Below the pieces are notes generated by a model. It saw only the letters and a list, made by a program, of their open reading frames with translations. It did no database searches and was not told the DNA's origin. Position numbers and translations under genes: made by a program. This document shows, one piece after another, positions 1 through 64,000 of a DNA stretch of 64,000 bases. Source of the DNA: Endomychus coccineus (taxonomy: Eukaryota; Arthropoda; Insecta; Coleoptera; Endomychidae). Each line of letters begins with the position of its first letter. Position 1 is the first letter of the stretch. The stretch is taken from contig OY294070.1 in assembly GCA_958510875.1 (NCBI GenBank), positions 114,680,703 through 114,744,702 of the forward strand, in the 5' to 3' direction.

Positions 1-2740
1 TTTGATCATGTCCAGAGGTGTATTCATTCTTAAGCTTTTTGATAGCAGTTACAATTTGTGATTGAATCATTGATACAATATTTAAAAATGTTGAGGTTGT
101 AGTATAGGAATCTTATATCCCTATAAGAGATTACCTAAAATCCCTAAATCATATAATGCGACCTTATTTCTATTAGTAATGTTATTAAGTATATGTTTAG
201 ATCTCATAGCTAAACCCACTTAACAATATGTTTATTAAACATATTGTTTGGCACAGCTACCTTGACATCTTAGACTAGATTAACTAGGACGATAACAATA
301 ACAGTATATGACATAATAGATATATACTTATGTAGGACATTCAGATATTCATACATCATTCATATAATAGTCATCAATCATTATTGACGGTGTTGTCATT
401 GATTTGTGTCTGTACAGTTGTTATTATGTAGAGCGAGATATTAAGTCATAATGGTGTCGAACTCTACGTTGAGTAAAGTGTAACTCTTTTTATATGTGTG
501 TGTTTCTATTCCTATACCTCCACCAGGACCACGGGTCAGCTTAGGGCAAACCGCCTGACTTTAAGAGCTGGTCCCCACAAGGTACCAAATGCTTCAACAA
601 TTTCTTCGGAATCATTTTATAGTGTTTCATTAAAATGCATAGAACCAGGAATTCTAGTCGTGTATATACATAATATTGGAAGATATGAAAAAAATATTGC
701 GAATGGTTCATAGCTGTATTCACGGCTTGATTTCCCGAGGTCGGTACTCACCTAGGTAGAAACTTCCCGCATAAGCAGACAAATACATGATATTCAACTC
801 GGAGAATGTACACATAAAAAAAAGGGCTAATCGTATTGAAGGCATCTGATATTGTTTCACTTTGGCCGTACATTCCCGATGGTGTTTCTAATACAAACTA
901 TCTGAATATATATTAATCCAGATTCTACGGTTCCGTAAAGTGCATCTGATAGAATTAAAGTGAACATTTTGTGAAGAAACAAGATATAAATTTGGTCATG
1001 CTTGGTAGAGCGAATTTAATAGGAAGCTGTGAATGTTATCTTATACTCATTTCTATTGAACATTATATATTATTTGTGGAATCAGTATTAGAAACATTTA
1101 TTTTTTCGAATTCAATCGAATTATAATCTCAATATCAGAGTCTATTACAATCCAAACTTCTCAATTTATGCACCTTTGTTCGCAGCTATATCATAAATTT
1201 CTTCGAAACAGTTTGTTCATCTGGAACAAAATCAAAGATTGAACGATGAAATCATTGAAATAATTGCCAAATTGATGGAAATCTGAAATTTGCTGCATGA
1301 ATGAATAATACTTGGATGAAAGCTCAAAATTTTGAATTACCATTTGGTCATGATTTTTTTTTTCATAAAAATATCTTTCATTTGAAGTTTGAAACCTGAA
1401 AAAGATTAAAGTAAAAAGTGCTTGAATGGCTTAGAGATTATATAATATTCTGGAACAATCAAATGAACAAATTACAGCTATTATCCACAAAGGTAAACAG
1501 GTTTCTTCAGAACGACCTGTAACACTGCAGCTCATAGATACGTTACTTTGGTCTCTCAAGCTAATCAATGAAGTTTCAGAAAGCTTAGAACATGTTACGC
1601 CATCTAACCGACAGTAAATTCCCCACTAAAATAATCAATGCATTGGCAACATTTTCTATTCATATTGACTACACGAGAATAAAATACCTCACAAGAAAAA
1701 CAGTTTTAAAACTTCGTCGTTCGATAAGAAAATGAAGTCTCGAACTTGATAATGAAAGGGTCACTACCTTGAGCTCAACTAGTCCGCCTACCTGGAATCA
1801 CTTGTGGTAGAATAACAGACAAAATTCCCGATAAGCCATGCAAATATCTATAGTAAAGGGAGAGGTCGCCCTCCATTCGACGATGTTCTAGCGACTTCAA
1901 TGAGTTCCTAAGTGTGAGCTAAACTCCATACGGTTGTAGGAAGATTGCCAAATTCTTCAAAATTCTAAATAGGGAAACATCGCGTCGTTACACACAATTA
2001 TCATTGGATTTCTTATTTCTCCTCTCAAATGGAAACACTAATAAACATAAAAATTCTCGATAAAGATGGCAACAAACTGTTGGAACGTCAAAACGAAGAT
2101 AAATTAATTAAAAGTAAAAAACCTTGATAATAACAACAAACGAAAAACTTTTATCCTAATGGTTCAAGAATATAGATCATAAAAAACTGTATTACAGCTT
2201 TAATAACCTAGAGTGATCAATTAGAACCATCGTTAAGATTATACAATATTTACTTAGATGTATAGATGATACTAAAAGGTTGTACCTACTGAGAATCGTA
2301 AAACCATAAACATGTGATTCTGTTGAATAATTAGCTTGGACTGTGATATGTACGATTCTCATCCCTAATTTTTTTCATAAGCACCTTACCATGGAAATAT
2401 CCATAAAAAAAGGGAGAGATCGCCTTTCTACGAAGTTCTGGGGGAGGTCAATGAATTTGCAGGTGTGACATCACCAACCGTGGGAATAGCTCTCCTGTGA
2501 ATATAATCTTCAAGTGTATTATAGAAGCTGGACTTTAAATATGTGAACAGTACTCCGAGCAAAGTAAAATCTGTGGTTTGTAGGTTATGAGAAACTGCTG
2601 GAATGGGGAGAACCTCTTGGACCGATATAGAAGACCAATTAGTTGAAAAGCGGTTTTTGCAATGAACCTCACATGATATACGTATGTAAGGTGTTATTGT
2701 TGGTGGTACCGAGCATACATATGGAGGACTTCATGAGAAA
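1..2740. other. Non-coding AT-rich stretch
   Basis: No gene or recognisable element is visible. Short open frames near 498-723 exist on both strands but show no family motif. A perfect 12-bp inverted repeat with a 3-base loop lies at 222-248. Two short segments, around 1855-1930 and 2405-2475, resemble each other (both read roughly 'aaagggagag.tcgcc' and continue alike), so part of this stretch is probably decayed repeat DNA. Confidence 0.5.
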
Positions 2741-2749
2741 AGTTGTCAT

Positions 2750-3960
2750 ATCAGTGATTTTGATATCCGCCTTCCTTAAAAAATCTAATCTTGAATTTTG
2801 ATTGCATCAAACTCTGTTCAGTTATCAGATCCACATTTTGAAGTTCTTGCTAGATTGAAATTGCATCGACATGTCCGCTGTCGTGCTTCTTTTGCTTTAT
2901 CGCCATCGAGTGATATAGGAGCTCTGGATGAGGAAGAAGCATATAATGTAACATTATCTACAATGTTCTAGAGGTAACTCCCAACAGATCGTTGATATGA
3001 AGCAGAAACAAATCTGGTGCCAAAGAAAATCCATGTGCGACACAAGCGTTAACTATATCGGAAAGGACTCCATCAACCACCATATGAAGTAAACTATCTG
3101 AGGAAAAATTTGGTACTTCACGACAAAGTTAGTGAGGCAAACCATATGACGGAAGGTTTCTAAGAAGGCCTTGGTGCCAGACCAATGCCCTTAATATACA
3201 GTACCAAAAAGAGGCTTTGAACAGAGCGATAGCTTTACCTAGGCTTTACAGGTGATAAATATCAGAATTTGATGGATATTCAGCTGGTTCATTTGGAAAA
3301 TTATATGTTGCACCTGTGCACCTATGCTCGCGTGATTTAACTTGTAATTGTAGATAAGCGTGTATAAGAGTGTGATGACTAAATGAAGTGTCATTATTAC
3401 AGCATTGTGCTAGCTACAACATCACTTCTGGCTTGTGTCGCCATGATTAAGTGTCCAGGACTTGTTTTGTAGAGGATATTGGCCAGTCTCTGTCAAATGA
3501 ACCGAAAATATCTGATGCTAGAGATTCTCCATATATTTGCCATACGTGTGCTACGTAAGGAAGCAACTCTCTTATTGATCTCTGCTGATGAGAGCCCTAT
3601 TGAAGTTCATTCACGATTTTCCAGCTCTCTCTGTTTATAAGATGAGTCCAATGATGATTGCCTTCTGCATTACTGTAGAGATCACAAATAATAGTGCAAT
3701 GGATCTATAATCATTGGGAAGTGTCTTCTTTCCTTCTTTGAATTGGTTACACTATAGCTGTCTCCCAGTTTGGAAGGAAACACTCTAAATTTTTGTGAAA
3801 GGGTAAAGAACCTGCAAAGAACTAGTGTTAATTATGGATTCCATTTCTTGAGATCAGCAGGCAGAATTCCGTCTGACGCCATCCCATAACCTTTTTTGGT
3901 ATATGGACCGAACAGAATATCTCGTCATTCAATGAAGCCACGGAAAATGTTAGTTGCTTA
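2750..3960 (-). pseudogene. Decayed non-LTR retrotransposon reverse transcriptase
   Basis: Read on the minus strand in shifting frames, the stretch gives reverse-transcriptase landmarks in the right order. Near 3790-3660 there is an 'NDYRSIALLFVISTVM' segment, the RPIALLS block. Near 3080-2990 comes a segment of the type 'SLAPDLFLLHINDLL', corresponding to the GVPQGxVLxPxLFxLxINDL block. Degraded sequence follows where YADD should be. Many stops and frameshifts show it is dead. The layout fits a Jockey/CR1-like LINE. A plus-strand fragment at 37952-38470 has the same RPIALLS block and may be the same family. The exact ends cannot be set by eye. Confidence 0.6.
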
Positions 3961-4733
3961 GTGCCAATATGACGACACCAATCAATGTAACAGATTACAA
4001 ATGAACAAATTGCTTTGTTAGGTATTATCTACAGAGGTGATTAGATTGCACTGGATGGACCAGTAATCTCAGAAGGTCATTTCCTATTGGATAAATGGTA
4101 TTTAATACTACGACAAAGATATACACGTTTTCCTCGGATGAGCAACAGCTGTCCGAAACTATTACCCGATTTGTCACTGGTCGATCTATTCTAATATTGT
4201 ATGATTTTGTCTATAAGTCTAGATGTAAACCTTCTACTTTTTTTGATAATGCAGTCAACAATCACAATGAAAGTGTTGTATGCAACAACTGTATGTGTTC
4301 CTGATATCTCTTATATTGTTATTTCTCATCTTACTCTGTTTGATAGAAGGTATCTAACGTGAAGAATTCTCACAAAAACGTAGACTCTCATCAAAAACAG
4401 GAATAAAATTCTATATACTCTTAAATAAAACAAAAGATTGGTATTGCAAATGCTGATGGCTGTCATTTATCGGACATACTCACAGTAATAATATTTATTG
4501 AATTATGTTCTTCATAACCATGATTTATTTTAAATTGTCGTTTATAATGATCTTTGGGAATATGAAGGATTGTTACAAGATGATCCCAATAACTCGTAAT
4601 CAAGAAAGCCGTGCATTCACATACCAAATAAAATAAATAAATGCAGTTTGCCAAGTGTTCATGCAATATATTAATTATCAAGTTTCAGTAAACCTTTTAA
4701 AAATGTATCTTTATGAGCGCTCAAGAGATAAAA
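3961..4733. other. Non-coding stretch
   Basis: No coding potential or element recognised. A 69-residue open frame at 4095-4304 has no family motif and no partner nearby. Confidence 0.4.
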
Positions 4734-5892
4734 AAATACGGGCAGTCACCGAGAACTGCTGAAAGAAGTAAAAACTGACATTATGAAGTAACCAATTTAT
4801 TTTATGTTATCTTTGAATTATTGTAGCATCCGAAATTACAATTTTATTATTTTCAAATGAAAATTAATATAATTAGTTTTTCTTCAGTTTTCACAACTGT
4901 CAGCATTTCAATCAACAATTATATACATTTTTATGTTTAATAATAAAAATCGTATAATGGACGGTACAATCCCTGTGAAGAGTATGAATGTAACCCGATA
5001 GCCATTATAATAAAAGTTGTGTTTGTACTTGTTGTTGTAATTTCAGTAAATAAAACTATTAGCTTTATACTTTTTAATAAAAGCGAATGTATCTCAACAA
5101 CGCTAAAAACTGTCATGTTATAAAAACAAACAAAAAACAACACATAGCAACGAAGCTGAACACAGAACAAAGTGATGAATAGAAAATAGATTGTGATTCA
5201 ACTCAAACCAATAAATACACATTATTTCATTTTCAAAACATATTGTTTAATGATATTTACATCGATGTAAATAAAAGTAATGCTAAACAGCATTTTCTTC
5301 ATTTGCGTCGTCATTATCGGTAACGTCGACGATACTTAAACTATGAGATTAGATCCAAGCATGAAACATACTGTGGAATCAGGTTTGCTTATATATAAAA
5401 ACAGGCTACTATTACCGAGCACACATTATTTAATTATTACTTTTTACTCTGTAATAATTAAAGTATGTATTGTATTGCAAGAAAAGGTTCATTTTTCCAG
5501 TTAGCATAGAAATATAACTTTCGTCTGCACGAGGACGGAGGATTGAGTAATTGAATAACGTCGAGTATATGCGTGCTGTTGCAGCTGAATACAGTGTATA
5601 GTGTGTATACGCAGTGTATACGTATACCTGTCCTGTATACCGTAATCGAGAGCACTGACTCACACAGGCAGGCTCACCAACACCGACTGAGATATGCACA
5701 CATGTGTAAGCGTATAGAGAGACTGCCTGACGCCTGACACGAGTCCCGTACGGCCGCAGTTGCGCACGCAGCAGTATACATAATACCTAATATATATAGC
5801 CACAGCGTGACAGGACGTGACAGACTCATGGTTTTACCCCTCATCTGAAATAGCCCAACGCGCCTAAAGAAGTTTTCACTTCAAAAATTATT
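4734..5892. repeat. Helitron-like interspersed repeat, copy 1
   Basis: Starts with 'atacgggcagtcaccg' and ends near 'cttcaaaaat'. It is closely similar to 7549-8842 over both outer parts, but lacks the 270-base middle piece that carries a PIF1-helicase fragment in copy 2. A perfect 18-base palindrome built on ATCGAT lies at 5255-5272 and is kept in copy 2 at 8117-8134. Near the low-coordinate end the minus strand can pair 'gcagt' with 'actgc', a small hairpin as expected near a Helitron 3' end, but no clear CTRR terminus is seen. Likely a non-autonomous derivative. Confidence 0.6.
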
Positions 5893-6479
5893 GTACTTTG
5901 TACGTTATATAATCTCACAGCAAATATAACTATTGGAATGAAGGTGGAAATTTAAGTGTTCGTATCTTTAGAAAATAAACATTATCAAATATACTATAGT
6001 CGACGAAATGAAGCACAACAACGCTCTAAAATGAGACTAAATTTTAAAACTAGTTGTAACAAACCCTGATAAAATGCACCTTGAGGTAAGTATATTGATC
6101 GTAATAAAACGCCTAAGTAATAATTTTATTTCTTTCCACAAAATAAAGAAAGAAATGATAAGAGTAATTTATTAATATTTTAAAACAAATGAAATGAAAA
6201 TAATTTAGACTTGATTTTTACTGGCAGTTACTAATTAGTCACGGTAAAACAGAAGAATAATAATTTTTGAGCATCAAATTGTTATTGCAAATTGTATAAC
6301 AACCTAATAAACTATAACAAGTATAACAACTATAGCAATTCGGTAAATACCTTGTTGAATGATGGTCGCTATGAATAGATTTCAAAGAACCCTTCATCTA
6401 AATTCGTTGAATTAGTGAATCATTTTTCGCTATAATCTCCAATCATTTAAAATAATAACTTTCGGATCTTTACCTTCCT
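5893..6479. other. Non-coding AT-rich gap
   Basis: AT-rich sequence between a repeat and the Penelope-like copy. Nothing is recognised. Confidence 0.4.
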
Positions 6480-7548
6480 AAACCTTATTACTTAGGTACC
6501 CAATATTGATGAACCAGGTAATTTCATGAGACCATTCACACACTAGTTGTCCCACGTATAACCTGACAAAATGATTACTTGAAGAATTTATCAATTTCCG
6601 TGTTGCACCAACTTTAGCTGTGAAGAATTCTTCAGAGCTAATTGGAAAATTGAAATATATCAAACTTGAACCTGATGATACTCTCGTTTCATTCAATTTC
6701 GTTTCGCTATTTACAAATACTCCAATGAGTATTTGAGTACGATAAACGTTCTGAAGAATTGGCTTTCAAATAGCAATATTCCAAAACAAACTACACAGAA
6801 TAAGTGCTCCTTATACGTCTTTATGTATGGAGCAAATCATTTCACTTTTACCGAAAGCTACTATGAACTAACAAGCGGATGTGCAATGTGCAATCCACAC
6901 TATTTTCCTAAACGAACTCACTAGAACTGAATTAAACCACTTTCCGAAAGTATGGCAAGGTTTGACGATGATATTTCCGCGAATATAAGTAAGATTTTGA
7001 TTTACAAGACTTTTTGAACACGCTCAATAGACAATTCGATTCATTCAAATTCACTGTCGGAATAGAAACAGATAACCAGCTCCCTTTCCTTGATATTAAC
7101 ATTACAATAGATGAACACATGGAATTCGACATATACAAAAAATCCACTCAACCAAATAGTTATACTCCTGTGGATTCATTCAAACCAATTAATTATGACA
7201 TAGTTCCATTTAATTGTCCATAGAACTTTTAACGAAGTTGTGAAACTTCAGCAAATAGCATTGGACAATAGTTACGACAAATCTTCGATCAATAATTTAA
7301 TCTCTAGACAAAAAAGGAAAATGGACCCAGGTCATTAACCAAACTAGAGCAACTACCTTCAAATATTTGAAAAGAATTAACAAGTTTTACTATTCATCCT
7401 TCAGTAATCAATAAATTCCAGTTTCCGACTTCGACAAATTCGGGATTTACAAAATCGATTGAGTCGTGTTCAAATTGCTAGCTATGTGGGCCAAACTGGA
7501 AGGAATATTCTAACTAGGTATTGAGAACAGTTTGCCCATATAACAAAA
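6480..7548 (+). pseudogene. Penelope-like element (lineage A), RT to GIY-YIG, first part
   Basis: Shifting frames on the plus strand give consecutive Penelope-like landmarks. These are a 'LVSFNFVSLFTNTP' block near 6690, 'ESYYELTSGCAM' near 6860-6890 (normally followed by GxPLSP), 'NQLPFLDINI' near 7075-7105, and 'EFDIYKKSTQPNSYTP' near 7125-7175. The start of the GIY-YIG endonuclease ('CSNC.LCGPNWKE') lies near 7470-7510. Stops and frameshifts make it inactive. The minus-strand copy at 31935-33335 is the same lineage and shows what the unbroken order should be. The element is interrupted at about 7548 by an inserted repeat and resumes at about 8843. Confidence 0.75.
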
Positions 7549-8842
7549 GAAATACGGGCAGTCACCGACCTCTGCTGACTGAAGTGAAAACTGACATTAT
7601 AAAGTAACCAATTTATTTTGGGAATTTCATCCAAATTCGTATGATTTCACCAGTATCTTCTCTTTCTATATTACACAATTTTCCGACAGTGCCATTATAC
7701 AATCCATCCCCAACATCTGTGTTATTAGTTATCATGTATGGTCGGTTAAGAACTAAAATTAACTCGTATGGTAATCCACCCGTTTCATCGGTTCTCATTT
7801 TATGTAACTTCTGCCTGACGAAATGTTGTTGCTCAGTATTATGAAAACCAACGTCTACGGAATTTAGTATGGAGTTGTTATACTCTTAGCATCCGAAATT
7901 ACAATTTTATTATTTTTAAATGAAAATTAATATAATTAGTTTTTCTTCAGTTTTCACAACTTTCAGCATTTCAATCAACAATTATATACATTTTTATATT
8001 TTATAATGAAAAACTTATGATGGGCGGTACAATCACTGTAAAGAGTATGAATGTAACCCAATAGTCATTATAATAAATACACATCATTTCATTTTCAAAA
8101 CATATTATTCACTGATATTTACATCGATGTAAATGAAAGTAATGTTAAACAGCATTCGTCCGAATTAAAGATGTCTACGGATGGTGGTGAAAAAAACATC
8201 TTCAATTCGGACCAATGAACAAATAATCTAAAAAGAAACGCAGAATGTAAAGATATAAACATTTTCGTCAATTGTCAATATGATCGTACATTGCACCACA
8301 AATAATTATTTGAAATAAAAGTTTGTACGTTCGTATTAGTAGTATTAAAAAGAACATCAAGACGATACTCACTATTATATTTGATACTGTGATCCAACAT
8401 TCGAACAATGAAAATAATAAACTAGATATAACACAACGTCATCAATGTGTAGTACGCATGCAAAAGTTCTTACTTGTACACATCACTAATGTTATATTCT
8501 TATGACAAGAATTATATTCACAATATTTAGAACCTTGCACGTAGATACGATACTAAGTACACAATGTACAATTAATAAATTCAATAAAAATATAACTTTC
8601 GTCTGCACGAGGACCGAGGATTGAGTAAATGAATAACGTCGAGTATCCGACTCAGATATGCACACGTGTGTAAGCGTAACGAGAGTGCCTGATGCCTGAT
8701 CTGAGTAGTTGCGCACGCAGCAGTATACATAATACCTGATATATATATACCTACAGCGTAACTGTACGTGACGGACTCATGGTTTTACCCCCCATCTGAA
8801 ATAGCTCAACGCGCCTAAAAAAGTTTCCACTCCAAAAATAAT
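7549..8842. repeat. Helitron-like interspersed repeat, copy 2, inserted in Penelope-like element A
   Basis: Shares its outer parts with 4734-5892 but has an extra middle piece (about 7620-7890) with a helicase fragment. The ends are fixed by comparison with the uninterrupted Penelope copy near 32220-32270 (minus strand): there 'cccatatgaagaaaaataat' is continuous, whereas here the insert lies between 'cccatataacaaaaga' and 'aataatggcgaac'. No clear target-site duplication is seen, which fits Helitron insertion. An imperfect hairpin with 21-base arms lies inside at 8154-8216. Confidence 0.65.
7613..7798 (-). pseudogene. PIF1-type helicase C-terminal fragment (Helitron)
   Basis: The 61-residue frame reads 'LPYELILVLNRPYMITNN' and then 'DGLYNGTVGKL'. 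This is the conserved segment near the C-terminus of PIF1-family helicases, where the equivalent of 'xPFxLxxxxPVMLxxNxDxxxGLxNGTxG' occurs. Such helicases occur in Helitron Rep-Hel proteins and as PIF1-like host genes. Only this short piece is present and the Rep domain and helicase core are absent. It lies inside the interspersed repeat at 7549-8842 and is missing from its sister copy at 4734-5892, so it is best read as a Helitron remnant. Confidence 0.65.
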
Positions 8843-9175
8843 GGCGAACAATCAGTGTTAGCTGAAAATATTTTGAATACAGGCCAAACCATTCCTCTTG
8901 AAAGCGTATCTTTTTTTAAACACAGTACCTACGGACAAATATCAAGGTAATTTAGAAGAGATGGAATTGTATAAACGAAAATGAAATTCATTAAATTCAG
9001 ATTTATTTCCAGCTGTGGGTAACTCCTTATTGTTTGCATTATTCACCAGAAATAGTATTTGAACAGGCACATTTTGTTTCCTAATCTAATGTACTCTGAT
9101 GATGACTACTTGGTCCTCGGTACTTTAACAGTATTTTTGGTGGATAAGCGTGATTGTTTCTCATTTATAGCGTAA
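8843..9175 (+). pseudogene. Penelope-like element (lineage A), 3' part after interruption
   Basis: Reading resumes with 'NGEQSVLAENILNTGQTIP', which corresponds to 'DEKSAVAERIFNTVHTIP' in the copy at 31935-33335 (minus strand). The 3' flank also matches that copy: a 'ctctgatgatg.ctacttgg' stretch near 9098 and a following 'cagtatttttggtgga' stretch appear in both. The element therefore extends to about 9175. Confidence 0.7.
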
Positions 9176-9921
9176 AATAACGTCTTATTTTGAATAGATT
9201 AAAGTATAGGTCAGGGTGTAGAATGTAACCAGACATATATTTCCAATTGATAGGTACATGCTAATAGAATGACTATAGACACGCCTTATATAAATCAATC
9301 CCAACATCTATACAGAAATTGGTTCGAATTGGACTTATTGAAAATGCGAAATCGATGTATATATTCTAGAGAATCGCCATCCATAATAGTTGAGTCTTGC
9401 AAATATATGGAAATATCATATTAATATATCCTTATATTGCGACATATATGGCAGTTAGCAATGATAGAACCATGTTAGCTAAATTTTTAATGCTTGATGT
9501 TCGATGTACTCAATGTTCATATAAATATCGAGTACATGCTCGCATATCATTCTACAAAAATTCAGAACGTAATCGTGGCTATCCATCTACATAAATATTA
9601 CTTCATAGGAGGCCGATATTAATTACCCTGGCAGTAATTATGCCGCGCCCTGCTCCCGTACGGAACAATGTTTCGAACTGCAAAAAGAACATGTAGGGCT
9701 ACCAATAAGTCGCACATATTTTACGAGTTTAGTTTCATTAGATATCTAACATAAATACTCCGCGTCAGAGCTATAAATTATCTATTGCTTCTCCAACACA
9801 GAAGTTTGTTACCTCGTTACTTGCGAATCATGGAACAATTAATAACCATCAAATAATAAGGAACAACGTATGTTAGATCGAATAAATATAAGAACATCGA
9901 AGTCTTACGGTCATTTTCGAA
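9176..9921. other. Non-coding AT-rich gap
   Basis: No gene or element recognised. Open frames of about 65 residues occur by chance only. Confidence 0.4.
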
Positions 9922-9923
9922 TA

Positions 9924-10020
9924 TACAGGATGTCGCACGACGTTTTCACAGTCCAATTTCTCGAAAACTGTTAATATGATATATATAAAATTTGGCAGAT
10001 ATAAACAGTCGAAACTAATG
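9924..10020 (+). repeat. Left terminal inverted repeat of mariner-like transposon
   Basis: Pairs with 13762-13858 over 97 bases with few mismatches. Flanked by TA. Confidence 0.8.
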
Positions 10021-10315
10021 ATTATATTTATTATGAAATGACTCCCGTTTTTCCTGTCACTTCGAGTCACGTGACCCCAACATTTTTTAAATGATAATAA
10101 GGGCTATTTATTTTTACTAAATTTATTGAAGCAATATTTTACACTAAGAAATTTAGGTGACTATGAAACAAATAACTATTGTAGCAACAACATGTGTTGT
10201 CATTCAGTATTGTTAGGTGAAGTTTATTCAAGAACTGTCATTGATTATTAGTAATAAAGATTCTTGACCCAGTATGAATTATATATAAAAATTCTTGGGA
10301 AATAGGTCACAATAA

Positions 10316-10950
10316 CACTCTGTTTTAAAATTTTTCGTCTTTACGTACGTTTCGTTCTCACGACCATCATCAGAAGACTCACTATGTAAAAGTAAAAAAA
10401 AGGGGTTTATTAAAACTAATTATATCACAAGCGTCCAAATCGCACAAATTTAATTTCAATCAAAAGAGCCCACGCCGTCGAAACGAACCGAGCCACGAAT
10501 AATCGAAATTGTATCGTCAATATTAAAGTATAAAAATTCTTTTGTAGTAAGAATCCGTTATTCAGTAATATTCTCAAAATGTATAAGTTCATGTTGGTAT
10601 TCTCACATCAACTGAAGACGAAGTTATTTGTCGAGTACCTACCCTCGACCCAGATGTGTAATTTATGAGATACTTAGAAGGTTCAGACCTTTACTGGAAT
10701 ATTACTACAACGCATTCTTCTTAAAAACATTTTCAACAATTATAAAGACGTATGTAGGAATTTGCAAGAGATTATTTAATCAAATTAGTATAAATATGAC
10801 TTAGATTTTGTGTATCAGCCCCATGGTTTACAGACTTGGAATCCCGTATTATGTGAATCATCTCCAGGATAGATCTTTTATAATAATTGGTTTCCTTAGT
10901 TAAGATATTAACATTTTTGTAATCAAATTGATGGTTACAATCAAAGCAGT
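10316..10950. repeat. Left inverted arm (pseudo-LTR) of Penelope-like B
   Basis: Inverse complement of 11850-12474 over essentially its whole length with scattered mismatches. On the minus strand it continues the coding sequence past 10952 after one TAG and ends with 'SHIYTNLIK' and a stop near 10800. It then runs through the 3' flank containing 'cttacgt.cgtttcg', a motif that recurs at 16470 and 19240. Confidence 0.75.
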
Positions 10951-10951
10951 G

Positions 10952-11872
10952 CTAAGCAAAGGCGGTGGAATTTTGTAAGTTATTATTTCTTGTGCTATAT
11001 TTATGGCCATACATTCTTTTTTGTAAATATTGTCTAGAGATCCCAGTATAGGTTCCATCACAATCTAAACAATTCAATTTATATTCTGTGTGGGTTTGTT
11101 TATCTTTAGGTATTACAGGTTTTAGATTTGAGAAATATTTCCCAACACAGTTAGTAGGTTTATGCGCAACATTTATATCATACTTTTTCAAACACTTCTT
11201 GATTTCCTCTGAGGTCTCCGGAATGTATGGTAAAGTTATAAAATTGTCTGTAATACCTTTTATGTTATTCTTATATGACGAACCATTATAGATTTTGTTT
11301 ATTCTCTCTTTAATGATAGGATTGGAAAAGGTTTTTGGGTAGCCATTCATTTCTAGTGTATTACGAACAATATTTAAATTTTTGGGGCGGTCATCTGCGT
11401 GGGACAATTTTATCGCGCGGTTCGTAAGGCTGTTTACGACACTTTTCTTATAACAAGCTGGTGCAACGGAATTGAAGTGAAGATAACGTTGAGACCAAAC
11501 TTCTTTAGTAAACCAAGAGGTTTTTATTTTTCCATCTGCATCATGCCTAATGTTCATATCTAGGAAATTTATGTTTTTGTTTAATTCTATTTCACAAGTG
11601 AATTGAAGTTTACAGTGGAAATTGTTAAATTTATCAATTACGTATTGAATTTTATCGTTGGGAACACACATAAGGCAATCGTCTACATATCGTTTGAAGA
11701 ATACAGGCCGAAAATCTAATGAACTCATAACAGAATCCTCTAGGCACTCCATAACGAGATTAGCAATGGTAGCTGAAATAGGAGATCCCATTGCTGTGCC
11801 GAATATTTGTCCAAAATATTGCTCACCATACTGAAAGTATGTGCAAAGTACTGCTTTGATTATAACCATCAA
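10952..11872 (-). pseudogene. Penelope-like reverse transcriptase and GIY-YIG endonuclease, 5'-truncated
   Basis: The 306-residue frame holds the second half of a Penelope-type polymerase. It contains 'FGTAMGSPISATIANLVME', then the catalytic 'RYVDDCL', then 'NINFLDMNI'. A spacer follows, and then a GIY-YIG endonuclease start, 'YKLNCLDCDGTYTGISRQY' with 'RMYGHK' after it. The GIY-YIG domain after the polymerase is diagnostic for Penelope-like elements, which use it to nick target DNA. The first about 14 residues come from the inverted arm and not from the real protein, so the N-terminal half is missing. The frame stops at a TAG in the C-terminal region, but the same frame continues to a natural end near 10800. 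Dead copy; the longest intact RT stretch of this class in the window. Confidence 0.85.
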
Positions 11873-12474
11873 TTTGATTACAAAAAAGTTAATATCTTAA
11901 CTAAGGAAACCAATTATCATAAAAGATCTATCCTGGAGATGATTCACATAAAACGGGATTCCAAGTCTGTAAACCATAGGGCTGATACACAAAATCTAAG
12001 TCATATTTATACTAATTTGATTAAATAATCTCTTGCAAATTCCTACATACGTCTTTATAATTGTTGAAAATGTTTTTAAGAAGAATGCGTTGTAGTAATA
12101 TTCCAATACAGGTCTGAACCTTCTAAGTATCTCATAAATTACACATCTGGGTCGAGGGTGGGTACTCGACAAATAACTTCGTCTTCAGTTGATGTGAGAA
12201 TACCAACATGAACTTACACATTTTGAGAATATTACTGAATAGCGGATTCTTACTACAAAAGAATTTTTATACTTTAATATTGACGATACAATTTCGATAA
12301 TTCGTGGCTCGGTTCGTCGTGGGCTCTTTTGATTGAAATTAAATTTGTGCGATTTGGACGCTCGTGATATAATTAGTTTTAAGAAACCCCTTTTTTTTAC
12401 TTTAACATAGTGAGTCTTCCGATGATGGTCGAGAGACCGAAACGTACGTAAAGACAAAAAATTTTAAAACAGAG
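11850..12474. repeat. Right inverted arm (pseudo-LTR) of Penelope-like B
   Basis: Inverse of 10316-10950. On the plus strand, 11830-12028 encodes the same C-terminal tail ('YCFDYNHQFDYKKVNILT' to 'SHIYTNLIK'), here without the TAG seen in the other arm. The two arms therefore document the ancestral reading frame. Confidence 0.75.
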
Positions 12475-12530
12475 TTTTATATTTAATTATTAGTCATAAT
12501 CTGTGAGGACACTGTAATAATAAGTAAATA

Positions 12531-13598
12531 ATGCCTTCAATTTTTACTTACGATGCATATGTTGGCACGCTACTTATTTATGGAGAATGTGGAGAAAACA
12601 AAACTCATGCTCAAGGTTTGTACAGAAATCGTTTTCCTCATAGAATAACTCCAAACAAAAATAAGTTTGCCTATGTCGAACGATAGCCAAGAACTGGTTC
12701 TTTTCCAAGCGGTAAAAATCATGTTCCTCGTCAAAAGACCGCTCAGACAGATGACAATGTGATAAATATCTTGGCTTATCTCCAGGTAAATCCGCACACC
12801 TCAATACGATTTCTTGAACAAGAATTACAAATAAGTAGAAGTTCAATACAAAGAGTATTGAAAAATCACAAATATCATCCTTATAAAATACATTTAACAC
12901 AAAGTTTATTTTCGGAAGATCCTGAAAGGAGATTAAATTTCATTGCTGAAATGTTAGTACAAGGTAATGATGACCCTTCTTTCTTAGAAAAAATATTATG
13001 GAGTGATGAATGTAGATTCCATAACAATGGTATTGTTAATTGCCATTATTGTCATCATTGGTCGCAGGAGAATCCAAAGTCGATGCGCGAAACCAATTTT
13101 CAAACAATATGGGGAATCAATGTTTGGTGCGGTTTATTTATCGGTCAGTTGATTGGTCCCTATTTTCATGAAGGAACATTAACGGGTCAAAGATACTTAA
13201 ATTTTCCTCAAAATACTCTACCAGAATTACTTGATGATATTTCCTTACATGGAAGGCAACCAATGTGGTGGCAGCCAGATGGAGCATCTCCTCACTTTTT
13301 TGGGTCAGTTAGAGAATATCTTGATAACACCTTTCCTGAAAAATGGATTGGTCGAGATGGTGACCACCCCGTTCTTCGGATATTACACCTTTAGATTCCT
13401 TTCTCTGGGGTTTCAAGTAAATTTATGTCACACCCCCGACTGATTTAGATGATTTAAAGGATAAAATAAGACAGACATGTCGGAACGTAACACCCAAAAT
13501 GATTGCAGCAGCACTTACAAGAAATCTTTTAACAAGGTTAGAACATTGTGTCAATGTACATGCTCATCAATTTGAACATTTTCTTCAATTTTTCTAAT
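12531..13598 (+). pseudogene. Mariner/Tc1-like DDE transposase, broken
   Basis: The reading frame starts at ATG 12531 ('MPSIFTYDAYVGTLLIYGEC'). It has an in-frame TAG at 12684-12686 and reopens to give an HTH segment near 12790-12880 ('ISRSSIQRVLKNHKYHPYKI'). The DDE core has 'ILWSDECRF' (first Asp, near 13000) and 'WWQPDGASPHF' (second Asp, near 13280). The region of the third acidic residue ('WIGRDG' and beyond) is lost to frameshifts near 13370. The C-terminus is readable in another frame up to 13598 ('LDDLKDKIRQTCRNVTPKMI'). Role: cut-and-paste excision of the 9924-13858 element at its TA-flanked ends. One stop and at least one frameshift make it inactive. Confidence 0.8.
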
Positions 13599-13761
13599 TA
13601 CTTGTACTCTTTAATTCCCTATGTTACGTTTTTTAATAAAATAATTTATTTTTGGTAGCTACTATTTGAAACTATACAGATGTTCATTTAATTGCCCCCA
13701 TTATCATTATTGCACAATACAATGATGACAAGTGTGATATCGTTGAATTTGTTTTTGTAAG

Positions 13762-13858
13762 CATCAGTTTCGACTGTTTATATCTGCCAAATTTCATGTA
13801 TGTCATATTAACAGTTTTCGAGAAATTGGACTGTCAAAACGTCGTGGGACATCCTATA
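13762..13858 (-). repeat. Right terminal inverted repeat of mariner-like transposon
   Basis: Partner of 9924-10020. Flanked outside by TA at 13859-13860. Confidence 0.8.
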
Positions 13859-13860
13859 TA

Positions 13861-14205
13861 TATTAATTTGAAGGGTGATTATACAGAAATAAGTAGGTAA
13901 TTAGTGGAAGGGCTTGAGAGAAAAATCTATATATTCACAATTTAACATATTAGAAACATTTGGGATCCTGTAAATTAATTTCAACGATGCAAACAGAATA
14001 CAGCTCCTGTAAGTGTATCATGGATTGTTGAGCGCGGGGATTCCAGTTCACTCAAAATTGGAGTGCTCTGAATCTAACGAGTGGTTACCATAATTTAATA
14101 GTTCTCATGTTTGAATGGATAGAAATGTTCTTTTTATGTGTTCTAATGATGTTTCAACAACATATGAGGCGTTATATGTACTTCCGATTTTTTGGGGTTG
14201 GTTAC
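13861..14205. other. Non-coding gap between two transposons
   Basis: Nothing recognised. Confidence 0.4.
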
Positions 14206-14760
14206 TCTCGAAAAAAATTTGATGAGCCTTTTTACTTTTGGCTCAAGTGTCTTGTTTAGCCGGTAGAGGGCTTCAAAGTTGCAAAAATAATTTTGTTTTT
14301 TCGGTATAACTTGAGAACGTGATGGAGGACTTTTACAATAATTGGCAAGTGAGCTACTGTCAATAATAGCCGTTTTTGAGAGTGGAGCATACAGCTTTAG
14401 AGACCATAGAAATGGCTCAAACTTGAGGATGTAACGGGAAAAGTGACCAGAACTTTTTTGTGGTCGATGTAATTCACTCTCTATTTTTTACGTAGATAGC
14501 TTATCTAATTTGAAAACTTTTCTCAATCTCAGAAAGTTTTGATAAAATCAACGGATTAGCTTGAAAAAAATAATTTTCGAGTCTCTGCAATTTCGGCTTA
14601 CTAATTTTACTTGATTAAAATACCTTAGTTGCCTTTGCTTTTCTAATGTCATTTTGGCATTTGGAGAATTTATTCTCAAAACTGTCAGTTTTTACTTTGC
14701 TTTCCGTAAAAATTTTATAAAATTATGACTCAAAATTTCACTAACACTGAAATGGTTAAT
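14206..14760 (+). repeat. Left long inverted end
   Basis: Inverse of 15830-16319. It contains, on the plus strand at about 14725-14760, an ATG and eleven further codons matching the transposase N-terminus ('MTQNFTNTEMVN'). Confidence 0.7.
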
Positions 14761-14998
14761 ATCTCGGTAAAACACGAATAATAAAAACAATAGAAATGGG
14801 GGAACGATGTGATTATTTACGAAAAACAAATGCTAAATTAGAAGAAACAACAACATTTTTTGAGAAATCGCTAAGGCATCAATTGTTCGAAATGTTGCCC
14901 ATTTTCCTGAATACACAAATTAATTCGTTTCAAGAAATTGGATTGAACTCTGGCTAGTACTTCAGGATCATTCTTCATCATTCTTCAATAAATCCGCT

Positions 14999-15861
14999 TC
15001 ATGATAAATTCGTTGCAACAATTCCTCTCGTGTGTTTACTGGAGCAGGGCGTCAAATCAGGGGAGCGGGCCGGCCAGGTCACTGGTGCATCATGTCCTCT
15101 ACCTATCCAGCGATCTGGATATTCCGCATTCAAATGTCGCCTCACAGCTAATGTGAAATGAGGAGGTGCACCATCATGGATAAACCAGGCCACGACGAAT
15201 GTGTAAGGGCAAGTCTTCCAACAGTTCAAGTAGTTCTCCCCGTTCAATCGATCGGGTATAACGGTATGGCCAATAATAAAGTTATCCACAATTCCAACCC
15301 AAACATTGATTTTAGTTTGATTCTGAAAATATGTAACTTCCGTTTCATGAGGATTTTCATCAGCATAGAAATGTTCATTATGGAGGTTAAAAAGACCACA
15401 TCTCGTGAAAGTATCTTCGTCCGTGAACAGAATTCTTCTACAAAAATTGGGGTTTGCGTTTTGTCTCTGGACAATGAGCCGACAGAAATCTAGCCGATGA
15501 CCTGGATCCATGGGCTATAAGTCTTGAACTGTTTTAATATGATTGAGATACAACAGTTCTTCTTTCAGTACATTATGAACTAATGATTTTGAGGCTCCAA
15601 TACGAAGTCCCAAACGTAGTGTGCTTATCCCAGGTTTAGTTTCAACCGCTTCCAGTATCGCTTCTTCGAGCTCTAACGTCCTTCTTGTCCGTCTGCGTCC
15701 AGTTTCTCTGCGATTTGCTTCAAATTTGCCAGTTTCGCGAAGGTTTGCCGATTTGGAATTGTGCGATGCGGATATACTTCCCTTCTCCGGCCATTGCAAC
15801 GACAAAGTCCATAAATCAATAACATATCAACCATTTCAGTGTTAGTGAAATTTTGAGCCAT
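14999..15861 (-). pseudogene. DDE transposase (Tc1/mariner superfamily), frameshifted
   Basis: Starts at ATG 15859-15861 with 'MAQNFTNTEMVDMLLIYG', then shifts frame near 15800. An HTH region follows (15515-15805: 'RTLELEEAILEAVETKPGIS', 'LRIGASKSLVHNVL'). After a stop near 15515 the DDE core continues in 14999-15511. It shows 'ILFTDEDTF' (first Asp), 'FIHDGAPPHFT' (second Asp, usual HxDGAPPH) and 'WPARSPDLTP' (third acidic position, Asp). The C-terminus is scrambled after that. At least two breaks make it inactive. It is related to, but clearly distinct from, the transposase at 12531-13598, and it sits in its own element. Confidence 0.75.
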
Positions 15862-16319
15862 AATTTTATAAAATTTTTACGTAAAGCAAAGTAAAAACTG
15901 ACAGTTTTGAGAATAAATTCTTCAAATGCCAAAATGACATTAGAAAAGCAAAGGCAACTGAGGTATTTTAGTCAAGTAAAATTAGTAAGCCAAAACTGCA
16001 GAGACTCGAAAATTAATTTTTTCAAGCTAATCCGTTGATTCTATCAAAATTTTCTAAGAGTAAAAAAAGTTTTCAAATTAGATAAGCTATCTACGGAGAA
16101 AATATCGAGTGAATTACATTGACCACAAAAAAGTTCTGGACACTTTTCCCGTTACATCCTCAAGTTTGAGCCATTTCTATGGTCTCTAAAGCTCTGTGCT
16201 CCATCACGTTCTCAAGTTATACCGAGAAAACAAAATTATTTTTGCAATTTTGAAGCCCTCTACCGGGTAAACAAGACACTTGAGGCAAAAGTAAAAAGGC
16301 TCATCAATTTTTTTTCGAA
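15830..16319 (-). repeat. Right long inverted end
   Basis: Inverse of the left end at 14206-14760. It includes the transposase start codon and first eleven codons. Confidence 0.7.
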
Positions 16320-16387
16320 TCAAAGAATCTTCGGCATTATTTTGGCCACGCAGTTCGAGGATACCCTGTATATGAATTCTTAGGAAA

Positions 16388-16713
16388 TAGGTCACAATTA
16401 CACATATGTTTATTATATATAAAAATTCTCGGGAAATAGGTCACAATAACACTTTGTTTTAACTATTCGTCTTTACGTACGTTTCGGTCTCACGACCATC
16501 ATCAGAAGACTCACTATGTCTAAAAAGGGGGTTTATTAAAACTAATTATAGCACAAGCGTCCAAATCGCACAATTAAACTTCAATTAAAAGAGCCCACGC
16601 CGTCGAAACGAACAGAACCACGAATAATCGAATTGTATCGTAACACAAAGTGTTATTGTGACCCATTTCCCGAGAATTTTTATATATAATTCATACTGGG
16701 TCAAGAATCTTAT
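16388..16713. repeat. Penelope-like B terminal repeat (solo)
   Basis: Contains the lineage-B 3' flank ('cttacgtacgtttcgg', then 'gaccatcatcagaagactca'), also seen near 10340 and, inverted, at 12410-12460. It ends with the sequence around 'actgggtcaagaatctt', seen inverted at 10257. The outer ends are inverse complements ('ttctcgggaaataggtcaca' against 'gtgacccatttcccgagaa'). This looks like a solo terminal piece without polymerase. Confidence 0.6.
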
Positions 16714-16734
16714 TACATATGTTTATTATATTTT

Positions 16735-17110
16735 CGTCTCAACGTACGTTTTGGTCTCGCAATCATCATCAGAACACCTATCACTATATGAAACTGGGTT
16801 TCTTAAGAATAATTATATCGAGCACAAAGCATCCTCATCGCATTAATTTCAATCAAAATGCCCACGTTCCTGAAACGGACAGAAACACGAATAATCGAAA
16901 TGGTAACACGTTCATATTCTAGGTGTTGTTCAAACAGCCTAACAGATCGCGCTGTTGAATTGTCACTGCCAAAAAATCGTCCCAAAAATTTTAACATAAT
17001 TCGTGATACACTGGAAATGAATGACTACCCAAAAACTTTTTTCAACCTCATCTTCATTAAAGAAAGGTTTTTTTCTAGAGCGAATATTAATAGAGATACC
17101 CCATAAGAAC
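16735..17110 (+). pseudogene. Penelope-like B fragment
   Basis: After another copy of the terminal motif (16735-16860), the plus strand reads 'SLTDRAVELSLPKNRPKNFN' and then 'TLEMNDYPKTF'. This matches the linker between polymerase and endonuclease in 10952-11872 ('SLTNRAIKLSHADDRPKNLN', 'TLEMNGYPKTF'). Neither polymerase nor endonuclease motifs remain. Confidence 0.65.
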
Positions 17111-17130
17111 CTCCAATTTGGTTTACCCTT

Positions 17131-17776
17131 TACAGAAATTCAGTGTAGAGATTATTTTGACAGGTATGGAAGTTATTGATAAATGCTCAATTGTTCCATT
17201 TTGAAACCGATAAGAAGTATATAAGATATTATAACGATTCTAATAATGCTTTTATTACCGCGGAAAGAACAGATAACGTAGAAAACAGATAAAAAATTTG
17301 TGCACGAATCTATTCTACACGAATACATGATTTACAAATGAATCTAAATGCTTTCCATGTATGTTAGCGGAACAAACTATTTGCTGTTTTATTGTTGCGC
17401 ACGTGTTCATTGTTCATGTACTAATTACAAGTATCATTAATTTTGTATCCTAACAATGCGATTAGAAGGATATAGTTCCAGTGTAATTTGAATCATGTAC
17501 CATTTTCTAATGAAACCATCCAACCAATTTTAACCTTTCCATATGTTATCAGTTATCCAATACTTGCTGCACTTTAAAGTATATATCTCCTATGCTGTGC
17601 CTAGGACTACAACAACTACAGCCGCATGATCAGAGTCGCTTATCCAACTTTTTATCTGGCAGTTATTAATATTGACAATGTTTTTTATTGCCAACTATCA
17701 GTAATGCCATACATTACCATAGCGATGTTCGGAAGTAAACAAACAGTAGGAAGTTCCACTTCCAGTTCATTTTGTG
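17131..17776. repeat. Interspersed repeat, copy 1
   Basis: Similar to 37445-37951 over nearly its whole length: shared 'tacagaaattcag', 'ttttgacaggtatggaa', 'tctattctacacgaat' and a long block around 'gttcattgttcatgtactaa'. Copy 2 lacks about 100 bases of the middle part near 17200-17300. It has no coding content. In both copies the match ends at 'cacttccagttcat'. Confidence 0.6.
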
Positions 17777-19182
17777 ATATAATTAGAGCTGAGGTTGATT
17801 TCGTTATTGATTCCGACAGTTAACCTGACAGTTATATAGGCTTAATGATTTGATATGATAAATTTTGTTGAGGTAGCTATAGTGAGTGAATTAAGCCATT
17901 ATATTATAGGTCAGGATTCTACCAAGTGAAATTCAATGCAACGATATGTATATAATACTTACCTCATTCTGGGGTACCTATTTCCATTGTTGAATATATC
18001 TTATTTCAATAGTGTTATGTAGATAATAATAATGGTGACGATATAATATAGGAAATTTGGAACTACAGGTTTTTTCTTATCTGTTCTTATCATATATCAG
18101 AGATATGATATACACAATAATTCAGCAGTGCAACTCAAATTGATTGTTTGTTTTCATTCAGTTATGATTACTCACGTTGAAATCAAATCAGAATATTTTC
18201 CAGATGTCTTCCCGAAGAAATTCCGACAATGTAAGTACCAGATATGCATATATTTATGGTTTCGGCGTTCGCATAGTCTAAAATAATTTTATCTTTCGGA
18301 AGTTGGAGAATTAAACTCAAATTTACACACAACTTGTAACATCATTTAATCTAGAAATAATGCTGACGAATCGTTTCACAACACTGTGGCATTCTCAAAA
18401 CTTTGCATTATCAACTGAAGCAAAATTCAAATTATTTCCTCGAATATTATTATATTTAGAAATCAATATGAATCTGGTACATATTGAAGACCCATCCTTC
18501 AAGAGTAGACCATAGTTTGGGTGAGAGTTTCTCTACAAAATTGTTGGATTATATGTATTGATTTGGTCATTTGATGCTATTGCTTTTTTGAAGCTTTAAA
18601 ATTTCTATAAATTCTAGAATATTGAGTTTATATCTTTTTCTTGAACATATGGTATATCGGGACGGGAGGCGCTAGAGACCCCTCTTTTGAGCCTGTAACT
18701 TCTCAAATGTTCGTGGAACCTTACACTGGAACTGCGTACACTATGTACAAGGCATAACAGTCATCAAACGACAGCCTGTAAACTCCAGATTTCTTCAATT
18801 TACGTTCTTTAGATTTTGAATTAATTGATTGTTTATTGTTTTGAACGGACATTTTAATTGTAGTTTTCAAGGAATTCAGGTATTTCTACGTCCTTTTTTG
18901 TCATCTTTTCTTAACAAACTTTTATTAATTAATAATGATAGTTTTGTCAAACTTAAAGTTCCGCAAACAGTGCAAAATGTCACGATGAACGTGATAATCG
19001 CGAGGGACATGATTGTTAATATGTAACCATAGCAACCGAAACAAAGGTCGTCATATGAACGCTGTATCAACGACAAGGCGTGGATCGAGATGATTTATTG
19101 CTTCAAGAAAGTAGCTAAGCCATTCCCGATTGGTCAAAAACTGATACAGAAATATATTCCTATGCAGTCAGCTAGAATTATA
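17777..19182. other. Non-coding AT-rich stretch
   Basis: No gene or element recognised in 1.4 kb. The open frames near 18830-19076 occur on both strands of the same bases and lack family motifs. Confidence 0.4.
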
Positions 19183-19410
19183 AATAAGATTCTCGGGAAA
19201 TAGGTCCCACTAACACATTTGCTCATTATTCTCATCTTTACGTACGTTTCGATTTCACGACCATCATCAGAAGACGTATGACTGTACGTTTTCTGATAAT
19301 GGTCGTGAGACCGAAACGTATGTAAAGACGAAAATAATAAGCATATATGCTAATGCAATCTATTTTCCGAGAATTTTATATATAATTCGTACCTGGGTCA
19401 AGAATCATTA
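19183..19410. repeat. Penelope-like B terminal hairpin
   Basis: Two inverse copies of the lineage-B terminal motif face each other: 'cgtttcgatttcacgaccat' at about 19246 and 'atggtcgtgagaccgaaacg' at about 19299. The outer parts also pair. It ends with the 'tgggtcaagaatc' motif seen at 10257 and 16700. A minimal inverted copy of the element's terminus without coding sequence. Confidence 0.6.
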
Positions 19411-19439
19411 TTAAACTCAGTTAGAATGATATACCTTAC

Positions 19440-20285
19440 AATTTGGTTTTTTATCATAGAATAGATTCTGAAATATCTTAATAGTAGACTTCCTCGGTCC
19501 ACAGAGCTGTCAACTTATCTCAACCTCAATCCTTAAAATCAGAATTGAAACATCTTTCATCTGCCTTATTATCAAATAATTTCTCCGATTACAACATTCA
19601 AAAAGCCATAGATTAATACACTAAAATTTCAAATCGACCTGAGCCACAAACAACTCCGCCTGCTTCATCCAATGCCTATCTTCCATATTTTGAAAATATA
19701 ACAGATCGAATTCGCAAAATCTTCAAGAACATAATATTTCTATTCGATTTTCCACACTTCCAAAATTATCTCAGTTTCACAAACCTATCAAAGATCTCCT
19801 TCCTCCTCTTCACTCAGAAGGTGCTTATAGCATTCCCTGTTCTTGCGATGAAGTCTACATTGGTGAAACAGGTCGCACAGTAGATACTCGTGTGAAAGAA
19901 ATGAGCGCTGTACAAATCCTAGCCCGAGCCCCAAACTTCTATCAGCGAAAAATCCTTGAAGCTACAGAAAACCTAAAACATCCAAATAATCTGAACCGTG
20001 ACTAAGGATATTACCTTCTCAACATTCGGAAACCCATCTTCGGAAATTCCACATGATCACACAACGGCAGGGTCAGGTGTCGGAACGGAGTTAACCACCG
20101 GAATGAAGGTAGTGAACTGTGTAGCGTGGAAGATTTTTCCTGCAATAAATACTGCTACAGAAAGCAGTAGAAGGATTGCAGTAGAAGCAGTAGTAGTAAT
20201 GATCGGCGAAACATCGGCATCAACTTTAGCTATTGTGACGCGGAATTCATTCGGAAGTCAAGATTTTTCTAGCTTCTGAAAGTAT
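19440..20285 (+). pseudogene. Penelope-like element (lineage D), 3' portion
   Basis: In shifting plus-strand frames the stretch gives 'YFENITDRIRKIFK' and then a GIY-YIG start 'GAYSIPCSCDEVYIGETGRT' near 19822-19880. A C-terminal helical region follows ('RAPNFYQRKILEATE', 19927-19972). The GETGRT motif is the classic C-terminal Penelope signature. The reverse-transcriptase part is absent. The sequence differs from lineages A and B. Confidence 0.7.
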
Positions 20286-20798
20286 GTTGGAGAAACGTTA
20301 TTCTTGGCAATATCTATGATTCTGTTTGACTCTCATTTGAACCTGATGAGATTTTAAGTGATCTATGTACCATAGAGTTATATGTTTGTGTGATTGCAAG
20401 TGTGAAGAAGTGTCGTGTAGTTCTGTGTGGGTGCATTTGTGATGAATACCGAAGGAATGGTTGTTATTGGTACGTGAAATGATCTGATCTAGGAAAGTTT
20501 GAATGATGTTTATTTTCTATCTCTAAGGTGAATCCTAAATTTGGATCTAAGTTGTTAATATATATGAGAAATCAATTCATTTGTCGGGAAGTACCTGTAA
20601 CGCAAGCGATTTCGATTGATTTAAAAACTTGTATTGGAATTTTGAATTTAGTATTTGATTTTCCAAGTAATTCATACATATTCTTGCTGTAATAAGAGAT
20701 ATTAAATGACAAACCCATGGTCAGTCCGGTGTTCTTTTTGTAGAATTCATTGTTAGCCGTAAAGTAATTTTGGTATATGCAACAATATTTCATGTGCT

Positions 20799-22099
20799 CA
20801 GGGCCGGAACTACAACAGGGGGGCCCCCTAAGCGAAGTACAAAAACAGAAAAAAATTTCGAAGTGCAAACATTCTTAGCGCTGTCTCATTGTTCTTCGTC
20901 ATGTGAAAATTTATTAACTGATTAATTCATTTATTTAAAATAATAAAAGCTATTGCAAAAAATCTGTTTAATAAAATTACCTCTAAACCTATAAGATTCT
21001 GTAAAAATTTTGCGCTTAGAGAGAAAACTTTATAGTTAGAAGTGTGAGATTGTATAAACGTAAAGATTTTATCATTTTATGGAGCCTTTTTCCGAAGCTA
21101 CCCTTTTCTCGGATATACATGTCCGTACTCTATAGTTGAAACATGCATGTTACATTCTTTTGCAGAAACTCAAGAATAGATTTGCAGGGATGAAGAATGT
21201 TTTAGATACTTATCGAGTCTTTTGCAACCCCAATTTCTAGCTAATGCATCAAAAAGTGAACCAGAACAAAAAGCTGATGAGTTCTGCAGAACATTTTCAG
21301 ATGATGTGTTATATTCTTTCACCACTCAACTTCTTTCAGTTAAATCTACCTTTTCAGAAGAAATCGGTTCAATGAAAGACGTGAAAGTGCTAGCTCATTT
21401 TTTGATAATTGAAAATGCGTTACTGTCATTCAGCTACTCAGATGTTTGTACAGCCCTTCTCTTGTTTCTGACAGTCCTTGTCACTACGGCAAAAGCTGAA
21501 CGATCGTTTTCAAAATTAAAATTACTTGCGGAGCTCGATGCAACAAGAAAGGCTGAGCAACTTATCATTGTTATCAATCGAAAATCTGAGAGCGCTCATA
21601 ATTGATTGCTATAAAGTCATTGAACAATTTATTTCTTCAAAAGGAAGAGAAAAAAGTTCATAAACTTTTTTCCCAAATATCGAATCGTGATTATGAGCAT
21701 TAGTTTAATCTTTTAATACTAAACTCTTATCGAACAACTTCTGAATATTAGCGAATTGAAGGTGATTTATAATGACTACCCGAATATCTCATCCTTCTTT
21801 ATATAAATCATAATTTTGTAATGTAAGGGATGGAAGTACCGTATAATATTATAGCTAAGAATATATTACTACTTTACATGATTGATGATGTTATAATGTC
21901 TGATGTTTTAACTTACAAATTAATATGTAATACAACGTGAAAAATGTGTAAGACAAATAAAACAAATCATTTATGAATAGAAATAATAATGCCTTGTTTT
22001 TTTTTTTTTTACAAAAATTGAGTTGACAAACTCAATAGAGAAATAGGGCCCCGAACTTAGTCTTGCCCCGGGGCCCCTTCAACTCTAGTTCCGGCTCTG
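20799..22099 (+). mobile_element. hAT transposon, 1.3 kb, nested in Penelope-like C
   Basis: Terminal inverted repeats start with CAGGGCCGGAAC at 20799 and end with GTTCCGGCTCTG at 22099. They extend inward over further similar bases, including runs of G and C in 'gggggcccc'. Eight-base target duplications flank it, 'catgtgct' (20791-20798) and 'cctgtgct' (22100-22107), seven of eight identical, which is the hAT rule. The internal part keeps only the C-terminal end of a transposase (21222-21700). Confidence 0.85.
21222..21605 (+). pseudogene. hAT transposase C-terminal (dimerisation) fragment
   Basis: The 127-residue frame contains 'LLLFLTVLVTTAKAERSFSK' followed by 'LKLL'. This is the hAT C-terminal dimerisation motif (normally LxxxLTIPVTxAxAERSFSxLKxIK). 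The expected continuation of the LRSTMxxERL type is degraded. The frame begins without an ATG and the catalytic N-terminal part is gone, so it is a remnant. The matching inverted repeats and target duplications around it show it belongs to the 20799-22099 element. Confidence 0.8.
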
Positions 22100-22640
22100 C
22101 CTGTGCTATTATAGGTAATATATTATGGTGAATTAAAAGTTCTTCGATTAGACTAATGGTCAGCTGTGTGGGAACATTTGAAAAGAGATTTTTGACATCA
22201 ACTGATACAAGTTTGATATTTGTATTAAGTTGTTTATCTAAAATTTTTTCAACTGAAATGAATTTTTATACTGTATTTAGGGCTAAGCTTTTTATATTTC
22301 AATAGTGTGTTGACTAATTCCGTCGCTAATTTTTGGCAGGGGGCATTGATATATGAACAAACGAATCTTATCGTTATATTGTCTTTGTCAATTTATAATG
22401 AGCCATATACATAAGGTGGTTGGGATTTCATATTTAATAAATGAGATTTCTTATATTCGGTGAACATATACTTGTCGTTTTTGAGAGAAAGTAATAATAA
22501 ATGTTCCTTCACTGATTGATCCAGTCCCTTTAATTCACCTATTTGTCTATATATACATCAAAGTAGCTTGTTTTTGTGATGTCGTGAGTATTTCATCCAC
22601 TGTAATATAATTATTATATTCCTGAGTACAAAACGAACGT

Positions 22641-22984
22641 AAATAGAACGACCACTTTTCCAGTTTACATATAAGTGTCCTCTATTTAGAGGTTTTACTG
22701 TATATTTTCAGGGGATTACCAGAGAATATCACGGAATAATCGATAAAATAACTGAACCGAATGGCAGATAAGAAGCTCAAATATCTGAATACTCAGAATA
22801 TTCAATTATATTCCTGATTAGATCTCAATGTTCATATTTGTAACAGAGGAGTTTCGTTCAAACTTGGAAGTGACTGATTAATGGAACCGATAACGAAACT
22901 GTAATTATTTCGAGATACAGACAAATTAGATAGTACATTCGGTGCAATTCAATGTAATAACAGAAATCCTAAAAAAAGGTAGAC
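22641..22984. other. Non-coding gap
   Basis: AT-rich. Nothing recognised. Confidence 0.4.
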
Positions 22985-24116
22985 AAAGTTTTTTTTTTTG
23001 CGTAGAGGGGGGAAATCTTGCATGTGCCCGTGCACACGGGTGTGCCAAATTCCTACCGACTAAAACCCCTCCTCCGTGGGGTTGGTTCTCCATCCTAAGG
23101 GGAGCCCCACTGCACTGCGGTCATCATAGTCTTAATGTGTTCTCACATGTTTCTACCTCCTCTCATCAGTCCGGTGTATTCTATGAATTTCAGTAGCCTG
23201 ATATAGGGGATACTTCTGATTTCCTCGGGTGTAGTCTTATCGTCTTCGAGGTATGTCCGATGACCAACCGCGTATGTCGTGCACTGACACAACACATGCA
23301 AAGGTGTCTCATGTTCCACGCCGCAACCCCTGCAAGTGGGCTATTCTACCAGTCCCATCGTGTTTGTTGCATGGGGAGTGTCTGGTCAGGAATGCAACAA
23401 GATTCCGTATTTCTTGTCTGCTGTGCGTCAGCAGATTTTTCACTCGTTGCTGCTGGAGATCTCCCAGCAGTCGCTTGGAGTGCGACATACGGGGCAGCTC
23501 TCTACAGTAGGCACGGTGCTCTATCTCGAGCCATTTTCAGATTACAGATTTCGCTGTGGCATGAGTAATGCCACAGGTTGGCTCTGGTCCAATCAATGGT
23601 TTTTCGCCCCCACTTTAGCGAGTGCGACGGCAGTTTCTGTCCCTTCTCGTTTGGTTTCCTCAGACTCCCACACGAGTGTTATTCTATTGGGGTTCATTAC
23701 TAGTGCCGTTATTGCTTTAACGCAAACAAGTACACATTGTGAGGTGATTGTGTATGGTTCCAGAGCCTTAAGCACTGTCATGTTGCTCACTATGATTGTG
23801 ATTTGTCTATTCTCATAGGCTCTCCCTCATAATTTGAGCACATGTTGTAATTGCAACTATTTTTGCTTGGAATTCTGTCGAAAAAGGCCCTAGGTTCAAA
23901 GAAATTCTTTCCTCTTGGTCCGTTCTCTCGACTATTCCAGCACCCGTACTTTTTTCTGTCTTGATGCCTTCGGTGAGCCATATGGAATCCCCTGGTATCA
24001 TATGAGGACTGCCCAGCGTTCTCTCGCATATTCACGCTTCCAATCATGTAAGGCAAAGTTGCTAAATGTTTTGACCTGTTTGGTTTCATAAACACTTTGA
24101 TCCTTTGATTATACAC
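22985..24116 (-). pseudogene. LINE RNase H domain and 3' end, decayed
   Basis: Minus-strand frames give an RNase H domain in order: 'PGDSIWLTEGIKTEKSTGAG' (normally WFTDGSK, first Asp replaced by Glu) near 23950-24000, and 'GPFSTEFQAKIVAI' near 23850-23900. After these come a 'ALEPYTITSQCVLVCVKAIT' segment near 23700-23770 and 'RITLVWESEE' (normally LVWVPGHxG). A C-terminal zinc-knuckle region near 23250-23320 ('ETPLHVLCQC' and 'YLEDDKTTPEEI') completes it. The 3' side ends near a run of A on that strand at 22989-22999. The family is R1/I-like, as for the LINE at 54934-60222. Plus-strand open frames over the same bases are shadows. Confidence 0.7.
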
Positions 24117-25627
24117 GTCTAATTATTCATTATAGTTTGATTGAGGCTATGTAGGTCCAGAACAAGACATAAATCGTTCCATGATCTGCTACATTTCACC
24201 AAACATCAAATACCTACCTGTAAGTCAATATGTTTATGTTTTTCTATGTAATTTATCTGAAATAGAATGATAACTCTCAACGCGATATCACATGTTTCTC
24301 ATTAGCTAGGCAAATCAGGCAACAATACGGTCAATAGATATATGATGTAATACTCACTCTTCTTCGGTTGAGACACTAACATATTCATAAAGCACTGTGA
24401 TCGAGGGTAGTTGATAAAAACACTTTCAATCGGAACAAATATGAATTATTTAATGATAATAAAGAAATAAAATAATTTAAACAATTGATTAATAGTTGAA
24501 AGATTAAGTAAAACTGAAGAATTAATTAAGAAATAAAGTTAAATTTAGAGAACTATTAATCAATCCTTAGTTTTAAAATTAACCTTATTAGATCCTAGAT
24601 ATGAAGTGGAAATTCAACTCAGCCCGGATGTACCAGGGTAAAAAGTTAAACAAAACTATTATGATTTAATTATTCGAAGAATTCTAAATTTTATGTATTC
24701 AGCAATATGACTTGATTATAGATACCATAAACATCACAACGCAAGCTTAACTAGAAATCTTGGAAAGTTTACCAAAATATGATTTAAGTGATTCGTGAAA
24801 TAGTCAAAGCAAGATTTAACTCGAAAAGTTAGAATATAACTGACTTTATTTTGGTGAGTTTGGTTTTTTATAATCTTGGATATCATATAATAACAATATA
24901 CCCAATAAGAGAGAGACTTGCCACAGTCTAATGAGCTGGATACAAAAGAATTATTCTATTTTTGTTGACAGGGAACTTGATTTTATGACCTTATTTAGAC
25001 TTCCTTGAATTTAGGTATGAATGAAAATTATGTCAACACAATATTCTAATTACATGTTTAATAAGAAACGACTACAACCTGCACGTCTTATGTTATGGTT
25101 ACGTGCATAGATTGTAGCTTCAAAGGGAAAGACAGGGTTAAAAACTTTTGTTCAAACCATAGCAAGTGATCCACTTGCCGTTTCGAATTAGATTACGAAA
25201 ATATGTCCCAACTACCAGTATACTGTAAAGCACTTGTTTTCTTTAGAACCATTCATGTTAACTAATTTATGATTTCTTATTCAAACTGTGAGGAACCTCT
25301 TCGACTTTTTCGATATTTTTCAAATCATAATGATCCATCCTTGACAAGGACTCAGAGACTATACATTTCGTTTCCGTCCCACAGGTACAAAGAACAAACT
25401 TCATTAATTTATTATAGGACGGTCGTACTAAGAAATGAACTCATGTGCTTGACTTGTCCGTGATAAAAGGCAACAAAAAATATCCTATTTCTATTTACAT
25501 TCACGGGTCTTCTCAGAATCAGCTTGAATTTTAGCAAAACTTATTTGATATCTGAATGAATTCGAATTGATAATTTATAAGGCAACTTTGCCACAATTTG
25601 AATCCCTAATATATTCAATCTGTTCAT
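24117..25627. other. Upstream region of the NACHT-ankyrin gene
   Basis: About 1.5 kb of AT-rich DNA without transposon signatures. An upstream exon or the promoter of the gene at 25647 should lie here or farther upstream, but none can be identified by eye. Confidence 0.4.
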
Positions 25628-25637
25628 TTTGTTTCAG
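25628..25637 (+). promoter_or_regulatory. Candidate 3' splice site before the NACHT-ankyrin start
   Basis: The polypyrimidine-AG sequence 'tttgtttcag' ends at 25637, ten bases before the first ATG. The frame stays open back to this AG (codons for Gln-Glu-Tyr-Val just before Met), so an upstream exon could be joined here. That exon may be non-coding or may add residues. Confidence 0.5.
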
Positions 25638-25646
25638 GAATATGTC

Positions 25647-28600
25647 ATGGATAGAGGATCCATAAATCTGGGTCATAAATACGAATATGCTATAGCAGCC
25701 TTAATAGCATTAAGGTTATGCCTCGAAGATGAAATAAATGATTTCAAGATGTCTCTGTTTAATAAGAAGTATGGAAAATTTGACGATATAGTGTTCGAAT
25801 ATGATCAACGGGAGAGGAAGCATAGTATAGCCTTGCAGTTAAAACATTCGTATAAAACTATTACAAAGGAGACATTAGAAAAGGAATTCAAACTGTACTT
25901 GAAATCTGCCCAGAAATACAAATTACTTGATAGTGATGTCAATTTGGTGCTTTTCAATAGTCGCAATGTTGATAGCCGTATAAAAGTTATATTAGATGCT
26001 GTAGAATTAGAGGCAGTCGGTTGTTCCAAATCAGACGTCATAGAAGCAACTTCGAAGAATGACGTTATAACCAAATTAGTTAACACTGTGGATGAAAATT
26101 GTAATTACTTGAAAATATTCCGACCACAAAACGACGCATTTCTCAACTTCTGCAATTCGTTCAAATTGTTTTATAATCAAGCATCACTGAAGAAAGTGAG
26201 ACAAATCATAAACGATGAAGTTACGAAACGAATTACGTATGGAAAACAGATTGAGAAGGATATTGGTATTGAATTATCCAATTTTGTGGCAGAGTCGGTG
26301 GAAAATGACAGAAATCAAGGTTACAAATTGTCCAAAGAATGTATCATTCTTTCAATGCTCGAACATATCCTTGACCCCCATATCATACGTCCCGAAAGTT
26401 TTGAAAATGCTCACTATGAAGTAACAAATGTGTGGATTCAGATTTTATTGCAATTCAAAATAACAATAATAAATACTTCAATTTCGAACACTGCCATTTA
26501 TGACAGGTTGATCAAAATTATCTACAACAACAAGCTTAACCTCCCAATTTTAGAACAATCTTGTGCGACGCCTAAGATTTCTGGAGGAAAAAAAAAGCTC
26601 GTAGCAGATTGGAAAGCTGGGAAGGTACCACTTATTATGGATTCTAAACAAGACGATCATCTCGTATTGATTGATAATTGTATAGATCACGCCAAAAAAG
26701 CTCAACGATCTTTCGTAATTTTTACAGATCAAAGGGTTCGAATTGATGATTTGAAGAATAAAGGTTGCCTCACTCGCCTAAAACATGTCCAACAATTGAA
26801 AAAATTATTTCCAGAACTATTGGAGCAAAAAATAGAAATACAAAATAGGTTCACTATTTCTCTAGACACAATTTTGGAATATAACAAAACAAAAATAATC
26901 AACTTACCAATAGGATACATCCTGGAGCTGACCGTTCCACAGAAAACGGATGTACAAATTCAACCAGAAGAATACGTATCAAGAAAATTGAAGAAGTTGA
27001 ATCTAAGTTACAATTCGGAAGATATGTACATGAATAAAGGCTCAATTATTAAGGAGAAGGATTTATTCATGAAATCTAGAGATGAAAAAATAACCTGCAT
27101 CGTAGGCGACCCAGGTATGGGAAAAACGCGACTAATGAGAAATTACGAGGATAAGTGCCCTAAGGATTATTGGTGTGTGTTGATAGATTGTGCACGTCTT
27201 TCGAGTATTTTCGATGAAGAACTTAGCACTATCGAGGATCTTCCTACATTTTTCGAACAGTTTGTACAATATGAAGGAATAGAAGATGCATTATTCAAAT
27301 CATTCCTCAAAGTGAGGAAGATTGTAATTCTATGGGATGGACTAGATACAATTTCCAATTTGGGGAATGCCCTTAAAATTATTCGAATCCTCTTCTGCAA
27401 AAAAATACCTCAATGGATTACAATCAGAACACATCACACAGAAAATATTCATGAAAGCTTGCAGCCTGATGTTGATCTCTTCCAATTGGAACAGTTATCG
27501 GATAGTGATAAAAATCACTTGATTCAGAAGCATATTCATGGAAGTCATGGGAAAGCTAACGAGATATTGCAAGAAATGTCGAAGCAAACAGAAGAATTCG
27601 ATAACTTGATGGTAAACCCTCTATATTTGACCATGGTCTGTGAATTATTCAGCCAGGAAAGACTTCCGTTGAAACATATTGAAATTTCTGATCTGTTCGA
27701 AATCTTTACGAGTGAAAAAATTAAAAACCGATTTGAAATAGACAAAATATCAGAATTTATGTACAACGAGTTTTTCAGACCACATCTCAATGTCTCTCCT
27801 AATCATGATCTTCTGGCAACTACTGGATATTTTACGCGCTCTAAAACAATTTTACATCCTATTTTCGGTGAATATTTCGCATCCAGATTTTTGGCGGAAC
27901 AGGTGATGGCGAACTCAAAATCATCACTTCCAGATGGTGAATTAGATTCTTTACACATTGTTATTAAAGAGGTTTCTTTTCAACCTGAATATCGTACGTT
28001 ATACAGATTTCTAAATGGTATTTTAACAAAAAAACACGATTTACATAGAGCTGTTTTGAATTCAGATTTGACGGCTATTCAAAGCTTAATAAAAAATTCA
28101 CGTTCATCAAAAGATTCTGGCGGTCGCACACCTCTTCATTTGGCGGCTCAATTAACGTATGAAGGAAATGGAAAACAGAATTTTGAGATTTTAAGTGAAA
28201 TTATTGATATCCTGTCTGGAGAAAATATTGATGTTCATACATCAAAGGATTTATTTTGTTACACGCCTTCCCAATACGCTTTCCATATGAAAAACTTTGT
28301 TGTGCTGGATCTTTTTCTACTAAAATGTCAACCAAATACAATAAGTTTCCCCTTTCAACCAGATGATTTAAGAAACATACTCATGTATGGATGCGTTAAT
28401 ATCATGGAATATTTGATAAATCAGAAACATTTGAATCTGTCTGATCTCAACGAACCATTACATATAGCAGCTGAACGTGGATTTTTGAGAATGATAAAAT
28501 TATTTCTGCAACATGATTTCGATGTCAATAGTACCGATTCTAAAGGACGAACACCGTTGATGCGTGCAGTCTTGGGGGGACATTCAGGAATAGTGGAATT

Positions 28601-30002
28601 CCTATTATCACTTGAACATATCCGAGTCAATGCTCTTAATAAGTCAGGAGATACAGCATTACATACAGCAGCTAAATTGGGGAGACTGGATATTCTGGGG
28701 AGACTCATTGATAAAAAGTCAGAAATTAACGTAAGGAACAATTATAGGCAAACACCAATATTCCTTGCTACCAAAAATGGACATCATGATGTAGTACAGA
28801 GATTGTTAGATTTTGAAGCAAATGTGCATATCCGAGATGAAAATGGAATGACACCCTTGCACATTGCCGCCAGCTCAGGAGCGTTAAAATGTATACAAAT
28901 TCTATTTGAAGGGTCCATTGATATTAACGCTGAAAATAAACATACTATGCAAACACCAATATTTCTTGCAATCAAAAATAGACATTATGATGTAGTACAG
29001 AAATTATTAGGATATGGAGCCAATATTGATATTCAAGATGAAGAAGGGATGACTCCTCTTCACATTGCCGCCAACTCAGGAGTGGTAGACTGTGTACAAA
29101 TTCTAATTGATAGTTGTAGTAATATTGATTGCAGAACTTTTCCAAAAAAAAAATCTGAAACTGCCAGAACATTCATCACAAATTTTGCACCAAACATATT
29201 GGATCATGCTACCCCTTTGTACGTAGCGACGCAAAGTGGACATTTGGATGTGGTGGAACTGTTAATTCAGGCTGGAGCGGACGAAAAATGTTTATCCAAG
29301 AATGGTTGTACGTTGTTGCATGCAGCTGTGAGTAGTTGTTCCGAAAAAACAATGAAGTATCTTATCGAAAGTAGAAGGCATAACATAAATGTCGCCGACA
29401 ACAATGGCGACACATTACTTCATATAGCCGCCGGAAGAGGCTTCGAATTTGGAGTGAAAGAGCTACTTAAATCAGGAGTGAATGTAAATGCGTTGAACAA
29501 AAATAAACTTACTCCTTTAGATTTAGCCGTGTGTGAGAAACAATTAGATATAGTAAAAATATTAATAGAAGAAAATGCAATAGTGGATAATTTGAATATT
29601 CGGGGGAATACCACGCTTCACGAAGCAGTTCTTCGAGGATATGTAGATATAACCAATGCCCTCTTGAGAAAATGTGCACCATCTATCAAGAGGGCTTTGT
29701 TCGACTTGATAAATGTCGAAGGGGATACAGTGTTCCAGATAGCATCAGGATCACCAGAAATGTTACAAGCCTTGTTGAATCATGTGCCGACCGACGAACC
29801 AACATCAACACCATATGGAATACATGTTCGTTATGAATCCGCTAGTTCTAATTATGAGATTTTAGAACCGATGAAGAAACGAAATGTGAATTCTCTAGAG
29901 GCAAGTTTTAAAACCAGAGGATATACTAGATTTCTTTCGCAACTAAGACAACGATATGAAAAATCACAAGTTCCACCCATTAATCATTCTGAGCATTCAT
30001 AA
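25647..30002 (+). CDS. NLR-like protein: nuclease-like N-domain, NACHT NTPase, ankyrin repeats
   Basis: A 1451-residue frame with no interruption. The start is ATG 25647, with a purine at -3 and G at +4; residue numbers count from it. Residues 1-170 carry 'GKFDDIVF' (Asp46, Asp47) followed by 'ALQLKH' (Gln64, Lys66), the D-(x)n-QxK pattern of PD-(D/E)XK-type nucleases; nuclease activity is inference. Residues about 480-770 form a STAND/NACHT-like NTPase: Walker A 'GDPGMGKT' (487-494), Walker B 'IVILWDGLD' (559-567), 'MVNPLYLTMVCELF' (665-678), and 'HPIFGEYFASRFL' (747-759), as in NACHT winged-helix regions. From about 797 to 1400 there are about 16 ankyrin repeats with TPLHxAA cores, the probable sensing part. 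No signal peptide or membrane segment is seen, so it is probably cytoplasmic or nuclear. By analogy it could be an innate-immunity switch, but no function is shown. It is the only large intact host-type gene in the window. It might be virus-borne, given the shared 3' flank at 47245. Confidence 0.85.
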   Translation: MDRGSINLGHKYEYAIAALIALRLCLEDEINDFKMSLFNKKYGKFDDIVFEYDQRERKHSIALQLKHSYKTITKETLEKEFKLYLKSAQKYKLLDSDVNLVLFNSRNVDSRIKVILDAVELEAVGCSKSDVIEATSKNDVITKLVNTVDENCNYLKIFRPQNDAFLNFCNSFKLFYNQASLKKVRQIINDEVTKRITYGKQIEKDIGIELSNFVAESVENDRNQGYKLSKECIILSMLEHILDPHIIRPESFENAHYEVTNVWIQILLQFKITIINTSISNTAIYDRLIKIIYNNKLNLPILEQSCATPKISGGKKKLVADWKAGKVPLIMDSKQDDHLVLIDNCIDHAKKAQRSFVIFTDQRVRIDDLKNKGCLTRLKHVQQLKKLFPELLEQKIEIQNRFTISLDTILEYNKTKIINLPIGYILELTVPQKTDVQIQPEEYVSRKLKKLNLSYNSEDMYMNKGSIIKEKDLFMKSRDEKITCIVGDPGMGKTRLMRNYEDKCPKDYWCVLIDCARLSSIFDEELSTIEDLPTFFEQFVQYEGIEDALFKSFLKVRKIVILWDGLDTISNLGNALKIIRILFCKKIPQWITIRTHHTENIHESLQPDVDLFQLEQLSDSDKNHLIQKHIHGSHGKANEILQEMSKQTEEFDNLMVNPLYLTMVCELFSQERLPLKHIEISDLFEIFTSEKIKNRFEIDKISEFMYNEFFRPHLNVSPNHDLLATTGYFTRSKTILHPIFGEYFASRFLAEQVMANSKSSLPDGELDSLHIVIKEVSFQPEYRTLYRFLNGILTKKHDLHRAVLNSDLTAIQSLIKNSRSSKDSGGRTPLHLAAQLTYEGNGKQNFEILSEIIDILSGENIDVHTSKDLFCYTPSQYAFHMKNFVVLDLFLLKCQPNTISFPFQPDDLRNILMYGCVNIMEYLINQKHLNLSDLNEPLHIAAERGFLRMIKLFLQHDFDVNSTDSKGRTPLMRAVLGGHSGIVEFLLSLEHIRVNALNKSGDTALHTAAKLGRLDILGRLIDKKSEINVRNNYRQTPIFLATKNGHHDVVQRLLDFEANVHIRDENGMTPLHIAASSGALKCIQILFEGSIDINAENKHTMQTPIFLAIKNRHYDVVQKLLGYGANIDIQDEEGMTPLHIAANSGVVDCVQILIDSCSNIDCRTFPKKKSETARTFITNFAPNILDHATPLYVATQSGHLDVVELLIQAGADEKCLSKNGCTLLHAAVSSCSEKTMKYLIESRRHNINVADNNGDTLLHIAAGRGFEFGVKELLKSGVNVNALNKNKLTPLDLAVCEKQLDIVKILIEENAIVDNLNIRGNTTLHEAVLRGYVDITNALLRKCAPSIKRALFDLINVEGDTVFQIASGSPEMLQALLNHVPTDEPTSTPYGIHVRYESASSNYEILEPMKKRNVNSLEASFKTRGYTRFLSQLRQRYEKSQVPPINHSEHS
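28748..29110 (+). repeat. Duplicated two-ankyrin module, period 201 bp
   Basis: 28748-28948 and the segment starting at 28949 are similar in DNA ('gcaaacaccaatatt', 'gatgtagtacaga', 'cacattgccgcc') and in protein ('QTPIFLATKNGHHDVVQRLL' against 'QTPIFLAIKNRHYDVVQKLL'). The period of 67 codons equals two ankyrin units, and the DNA similarity shows a fairly recent in-frame duplication. Confidence 0.8.
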
Positions 30003-30219
30003 ATACAAGTTTCTGCAGTTCTTATAATAATTATTTCTTCGTTTCTGTCTGCTATTTCCGCTTTATATTAGATAATAATGAAATATTATCTTACAAGTAG
30101 ATACCTATCTTTTCATCATTATAATAGTGAAAATATTCTATGGTTTACCTTCAAATTCCAAAGAAACGTATTCATTCATAATATTTTTAGGAAACAATTT
30201 ATTGATTCAATTATATTTC

Positions 30220-30960
30220 AGTAGTATTGGAAAAGAATTTTGAAAAATAAAAACTATTTTAAAAAATAAAGTTTTGTTAAAGGAAGAAATTGTCTTTTTC
30301 AGCCTTTTCTTTATTGAAATTTTATAAATGCTTTTTTTGTAAATATTTCATTTATAAGTAATTATATAGGAAATTGTATTCAAATTTCATATTTTTTTCT
30401 ATTTACTAATATAATTTAAACTTTGAAATTAATGAAACACATGTTCATTCAATTGTTATTCAGTGAATAAAGTTTTATTCTATTAAAAGCTTTTCATTCT
30501 TAGATGAAATCTTTCAAGAGTATTTTTGAAATTTTTTATAATAAATTTCAATAATGAATTTATTAAATTCTTATGGTTTTTGAATATAACAAAATTATTT
30601 GTTTTATAATTAAGAATTAAATTCTAGAATAATTTGTAAAAAATTATTAAACATTTCCTTTTGCAATTAATTGAATAAATATAAAATTTGAATATGTTAA
30701 TTATCCATTATAAAAATATGTGAAATCATTCTAAGAATTTTCTTAATTTAGATTGAGAGAAATGTTTTTATTCTCATTATTCTTAAGAAAAAATTTATTG
30801 AATTATATTTTATTAGTATTGGAAAAGAATTTAGGAAATAAATATCACCTCAATAAATAGTTTTGTTGAAGTGAAAAATTGTCTTTTTCACCATTTTTTT
30901 GGTGAAATTTCAAATTCTTTTTGGTGAAAATTTCTAATTTCTTGATGATTTTAGCAGAGG
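30220..30960. repeat. AT-rich repeat downstream of the NACHT-ankyrin gene (also at 47245)
   Basis: 30220-30705 matches 47245-47700 along nearly its full length, for example 'gaagaaattgtctttttcag', 'ttttcattcttagatgaaat' and 'aaattcttatggtttttgaa'. A second partial unit starts at about 30785 ('agtattggaaaagaattt', 'aaaattgtctttttca') in the same orientation. The period inside this locus is about 590 bases. Possible poly(A) signals AATAAA for the upstream gene lie at 30246-30251 and 30265-30270. Confidence 0.75.
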
Positions 30961-31934
30961 TAATACACCGAACTATTAGTGTCATAATAGTAATAATAAT
31001 AACATAGATTTATTATGCTAACCAATTTGCATCGTAGGAAACACATCGATTAATATAATATCCTAAAAATACAGATCACTATAATACTTATCAATATTGA
31101 TCTATGTTTTTGTAACGACTCATGTTTCATACTTTAAAATTATATAGTATATTCACACGATCACCTGTATGGTTCTAAATGGGAATGCTACTTGTGAACA
31201 AATTCCCTCATATTATCGAAATACTAACGTGACTATAGTTTCAACAACTACCATGCCAACTTCAAAACTTTTGTACCATTTTAAAAGAAACTACTCCGTT
31301 AAAAACAATGTCTAAAGTTGATTTTTCTCATCTCACCAGCAGCTACTTTCGACAATTTTGTGATGAGATGATACCATAATATGTGTTTCAGTTGACAAAT
31401 AAGAAAATCTTGAATTAATCTGATTTTGCTCGTTTCTATTTCCTCAGATTAGATCAAATGTGATCGTTGAACACCAAACTCTCAATAAAAGATCAGTCTA
31501 GACAAAGTATAGAATTTGTCAGTCAACTAGAAGGATTTTCCGTGATTTCTTGGAATAACATTAATTATACTCAGTTTTTCACGATTAAACGCTTATTACT
31601 CCATTTTTGATATTATCTTTCCTAATTCGATTCACACACTTCATGAATAGAGTGATTACTTAGATACAAGTTGATTCAGAACTCAAATGTGAAGTTAATT
31701 CAGCTTTTCCAAATAAATCAACAAGATCTTTCACTGTTCTCTAAATCATATTTATCTCCTCAAGGTACCTCTATGGGACGATTCTGGAAATATTCGGCTT
31801 TCAAAGTGCGAATTATATGTTTTTATCATATTTGCTGTAGAGGGCCGTGGCATACGAAAAACCTAAGTATCTATCAAATCTCAGTTGGATAGTAGTGCTT
31901 CGAATTGAGCACTGTTTATTGTTCAGTAATAAAC
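30961..31934. other. Non-coding AT-rich stretch
   Basis: No gene or element recognised. Confidence 0.4.
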
Positions 31935-33335
31935 TATAACGAGCTTACCCTGTGGATGTAATATAACACTATTGATAAGAAATAATCACCCTCATCCACT
32001 AAAAATACTATTAAAGTAGTGGGGACCTCTCGGCTACCAAGTAGCCATCATCAGAGTAAGCTAAATTATGAATCAAAATGTGCTTCTTTGAATACTATTC
32101 AGGGACAATGATGTAAACAATGGGTTACCCTCAGCTGGAAATGAATCGGACTTTAAAGTCCGATTTGAATGTGAAAAACTTTCTTGAGGAATGGTGTGCA
32201 CTGTATTGAAAATACGTTCGGCTACCGCTGATTTTTCATCATTATTTTTCTTCATATGGGCAAAAAGTTACTTATAACGTGTTGAAGTGGTCCTTCTAGT
32301 TTGACCCACATAGCATTTTGAACAGAACTCACGAATGACTTTGTGAATCCCGGATTTGTCGAAATTGGGAACTTTATCAAAGGTGTTGCCTAAACAGTGT
32401 TTTAGCTTGTTCTTACATCTATAAACTGCTCGGATTGCAAATTTAGAAAACAAACTTCGGAATTTATTAATTACTGAAAAATGGTAAGCGAAACTTTTGA
32501 ATTTCATTGGAGTATTTGAAGGTAATTGCTCTAATTTGGTTAGTTGGCTACGTTCCAATTTTCATTTTTGTTCAGAAATTGAATTATTGATCAAAGATTT
32601 GTGGTAACCATTGTCCATCGCAGTTTGCTGAAGTTTCTCAACTCCGCTGTTATGATTTTGCTGGCTCGAAGACATGTTCAATAATCTATGAACTATACTA
32701 CTGAACGGAGCTATTTTATATCTAAATGGTGTAGCTGAATCGGCCAGAGTGGGTTTTCTATATATCTCGAAATCCAATTGAATACCACCTTTATAACGTA
32801 AATATTGAGGAAGCGAAGTTGATTATCTGTTTCTATTTCGACAGTGAATCTCAGTGAATCAGATTAGCTGATAAGCGTGTTCAAAAAGTCATGTTAATCA
32901 AAATTTTTACTTGTAATCGCGGAAGTGTCGTCAAAATATCTATACCAAACTTTTGGAATTTGATTCAATTTTGATTTCAAGGAGGTTTCAAGTTCACTTA
33001 GAAATTATTGCCCAAAAAAGGAGAGAGTAGAATGCCCATTGCACATCCGCTTGTTTGTTTGTAGCAATTTTTAATCAAAGTGCAATAATTTTGGTTCATA
33101 CATAAAGATGTAAGGATCACGTATTCTGTGCAGTTTTTATCTGAGATATCAATATTTGAATGACATTCCTTCAAAATGTTTATTGACTCATGGATTGGAG
33201 TATTTGTAAATAGTGAAACAACATCAAATGAAACGACAGTATTACAAGGTTCAAGTTTGAAATCTTTCAATTTTGCAATAAGTTCCGAAGAATGTTGTTT
33301 CACAGACAAACTTGATGCGACTTTTTTGTAATATA
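31935..33335 (-). pseudogene. Penelope-like element (lineage A), second copy
   Basis: Minus-strand frames give 'TVVSFDVVSLFTNTPIHES' (near 33240-33185), 'YKQTSGCAMGILLSPFL' (33060-33010) and 'MDFEIYRKPTLADSATPF' (32777-32725). A GIY-YIG start 'CSKCYVGQTRRTTSTRY' (near 32320-32270) follows, then the C-terminal 'DEKSAVAERIFNTVHTIP' (near 32240-32190) and the 3' flank that also occurs at 9000-9175. Several frameshifts are present and the 5' half is missing: at 33336 it meets a LINE. It is the uninterrupted reference for the insertion site of the repeat at 7549-8842. Confidence 0.8.
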
Positions 33336-34556
33336 CCTAGGTTTCCTAAGTCATTTTTAAACACTCCTCCCCATCCAATGATTCCGCATCTCAAATGTGA
33401 TTCAACCAGGACATTGTAGAAGATTTTCAGCTGTTTTACATTTGAAATAGATTTGAAATGTTCAAAATAATGGTCAAAATATCTTATTTTTTTTATTATA
33501 TTTCTTATTTGTGCTTCCCATTCTAGATGTTGATCAATATAAATTCCTAGATATTTAACATGATTCTCGGATTCGATTGAAATATTTCATTCTTATTATT
33601 AAAATTGGTTTTTGGAAGGATGACAATTCAATCTCAAAGGAGGCAAAAGTTACATATTTTGTTTTGTTGAGGTTCAGAGTTAAATAATTGTTATCAAACT
33701 AATTTTTAATTTGTACAAAATCAGATTCATCCAATGTTTTTAGTTCATCACACCTATCGCTTCCATGAAATATTGCCGTGTCATCTGCAAAAATTATGAT
33801 CTCATGATTTATATTAAAAATGTTATTTATGTATATAATGAATGAAAAGGGGCCCAATATAGTCCGAAAGGAATTTCACCTGATTCACTATGATTTTCTC
33901 CTAATTTCACGAATTCTTGTCTATGATTTGAATAGCTTTCGAACAGTTGTAACAGTGTTTCTCGAATGCCAATATTATCTATTTTCTCTAGTAATATTTT
34001 GTTGGAGATAGAGTCAAGGGCTTGCGCAAAGTCTAAAAAAATACAGAGAGAAGGTTTTCTTTTATCTATTGCTCTGTATATTTTTTCAGTTACACTCGAT
34101 ATGTCATTTTCGGTTGATTTCGCTGTCTGAAATCCAAATTGGTATTCTGAAATTACGAAATTTTTTTGTAGAAAAGTTAATAGTCTAGTTTTGAGGAGTG
34201 TCTCGAAAATTTTTGAGAAATTGGTGATTACAGAAATGGAATGAATATTTTGTTAATTATTATTGTTACTGGTTTGGTAATATGTTCGATAATTTTTTGT
34301 AATGTTTCTGCCCGTATTCCATCTATGCCTGTTATGATTTTTGTTTTTAAATTTAGGTATGACATTTCTGATTTCATTCGGATCGTTAGGTAACAAGTTC
34401 TAAGAACATACAAGGTGAGCAATTCGGAATATCAGGTTCGTCCAAAAAATAAATCTAAGAATTTTGACAATCATGGCATTTTCCTTATACAACCTCATCG
34501 GACATGATTGAAGAGTAGCTCCAGTCGGAATAATAGTCCAACAATTCCCACCATAA
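33336..34556 (-). pseudogene. Jockey/CR1-like LINE fragment, copy 1
   Basis: On the minus strand, in several frames: 'GIDGIRAETLQKIIEHI' (near 34310), a 'VISEYQFGFQTAKSTEND' block (near 34150-34100) and 'KPSLCIFLDFAQALDSIS' (near 34050-34005). A degraded 'SGEIPFGLYWAPF' (normally GVPQGxVLGPLLF) follows, then 'IIIFADDTAIF' (near 33800) and 'NNYLTLNLNKTKYVTF' (near 33690-33640). This is a dead, 5'-truncated reverse transcriptase. The same element with the same 5' junction sequence is at 50828-52361. Confidence 0.75.
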
Positions 34557-36830
34557 ATCCGGCATTCACGTCGAATGTTGATTCTCTTGTTAGTTTGCCC
34601 TATGTAGCTTCCTTCGCAATCTTTGCATGATATTTCGTAGACACCTTGTGTTTCTAGATTTATTTTGGATTAAGCGCTGAGCAGTATTTGATCAATCCAT
34701 CTTGCCATGTTGAACCTTGTCTCAATGTTGTGTTTCTTGAGGATTCTGTAGATCTTCTCTGTAATACCTTTGACGTATGAGAGATGGGCTTTGGCGACAG
34801 GTTTTTCTTTTCCATCTTCTCTGGTTCGATCTGTATGGCGTCGGGGCCTTAGTGCTCGTCTGATATTGTCTTCTGAAAACCCGTTATGTTGTAGCGTGGT
34901 TTGTATTGTCTGCATCTCTTGTTTTTTGTGGTCATTGTCGGTAAGTCGGTCTGATCTGTTCATGAGTGTTTTTATTATGGCTTGAAGCTGTGATGGATGG
35001 TGATGTGACTGGGCGTTCAGGTAACGAGTCGTGTGTGTTGGTTTCCTATCCTGCCGTTTCTCTTGCTCACAAGAACATCTAGGAAGGGTAGTTGATTGTC
35101 CTTCTCGATCTATATTGTGAACTTGATTTTTCTGTGAATTCCGTTTATATGGCTCAGAAATCTTGTCAGTGCGGCTTCTCCGTGGGTCCAGATGACGAAC
35201 GAATCGTCTACGTATCGTAGCCATAGTTTTGGTTTTTAGCTGGCTGTTTGGATGGCTCGTTCTTCAAATTCTGTCATAAACAGGTTGGCTAATACTAGGG
35301 ATAAGGCTGATCAAATCGATGCTCCTTCAATTCGTTTGTATCTTTGGTCCTTGTACATGAAGTACGTATTTTTTAGACAGTGGTTGGCTAGTTTGATGAT
35401 GTTCTTTCGTATCTGGTATTTCTTCTGGATAATTTCGAAGGCCTCATAGATGGGGATGTTAGTAAAGAGTGATACGATGTCGAAACTCACGAGCATGTGG
35501 CCAGGTTCCAGCTTTATGTTGTGTATGCGTTCGATGAAGTGGCTTGCGTTCTTCACGTAAGATTCGGCTTCTTCGGCATAGGGTTGTAGCTTCTTTGCTA
35601 GAAATTTTGCGAGCTCTTGTAAGGGTGGACCTATCGAACTGACGATAGGCCTCAGTGGTGCTCCTTCTTTAAGGATCTTGAGAAGGCCGTACAGTTTCAG
35701 GCACTTCGACGATTTCTCTCTTGTTATTAATCTCTGTTGTTCTTTTTTGTCGATTTGGCTCGCCTTAATTTTCGTTATGGTGGTTTTCTCCAGGTACGTA
35801 GTTGGGTCGGTGGCTATCGGTTGGGTAAGTGTCATCTTGTAATAGTGTTTGAATTTTGTCGTCGTACTCTCTGATGTCCATTACTACAGTTGCATTGTCC
35901 TTGTCTGCTGGTAGTATGATGAAGTCAGTGTTCGCTCTTAGGTCCATCAGAGCATGGAGTTCATCTCGTGTTAGGTTCTTCTTTGCAAGTTTTGCTTTTT
36001 TCAGGATTCGGACTATATTCTGTCGTATGGCGTCAGCTGAAGTGGATGGAACACTCGTTATTGAGGCTTCTACACTGCAAATGATGTCTTCGGTAGGAAT
36101 CTGGGTAGGTGCTATAGCGTAGTTGAATCCTTTGCAAGGATACGTTGTGCGTTGTTGTATAGAGGAAAACTTGACAATTTGTACACCAGTACATTGATTT
36201 CCAAAGGCTGTACCACCTTGTTGAGTCCTTTTCAGCTCTTCAAATTTTCTCTTCTGTTTGACAGTGGTCCATTTGGCGTCTGTTTGGGAACGAAAATCCG
36301 ACAGCTGGTCTGTTTTGTTTCAGAGTAATGGATGTAGTTTGCTGCTTAGTTCCAGATGTAGTTGTAATAGCTCCTTGTTGATTTTGTCCAGGATCTTTCT
36401 TGTGTCTTGGATTGATTCTCGAATCAGAGCACGGCTTGTTCTTCTTAGGATTTTGTTTGTCTTGGAATTATTCTTGTGAAATTTGACCTGCATGCTTTTC
36501 GGAATGATGTCCTCGTCTATGCAGCGTTCCAAGAAGGTGAGGGTACACAATAGCTTGTTTCGTTTGGATCTTAGGTTCTCAAAGAACTTAGTTTGGTGGG
36601 TTATCTTCTCCCCGTAGAGTTGATTCATGTTTTGCTCCAGGTTTCCGCGGGCATTATATGCTGTGTTGGGTTGCTAGGATATACTCGGCGTTGTCGTAGA
36701 TTGATTTCGATAGAAATCGTTGATATGACGACGCTTCGGAACAATCTCATGTGCCATCTTCAAGTCTTCTCTTCAGGGCTGCTGCTCTGCTTCAAGTTAA
36801 CTGATCTCCATTGATCTTGGTGGTGTTTTA
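34557..36830 (-). pseudogene. Penelope-like element (lineage E), nearly full length
   Basis: From high to low coordinates the minus strand gives an N-terminal helical part (36320-36628) and 'ADKDNATVVMDIREYDDKI' (near 35900, the ADKGNAxVVMxxxxY block). It continues with 'LYGLLKILKEGAPLRPIVSS' (near 35700-35640), 'MLVSFDIVSLFTNIPIYEAF' (35490-35440) and 'YKRIEGASI' (35340, normally GxxMGSPLSP). Then 'FVRHLDPRRSRTDKISE' and 'RKPTHTTRYLNAQSHHHPSQ' (about 35040-34985, normally YRKPTHTxxYLxxxSxHxP) appear, and a GIY-YIG start 'CEGSYIGQTNKR' near 34610-34580. At least three frameshifts are present. A 3' piece of another copy lies directly upstream (36831-37400), so the two are arranged head to tail. 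Confidence 0.8.
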
Positions 36831-37400
36831 TGTATCCTTGTTACGTCTGAATGATTTTGCCGGTTTGATACGTCTGATTGAGTTTGTTGGTCTATTGCGT
36901 TCGAGCGATTTTGTCGGTTCGTTGCGTTCGAGCGAGTTTGTCGGTCCGTTGAATTAATCTGACTGACTGATCTCCTGGGTGGTTGAAGGGCTGGTTTCCA
37001 AGCAGTTGGTAGTCTCTGTGTATCATCTCATGTATTAAGATTTGAAGGATGCTTCTCGAATTCGATAGCTTCTCTTATGATGCGTTTTGTTTGTGCTCCA
37101 GGCTGGCTAAAACTTGAGTGTTGTCACATGAAGTTTTTCTCACATGTTAGGCAAATGATGATGTGGTTTCTTGCTTTGCAACTGCATTGCGGTGTTCTTC
37201 ACGTCGGATGTTGATTCTTCTGTTAGTTTGTCCCATGCTTCCTTCGCAATCTTTGCATGGTATTTCGTAGACCCCTTGTGTTTCCAGACTTATTTTGGAT
37301 TTAGCGTTAGGCAGTATTTGACCAATCTTTCTTGTCGGGTTGAAAATTGTCTCAATGTTGTGTTTTTTGACAACGTATCAAAGACAAAGACAATGCGTAT
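36831..37400 (-). pseudogene. Penelope-like lineage E, 3' end of a second copy (head to tail)
   Basis: 37180-37330 repeats the sequence of 34570-34740 (shared 'tttcgtagac.ccttgtgttt' and 'ttgtctcaatgttgtgtttt'). On the minus strand it encodes the GIY-YIG start ('QTNRRINIRREEH', near 37225-37190) and the following C-terminal tail. The tail then runs through a 9-residue repeat region (36843-36950). It runs straight into the 5' part of the copy at 34557-36830. Partial tandem copies are typical of Penelope-like elements. Confidence 0.7.
36843..36950 (-). repeat. Four 27-bp units encoding a 9-residue repeat
   Basis: Four diverged units of 27 bases, for example 'gcgttcgagcgattttgtc' followed by 'ggttcgtt'. 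On the minus strand each encodes nine residues of the type N/D-R-Q-x-R/H-S-N/D-A/V-x inside the C-terminal tail of the Penelope-like E protein. The unit length keeps the reading frame. Confidence 0.65.
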
Positions 37401-37444
37401 CACGGAAAAATCTTCCAGACATAACAAGGATACATAAAACACCA

Positions 37445-37951
37445 GTACAGAAATTCAGTCCGGAGACTGTTTTGACAGGTATGGAAATTATTGACGAATC
37501 TATTCTACACGAATAGATTCGAATGATTTACAAATAAATCTGAATGCTCTCCATGTATGTTAGCTAAACAAACTATTTACTGGGTTATTGTTGCGCAAGT
37601 GTTCATTGTTCATGTACTAATTACGACTCTCATTAATTTTATATCTTACCAATGCGAATAGAAGGATATAATTCCAGTGTAATTTGAATCATATACCATT
37701 CTATAATGATACAATTCATCCAATTTTAACTCTTCCATATGTTATCAAATACTTGCATACTTGCTGCACTTAAAAGTATCTATTTCCTAGGCGACGGCTG
37801 AAACAACTGCAGCCGCAAGATCAGACTCTTATTCAAATTCCTTTCTCACGATTAATAACATTGAAAATATTTCGCCAATAAAACCATAAGTTACTTCGGC
37901 GATTTTAGGAAATAAACAAACAGTAAAAAGTTCACTTCCAGTTCATCCCTT
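37445..37951. repeat. Interspersed repeat, copy 2
   Basis: Matches 17131-17776 with an internal deletion. It ends at 'cacttccagttcat' exactly where the LINE fragment at 37952 begins, whereas in copy 1 the following sequence differs. Confidence 0.6.
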
Positions 37952-38470
37952 CCCCTAACAGAAGATGATGGCAATCTGGCTGCTACACCACAAGAAGAAG
38001 CCAAACTTTTTGCTGGAATGTTTGCAGCTAATTCCAATTTGAATCCACAAGGAAGAACCCTTCTAATATTGCTGTCATCGATATACCAGGTGCCTATAAT
38101 TATTGTATTTCGTCAGGAGCATTACGTTTGATCACAATTCCAAAAAGTCTATGGGGTCAGACGCAATTCCACCTGTCCTTCTCAAGGCGAATATGCGCCT
38201 GAATTGACACCGGTTTTCTGCAGATTGCTCACTCCCTCGTCTCGCTTCCCAGCCATGAGACAGCTAGAGTTCAACTAATTCCTAGGAAAGGGAGGAAGAC
38301 TCTTCCTAATAATTATAGACCCATTGCTTTATTATCTGTGACTTTCAAAGTGATGGAGAAAGCAATCAACCTCGAGTTCATCCAACACATAGGAAGCTCA
38401 AAATTCATAAACAACAGGTAATATGGCTTTTGTAAACAGATATCAACAGAAGACCTGCTGGATGCGACCT
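37952..38470 (+). pseudogene. Jockey/CR1-like LINE reverse transcriptase fragment
   Basis: Plus-strand frames give 'LTEDDGNLAATPQEEAKLFA' (37957-38015), the usual segment before the RT domain, and 'GSDAIPPVLLK' (38155-38187). Then 'RKTLPNNYRPIALLSVTFK' (about 38300-38350) and 'VMEKAINLEFIQHIG' with 'YGFCKQISTEDLL' (to about 38460) follow. Frameshifts separate the blocks. It is similar in its RPIALLS block to the minus-strand LINE at 2750-3960. Confidence 0.7.
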
Positions 38471-39249
38471 CCTGTCCCTTCCACAGCTTTGCAAATGATA
38501 GTACACTTCATACCGCTTTCTCATCTAGAGCCTCTTCACTATCCAATGAAGCGAGTGGAGTGTGAAACGGATGTGAAACGGCAGCCCATCTATGCTGGGC
38601 GCCAGTGAAACGGACCCGCTTGGGTCGGTATATATTGGCCCAACTAGCTCAATTTGAAATAGTTAATCTCAGGGCTCGTAGTGAAACGTGCCTTGTGATT
38701 CTAGACTGGTGAATTGTTTGAGCGCCAATTGCTCACTGAACAACTATAAAAATAAATGAATTCACAGCCTAGAATACAAGCACCACGAGATGGTTTATTA
38801 GTTGATGGAAATTAGAAAAACAATAAAAGTTCAACTTAACAATTTGATTTATTCCAGATGGAATTTTGTAATTAACAAAAATAAAATTACAGTTTATTCT
38901 TAATTGAAAAAATGGATAGTTAAAAGTAGGTATCCCCCCACCTTGGGCGGACCGACAGAGGGTCTTATCAGATGTAGGCAACCAGATAGGTATCGGTGAG
39001 TACTGACCCTGTATTACCGGCCGGGTAGACGGTTGTGGTGTGGTCTCGCCTCTAACCTCTAGGTGTTACAGGGTAGACGGTTAGGGTGTGGTCTCTGACC
39101 GCTAGGGGCCCTTCTGCTATGGTTGTATGATGGAGACCGAGTAGTGGTAATCAGCCTGTATATACAAGATCGTTCAAGGTAGACAGCAAGCAATATGTGA
39201 GGTTAGGGAGAACTTCAATGTAAAGCAGCATCAAAATATTTTTTTTTCT
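38471..39249. other. Non-coding stretch with a short tandem repeat
   Basis: No gene. Two diverged copies of a roughly 53-base unit ('gggtagacggtt.', 'ggtgtggtctc') lie at about 39004-39110. Small hairpin-forming words such as 'gcccatctatgctgggc' lie near 38583. Element type not recognised. Confidence 0.4.
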
Positions 39250-39316
39250 ACACACAGGAATCGAACCCGAGAAATGAAATCCAAAGCCGGCTCCTTAACC
39301 GCTCAGCTATGGAGGA
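39250..39316 (-). ncRNA. tRNA-like sequence with Pol III A and B boxes (SINE head or tRNA pseudogene)
   Basis: On the minus strand, the A-box-like 'TAGCTGAGCGG' (39299-39309) and a perfect B box 'GGTTCGATTCC' (39257-39267) are spaced as in a tRNA. A 4-bp T stem can form, and a D stem (GCT/AGC) as well. The 5' arm 'TCCTCCA' finds no partner at the 3' end and no clean anticodon stem forms, so a functional tRNA is unlikely. A tRNA-derived SINE head or a decayed tRNA fits better. The following minus-strand bases include a run of A. Confidence 0.5.
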
Positions 39317-39513
39317 ATTGAGAACAAGCGATTTTAATGTTGTAGATATAACCGCAGGGTATCCGGTCTGAGTGATAAGTGCGAGTATATTGCAGTCTAT
39401 ATGATGCAGGTAATTGTTTTACATGACGTTAGTCATGCAGGTATGTCACGAAGCCTACAGCGAGGTATGGAATGTGAGACTTCATAGCGCTAGCTCATAG
39501 GGGTTATGAAATA

Positions 39514-40047
39514 GTGTTGTTTGTACATATCGTCAGTCACGTGATTTTTGAAAGAGACCGGGTATTCATCGGAGGTATCATGGGAGGGCTGCAGCTCCTT
39601 GAATGCATAGATGGAATGTTATATACTATAGAAATGATATCTTCTGCATTTCTCAAACGCGATGTTTATAAGGAAATTACTTTCAAAACGTTTATTCAAG
39701 CCGTCTGTACCTTACTTGATTGCTATATTACAAAATGCGATTTCAATCATCTTAAACATATAGATATATGGATATTATTTTTAGTATACAAAATGGAGTT
39801 GGGAGACTTCAATGGGGTATGGAATGTGACGTTATACAGATTGTTTATGTATGACGTTAGTCGTGTGAATTTGAATGAAGCTGGCGCGGTCTCCAACGAG
39901 ACAGGTGTGCATGTGAGGTATACAGAGTGTGCAGGTATAATGATGTCTATCAAGCAGGTCTTCAGTGAGGTATCTACTTTTGCAGGAGTCTTCAATGATA
40001 TGTGGGGTTGTTTATACATGCCGTTACATCGCAGGGGTTTTGTCTGA
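39514..40047 (+). CDS. Unrecognised open frame of up to 177 codons
   Basis: The frame is open from 39514 to 40047, but the first in-frame codon is GTG; the first ATG comes later (near 39580). No motif or family is recognised. Composition is biased towards hydrophobic residues without a clear membrane pattern. Parts of the DNA recur nearby: the words around 'aaacatatagat' and 'attgctatat' at 39720-39770 return at 40900-40950, and 'ggtatggaatgtga' occurs at both 39464 and 39817. This suggests repeat-derived DNA. It lies upstream of the viral cluster and might be an unknown viral gene, but a chance frame is at least as likely. Confidence 0.2.
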   Translation: MLFVHIVSHVIFERDRVFIGGIMGGLQLLECIDGMLYTIEMISSAFLKRDVYKEITFKTFIQAVCTLLDCYITKCDFNHLKHIDIWILFLVYKMELGDFNGVWNVTLYRLFMYDVSRVNLNEAGAVSNETGVHVRYTECAGIMMSIKQVFSEVSTFAGVFNDMWGCLYMPLHRRGFV

Positions 40048-41188
40048 GTTATAATGATATCAGTCGCGATGCATGGGCTGCTCCACAAATCTTCAATAAG
40101 GGGTCATAACATCTAACATGTGATAGTTTACAAAAATGCTGCTTCTCATAATAGCGATATTATAAAGCGTTTGCAGAAATAACTATTAAATCATCTAAGG
40201 ACTTTTTGCTTGATTAGTACTAGCGAGTACAATATTCGTTATAATATTATGAGTATGCATCATTAGCTCACTTGAGCGATAAGGTTATGCTAAATCATCT
40301 CCAAGAGTAATGTATTCAACTAGGAATTATCGTAATGATGCGCGATCCTTCAATGTTAAAGTAGTTTCATAAGTTATCCGGAAGTAATATGAATATATAA
40401 AATGTTTTTCCAAAATTAGTTCCGAAGTAAACATAATTCGTTATAATATTCATTCATGTATGTTTCATAAATTATCCGATATAAATCAAATAAGTGTATG
40501 CTAAATTTGTGGCAGGTTGAACAATATTCACTATCATATTTTGCGGTAGAGCTACAGCTGGTATGAATGATAAGGAAGTTACGCCGACCACCTTCAAACG
40601 CGATGAGAATACTTTATTTTAAATCAAACACGTTGTATGTATATATTCGAATCATATTGATTGTAAATCGCATAATATGACCCGAAATCTAGCTGCCGGC
40701 GATGGAAATATTGTTAATAATTATTAACGTAGTACCCTATAAGCGCTGTAAACGTTATATAATAAGATTTGCGGGCGAATTCGGTAATTCGAGGTATACA
40801 ATATATAGGTGCGGGAGGGTTGGAGCCCAATACCTATACAGAATCTAGATGAAGCGGTGTTACGCATCACGATGATTATTCGAACTGTTTGTACAGCTCG
40901 ATTGCTATATAACAAAATACATTTTTAATCATCTTAAACATATAGATGTGCTAATATAATTTTTCAGTATGCAAAAATATACTAATAAAACATTTTTCAT
41001 CAACACACATTTATTCATAGGAACAGACATACAGACAGACGGATAGTTAGCTTTTATAAAATTCAATCAATTTCAATGGAAACATATATACGGGGGAGTT
41101 TTATGTAGATCGAGCTCCTTTCCCAACCACCCAAGAGGTAGAACTATGATGGTTGAATGAGGAATAGATGAGGATAATAATAATAATC
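40048..41188. other. Non-coding AT-rich stretch before tandem repeats
   Basis: No gene recognised. Contains diverged copies of words also present in 39480-39800. Confidence 0.4.
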
Positions 41189-41852
41189 ATATAAATATCT
41201 TCATAAGCGCTAATCTATATGACATTCAAACACATGCTTCATAAAAGTCTGAATATTGAGTAGAGCTATAGTATCTTCATGAGCGATCATTATCAACATT
41301 CAGACACCTGTTTAGCACGTGATTCAACAGCCTGTGACGTCATCATCGTTCACGAACTATGATGGGCTGATGAGGAATAAAATACCAATAATAATTATAT
41401 AAATATCTCCATTAGCAATCTGTACTATCTTCCTTCACGAGCACAACTTTTACAAACTCCATACGTTCGCGTAAAAGATTATAATGATAAACACATTTTT
41501 TTTCACGGGTTTACATAATCATATGAATATCTTCATAAGCGCTAATTTATATAACATTCAAGCACATGCTTTATAAAAGTCTGAATATTGAGTAGAGCTA
41601 TAGTATCTTCATAAGCGATCATTATCAACATTCAGACACCTGTTTAGCACGTGATTCAACAGCCTGTGACGTCATCATCGTTGACGAACTATGATGGGCT
41701 GATGAGGAATAAAATACCAATAATAATTATATAAATATCTCCATTAGCAATCTGTACTATCTTCCTTCACGAGCACAACTTTTACAAACTCCATACGTTC
41801 GCGTAAAAGTTATAATGATAAACACATTTTTTTCACGGGTTTACATAATCAT
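41189..41852. repeat. Tandem duplication, two units of about 332 bp
   Basis: Unit 1 (41189-41520) and unit 2 (41521-41852) are nearly identical: 'tcataagcgctaat' starts at 41201 and 41533, and 'gcctgtgacgtcatcatcgt' occurs in both. Each unit holds a CRE-like TGACGTCA palindrome. Each also contains 'cattcagacacctgttt' followed by 'agcacgtgattcaaca', which looks like an ancestor of the 20-bp minisatellite at 42315-43019. Confidence 0.85.
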
Positions 41853-41896
41853 TTCATCATCGAAAAAATTTATCATTCTTCAACACAACAGTTACA

Positions 41897-42262
41897 TAGT
41901 TATTATTCTTATAACTAAATGTTAAATGTGCTTATACTTGAACTATTCAGGTTATACCTGTGATATAATATTAGATTCTAATAATGAGAAATGAATATAT
42001 TGTAACTACATATGGATAGATATCGATAATAATATTGCAGCTACATCTAAATGTAAATGAAACATCAATCAATCACTAATTATGCTTACAATAATTATTA
42101 TTCTTATAGCTAAATGTTAAATATGCTTATACTCAAATATTAATCGGGGAATATAAAATATATTCTGAAAAATAGAACGAAAAGTGTATATCGATAATAA
42201 TAATATTGCAAATATATCTAAATGTAAATGAAACATCAATCAATCACTAATCATATAACTAA
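41897..42262. repeat. Tandem duplication, two units of about 193 bp
   Basis: 'attattcttata.ctaaatgt' at about 41903 recurs at about 42097, and 'aatgaaacatcaatcaatca' occurs in both units (about 42056 and 42230). The units are more diverged than the 332-bp pair. Confidence 0.7.
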
Positions 42263-42314
42263 ATTATGATGAGCTGATGAGGAATGAAATGTGAATAATC
42301 ATAATGATTGTAAT

Positions 42315-43019
42315 ACATTCAGAAACGTGTTTCAGCATTCAGACACGTGTTTCAACATTCAGACACGTGTTTCAGCATTCAGACACGTGTTTCAGCATTC
42401 AGACACGTGTTTCAGCATTCAGACACGTGTTTCAGACACGTGTTTCAACATTCAGACACGTGTTTCAGCATTCAGACACGTGTTTCAGACACGTGTTTCA
42501 ACATTCAGACACGTGTTTCAGCATTCAGACACGTGTTTCAGCATTCAGACACGTGTTTCAGCATTCAGACACGTGTTTCAGCATTCAGACACGTGTTTCA
42601 GACACGTGTTTTAACATTCAGACACGTGTTTCAGCATTCAGACACGTGTTTCAACATTCAGACACGTGTTTCAGCATTCAGACACGTGTTTCAGCATTCA
42701 GACACGTGTTTCAACATTCAGACACGTGTTTCAACATTCAGACACGTGTTCCAACATTCAGACACGTGTTCCAACATTCAGACACGTGTTTCAGACACGT
42801 GTTTCAGACACGTGTTTCAACATTCAGACACGTGTTTCAACATTCAGACACGTGTTTCAACATTCAGACACGTGTTTCAACATTCAGACACGTGTTTCAA
42901 CATTCAGACACGTGTTTCAGCATTCAGACACGTGTTTCAGCATTCAGACACGTGTTTCAACATTCAGACACGTGTTTCAGCATTCAGACACGTGTTTCAG
43001 ACACGTGTTTCAACATTCA
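42315..43019. repeat. 20-bp minisatellite with E-box palindrome, about 35 units
   Basis: The unit is 'gacacgtgtttcaacattca' or 'gacacgtgtttcagcattca' (20 bases). In several places a 13-base form occurs in which 7 bases are missing. Every unit contains the palindrome ACACGTGT, with the E-box CACGTG. Because 20 is not a multiple of 3, all three plus-strand frames stay open and produce long but meaningless repetitive frames (42291-43115). The array ends about 120 bases before the packaging-ATPase start. Confidence 0.95.
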
Positions 43020-43113
43020 TGCCTATTTAACATGTATTTGATACCTGATTTTGACAGAAGCGTAGAAGTACCTAACCGCGCGATCAGACATACACAATAT
43101 AACATCATCATCT

Positions 43114-43123
43114 AGTATATAAA
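43114..43123 (+). promoter_or_regulatory. TATA-like box before the packaging ATPase
   Basis: 'agtatataaa' lies here, and the identical ten bases recur at 46141 before the putative minor capsid gene, suggesting a shared viral promoter element. With transcription starting about 30 bases downstream, the first ATG (43141) might be skipped in favour of ATG 43174/43177. Confidence 0.45.
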
Positions 43124-43140
43124 CAAATGCTTATTAACAT

Positions 43141-43866
43141 ATGTTCCAGTATGATATCGATTCGCCTTCAGGCATGATGAAGATTGTTAAGCAAAAAGAC
43201 TCGTTGAGTATTATGAACTTAGGCTCAAGCAATGAGAATGTTGAACAACCACAACGTCACAGCTCTTTGCTGCCTAATACTCTACGAACAATAATCTGTG
43301 GTCCAAGTAATTGTGGGAAAACAAATGTGATGTTATCTCTATTGTTAGATGCCAACGGCCTGAAATTTGAAAACGTGTACATATATTCAAAGTCTTTACA
43401 CCAACCAAAATACCAGTTACTAAAGGAGACATTGAAGAAAATTGAGGGGCTTGGATATTTTCCTTGTACCGAAAGTGATGAGGTCATAGACCCCACAGAA
43501 GCGAGGCCTAATTCAATCATAATATTCGATGACGTGATGTTTGAGAAACAGCAGAAAATTCGTGCTTATTTTTCAGGAGGGAGACACAACTCAATTGATA
43601 GTTTCTATCTTTGTCAGTCTTTTGCTAAATGTCCAAAACATGGATTGCGCGACAATGCCAATTGCTTGATTATTTTCAAACAGGATGAACTCAATTTGAA
43701 ACATATATTCACCGATCATGTAAGTACCGACATGTCACTCGAGAAATTCAAAGAGATATGTAGCGTATGTTGGAAAGATAAATATGGATTCCTTATGATA
43801 AACAAAGACTGTGATATGAACAAAGGACGTTATCGCAAAGGGTTTGATAGTTATATATACATCTAA
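43141..43866 (+). CDS. A32-like genome-packaging ATPase (Polinton/adintovirus type)
   Basis: A 241-residue intact frame. Walker A 'GPSNCGKT' (about residues 55-62), followed by 'NVMLSLLLDANGLKFENVYI'. Walker B 'SIIIFDDVMF' lies near residues 123-132, with a following 'YFSGGRHNSIDSFYLCQSFA' block. This is the FtsK/HerA-superfamily DNA-packaging ATPase seen in Polintons, adintoviruses and relatives, where it pumps the genome into the capsid. Length fits the family. It opens a compact, intronless group on the plus strand; the next ATG lies one base after its stop codon. The frame is intact, so the insertion is either young or under constraint. A TATA-like box lies 20 bases upstream, and ATGs at 43174/43177 are alternative starts. 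Confidence 0.85.
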   Translation: MFQYDIDSPSGMMKIVKQKDSLSIMNLGSSNENVEQPQRHSSLLPNTLRTIICGPSNCGKTNVMLSLLLDANGLKFENVYIYSKSLHQPKYQLLKETLKKIEGLGYFPCTESDEVIDPTEARPNSIIIFDDVMFEKQQKIRAYFSGGRHNSIDSFYLCQSFAKCPKHGLRDNANCLIIFKQDELNLKHIFTDHVSTDMSLEKFKEICSVCWKDKYGFLMINKDCDMNKGRYRKGFDSYIYI

Positions 43867-43867
43867 C

Positions 43868-44842
43868 ATGTATAACATGGACGTGGGTGTGAGTAACATG
43901 CTAAAGGAAAAACAACAATTGAAGAAAAAAATTTGGGAGTTAGCAAACGTTGTGAGGAAAAAATATATGGCTGTGAAATTGGGTAAAGCTGAAAATGATG
44001 AGATTCAAGATAATATGTTCAGGAATGTATCTAAACCCCTAGAGGAAATTGCGAGAAATGCTGAAATAATCAAACAAAATTCGTTGGTTAAACCTAGAAG
44101 TATTGTTTCTACAGCAACACAAATGGAGAACATACCAATCCCAAATATTGTAACTGAAGGTGAAGAATTCGTATATAACCCTCAAGATACTGAGGAGGAT
44201 GTGTTTACACCCGAACCTACTATCGATCAGATTCGTGAAGAATTCAGAAAACATAAGAAAGATAATGCAGCGGCTACAGAGGAGTTTCTGCAACAATACC
44301 CCACATTAGCACGTTATTACTTGGAAGGATTCCTATTGGATGATGATGTTAAGAGATATGATGATAAAATGGGTTTGAAATATAATTCAACTTTAGACAA
44401 ATGGTTCATGGGTAATCAACCTATAGAGATTGATAGTGAGAGTAATATAATTATCAAGGGTACTCCGTTCAAGGGTACCACAGGACTGTATAATTTGATA
44501 TTTTACAGAGATGTTCTACCTGATACTTACACTGTGGAAGATGGGAAAAATTACAGTCAAATGATGGAAATGACTAGTGCCCATAGACGTAATAACGATC
44601 CAGCTGATCGAATAAGAAACATTGTAAAATACAAAAATGTACTGAAACCTTTGATTAATTCCATGAAAAAACCCAGAGCCAAAACATACACTGGAAGTGC
44701 ATATATCAAAAATGATATGCTTGAATATAACGAGAAACCTATCGAATACGTTTATTGGGATGACGTTAACGAAATGGTGGATAGACTGAGACTTCTTGTT
44801 GCATCCTCGCATGCAGGTAACCATAATCATCACAAGAGATAA
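43868..44842 (+). CDS. DUF8207-like viral protein
   Basis: 324 residues from ATG 43868, one base after the ATPase stop codon (TAA 43864-43866). The N-terminal third is charged and helical ('MLKEKQQLKKKIWELANVV', probably coiled). A middle block 'DKMGLKYNSTLDKWFMGN' and 'GTTGLYNLIFYRD' leads to a conserved 'DPADRIRNIVKYKNVLKPLI' segment. It ends in 'YVYWDDVNEMVDRLRLLVAS' near the C-terminus. From memory of the family this combination matches DUF8207 proteins, which are common beside packaging ATPases in Polinton- or adintovirus-like insertions of animal genomes. The molecular role is unknown; a structural or core role is only a guess. A TATA-like run (tatatata, 43852-43859) precedes it. Confidence 0.75.
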   Translation: MYNMDVGVSNMLKEKQQLKKKIWELANVVRKKYMAVKLGKAENDEIQDNMFRNVSKPLEEIARNAEIIKQNSLVKPRSIVSTATQMENIPIPNIVTEGEEFVYNPQDTEEDVFTPEPTIDQIREEFRKHKKDNAAATEEFLQQYPTLARYYLEGFLLDDDVKRYDDKMGLKYNSTLDKWFMGNQPIEIDSESNIIIKGTPFKGTTGLYNLIFYRDVLPDTYTVEDGKNYSQMMEMTSAHRRNNDPADRIRNIVKYKNVLKPLINSMKKPRAKTYTGSAYIKNDMLEYNEKPIEYVYWDDVNEMVDRLRLLVASSHAGNHNHHKR

Positions 44843-44923
44843 TCTCTATAATAGAAGAATTGATAGAGGCAGGGGTAATTGAACAAAAACCAGGTGTAAG
44901 ACAAATTCATCATAGTTATAAAG

Positions 44924-45451
44924 ATGGTTTCAATGGATAAGTTTGGCAGAGCCTCCTCTTCCATGTGGATATATGATACAAATGTATTTAATAATAATTT
45001 CAAACAAGTTCACGGACAAGGATTATTCCTAACGAGCGATGGAAGTTATGATATGGAAAATCGTAGATTGTGCAACGTAAAATCACCGAATGATGATGGA
45101 GATGTTGCAAATAAAGTATATGTTGATAAATTAACACACAAACTGAATCTGAAAACGGAAACCAGTCTTAAAGATACCTTCAATGTTAGGGTTGATAATT
45201 TGATCAAAGATATCAACAAGGATCTGGATGAACATAACTTAACGAATGAGAAGGTTATTCTCAACATTGATAAACATCTGATGGACATTGAGAATAGATA
45301 TAATGGAATGGGGATCTATATAAAATCAGAGTATAAAACAATCAGTGATAGTGTGAGGGAAAACAGAAATGAATTGAAAGAGATCATTAACACATTTAAC
45401 AGTGTGAACATGCGTCTAAATGACATTACTAGTAAAGTGGAGGCGTTATAA
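44924..45451 (+). CDS. Fibre/spike-like coiled-coil protein
   Basis: 175 residues from ATG 44924 (a second ATG at 44933). Residues about 40-70 read 'GSYDMENRRLCNVKSPNDDG' then 'DVANKVYVDK'. This is the 'xYDxxxxRLxNVxxPxxxxDAxNKxYVD' motif found at the start of phage tail-fibre and similar trimeric fibre proteins. The remainder is a heptad-rich, highly charged region (about 75-175) compatible with a trimeric coiled coil. It could be a capsid spike or fibre, or a tegument-like protein. It lies between the DUF8207-like gene and a basic small frame. The frame ends with TAA, but six bases later the same frame reopens with an ATG (45458), so this stop may have cut off a basic C-terminal tail. Confidence 0.6.
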   Translation: MVSMDKFGRASSSMWIYDTNVFNNNFKQVHGQGLFLTSDGSYDMENRRLCNVKSPNDDGDVANKVYVDKLTHKLNLKTETSLKDTFNVRVDNLIKDINKDLDEHNLTNEKVILNIDKHLMDIENRYNGMGIYIKSEYKTISDSVRENRNELKEIINTFNSVNMRLNDITSKVEAL

Positions 45452-45457
45452 CGACGG

Positions 45458-45577
45458 ATGACATCTGTGGAACCTTCTAAGAAGAGACCCTCATCATCCA
45501 CAACTACAAAGCAGGGCTCTGTGAAACGTATATCTCCAAATCCTGTGAATATACCCAAAAAATTAATTCTACACTAG
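45458..45577 (+). CDS. Small basic peptide frame, possibly the lost tail of the fibre-like protein
   Basis: ATG 45458 to TAG 45577, 39 residues, in the same frame as the preceding gene. It is rich in Ser, Lys, Arg and Pro ('MTSVEPSKKRPSSSTTKQGS', then 'VKRISP'). No homology recognised. Either a short DNA-binding peptide or the former C-terminus of the 44924-45451 protein. Confidence 0.35.
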   Translation: MTSVEPSKKRPSSSTTTKQGSVKRISPNPVNIPKKLILH

Positions 45578-45594
45578 ATTTCCACATTGATAAG

Positions 45595-45699
45595 ATGAGT
45601 AGAGAACAAGTTTTGCATGAGCTTCATGAGCACAGAAGAAAGAACTTTTACCAGCGTCGAACATACATAAAAGGACTTCAATATAGGTGGAAGGGGTAG
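45595..45699 (+). pseudogene. Remnant of retroviral-type integrase of the viral element
   Basis: A 34-residue frame 'MSREQVLHELHEHRRKNFYQ' followed by 'RRTYIKGLQYRWKG' and a stop. It resembles the segment just before the catalytic core of Polinton/adintovirus-type integrases (xELHxPxRKNFxRRxVxVxGxDxxWQADL). The stop replaces the WQADL part and the DDE core is absent. If right, the element once carried an integrase and has lost it. The match is short, so the call is tentative. Confidence 0.45.
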
Positions 45700-46140
45700 G
45701 AATATGCAATACGACTAGGACGATGAATCAAGAGTCAAGATTGAGATATTTGAAACATATATTGTTAAGATTATACTTCAGTCTTTTGTATTGAGAAAAT
45801 TAATAAAAAAAATTATTTTGAGATCTTTGGTCTTCCTCCCACCCCTCGTTAAATAACGGTGCAATCTTGAATTCTCATCAGTCTGTATGGAAGCGTGCGT
45901 GTGAGAAGTTGTTCTCAATACGCTTATAAACAAGCTCATGTTTGAACTTCATATTCCTGGTTATCAATACCAGGTGCTAAATTAGAAGAACGGTTGATGA
46001 GATCCAGGGTATCAATTCATTCGATAAAGCTTGCCGTCTACACGATATTTCATGCAATATAACACTTATAATTGTAGCCAGTTATATTTGGAATTCCTCT
46101 CTAACTCTTCAGTTGTGGTCGACTAACATTGCACTTTATT
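45700..46140 (+). other. Spacer between viral genes
   Basis: About 440 bases without a convincing frame. An A/T run with 'aataaaaaaaattattttg' near 45802 could hold a poly(A) signal. Confidence 0.4.
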
Positions 46141-46150
46141 AGTATATAAA
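46141..46150 (+). promoter_or_regulatory. TATA-like box before the putative minor capsid gene
   Basis: 'agtatataaa', identical to 43114-43123. Its distance to ATG 46161 is too short for a usual transcription start, which favours ATG 46179 as the true start. Confidence 0.45.
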
Positions 46151-46178
46151 TAGATTGTTGATGAAGTTTTCATCAATC

Positions 46179-46922
46179 ATGTCTCAGACGTTCACTATCA
46201 CGGGTAAGAGCTCCCGCTTATCTGTAGATTTTCACCCACCTATAGAACTAGATCCTCATTCATATTATTCTATCGCACTTGTTGGTTTGCATACGTACAA
46301 TAGCATCCCGAACATTGAAGAAGGTTTTAATAAATTTTATTATGAAGATGTGAAGGGTGAGGAAAAAGTAGTTACTATACCTACGGGGTCCTACGAGTTG
46401 ACAGACATCGAAGATTTCATACAAAGTACAGTTTGTGGGATAGGAGTGAAGCAAGAAGAGCGTGACCGGAAATTATCAATAAAATCTAACAACAACACTC
46501 TACACACAGAGCTGAAGAGTGATTTTAAAGTGAATTTTATTCCTAAAGATAGTATAAGCGAACTGTTGAGATTCAGCAAAAAGAAATTGACATCTCGTGA
46601 ACTACACGTATCTGATCGACCTATAAACATAATCAAAGTTCAAACTATACGTGTTGAGTGTAACTTAACCGCAGGAGCATATTATAACAATAAGATAGCT
46701 CATACGATATATGAGTTCTCACCTCTTGTACCACCTGGGTTTTCCATTGATATAAAGCCGAAGAATCTTATTTATCTACCGGTCATCAGCAAGACGTCCT
46801 TCGATAACATCACGCTGAATATTTTAGATCAGAATTGGAAACCGGTAAATTTTCGTGGAGAAGAAATTATTATACGATTGGAATTGAAAAAGATCGCTAG
46901 GGATTATGGCTCACAACAATAA
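46179..46922 (+). CDS. Putative minor capsid (penton-like) protein of a Polinton/adintovirus-like element
   Basis: 247 residues from ATG 46179 (the frame also allows ATG 46161). The sequence is rich in beta-strand patterns. It opens with 'MSQTFTITGKSSRLSVDFHP' and contains 'YSIALVGLHTYNSIPNI', 'IPTGSYELTDIEDFI' and 'VECNLTAGAYYNNKIAHTIY'. It ends with 'ILDQNWKPVNFRGEEIIIRL' and 'ELKKIA'. From memory, proteins with IPTGSYExxDIE and FRGEEIxxRLxLK are widespread in aphid, spider and cnidarian genomes next to packaging ATPases of this type. A single-jelly-roll minor capsid (penton) role is the likely reading but remains inference. The frame is intact. Confidence 0.6.
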   Translation: MSQTFTITGKSSRLSVDFHPPIELDPHSYYSIALVGLHTYNSIPNIEEGFNKFYYEDVKGEEKVVTIPTGSYELTDIEDFIQSTVCGIGVKQEERDRKLSIKSNNNTLHTELKSDFKVNFIPKDSISELLRFSKKKLTSRELHVSDRPINIIKVQTIRVECNLTAGAYYNNKIAHTIYEFSPLVPPGFSIDIKPKNLIYLPVISKTSFDNITLNILDQNWKPVNFRGEEIIIRLELKKIARDYGSQQ

Positions 46923-47002
46923 ATAATAATCCAATACTCACCATCACTCATTATATGAAAGGAATTCAACTGAGAAGGTTGCAGTAGCCATCACTTGAGA
47001 AC

Positions 47003-47218
47003 ATGGGTTTGGATTTTAGCAATAAAAGACATCTCCATAGTGGTCATCAGTCATTATCTACAACGAGCTCGAGGGAGAAGGTTGCTTCTGCATCACTGTC
47101 ATTGAAGAAGGAGAAGGTTGCTTCTGCATCACTATCATTGGAAAATATAAATTTTTTGAAGTCCCTTGGTTACAATGTCGGAAAAACTTCAAATATTCAA
47201 CGAGCCAAACTTCATTGA
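47003..47218 (+). CDS. Small viral protein with an internal 12-residue repeat
   Basis: 71 residues from ATG 47003. The middle has two near-identical units 'EKVASASLSLKK' and 'EKVASASLSLEN', followed by 'INFLKSLGYNVGK'. Short proteins ending in a '(N)IxFLxSLGxxV' segment recur in this class of viral insertions next to the minor capsid gene (recollection of the family, not checked). It is the last gene of the cluster; the AT-rich repeat at 47245 begins 26 bases after its stop codon. Confidence 0.5.
   Translation: MGLDFSNKRHLHSGHQSLSTTSSREKVASASLSLKKEKVASASLSLENINFLKSLGYNVGKTSNIQRAKLH
47075..47146 (+). repeat. 36-bp tandem duplication inside the small viral gene
   Basis: 47075-47110 and 47111-47146 are nearly identical ('gagaaggttgcttctgcatc' starts both) and keep frame. 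Confidence 0.85.
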
Positions 47219-47244
47219 AGACATCATCCGGGAAGAAACTAATT

Positions 47245-47700
47245 AGTATTGGAAAATAATTTCAAAAAATAAACATTATTTTAAAATGTAAAGTTTTGTT
47301 ATAGGAAGAAATTGTCTTTTTCAGCATTTTCTTTGTTGAAATCTTGTAAGTGCTTTTTTGGTAAATCTTTCATTTTTTAATAATTATATTAAAAATTCTA
47401 TTCAAATTCAATAATTTTTTCTATTTACTAGAATAATTTAAAATTTTTAATTAATGTAACACATTCATTTGTCATAAGTGAATAAAATATTATTCAATCA
47501 AAAACTTTTCATTCTTAGATGAAATCTCAAGTGTATTTTAGTAATTTTTTATAATTAATTTCAATAACGAATTTAATAAATTCTTATGGTTTTTGAATAT
47601 AATAAATTTATTCATATTCATAATTGATAATTGAATTCTAAAATGATTTGTAAGGAATTATTATACATTTTAAAAATTAAATAAATAAAAAATTTCAATA
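47245..47700. repeat. AT-rich repeat downstream of the viral cluster (also at 30220)
   Basis: Second occurrence, in the same orientation, of the sequence that follows the NACHT-ankyrin gene (30220-30705). It starts with 'attagtattggaaaataat' and ends near 'aataaataaaaaatttcaat'. The similarity is continuous with small gaps. Confidence 0.75.
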
Positions 47701-48189
47701 AGTGTAATGTTCACTACACTTTTTCTTTTGGGTTCTTGGAGTTTTAATAAAACACATTTGAATATTAACCTCGCTTATAATAAGTCCCCGCTCGATTTTA
47801 CAACCTTTTATCAACTGAATCAAGATCTCTTGTTGCTTGATGTGCGCATGTCCTGCGTAACCCTATATCTATACATTACACTACCTTCCTCAATCTGAGA
47901 ATTAGTTCAGTACTTTGACCTGTCTGGAGGTTTTCTGTAACGAACCCCTCTTCTCGGAGCAATAAATTCATTTTCAGAATCTACTGATAGCGTGCCCCGC
48001 CACAATTCTGGCAGATCTGATGGATGTTTTTATCAAAGCGGTTTACACCTCGTTGGTTTTTATACGCTCTCCTGAAGTATTCCTGTAACACCTGTTTCGC
48101 TACACACGCTGTTATCACTTATCACTTTACTACACTTCACACCACCATACTCTTATATTTGATTAACATGCCGCTGCCAAGTTTTGCCT
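47701..48189. other. Non-coding or unrecognised stretch
   Basis: No gene assigned. On the minus strand 47995-48095 reads a short 'QNCGG' containing peptide that could be retroelement debris. Confidence 0.35.
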
Positions 48190-48370
48190 AGTTCCGGAAT
48201 GAAGAATAAATGTTCTCGGTCCGATTTTCTTATTTAACCGACCTTTTATTCAGTTTTTTCGCAATTCCCGTTTTTACTAAAACTAAGTCACCAACGTTTT
48301 CGTTCTTTTTCCTTTAAAATATTTCTGTTGAATTTTTAGCTTTTCTCTTACTGTTTCGAGTACCTTACTT
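48190..48370 (-). pseudogene. LTR-retroelement integrase C-terminal scrap
   Basis: The minus strand gives 'VREKLKIQQKYFKGKRTKTL' and later 'KKIGPRTF' with stops between. This recalls the region after the integrase core of Gypsy-like elements (REKxKxxQxxYxxxR...KxxGPY). Weak, degraded. Confidence 0.3.
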
Positions 48371-48449
48371 CTACTTGTAACTTGTCGTAGGTGGTGGTAA
48401 GAAATTCAATCGAAATCTAAGATTCCTGCCTAACATTGACAACACTACA

Positions 48450-48985
48450 TAAGCTCATTCGTATGCTTTTCAACTAAGGCAGTTCATTTAGAATCAGTAG
48501 CCGACCTCACTACTGAAGCATTTTTAGCATCAATGTGTCATCTTGTGTCCAGAAGAGGCAAACCGCAAAATATGTATTCCGATAATGGAACTAACTTTGT
48601 AGGTGCCAATTCTGAGCTAATAGAATTACCACAATCTGTAAACAATGAAATCAATCAAACTATCAATCAAAACACTTTAGCTAAAGACAATATATCGTGG
48701 CATTTCATACCACCCAGATCTCCGCATTTTGAAGGTCTCTGGGAAGCAGGTATCAAGTCAACTAAAGTACATTTGCGGAGAGGTGTGAGCTATGCCACTC
48801 TCACATTTGAGGAATTATGTATATGTATAACAGAGATTGAGGCAATTCCCAACTTCTGTCCTTTAAATCCCTTGTCATCAGATCCTAATGACCTAGATTC
48901 ATCAACCCCTGCTCATTTTCTTATTGGAAAATCGCTATCTGCAATTCCGGATTCCAATGTGATGGATCAGGAGAATTATTATTGA
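48450..48985 (+). pseudogene. BEL/Pao-type integrase fragment
   Basis: In one frame from about 48452: 'FVCFSTKAVHLESVADLTTE' and 'VSRRGKPQNMYSDNGTNFVG' (catalytic Asp in SDNGTNF). Then 'WHFIPPRSPHFEGLWEAGIK' (with the catalytic Glu) and 'NPLSSDPNDL', 'TPAHFLIGKSLSAIP' follow. This order and wording are typical of BEL/Pao integrases. The N-terminal zinc finger and the first catalytic Asp region are missing. The frame stays open to the stop at 48985, although the remainder of the element is absent. Confidence 0.8.
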
Positions 48986-48999
48986 ATGACCTGACAGCT

Positions 49000-50827
49000 T
49001 GTTTTCAAACATTCACAGAAAATTATGAACAATATTCCGAAAAAATTAGAAGCAAACTTCAAGTTCTGATAGAACACGTGGATATCGGAACACCAAATCA
49101 TGATATAAGAGTTAGCTAAGAGAACATGTACACCAATCAGGCTCTAGCCACATTCCAATCAGGAATTCTGGAGCCATACTGTACTCATTTGATGAACTTA
49201 TCAATTCAGTCATTGGACCAGGCGTTACTAGAATGTAGACGTCTTGACAACAATAAATCACAAGCTAGTTTCATGAACTTCATTCGAAACCCATACTAAA
49301 AAATAATAATATTAATTTTAACAATAAAAATAATATATTTCCGAAATTCAAACAATTAACACACTCTACACCCTTCAATCAATCTTATACAAACATTTCG
49401 CCAAAGTCACTCCAGGCATAATGATTTTTCTCAAGGTCCCGTTAATATTCAAACAAAGGCCTTGCCACCTCAGAAATATTTTACTAATATTAGACTAACC
49501 CCTATGTCTACTCCTACCAGGAATACTTTTGAACGACCTTTCCAGAACACACCTCGAAATAATTTTAACCAATCTGTCCCTATGTCGACTTCTACTAGAA
49601 GACCTGTACAAAATGTTTATCAACCTCAACAGAGTAATTTCATTTTCGAAGAACTTTTTAATGTTGAAGAGAGTTTAGAACTCGAAAACTATGAATGTAA
49701 CGAAACAGATTTTACCCCTGAAATAGAAAATTTTCAGATCGAAGCTTCGGAAGACATATTGACTTGAATACAATTTCCACTAAACCCAAACTACCATTTA
49801 TCACTATACCAAGCTTAAATTTGAAAATTTTTATAGATTCTGGTGCTCCAAATAGTGTAATGAATCCCGGCCCTGCGTGTAAACATTTTGAAAATTATTT
49901 CTTTTCAAAACCATTTAGTATTGTCTATTAATTAAACAATCGAAAGTGATGAAAACATTACATTAGATGAATACGGTATAAATCATCCTATTGAATTTCA
50001 TATCTTAAAATGGCATGATCGTTATGACGCTCTCATAGGAAGTCATGATTTTCAGATATTAGGAGCAAAAATTAATTATGAAGACCAAACTTTAGAAATG
50101 AAAAACACAAAAATTCCATTTTTTATAGAATTAAACCCATTGAATTTTCGACCTCATAAACAAACCGTCGTTAATCATTTCGGAGTTCCTGTGAATATAG
50201 AAAAAGGGTAAGTTGTAGTTCCTGAAATTAAAATTGACAATTCTTTCATACCTGAATCAATAGTCGAATCAAAAAATGGTGTGTGTTTGATCCCATATAA
50301 TGAAGATTGCACTAAAGAAGTTTATTGGCATAAGCAAATTAATGTAGAACCTATTGTTAATATCCAAATTGAAAATCCAATAACAAGCAAATCACAATTG
50401 AAAATTCCAAATGTAATACGAACAAATCATTTGAATTTAGAAGGAATAGATAAGATTTTACAATTATGCTCTCGATATAGAAATATTTTTCATGATGACA
50501 AAACAGATCTTACTTTTACTAATGCAGTAAAACATAAAATTAGAATTACTGACGAAGAACCAATTACATTGCAAATCATATCGTTATCCATATCATTTAA
50601 AGTCCAAAATTCAACGTCAAATTGAGAATCTACTTGACAATAAAATAATAAGACCTTCTATATCACCATACAGTAGTCCAGTTTGGATAGTACCAAAAAA
50701 ACTAGATCCGTTTGGTAAAAAGAAATGGCGACTCATTATCGATTATAGGAAATTAAATGAGAAAACTATCGAAGATAAATATCCTTTTCCAAGAATAGAT
50801 GAAATTTTAGACAATTTAGGAAAATGT
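49000..50827 (+). pseudogene. Gypsy-like LTR retrotransposon: gag, protease, start of RT
   Basis: In order: gag-like 'ALATFQSGILEPYCTHLMNL' (49140-49200) with 'QALLECRRLDNNKSQASFMN' (49220-49280), and a Pro/Asn/Thr-rich gag tail (49462-49767). An aspartic-protease motif 'IFIDSGAPNSVM' (49830-49865) follows, then a linker (50281-50625). The start of reverse transcriptase comes last, 'SPYSSPVWIVPKKLDPFGKK' and 'WRLIIDYRKLNEKTIEDKYP' (50665-50795). It stops abruptly at 50827 where a minus-strand LINE begins. Several frameshifts and stops are present. No LTR is recognised. The BEL/Pao integrase piece just upstream belongs to another family. Confidence 0.75.
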
Positions 50828-52361
50828 AATATATCTAGGTTTCCTAAGTCGTTTTTATACACTCCTCCCCATCCTATAATTCCGTATCTCAAATGTGATT
50901 CAGACAGGGTGCAAGATTTACAACTGTTTTACATTTTAAATAGAAGTAAATGTTCAAAACTATGGATATAAAATCTTATTTTTTTTTTATATTTTTTATT
51001 TGTACTTCCCATTTTAGATGTTGATCAATATAAATTCCTAGATATTTAACATAATTTGCGGATTCGATTTGAAATATTTCATTCTTATTATTAAAATTTG
51101 TTCTAGAAAGGATGGCAATCCACTCTCATAGGAGGCAGTAGTTACATATTTTGTTTTGTTGAAGTTCAGAGTTGAATAATTGTTATTAAACCAATTTTTA
51201 AGTTGTACAGAATCAGATTGAACCAATGTTTTCATTTCATCCCAGCTATCGCTTTCATAAAATATCGACGTGTCATCTGCAAAAATTATGATTTTACCCT
51301 TAAAACTTGTCTTTGAAAGGATGGCAATCCACTCCCATAGGAGGCAGAAGTTACATATTTTGTTTTGTTGAAGTTCAGAGTTAAGTAATTGTTATTAAAC
51401 CAATTCTTAATTTCTACAAAATCAGATTGAACCAATCTTTTTAGTTCATCCCAGCCATCGATTTCATGAAATATCGCCATGTCATCTGCAAAAATTATGA
51501 TCTTACACTTTGTATTTATATTGAGAATGTTATTTATGTATATAATAAATGAAAGGAGGTCCACTATTGTACCTTGGGGCATTCCGAAAGAAATGTCACC
51601 TGAATCACTATAATAATTTTCTCTTTACTTCACGAATTGTTTTCTATGGCTTAAAAAGCTTTCGAACAATTGTAAAGGTGTTGCTTAATGCCCATATCAT
51701 CTAGTTTCTCTAGTAATGTTTTGTGGGAGATAGAGTCTAAGACTTTCGCCAAGTCTACAAATGTATAGAAAGAGAAGGTTTGCTTTCATCTATTGCTCTG
51801 AATATTTTTTCAGTTACACTCGATATGATATTTTCGGTTGATTTCGCTGGCTGAAATCCATAATTAATCTGAAATTATGTTATTTTTGTTGTAGAAAACT
51901 CAGTAATCTAGTTTTGAGAAGTGTCTCGAAAATGTTTGAGAAATTGGTAATTAAATAAGTGGGAAGGTAATTTCCAGATTCTAACCTATCGCCATTTTTA
52001 TAAATTGGAACAATAATTGATGTTTTAAAAGCTTTTGGACATATTCCTGATACGAATATTTAGTTAATTGATATTGTTAGTGGTTTTGTAATATGCTCAA
52101 TGATTCTTTGTAATGTTTCTGCCCGTGGTCCATCTATGCCTGTTGATTTGTGTTTCTTTAATTCAAGTATGACATTCCTTATTTCATTTTGATCAGTGGG
52201 CATTATGTTCTAAGAACATACAAGGTGATCAAGGTCATACCAAAAATAAATCTAAGAATTTTGACAATCGTGACATTTTCCTCATACAACTTCGTCGGAC
52301 ATGATTGAAAAGTAGCTCCAGTCGGAATAATAGTCCAACAATTCCCACCATAAATCCGGTA
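50828..52361 (-). pseudogene. Jockey/CR1-like LINE fragment, copy 2, inserted in the Gypsy RT
   Basis: Same element as 33336-34556: same outer borders ('ctaggtttcctaagtc' at one end, 'cccaccataaatccgg' at the other). On the minus strand 51286-51582 gives 'MPQGTIVDLLSFIIYINNI' (normally GVPQGTILGPLLFxxYINDI), 'KIIIFADDMAIF' and 'FNNNYLTLNFNKTKYVTSAS'. 51040-51300 is a second, tandem repeat of the same C-terminal stretch ('WFNNNYSTLNFNKTKYVT'), so the copy has an internal duplication of about 240 bases. Inactive. Confidence 0.75.
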
Positions 52362-52940
52362 GCCTATAAATGTATAGAGTTTTGTGGCAATAACATTTTA
52401 ATAGGCAATAACTTCGGAAAAAATGATAAGTTATTGTGTTTAAAAAATAATTTGAATGTATCAACGAGATGTGTATTATGAAACCAGTTATATTTCTCAT
52501 ATAAATAACGACTTGTCAACGGAACGTAAGTCCATATCGAGAAACTTATCAAAATCCACTACTATTGAATGTAAAAAAGCTTTGAAAGACATTGATTTAT
52601 GCAAAATTCATTGATTGCAAACTGGTAAGGTACTTTACTCGTTATAGATGCTCGTAGTTCTATATCATCCAAATGAGTTCATTCAAATAAGTAAATAAGT
52701 TGAAATTGAATATTATGTAATAAAATTGTAAGTACCAATATACCAATAAAACTACATAGTATAATTCACTCTCTAACTCCTAACTTGAATGTTCAAGAAT
52801 AATTTACTAAATAGTTTTAAGCTACTGAGAAAATGTAAAAAAAAATTTTGTCAAGATTACTTATCAACTTTTGATATATTCGCTCAACATGTTTCGTTCA
52901 AAACAGCAATATCCTGAATGCGTCGACTCCACCGCCGAGG
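52362..52940. other. Non-coding AT-rich gap
   Basis: Nothing recognised. Confidence 0.4.
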
Positions 52941-53556
52941 TGACATTCCCCAAGTTTCAAGACTTAATCCATATATCAGATGAACAGAGCAACCGCTAAG
53001 GGCGTAGAAAGAAGTAATCGTTCTCAATTATGTGAAAGATTATTTGAATTGATTGAGATATATGTTATGGAATGGACTGTCACGGACATTATGCGATTGT
53101 CAATGCATCATATATCTGTCACGGAAACGTTACTTGTATTGTTGGGGAGTTACGTGTTGTCTATTATAAACAGTCTGAACCAATGAACTCGTATATCCGA
53201 GTTCGTTGGTCTGAACTATGATAATGATCTAATAATCAATGAAAATTTCTCGTCATGTAAATTGTACGTGATTAGCTGTTGAGAACCTCAAAATATATTG
53301 AATCCCGCATAGTTTCAGATCGTCATCGCGATGCCATTCCCCAAGTTTCAAGACCTGATGCATAATATTTCGAATGAGTAGAAATAGCTGAAGTAGTAGT
53401 AGAGGCGTGAAATTTTACTCTATGTTATATGGAAATTTATCTGAATTGACAAGGATATTTATTCTATGGAATGGTCTGTCACAGATACTATGTGACTGGC
53501 AGTGTATCAGCTGATACTCATCTAAGCAGCATCTGTCTTGTTGATTGGGTTATATC

Positions 53557-54140
53557 CACGGTCGTACATACAGGTCTGGGGACTCGTATGTTTGAAATGA
53601 GTCTCTTACGCGTCGCCAAACTCGTAGTCCCTCGCTCAGCCACTAGCTAGCGCTTGAATCTCGAAGTACGGCAACAATCACATTATTAAGTAAAACAATT
53701 TTTTTCGTAACGCAATATTTACTATTCTGATTTGAGAGAGGAATAGAACTGTTACTCTTGTCAAAATATATTACTCACCTTGAAAATAACTTCCCCTTTT
53801 TCGTTATTCATGACGCACACATAAAAGACCTCGTTAAAACGATTTCTATTCGGAATCGCAAGCATCCACTTTTTTCGCATTTCCGCATCTTTCGGCACTT
53901 TAAAAACAGAAGTTTCTTGCTTTACACTTTTGTAGCCCGTTTTGCATTTCGGCACAATGCACGATTTCGTAATTTGTTCCTAAAAACGCAGGTATTCCTT
54001 GTGTTTACAAGTCAACTGACAGTTGTCAGAGAATACTCCGACGTGACGACTTTTGGTACTACGCGACAGTCGACGCTTAGCGGTCTCGCTTCTCACATAG
54101 GAACCAGCCTCGAGTTTACAGACCTGTATGTACGACCGTG
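53557..54140 (-). mobile_element. P-element-like transposon, internally deleted, 584 bp
   Basis: Inverted ends: 'cacggtcgtacatacaggtc' at 53557 and its complement ending at 54140. The flanking 8-base duplication is 'gttatatc' (53549-53556) and 'gttatata' (54141-54148), seven of eight identical; 8 bases is the P-superfamily rule. It contains one THAP-type exon on the minus strand. The third tandem unit shows the corresponding empty site near 54575 ('gagctatatgttgtctgtta'). Confidence 0.8.
53779..53985 (-). pseudogene. THAP-domain exon of a P-like transposase
   Basis: The minus strand reads 'SCIVPKCKTGYKS' (paired Cys), 'VFKVPKDAEMRKKWMLAI' (the FxFPxDxxxRxxW core with the invariant Trp) and 'VFYVCVMNNEKGEVIFK'. 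Here the last ligand pair C..H is damaged: VCxxHF is expected and VCVMN is found. Immediately after, 'aag|gtgagt' (exon end 53779) is a textbook 5' splice site, as in P transposases where the THAP exon is the first. The remaining transposase is missing. THAP binds the transposon ends; with the His lost it is probably inactive. No in-frame ATG is clear at the 5' side. Confidence 0.75.
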
Positions 54141-54674
54141 GTTATATATTGTCTGTTATAGACAGTCAGAAATGTGATAACGATTCATTATTCTATGAAA
54201 TTCTGAATTGTAAGTGATTACATTAGCTGTCAAAGACGTAAAAATGTATCGAAACCCTTTTATCACATTAGGTACTGAATTTTGAAAAATCGGTTGTTAA
54301 CAGGAAACTAGCCAAATTTCGAATAGTTTGGCCACATAGTTTAAGATCGCCATCGCGGTGCCATTCTCCAAGTTTCAACAGATGATTCATAATATTTCGA
54401 ATGAGTAGAAATAGCTGAAGTAGTAGAGAGTCGTGAAATTATACTCCATGTTATATGAGAATTTATCTGCATTGACAAGGATTTTTATGTTATGGAATGG
54501 TCTGTCACAGACATTAAGTGGCAGTGTATCAGCTGTTTGTCATCTAAACAACACCTATCTTGTTGCTGAGCTATATGTTGTCTGTTATAGACAGTGTGAA
54601 CTATGATAATGATTCATTATTCCAGGGAACTCTAAATTGTAAGTGATTATATTAGCTGTCAAAAACGTAAAAAA

Positions 54675-54911
54675 TTCCTCCCACCCCTTTCAGGATTGAG
54701 TTTGGGAGAATCCGTCTTGAGCGGGTGTTTATGTCGTATAAGAATCTCAAAACCAACATGTCTGAAATTTCACAAACTAACTCGTGATAAAGTTGTTATC
54801 ACGAGTTAGTTTGTAAAATTTCAGACATGTTGGTTTTGAGATTCTTATACGACATAAACACCCGCTCAAGACGGATTTTCCCAAACTCAATCCTGAAAGG
54901 GGTGGGAGGAA
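54675..54911. repeat. Near-perfect palindrome, 115-bp arms with 7-base loop
   Basis: Left arm 54675-54789, loop 54790-54796, right arm 54797-54911. By eye the arms differ at only two positions (near 54711 and 54768 against their partners). The transcript or single strand would form one very long hairpin. The right arm is followed directly by a second direct copy of 'aactaactcgtgataaagtt', so the right arm looks like an inverted duplication inserted into it. The LINE target site begins 10 bases farther on. Confidence 0.9.
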
Positions 54912-55260
54912 ACTAACTCGTGATAAAGTTGTTGGGGTCAAGAGACAATGACGGTATCGGAGTCTCAGGGCGATAGCTTTCGAGGAAGCTGAACCAAGAC
55001 CGTCTGTGCGCGATGAAAAATTGCACCCTGCCAGAGGTGGCCCTGCTATTTACTGAACACAGCGGATCTAGACCGGGAGGTCGATAAACATCCCCCAAGC
55101 TTAGGTGTTAAGATATCGTGCCTTTGGCTGAATGGTCTGGGTTACAGGCCGCAAACGTTTCCTCCGAGAAACCGGGCCGAATCTCGGGTGTATTAGGCCT
55201 TCCATCCGTATGGGGCTCTGCGGATGATGACTGACTTTCCCCATTACTCGTGGGAATCCT

Positions 55261-56430
55261 ATGGAAACCAAAAAACCAAAAATGCAAGAGGGGTCCTCTT
55301 TCCCCCCTTCCTCTTCTCCCTTCTCTCAACCAGCGGGCTCCTTACAGGAGTCCTCACATCCCCTCCTTTCACCTGAGGGCTCCTCACAAGAGTCCCCAGT
55401 CTTCCCCTCCTCACAAGAGGGCTCCTTACAGGGGCTTTCCTCACCTTTCAAAATCCCCCGGATGGCTCCCTACAGGGGCCATCTGAATCCTGTCCCGGGA
55501 CCGAAAAAACTGACCACCCTAATAGATAGGTGAAAGTTAATCGGCCTAACAAGTATGGGTCGGCAAAAAAGCGGCGCAGGAAGGCGCGTGAAAAGCAGGA
55601 GGCTGCGGCGGCTACGGTCCCCGTGGCTTCATTGCCGAAGACGGGTCTCCCTGAACCGCCTCAGGGACAGGGGTCCTCGGGCTCCCTCAAGGGGGTCCAT
55701 GGTGCCTCTGCACCAAACAAGGTTTAGCCGGGTGGATCCGGAGAGGCGGGGGCCTTAAAACGCACCCGCTCCTCCGGCTCTACCCCGCAGGACCCAAAAC
55801 GCGTATGCAAACGCCCCAATCCCTCAAGGACTGGGGCTAGTAGCTACGCACAAGTAGCCTCGACCTCGGGGGAGAGGGCTCTGCATGTTGTCGTCTTCAG
55901 AAAGGGTGACCTGGAAAAAGGGTTCACTCCAGCCGAGATCATGGAGTACAATGATGCGGTGGAGGACGTAACCTTCTCCCTTCCGGAGGGGATTGCCCCT
56001 CCACATTTTCGTTCCACCAGGATTTGGAACCGGTATCTGCTGACAACAGCAGCAGATGCTGCCTCCAAAGAATGGCTGCTGAAAACAGTGGTCGCCTTGA
56101 AACCCTGGGGATGAGGTCGATCTCCGTGCAGTAGAGCCCTCAGCTCTACCCAAACGGAGAAAGGCCATGCTATGGGTGCCTGGGAAACGGCATCTTCCAA
56201 ACCAGGCCATCCTCAATGACCTGGAAAAACAGAACTCAGGGCTTCCCTCTTCCAAGTGGGGAGTACTCGATAGGAAGGAGGAATCTCTGGGTCTGAGACT
56301 TGTAGTATGGCTGGATGAGCGGTCCGTCAACCTCCTCAAGGAGATGGACTTCCAGCCTTAAATCAAGGCTACCAGGGCTCAGGTAACCCTTCTGGGTCCT
56401 GGGGAAAAACAAGACAGACCGGAAGAGGAC
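55261..56430 (+). pseudogene. LINE ORF1 (DUF4780-type gag-like), frameshifted
   Basis: The N-terminal part is low-complexity, rich in Ser, Pro and Gln (55261-55533). A basic stretch 'KKRRRKAREKQEAAA' follows near 55570, probably for RNA binding. The C-terminal part, in a third frame from about 55838, reads 'ALHVVVFRKGDLEKGFTPAE' and 'RYLLTTAADAASKEWLLKTV'. After another shift at about 56115 it reads 'WVPGKRHLPNQAILNDLEKQ' and 'WGVLDRKEESLGLRLVVWLD'. This order matches DUF4780, the gag-like domain of insect R1/I-type LINEs that coats the RNA. At least three shifts break it. Confidence 0.7.
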
Positions 56431-56544
56431 TCACCAAACGTTGGTCCGCTGGAGGAGGCGGCAGTCGAAATGGGGCTACCTAGAGAGGTCCCATGAGACT
56501 GCTACTCCTCCTAAATTAAGATTTGTGAATGTTTTGCTGCCACT

Positions 56545-59500
56545 ATGACAGTAAAATTTCTACAAATCAACCTCCAGCACGGTAAGTCTTCAACTGTTGT
56601 GCTGTGTAAAAAGCTCATTGAGCAAAAAATTAATATGTCGCTGATTCAGGAACCATGGGTCTACCAAGGTCGGGTCAGGGGCATGACCCAAACCAAGGGT
56701 TTATTGTACAACTATAGAACGTCCTAGGGCCTGCATATTCACTAAAGACTTGAATGTGACTCCCATGCCAGGATTTCTTTCCAGAGACCTGGCAGCGGTC
56801 AGGCTGAGGTATACATCTGGGAACTTGGAGAGGGAGATGGTAGTAAGTTCTGCCTATTTCCCTTACGAGTCCCAATATGCTCCTCCAGTCGAGATGGCGG
56901 AGTTATGTCGATACTGTGAGGAGCAGGGGATTCCGCTTCTCCTCGGGTGCGACGCCAATGCCCACCACACGATGTGGGGGAGCAGTGACGTCAATCCTAG
57001 GGGGGAGGTTTGCTGGAATTCCTTAGCTCCACACAGCTTGAGGTCCTCAATAGAGGGTTAATATCGACTTATTTCACACCTAGAAGGCAGGAGGTTATGG
57101 ATCTGACCCTTTGCTCCAGGACAATGGAGACTCAGGTTTCGAAATGGAAAGTGTCTTCTGAAGTGTCCTTATCGGATCATAGACACATTCTATTCGATGT
57201 TGAATCTATCACAAATGAGATTCAAAGTTACAGGAATCCAAGGACCACCAACTGGGGCCTCTATAAGGAGGAGCTATGTGGTAGGCTCCTTATGCTTCCG
57301 ACTTATCACGGAGAAGGAAGGGCGGAGACAGAGGCTGCAGTTTCGGGTCTTAGCTCCGCCATCATATCTGCGTACGAAGCCAGCTGTGACCTTAGGCAGA
57401 GGAACGCTGGAGGAACAACGCCATGGTGGACCACAAAAGTGGAGGAACACCGGAAAATGTTGAGAAAACTCTTTAATAAAGCTAAGAGATCTCAAGCAGT
57501 CGTGGATTGGGAAAGCTATAAAGCGGCCCAAAGAGACTATAAAAAAGCGCTGAGAACGTCAGAACGAGACAGTTGGCGGACTTTCTGCGGGGATATCAAC
57601 AAGCTACCCCCTGCGGCAAGACTCTGCAAAGTTCTCTCAAAAGACAACAGAGCCAGAATTGAATCAGTGATTCTTCCGAGTGGTGAGTACACCACGACTC
57701 CGGAGGAGACACTGAGACACCTAGTGTCGGTCCATTTTCCTGACTCTGGAGACGGAGATCTGACTACTGAAAGAGACGATGGACAGAGTGACCGTCATAA
57801 CGGTGACGTTCGTCTGTCCTCCGACATAGTCAATTATGACAAGGTGAAGTGGGCAATATCCGGGTTCGCAGCGTACAAATCACCAGGCGAAGATGGAATC
57901 TTCCCGGCTCTCCTACAAGAGGGACAGGAAATAATCATCAAGCTATTGGTGAAAATCTTCCGATTTTGCTTAGCGACTGGCTTTATTCCTAAGCTATGGC
58001 GGGCAGTGGAAGTCGTGTTTATTCCAAAGACAGGTCTAACCTCATTCCTATTAAAGGCAATGGAGAGACTGATTGACCGATACTTGAGAGATGGCCCACT
58101 GAAGGCCCATCCCTTACACTGTCGTCAACACGCCTACCAGGCTGGCCTCTCGACTGAAACGGCCTTGCATCATCTAGTCACAAGAATAGATGGTGCTATG
58201 GCCCGGGAGGAACACGCCCTGGGAGTATTTATGGACATCGAGGGGGCATTTGATAACACGTCCGTCGAGTCTATCTGCTCAGCCGCTGAGAAGCATGGAG
58301 TCAGTTCAACACTGATCCGGTGGATTGGGGCCATGCTATCTACGCGTGCGATAAAGGCGCAACATAACGGATGTGTTGTACAAACCACCGCCACAAAAGG
58401 CTGTCCACAGGGAGGTGTGCTATCTCCGCTTCTGTGGTGCCTTGTAGTCGATGGATTATCGAAGGAACTGGAAGAGGCTGGGTTTTATGCCCAAGCCTAT
58501 GCCGATGACTTGGCTGGCGTCACCTTCGGGCGGCACTCGGGGACGCTGTGCGAGCTGCAAAATACGCTGCTCAGCATAGTGGACGGCTGGTGCCACACGA
58601 AGGAGCTAAAGGTAAATCCTGACAAAACGGAAGTTGTTCTGTTTATAAGGAAATGCAAGCTGGGCACACTACCAGAGATTAGTTTCTCTGGCAGGGTCCT
58701 GCCTTTCAAAGGGTCGGTGAAATTCCTGGGAGTAATCCTAGACTCTAAATTGACCTGGCGCGAACACCTCGAATATCGAGTCATTTTGGGCGTGCAGAAG
58801 AGCTTTCAGCAGCACATGGGGGTTACAGCCAAAGATCCTTCATTGGATCTATACTGCTGTGATTAGACCTATGGTTACCTACGCGGCGGTAGTGTGGTGG
58901 TCAGAGACAAGGACTGGTATTTCCCAGCGCCCCCTTGACCGTCTGCAGCGACTTGCATGCGTAGGCATACTGAGCGGCATGAGGTCGGCTCCGACGAGAG
59001 CCCTTGAAGCTCTCGCTGGATTACCACCTCTACACTTATACATTAAAACCGAGGCCATGAGAACGGCGTATAGGTTGAAGGGCCTAGGCCACTGGACCAA
59101 AACGTACCATTCTCGTGGACACTCATCGATTCTAAGTGAGGCAATCTCTAAATGCCCCATACTAGAAATGAAGCAAGATAGCATGATTCCTGCTATATGT
59201 CTCACTTCTCCCAAAATCCTCATCCCGGATAGAGGAGATTCGAACAACGATACCCTCACCCTACTACCACCAGACGGGCTCGTATGGTTCACAGATGGGT
59301 CCAAGGTAGGTCAGGCTTCTGGGGCGGGAGTGTACCTAAAAAGGCCAAGGATCACTATCTCAGTGAATCTAGGCGCTTATTGCACGGTTTTTCAGGCGGA
59401 GGTCTACGCAATACTGACTTGTGCCATGGAAAACTTGCGAAGAAACTATGTAAATAGGCGCATATATATCTGCACAGACAGCCGCTCGGCTCTGGCAGCT

Positions 59501-60112
59501 CTCAAATCACCCAGAGTCACATCAAGGCTCGTCAAAGAATGCAGGGACACACTGGCTGAACTAGCTAGGAGAAATAAAGTTCAACTCATCTGGGTCCCCG
59601 GACACAGCGGAGTTGCAGGGAACGAAATGGCCGACTCTCTGGCCAGGCGAGGGTCGTCTAGCTCCCCTATCGGGCCGGAGCCAATGGTCGCTTTATCAAA
59701 CTGCGTAGGTGGCCTCGCCCTTTTGGACCAACTAAATAAAGAGTGGTCTAAACTGTGGCGAGAATCACCACGCATGAGGCAGGCCAAGCTCTCCATCAAA
59801 GAGCCTGTGCCTAGGCTCTCAAAAAAACTCCTTTCTCTAAGCAGAAGGGACATCCGAGAGATGACTGGAATCCTAACCGGTCACTGTCGTCTTAACAAAC
59901 ATCCCCACACTATGGGCATCGCAGATGACCCAATATGTAGGAAATGCAGAGAGGTGGAAGAAACTGCCTCTCACATCCTGTTGGAATGCCCAGCGTTGGC
60001 ATCCCTCAGGCACCGACACTTTGGAGAATCAGAACTGCTCCCGGAGGAACTTATGGGAGCCGGCACTAGCAGTATTCTGGGTTTCTGGCGGGCCACAAAC
60101 CTGCTAGAATAG
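56545..60112 (+). pseudogene. LINE ORF2: endonuclease, reverse transcriptase, RNase H, zinc knuckle
   Basis: Starts at ATG 56545 with 'MTVKFLQINLQHGKSST', an AP-type endonuclease start. A stop at 56725 and a shift precede 'LGCDANAHHTMWGSSDVNPR' (56956-57015), then 'SDHRHILFD' (57169-57195) ends the endonuclease. The polymerase region shows 'YKSPGEDGIFPALLQE' (57874-57925), 'GVFMDIEGAFDN' (58220-58255), 'GCPQGGVLSPLLWCLVVDGL' (58399-58458) and 'AYADDLAG' (58494-58520). Near 58030 about 14 residues are missing: 'FIPKTGLTSFLLK' lacks the RPISL block. After a shift near 58860 come RNase H motifs 'VWFTDGSK' (59283), 'QAEVYAI', 'CTDSRSAL' and 'GNEMADSLAR', and a CCHC 'CRKCREVEETASHILLEC' (59937-59990). 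It is inactive because of stops, shifts and the polymerase deletion. Confidence 0.85.
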
Positions 60113-60198
60113 AATAGGCTCCTGACTACGGGGCGCACAATGGGCCCAACTAAGTGGCCTAAGTGCATCAGGGAGCTTAGCCTCCCACCATCTTCCTT

Positions 60199-60222
60199 GA
60201 TGATGATGATGATGATGATGAT
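60199..60222 (+). repeat. (TGA)n tail of the LINE
   Basis: Eight TGA units directly before the 3' target duplication, in place of a poly(A) tail. I-type elements are known for simple-repeat tails such as (TAA)n. Confidence 0.8.
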
Positions 60223-60264
60223 GATAAAGTTGTTGCTTGGAGTATTTAAAAAATGGTTTGCAGC

Positions 60265-60840
60265 TTGTTCTTCGATAAGTGTTCGGTCATTCCACCTCGC
60301 CGGAGCCATGAGTTGCCATTCATTCGAGAAAGATGATCCATTCAAAAATTTCTATCCATCGAAAAAGAACGAGATGAGTTCGCTATAATTGAATTTCCAA
60401 CATTGTCTTCGAAAAAGTTTAGCCCAATAATTCCAGTAGACGAAATCGCACATCATACTGTTATTTTTGAGCTATGCAATGGTTTCTGCTGAATAAGTCT
60501 GGAAAGTTCTGTTTATTCACAATACCAGACGACGAAAATGAGCTACATCGCTCATCCATAGATTATCTTAGAATTCGGGACCAAAGAGTTAAACGCCTTT
60601 CGAACAATTTGGTTTCTGTATGGGTATGACGTATGAGTACAGTTCCTTATGTGTAATTGTTTGAAAGCTTATATTTGAAATCTTCAACGATATTGAATGT
60701 CGAGGTGACGAATTTTGTGGACTACTTGTCGCCATAACCTTTGTCAGTGCCTGGATGTTTTCCTGACTTCCAGAAGGTTTTGATCTCCTATGAGATTCTT
60801 TCTTGAGCACCAAACCTGTTCCTACTTTCATTGAGATGGA
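60265..60840 (-). pseudogene. Tc1/mariner-like transposase remnant
   Basis: On the minus strand: an HTH-like region 'RRSKPSGSQENIQALTKV' and 'PRHSISLKISNISFQTITHK' (about 60790-60655), then 'WMSDVAHFRR' (normally WSDEAxF) near 60545. Broken pieces of the core follow to 60330, and 'EWQLMAPARWNDRTLI' (degraded, normally WxQQDGAxxHT) ends the match near 60315. Many stops. The high-coordinate end of the transposon is not identified. It may once have extended to the lower side of the LINE insertion, since the LINE entered next to it. Confidence 0.5.
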
Positions 60841-63229
60841 TTAGAAAGATTTGTACTCTTGCTATGAATATTGATGATAATAATAATATTGTTAATCAAA
60901 CATAAAATTTACAAAAAAGGCCTTATCGAATCGCCTTTTTTCGACTTTCGTAAGAGAATTGCTTCCTCTATCAAACTCCGAGAGCTTTACTTAAAGAGCT
61001 TACATTATTCCTATTCACAAATATTCATTTATATGCAGTGTGGCCATTCAATTTAGAGAATCATGATACGTTGGAGTTTGATTCAACATTGATTACCCAG
61101 AACAAGCGTGTAAAATATCTTTGACACTTACCCTTTTTATTTCACTAGACACTTATGGATTTAAACACTGGAATGTAAGTGGAAGGATAAACGCTACTTT
61201 CAATCAGAAAAACTCGTACTCTACAACAATAGCATATTTAATGAACATCAATTAAAATATAATGATGATAATAGAAAGAATATATATGATGATTGAAGAT
61301 AATAAAAATAATGTTATAATTAACTTACTTGCTAATATCATAAAATTATTATTAAGAATAATCTAATAATGAAAACTGAAGTTGAATAAAATTACCTAGA
61401 GAATCTAAATTTCAACTATAATCAATACTACATTTAATTATAATTTTGATGATTAGGTACTACGTTACGATTCACGTGTAACACATTTTGAATAATTATG
61501 TAACTTATGAAAGAAAGACGTGTAAAACTTCCATATTGACATCAACAATGGGCCTGGAACACCCACTATCTAAACATCTCCAGATTGTTCACATCAAGAT
61601 TTATCACGTAGCTACCTATCAGTTTCCCGTCCTATAATGGTAATTGATCTTGACAGGCCTATGATTTCCTTTACAACAAAAAATTTTTGTGAACTTATTG
61701 CAACCCTTTTGCTCATGTCAGCTATGGTATCATATTATCCATCTTGAAGTGAGTGTAGACTAGTTTGTGTTTATTTATTTACCATTTCTCACGCTTAAAT
61801 TTGTTATTGATACTAAATAGGAGACATCTGGATTCTTGTTACTTTGCTTTGAGATGTTCTAATTTTACATGAAGCTTCAATTTTCTAAACGTGATTTTGT
61901 TTTTTTGATATCGAAAATAGCCTGTACATAACCCTTATTACACTTCCAACTACAATTCTCTTAGAAATATTCAAAACTTGCAATACTTTGAAACCACTCC
62001 TCGTATATCTGTGACGGTTCAAGATGAAAACATAATTCACAGTTGAACGAAACCATTAGAGGCCATTTAAATTTCGAAACAGTGGGTTTATTAGTTTATT
62101 CAGATGAATGTTTTCGAGACTTCCTGTTAACACCTGCAGGTTATGTTGAGCCCAATTCTCATCGCGTTGTAATGCACGATATTATTAAACAGAATGCCAT
62201 TGCGTGGGTTAACTACTGGCAATTTATGTGAATCTATTATTCATTGGTATTAAATAACAAGCTGAATTTCTTTCCGTAATTGATATCAACTCTTGTAGAC
62301 TCTATTGGGATTTAATACACACAAGCTGGTATATCTAAGGTTAGTGAGGAGTGAAAAACAAAATTTCTATAAAACAGAGATTTACGTACAAATCATCCTG
62401 AATCCATAGACTGAGGTGTCCCAACCGTCCTGTCATATAGATTGACCAGACGGGTTTTATTGTATTCTTCCAGTAACTCAGTCACTCTATGGTCTATGGC
62501 CATCTGACGAAACTGCTAGCAAACATACGAAATAATTTTTCATTTTGATGATAGTAATTATTACTCCGTTGCTGGACTGGAATATCATGGGGAATCTCTT
62601 TGAAATATATGTAGAATATCTTCAGAATAACATACTTCTTGAAAGATAATGAAAGCCTCAATTAACTATGAAACAGTTCATACTGGATGCACTATAACAC
62701 TATATATTGAAATAATAATTATTATTCCTTATTTAAAATGAAAGTATTGTAACATCGCAAAAGTTTAAACTATACTTGTTTTTGATGACCTACTGAGTCT
62801 TGCCCCTCTAACTATAGATTTATCTGATTCTCCCTGGATAACCACAAATTAACTAAAGTTTCTGAAGAGCCTGAGAAGGCGAACAACTATCCAGAACTGT
62901 TACTGGTCGATATGTAGAAACCATACATACTACTTACTGGAGATTTGGTAATTGAATCCTATTGTATTGTCGCACCCCCATTATTCACTGTCATTCAAAT
63001 TTCAGAAGCTCTAATATTGACCTTTCATCGTACTGGGAAATAAGGGTTAGAATAAGCTCAATCTTTCTCTACATAAGGCATCTAATTTCTCACTTATGAC
63101 AAATATTTAAGTATACTCTGAAGATAGCTACTTTATAGCTGGCAAAGTCTTTAGAAGTACTTTAACAGTATTTTTACTGACTGTAGAGAGAAGATTCAAA
63201 TCTAAATACCTGTCAGAATGATGGAGCAC
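60841..63229. other. Long AT-rich stretch without recognised genes
   Basis: 2.4 kb of AT-rich DNA. A frame at 62043-62231 (62 residues) has no family motif. Nothing else can be supported. Confidence 0.45.
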
Positions 63230-63430
63230 TAGGAGAACTGTTTCCCTTTGCACAACCAGAAGGGAGTGGTATTCCGACTTATGTGGAGACAAATTGTAGA
63301 CCGACTCATCTGCTATCTTAGCGACCTTGGCATTATCTGTCAGAGTTATGCCGATGACATAAGCATATTCGCAATAGGTACGTTCGAGAATATCCTCGGC
63401 GACATAGATCCAAAGAGCCTCCATCTAGAT
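63230..63430 (+). pseudogene. LINE reverse transcriptase fragment
   Basis: A short plus-strand piece, with a frameshift, corresponds to the GCPQGGVLSPLLW region. It is followed in frame by 'VDRLICYLSDLGIICQSYAD' and 'DISIFAIGTFENILGDI'. The YADD catalytic motif (63346-63357) is intact. R1-like family. Only about 200 bases are recognisable. Confidence 0.6.
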
Positions 63431-64000
63431 GGATTATTAGGAACGTGAAATTGAGGTTCTGAAAGAACATAAGAACACTCAGACAATTATGTAGAAGACC
63501 ATATAAAAACTGTAAGCAAGCAAAGATTCTCTGATGGTTAAGAGATTGATAAGCAAACCTCTTTATTAATAAAGGGTCATCACAACCACGGCGGAGATGA
63601 ATACTATCACTTTTAAAATATAGGTAGGTATTTTAGAAATGTTCTTTGAACAGATTATAGGATTTGCTTTTGAGACTCATAATATAGATACCACACCACG
63701 ACCGATTAAATGCGTAATATAATAACTCAATTGCAAGTATCCATCCCCAAGTTCTCTACTAATTTTTAGAACAAATCCGAGCTTTTCCAACACAGTTGGA
63801 CCTCATCATTTATTATCTTAAGAGAAACTTATATTTGTGTGAAACAAAACGTCTAGATCCTTTATTAAGTCCGTTCTACTGATAAATATATTATCAATCT
63901 TGTAGCTTCAGACAATGAATGGATAATTGGTTGATTATAATCATTCAGTAGTGTCATTATCATCATACAGCTCATGGAGATATTATTTCTTATTATTATT
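63431..64000. other. Non-coding AT-rich end of window
   Basis: Nothing recognised. Confidence 0.4.

What the first reader, a model, noticed from the sequence alone, without database searches (positions are those of the whole stretch)
25647..30002. Intact NLR-like gene coupling a nuclease-like N-domain, a NACHT NTPase and ankyrin repeats
Seen: a 1451-codon frame without interruption, in a region where nearly all other coding sequence is broken. It has D46/D47 followed by Q64-x-K66 (a PD-(D/E)XK-like arrangement), a complete Walker A and B pair, NACHT-type helical landmarks and about 16 ankyrin repeats. Known: STAND proteins with nuclease effectors, an NTPase core and repeat sensors act in bacterial antiphage defence, and NLRs do so in plants and animals, while insects are generally thought to lack classic NLRs. 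Inference: this could be an insect STAND immune protein that cuts nucleic acid when its repeats sense a trigger. The neighbouring transposon and virus remnants make a genome-defence role plausible but do not show it.
Basis: partly seen in the sequence, partly recalled or inferred. Interest (0 to 1): 0.88.

Follow-up and report, generated by a model that had tools for sequence, protein, structure and literature searches.

The report
Insect immune-receptor-like protein with nuclease head
An insect chromosome carries an intact gene whose predicted protein joins a nuclease domain of the kind used by bacteria against phages to an animal immune-receptor-type ATPase and a row of ankyrin repeats; the combination is unexpected in insects, and what it does is untested.

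Summary
Window 25647-30002 (+) is one open frame of 1451 codons; the longest ATG frame in 100 simulated windows was 219.

All 17 relatives that bear a species name are darkling beetles; most are named 'uncharacterized' or 'hypothetical'. In the host genome the N-terminal domain finds only itself.

Best reading: a STAND/NLR-type switch that senses something through its ankyrin repeats, oligomerises and cuts nucleic acid. The anatomy rests on predicted structure and conservation; cutting, ligand and immune role are inferred. It resembles Avs3 in plan but is neither an Avs3 nor a canonical animal NLR. Arthropod NACHT proteins are already in print (PMC5062602); ten searches of an open-licence library listed no report of this nuclease-NACHT-ankyrin combination.

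The parts
25647..30002 (+). Whole coding frame, 1451 aa: nuclease-like domain, middle region, NACHT NTPase cassette, ankyrin repeats
   Evidence: Translation; chance control
25647..26360 (+). Predicted PD-(D/E)XK nuclease domain, residues 1-238 (core helix 8-26, strands 30-37, 48-54, 57-66, helix 74-90, strand 98-104)
25683..25685 (+). Glu13, possible helix-A active-site acid
   Evidence: Glu in 16 of the 17 rows that have a letter there; 8 of 25 rows are gapped. Active-site role is inference
25782..25787 (+). Asp46-Asp47, just before strand 48-54
   Evidence: D46 23/25, D47 25/25; model
25836..25844 (+). Gln64-Leu65-Lys66 (QxK) at the end of strand 57-66
   Evidence: Q64 24/25, K66 25/25; model
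26361..26966 (+). Middle region, residues 239-440, shared with the beetle relatives; no assigned fold
   Evidence: Conserved columns W322, P328, D368, L369; several stretches of low model confidence
27063..27539 (+). NACHT/NB-ARC NTPase domain, residues 473-631
   Evidence: Pfam NB-ARC 473-705 and NACHT 483-631; model and fold matches
27105..27128 (+). Walker A, GDPGMGKT, residues 487-494
   Evidence: G490, G492, K493 25/25
27336..27347 (+). Walker B core, D564-G565-L566-D567
   Evidence: D564 and D567 25/25
27540..28193 (+). Helical and winged-helix part of the NACHT cassette, residues 632-849, with conserved H737 and E742 in HPIFGEYFA
   Evidence: Alignment to NLRC4 runs to model residue 399, i.e. 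residue 849; H737 and E742 in 24 of 24 rows with a letter
28302..29726 (+). Ankyrin-repeat array, residues about 886-1360
   Evidence: Pfam; ankyrin matches in solved structures and in the own genome
28745..29126 (+). Tandem duplication of a two-repeat ankyrin unit (2 x 181 nt, 78% identical, spacing 201 nt)
   Evidence: dN/dS 0.59, not distinguishable from neutral
25620..25637 (+). Acceptor-like site CTGTTCATTTTGTTTCAG ending nine bases before the ATG; hints at an upstream exon
   Evidence: 47 of 1650 YAG sites on the + strand have as many pyrimidines, so weak

Best explanation
The gene encodes a STAND (NLR-type) switch protein with a built-in nuclease effector. At rest the NACHT cassette probably holds ADP and keeps the protein closed. 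A ligand bound by the ankyrin array would release it; the NACHT domains would then take up ATP and oligomerise, bringing several Cap4/Avs3-like PD-(D/E)XK domains together so that they cut nucleic acid. Likely triggers are intracellular parasites or mobile elements. Supported here by prediction and conservation: domain order, both folds, conserved nuclease and NTPase residues. Inferred: nucleotide switching, oligomerisation, cutting of DNA or RNA, the ankyrin array as sensor, the trigger, and an immune role.
Against: No sequence profile reaches the window's own N-domain: Pfam none relevant, PADLOC none; a family profile finds no nuclease among PDB sequences. Models are of middling confidence (mean pLDDT 72.2 and 74.2) and rest on 25-row alignments. 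Clustering of the proposed active-site residues was not measured. Thr568 departs from the family's Glu beside Walker B. No expression data; the only dN/dS is inconclusive. The profile search with A1 found nothing.
Confidence: 0.6

Rival explanations
1. The N-domain keeps the nuclease fold but acts as a scaffold or nucleic-acid binder; the protein signals through oligomerisation and partners and does not cut.
For: Pfam holds a model named 'NACHT-associated inactive Restriction Endonuclease 1' (PF22722), which matches a prokaryotic NACHT-containing frame, L036, at 2.5e-5 under its cut-off. The window protein has its own oddity beside Walker B, Thr568.
Against: D47 and K66 are kept in 25/25 rows, Q64 in 24/25, D46 in 23/25 at about 20-25% overall identity, which is not expected of a dead site.
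Confidence: 0.2
2. A working NLR-like nuclease whose role is not immunity but, for example, programmed cell death in development or control of transposons.
Against: The closest nuclease folds come from antiphage systems and the closest NTPase folds are mostly NLRs, though several of those are oocyte proteins such as NLRP2, NLRP7, NLRP9 and NLRP14 rather than pathogen sensors. 14 different proteins from one beetle, Zophobas morio, were found, as in immune-receptor families. None of this decides function.
Confidence: 0.15
3. A decaying gene: open by luck or only recently inactivated, without present function.
For: No transcript evidence; internal-repeat dN/dS 0.59 not different from neutral; surroundings rich in broken mobile elements; long branch of 3.27 changes per site; Thr568.
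Against: 1451 open codons, conserved active-site and Walker residues despite about 20-25% identity to relatives.
Confidence: 0.08
4. A recent transfer from, or contamination by, a bacterium, Wolbachia phage or virus.
For: Prophage WO carries a NACHT protein with ankyrin repeats that has arthropod homologues (PMC5062602, section 11). The nearest nuclease folds are bacterial.
Against: The gene lies at 114.7 Mb of a 143.6-Mb contig. N-domain plus NACHT has no match at E 0.01 in 50,697 phage or 72,556 plasmid records. All 17 species-named relatives are beetles.
Confidence: 0.03

Closest known systems
Avs3 (bacterial antiviral STAND protein; PDB 8dgc)
Cap4 / DUF4297 / LmuA effector nucleases
   Different: No Pfam or PADLOC match for the window protein itself; here the nuclease is fused to NACHT and ankyrins, not to SAVED or paired with HerA or an SMC-like partner (recalled).
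Animal NLRs (NLRC4, NOD2, NLRP3)
   Different: No CARD, PYD or death domain and no LRR among Pfam matches; a nuclease-like N-domain instead.
Uncharacterized tenebrionid beetle proteins (Zophobas, Tenebrio, Tribolium)
   Same: FDD...QLK N-domain motif, NACHT and, in most by precomputed Pfam, ankyrins.
   Different: About 20-26% identity; not described as nuclease-NLRs in their names. Some hits are partial: 9 of 32 relatives did not show the motif to my pattern.
Prophage WO NACHT-ankyrin protein with latrotoxin C-terminal domain (PMC5062602)
   Same: NACHT followed by ankyrin repeats; arthropod homologues reported.
   Different: No nuclease N-domain is mentioned in what I read (passages, section 11, Fig. 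5 legend); I did not fetch that protein, and the phage collection gave no match.

Membership tests
NACHT-class STAND NTPase (NLR core) | Walker A and Walker B | tested here: met
   G490, G492, K493, D564, D567 in 25/25 rows; Thr568 replaces the usual Glu
NACHT-class STAND NTPase (NLR core) | Profile match over cut-off | tested here: inconclusive
   NB-ARC over cut-off (26.1 vs 23.5), NACHT just under (25.0 vs 26.7); NACHT over it in the six-frame search, 29.7 bits
NACHT-class STAND NTPase (NLR core) | NBD-HD1-WHD fold as in NLRs | tested here: met
   [not shown]
NACHT-class STAND NTPase (NLR core) | ATP-driven oligomerisation | not testable with these tools
   Needs biochemistry
PD-(D/E)XK nuclease, Cap4/DUF4297/LmuA kind | Core fold | tested here: met
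   [not shown]
PD-(D/E)XK nuclease, Cap4/DUF4297/LmuA kind | D...QxK active-site residues | tested here: met
   Present and conserved; spatial clustering not measured
PD-(D/E)XK nuclease, Cap4/DUF4297/LmuA kind | Sequence-profile similarity | tested here: inconclusive
   Window protein: no Pfam or PADLOC match; 3 of 8 relatives' segments match PADLOC nuclease profiles
PD-(D/E)XK nuclease, Cap4/DUF4297/LmuA kind | Nuclease activity | not testable with these tools
   Needs biochemistry
Avs3 | TPR-like sensor for phage terminase (recalled) | tested here: not met
   Repeats are ankyrins; no TPR family among Pfam matches
Canonical animal NLR | N-terminal death-fold domain (CARD, PYD or death) | tested here: not met
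   No such Pfam match; predicted PD-(D/E)XK fold instead
Canonical animal NLR | Leucine-rich repeat sensor | tested here: not met
   Ankyrin repeats, no LRR among Pfam matches

The most novel reading that the evidence does not exclude
Insects carry a class of NLR that answers invasion directly by cutting nucleic acid: an animal counterpart of bacterial Avs3, with the effector nuclease built into the receptor and ankyrin repeats as recognition surface, expanded in some beetles, in a lineage described as lacking NLRs.
Probability: 0.4. Interest if true: 0.9.

Novelty: new variant of a known kind. Interest (0 to 1): 0.76.

Why it matters
Animal NLRs are mostly understood as adaptors that recruit caspases or kinases (recalled), and the literature I could read describes arthropods as apparently devoid of them (PMC4986451) or protostomes as having none reported (PMC3308963) (passages). 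A receptor with its own antiphage-type nuclease in insects would tie bacterial and animal immunity together through a shared effector, give insects a candidate intracellular sensor, and make the question of what insect NLR-like proteins do directly testable in laboratory Tribolium, Tenebrio or Zophobas.

Tried and rejected
Profile search of the protein database with alignment A1 scored 7989 candidates and found none at E 0.001, although single-sequence searches found 14 and 23 proteins (about 8000 candidates scored in each, and one search lists its own query). I suspect word selection but did not show it. The viral-contig scan gave three loci matching from residues 802, 826 and 937 onward, i.e. 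chiefly the ankyrin array. The first scan of prokaryotic genomes used a Walker-A pattern that lies outside the query, so it was uninformative. Foldseek against viral structures gave nothing at E 0.001. A phmmer search of PDB sequences with residues 451-825 gave only weak ABC-transporter matches, best E 1. The internal-repeat dN/dS was inconclusive.

A chance FDD motif at the start of unplaced contig C128 was first taken for a paralogue (note) and dropped: I see no QxK after it, and the own-genome search with residues 1-474 returned only the gene itself at E 10 (3 of 3 candidates scored).

Rows dropped: the 25-row alignments A3 and A5 hold the window piece and 24 of the 32 relatives each; relatives without or with a cut N-domain, and a few others, were left out, so the conservation counts are on a chosen set with near-duplicates in it (for example P0009 and P0011). 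The tree used 18 of 33 proteins; 15 were dropped because my motif patterns did not find both ends of the segment. It gave the window protein an end branch of 3.27 changes per column, so its place is unsure.

Own-genome searches with the NACHT segment, with NB-ARC (meant as an Apaf-1 positive control) and with a beetle N-domain did not complete. That no other NACHT match exists therefore rests (26 of 26 candidates scored, E 0.001) without that control. The full-length own-genome search scored 32 of 153 candidates; its 36 other matches lie in the ankyrin part (lowest query residue 886).

The host species was not identified. Telomeric TTAGG repeats at 4 of the 6 ends looked at of C1, C2, C3 and C5 and the mitochondrial tRNA order of C129 fit an insect; that they argue against flies, moths and lacewings is recalled.

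Literature: ten searches were answered. None listed, by title or shown abstract start, an insect or animal nuclease-NACHT-ankyrin protein; only open-licence papers are held, and one search was swamped by the German word Nacht. The Avs and bNACHT papers are not held; what I say of them is recalled, apart from passages that cite them in PMC13236601. Only passages were seen of PMC3712931, PMC3308963, PMC6040629, PMC8195603, PMC4986451 and PMC13236601; of PMC5062602 passages, section 11 and the Fig. 5 legend.
Full report
Observation. The frame at 25647-30002 (+) is open for 1451 codons. In 100 simulated windows with the same neighbour statistics the longest ATG frame was 219 codons. Neighbours include reverse transcriptase and Tc3-type transposase fragments and a retrotransposon with two long frames. 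A pyrimidine-rich acceptor-like site ends nine bases before the ATG. As many pyrimidines precede 47 of 1650 YAG sites on the + strand, so this is only a hint that an upstream exon exists and that the gene is not a processed retrocopy. AATAAA occurs at 30246 and 30265, which means little in such AT-rich sequence. The start fits the relatives: MDRGSINLGHKYE lines up with RSGTTDRGKEYE and RAGTTDKGKDYE.

Sensor. Ankyrin repeats fill residues about 886-1360, with a tandem duplication of a two-repeat unit. Its dN/dS of 0.59 (11.5 synonymous and 27.5 nonsynonymous changes over 60 codons) is not distinguishable from neutral (simulated P 0.32).

Distribution. Of the 32 relatives, 17 bear a species name: 14 Zophobas morio, 2 Tenebrio molitor, 1 Tribolium madens. 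The other 15 come from JGI (12), ENA (1) and a source marked lgn (2) without a species. P0031 holds both a Tenebrio and a JGI record, so I read the JGI ones as probable beetle DNA; that is inference. In the host genome (906 Mb; window on C5, 143.6 Mb) the search with residues 1-474 returns only this gene at E 10 (3 of 3 candidates). The NACHT family returns only this gene at E 0.001 (26 of 26 candidates); the NB-ARC control did not complete. The full-length search returned 36 further matches, in ankyrin sequence, with 32 of 153 candidates scored. Prokaryotic genomes hold NACHT relatives: 22 loci from a capped list, aligned no earlier than residue 417. Of 5 of those 22 scanned with Pfam, L036 has an Mrr-type nuclease domain (357-469) in the same frame but far from its NACHT (1209-1375), and L050 a sub-threshold NERD match. 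Phage and plasmid collections have no match at E 0.01.

Interpretation. The anatomy is that of a STAND switch with a built-in nuclease, in the order used by Avs3, but with an animal-NLR-like NACHT core and ankyrin repeats. It works, if the predictions hold, like Avs3 and like NLRs; it is not a member of Avs3 (the sensor differs) nor a canonical animal NLR (no death-fold domain, no LRR). The mechanism I think most likely is ligand-released, ATP-dependent oligomerisation that activates nucleic-acid cutting. Anatomy, predicted folds and conservation were examined; activation, cutting, ligand and immune role are inference. The main rivals are a fold kept without activity, a role other than immunity, and a gene in decay.

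Literature. [quoted passage not shown] Against this, PMC5062602 reports NACHT homologues throughout arthropods and crustaceans in connection with a NACHT-ankyrin-latrotoxin protein of prophage WO (passages, section 11, Fig. 5 legend), and PMC3712931 mentions termite NLR- and NACHT-containing sequences (passages). So NACHT proteins in arthropods are not new; the nuclease domain is the new element. The ten searches listed under Tried and rejected showed no report of it; they cover open-licence papers only.

Noticed in passing
window 43141-43866 (+), in a + strand cluster of frames 42304-46922: A 241-aa frame matches the poxvirus A32 ATPase family over its cut-off (8.4e-6, 25.9 vs 22.8 bits); the cluster may be a remnant of a virus-like or Maverick-type element (inference). 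Described only.
   Followed up: partly
window 57010-60112 (+): Non-LTR retrotransposon with a 618-aa frame (reverse transcriptase) and a 417-aa frame (RNase H), GC about 0.5 against 0.33 around it.
   Followed up: no
[not shown]
   Followed up: no
window 27348-27350, residue 568: Thr in place of the Glu found in 23 of 24 relatives right after the Walker B core (the other has a gap).
   Followed up: partly
Zophobas morio proteins P0025, P0024, P0026: Their source names are consecutive (Zmor_017353, 017354, 017355), suggesting a tandem cluster of these genes in that beetle.
   Followed up: no
L030 (start of unplaced contig C128, 69 kb): Dense frames with low-complexity stretches and two look-alike frames (2546-4150 and 4751-5998); nature unknown, perhaps viral.
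   Followed up: no
L045 3792-6410 (Methanosarcinales) and L036 1596-7523 (Chlorobiaceae): Prokaryotic NACHT proteins: L045 has NACHT and HEAT repeats with a nuclease-like D...GVQLK pattern before them by my pattern only; L036 has an Mrr-type nuclease domain in the same frame as NACHT.
   Followed up: partly
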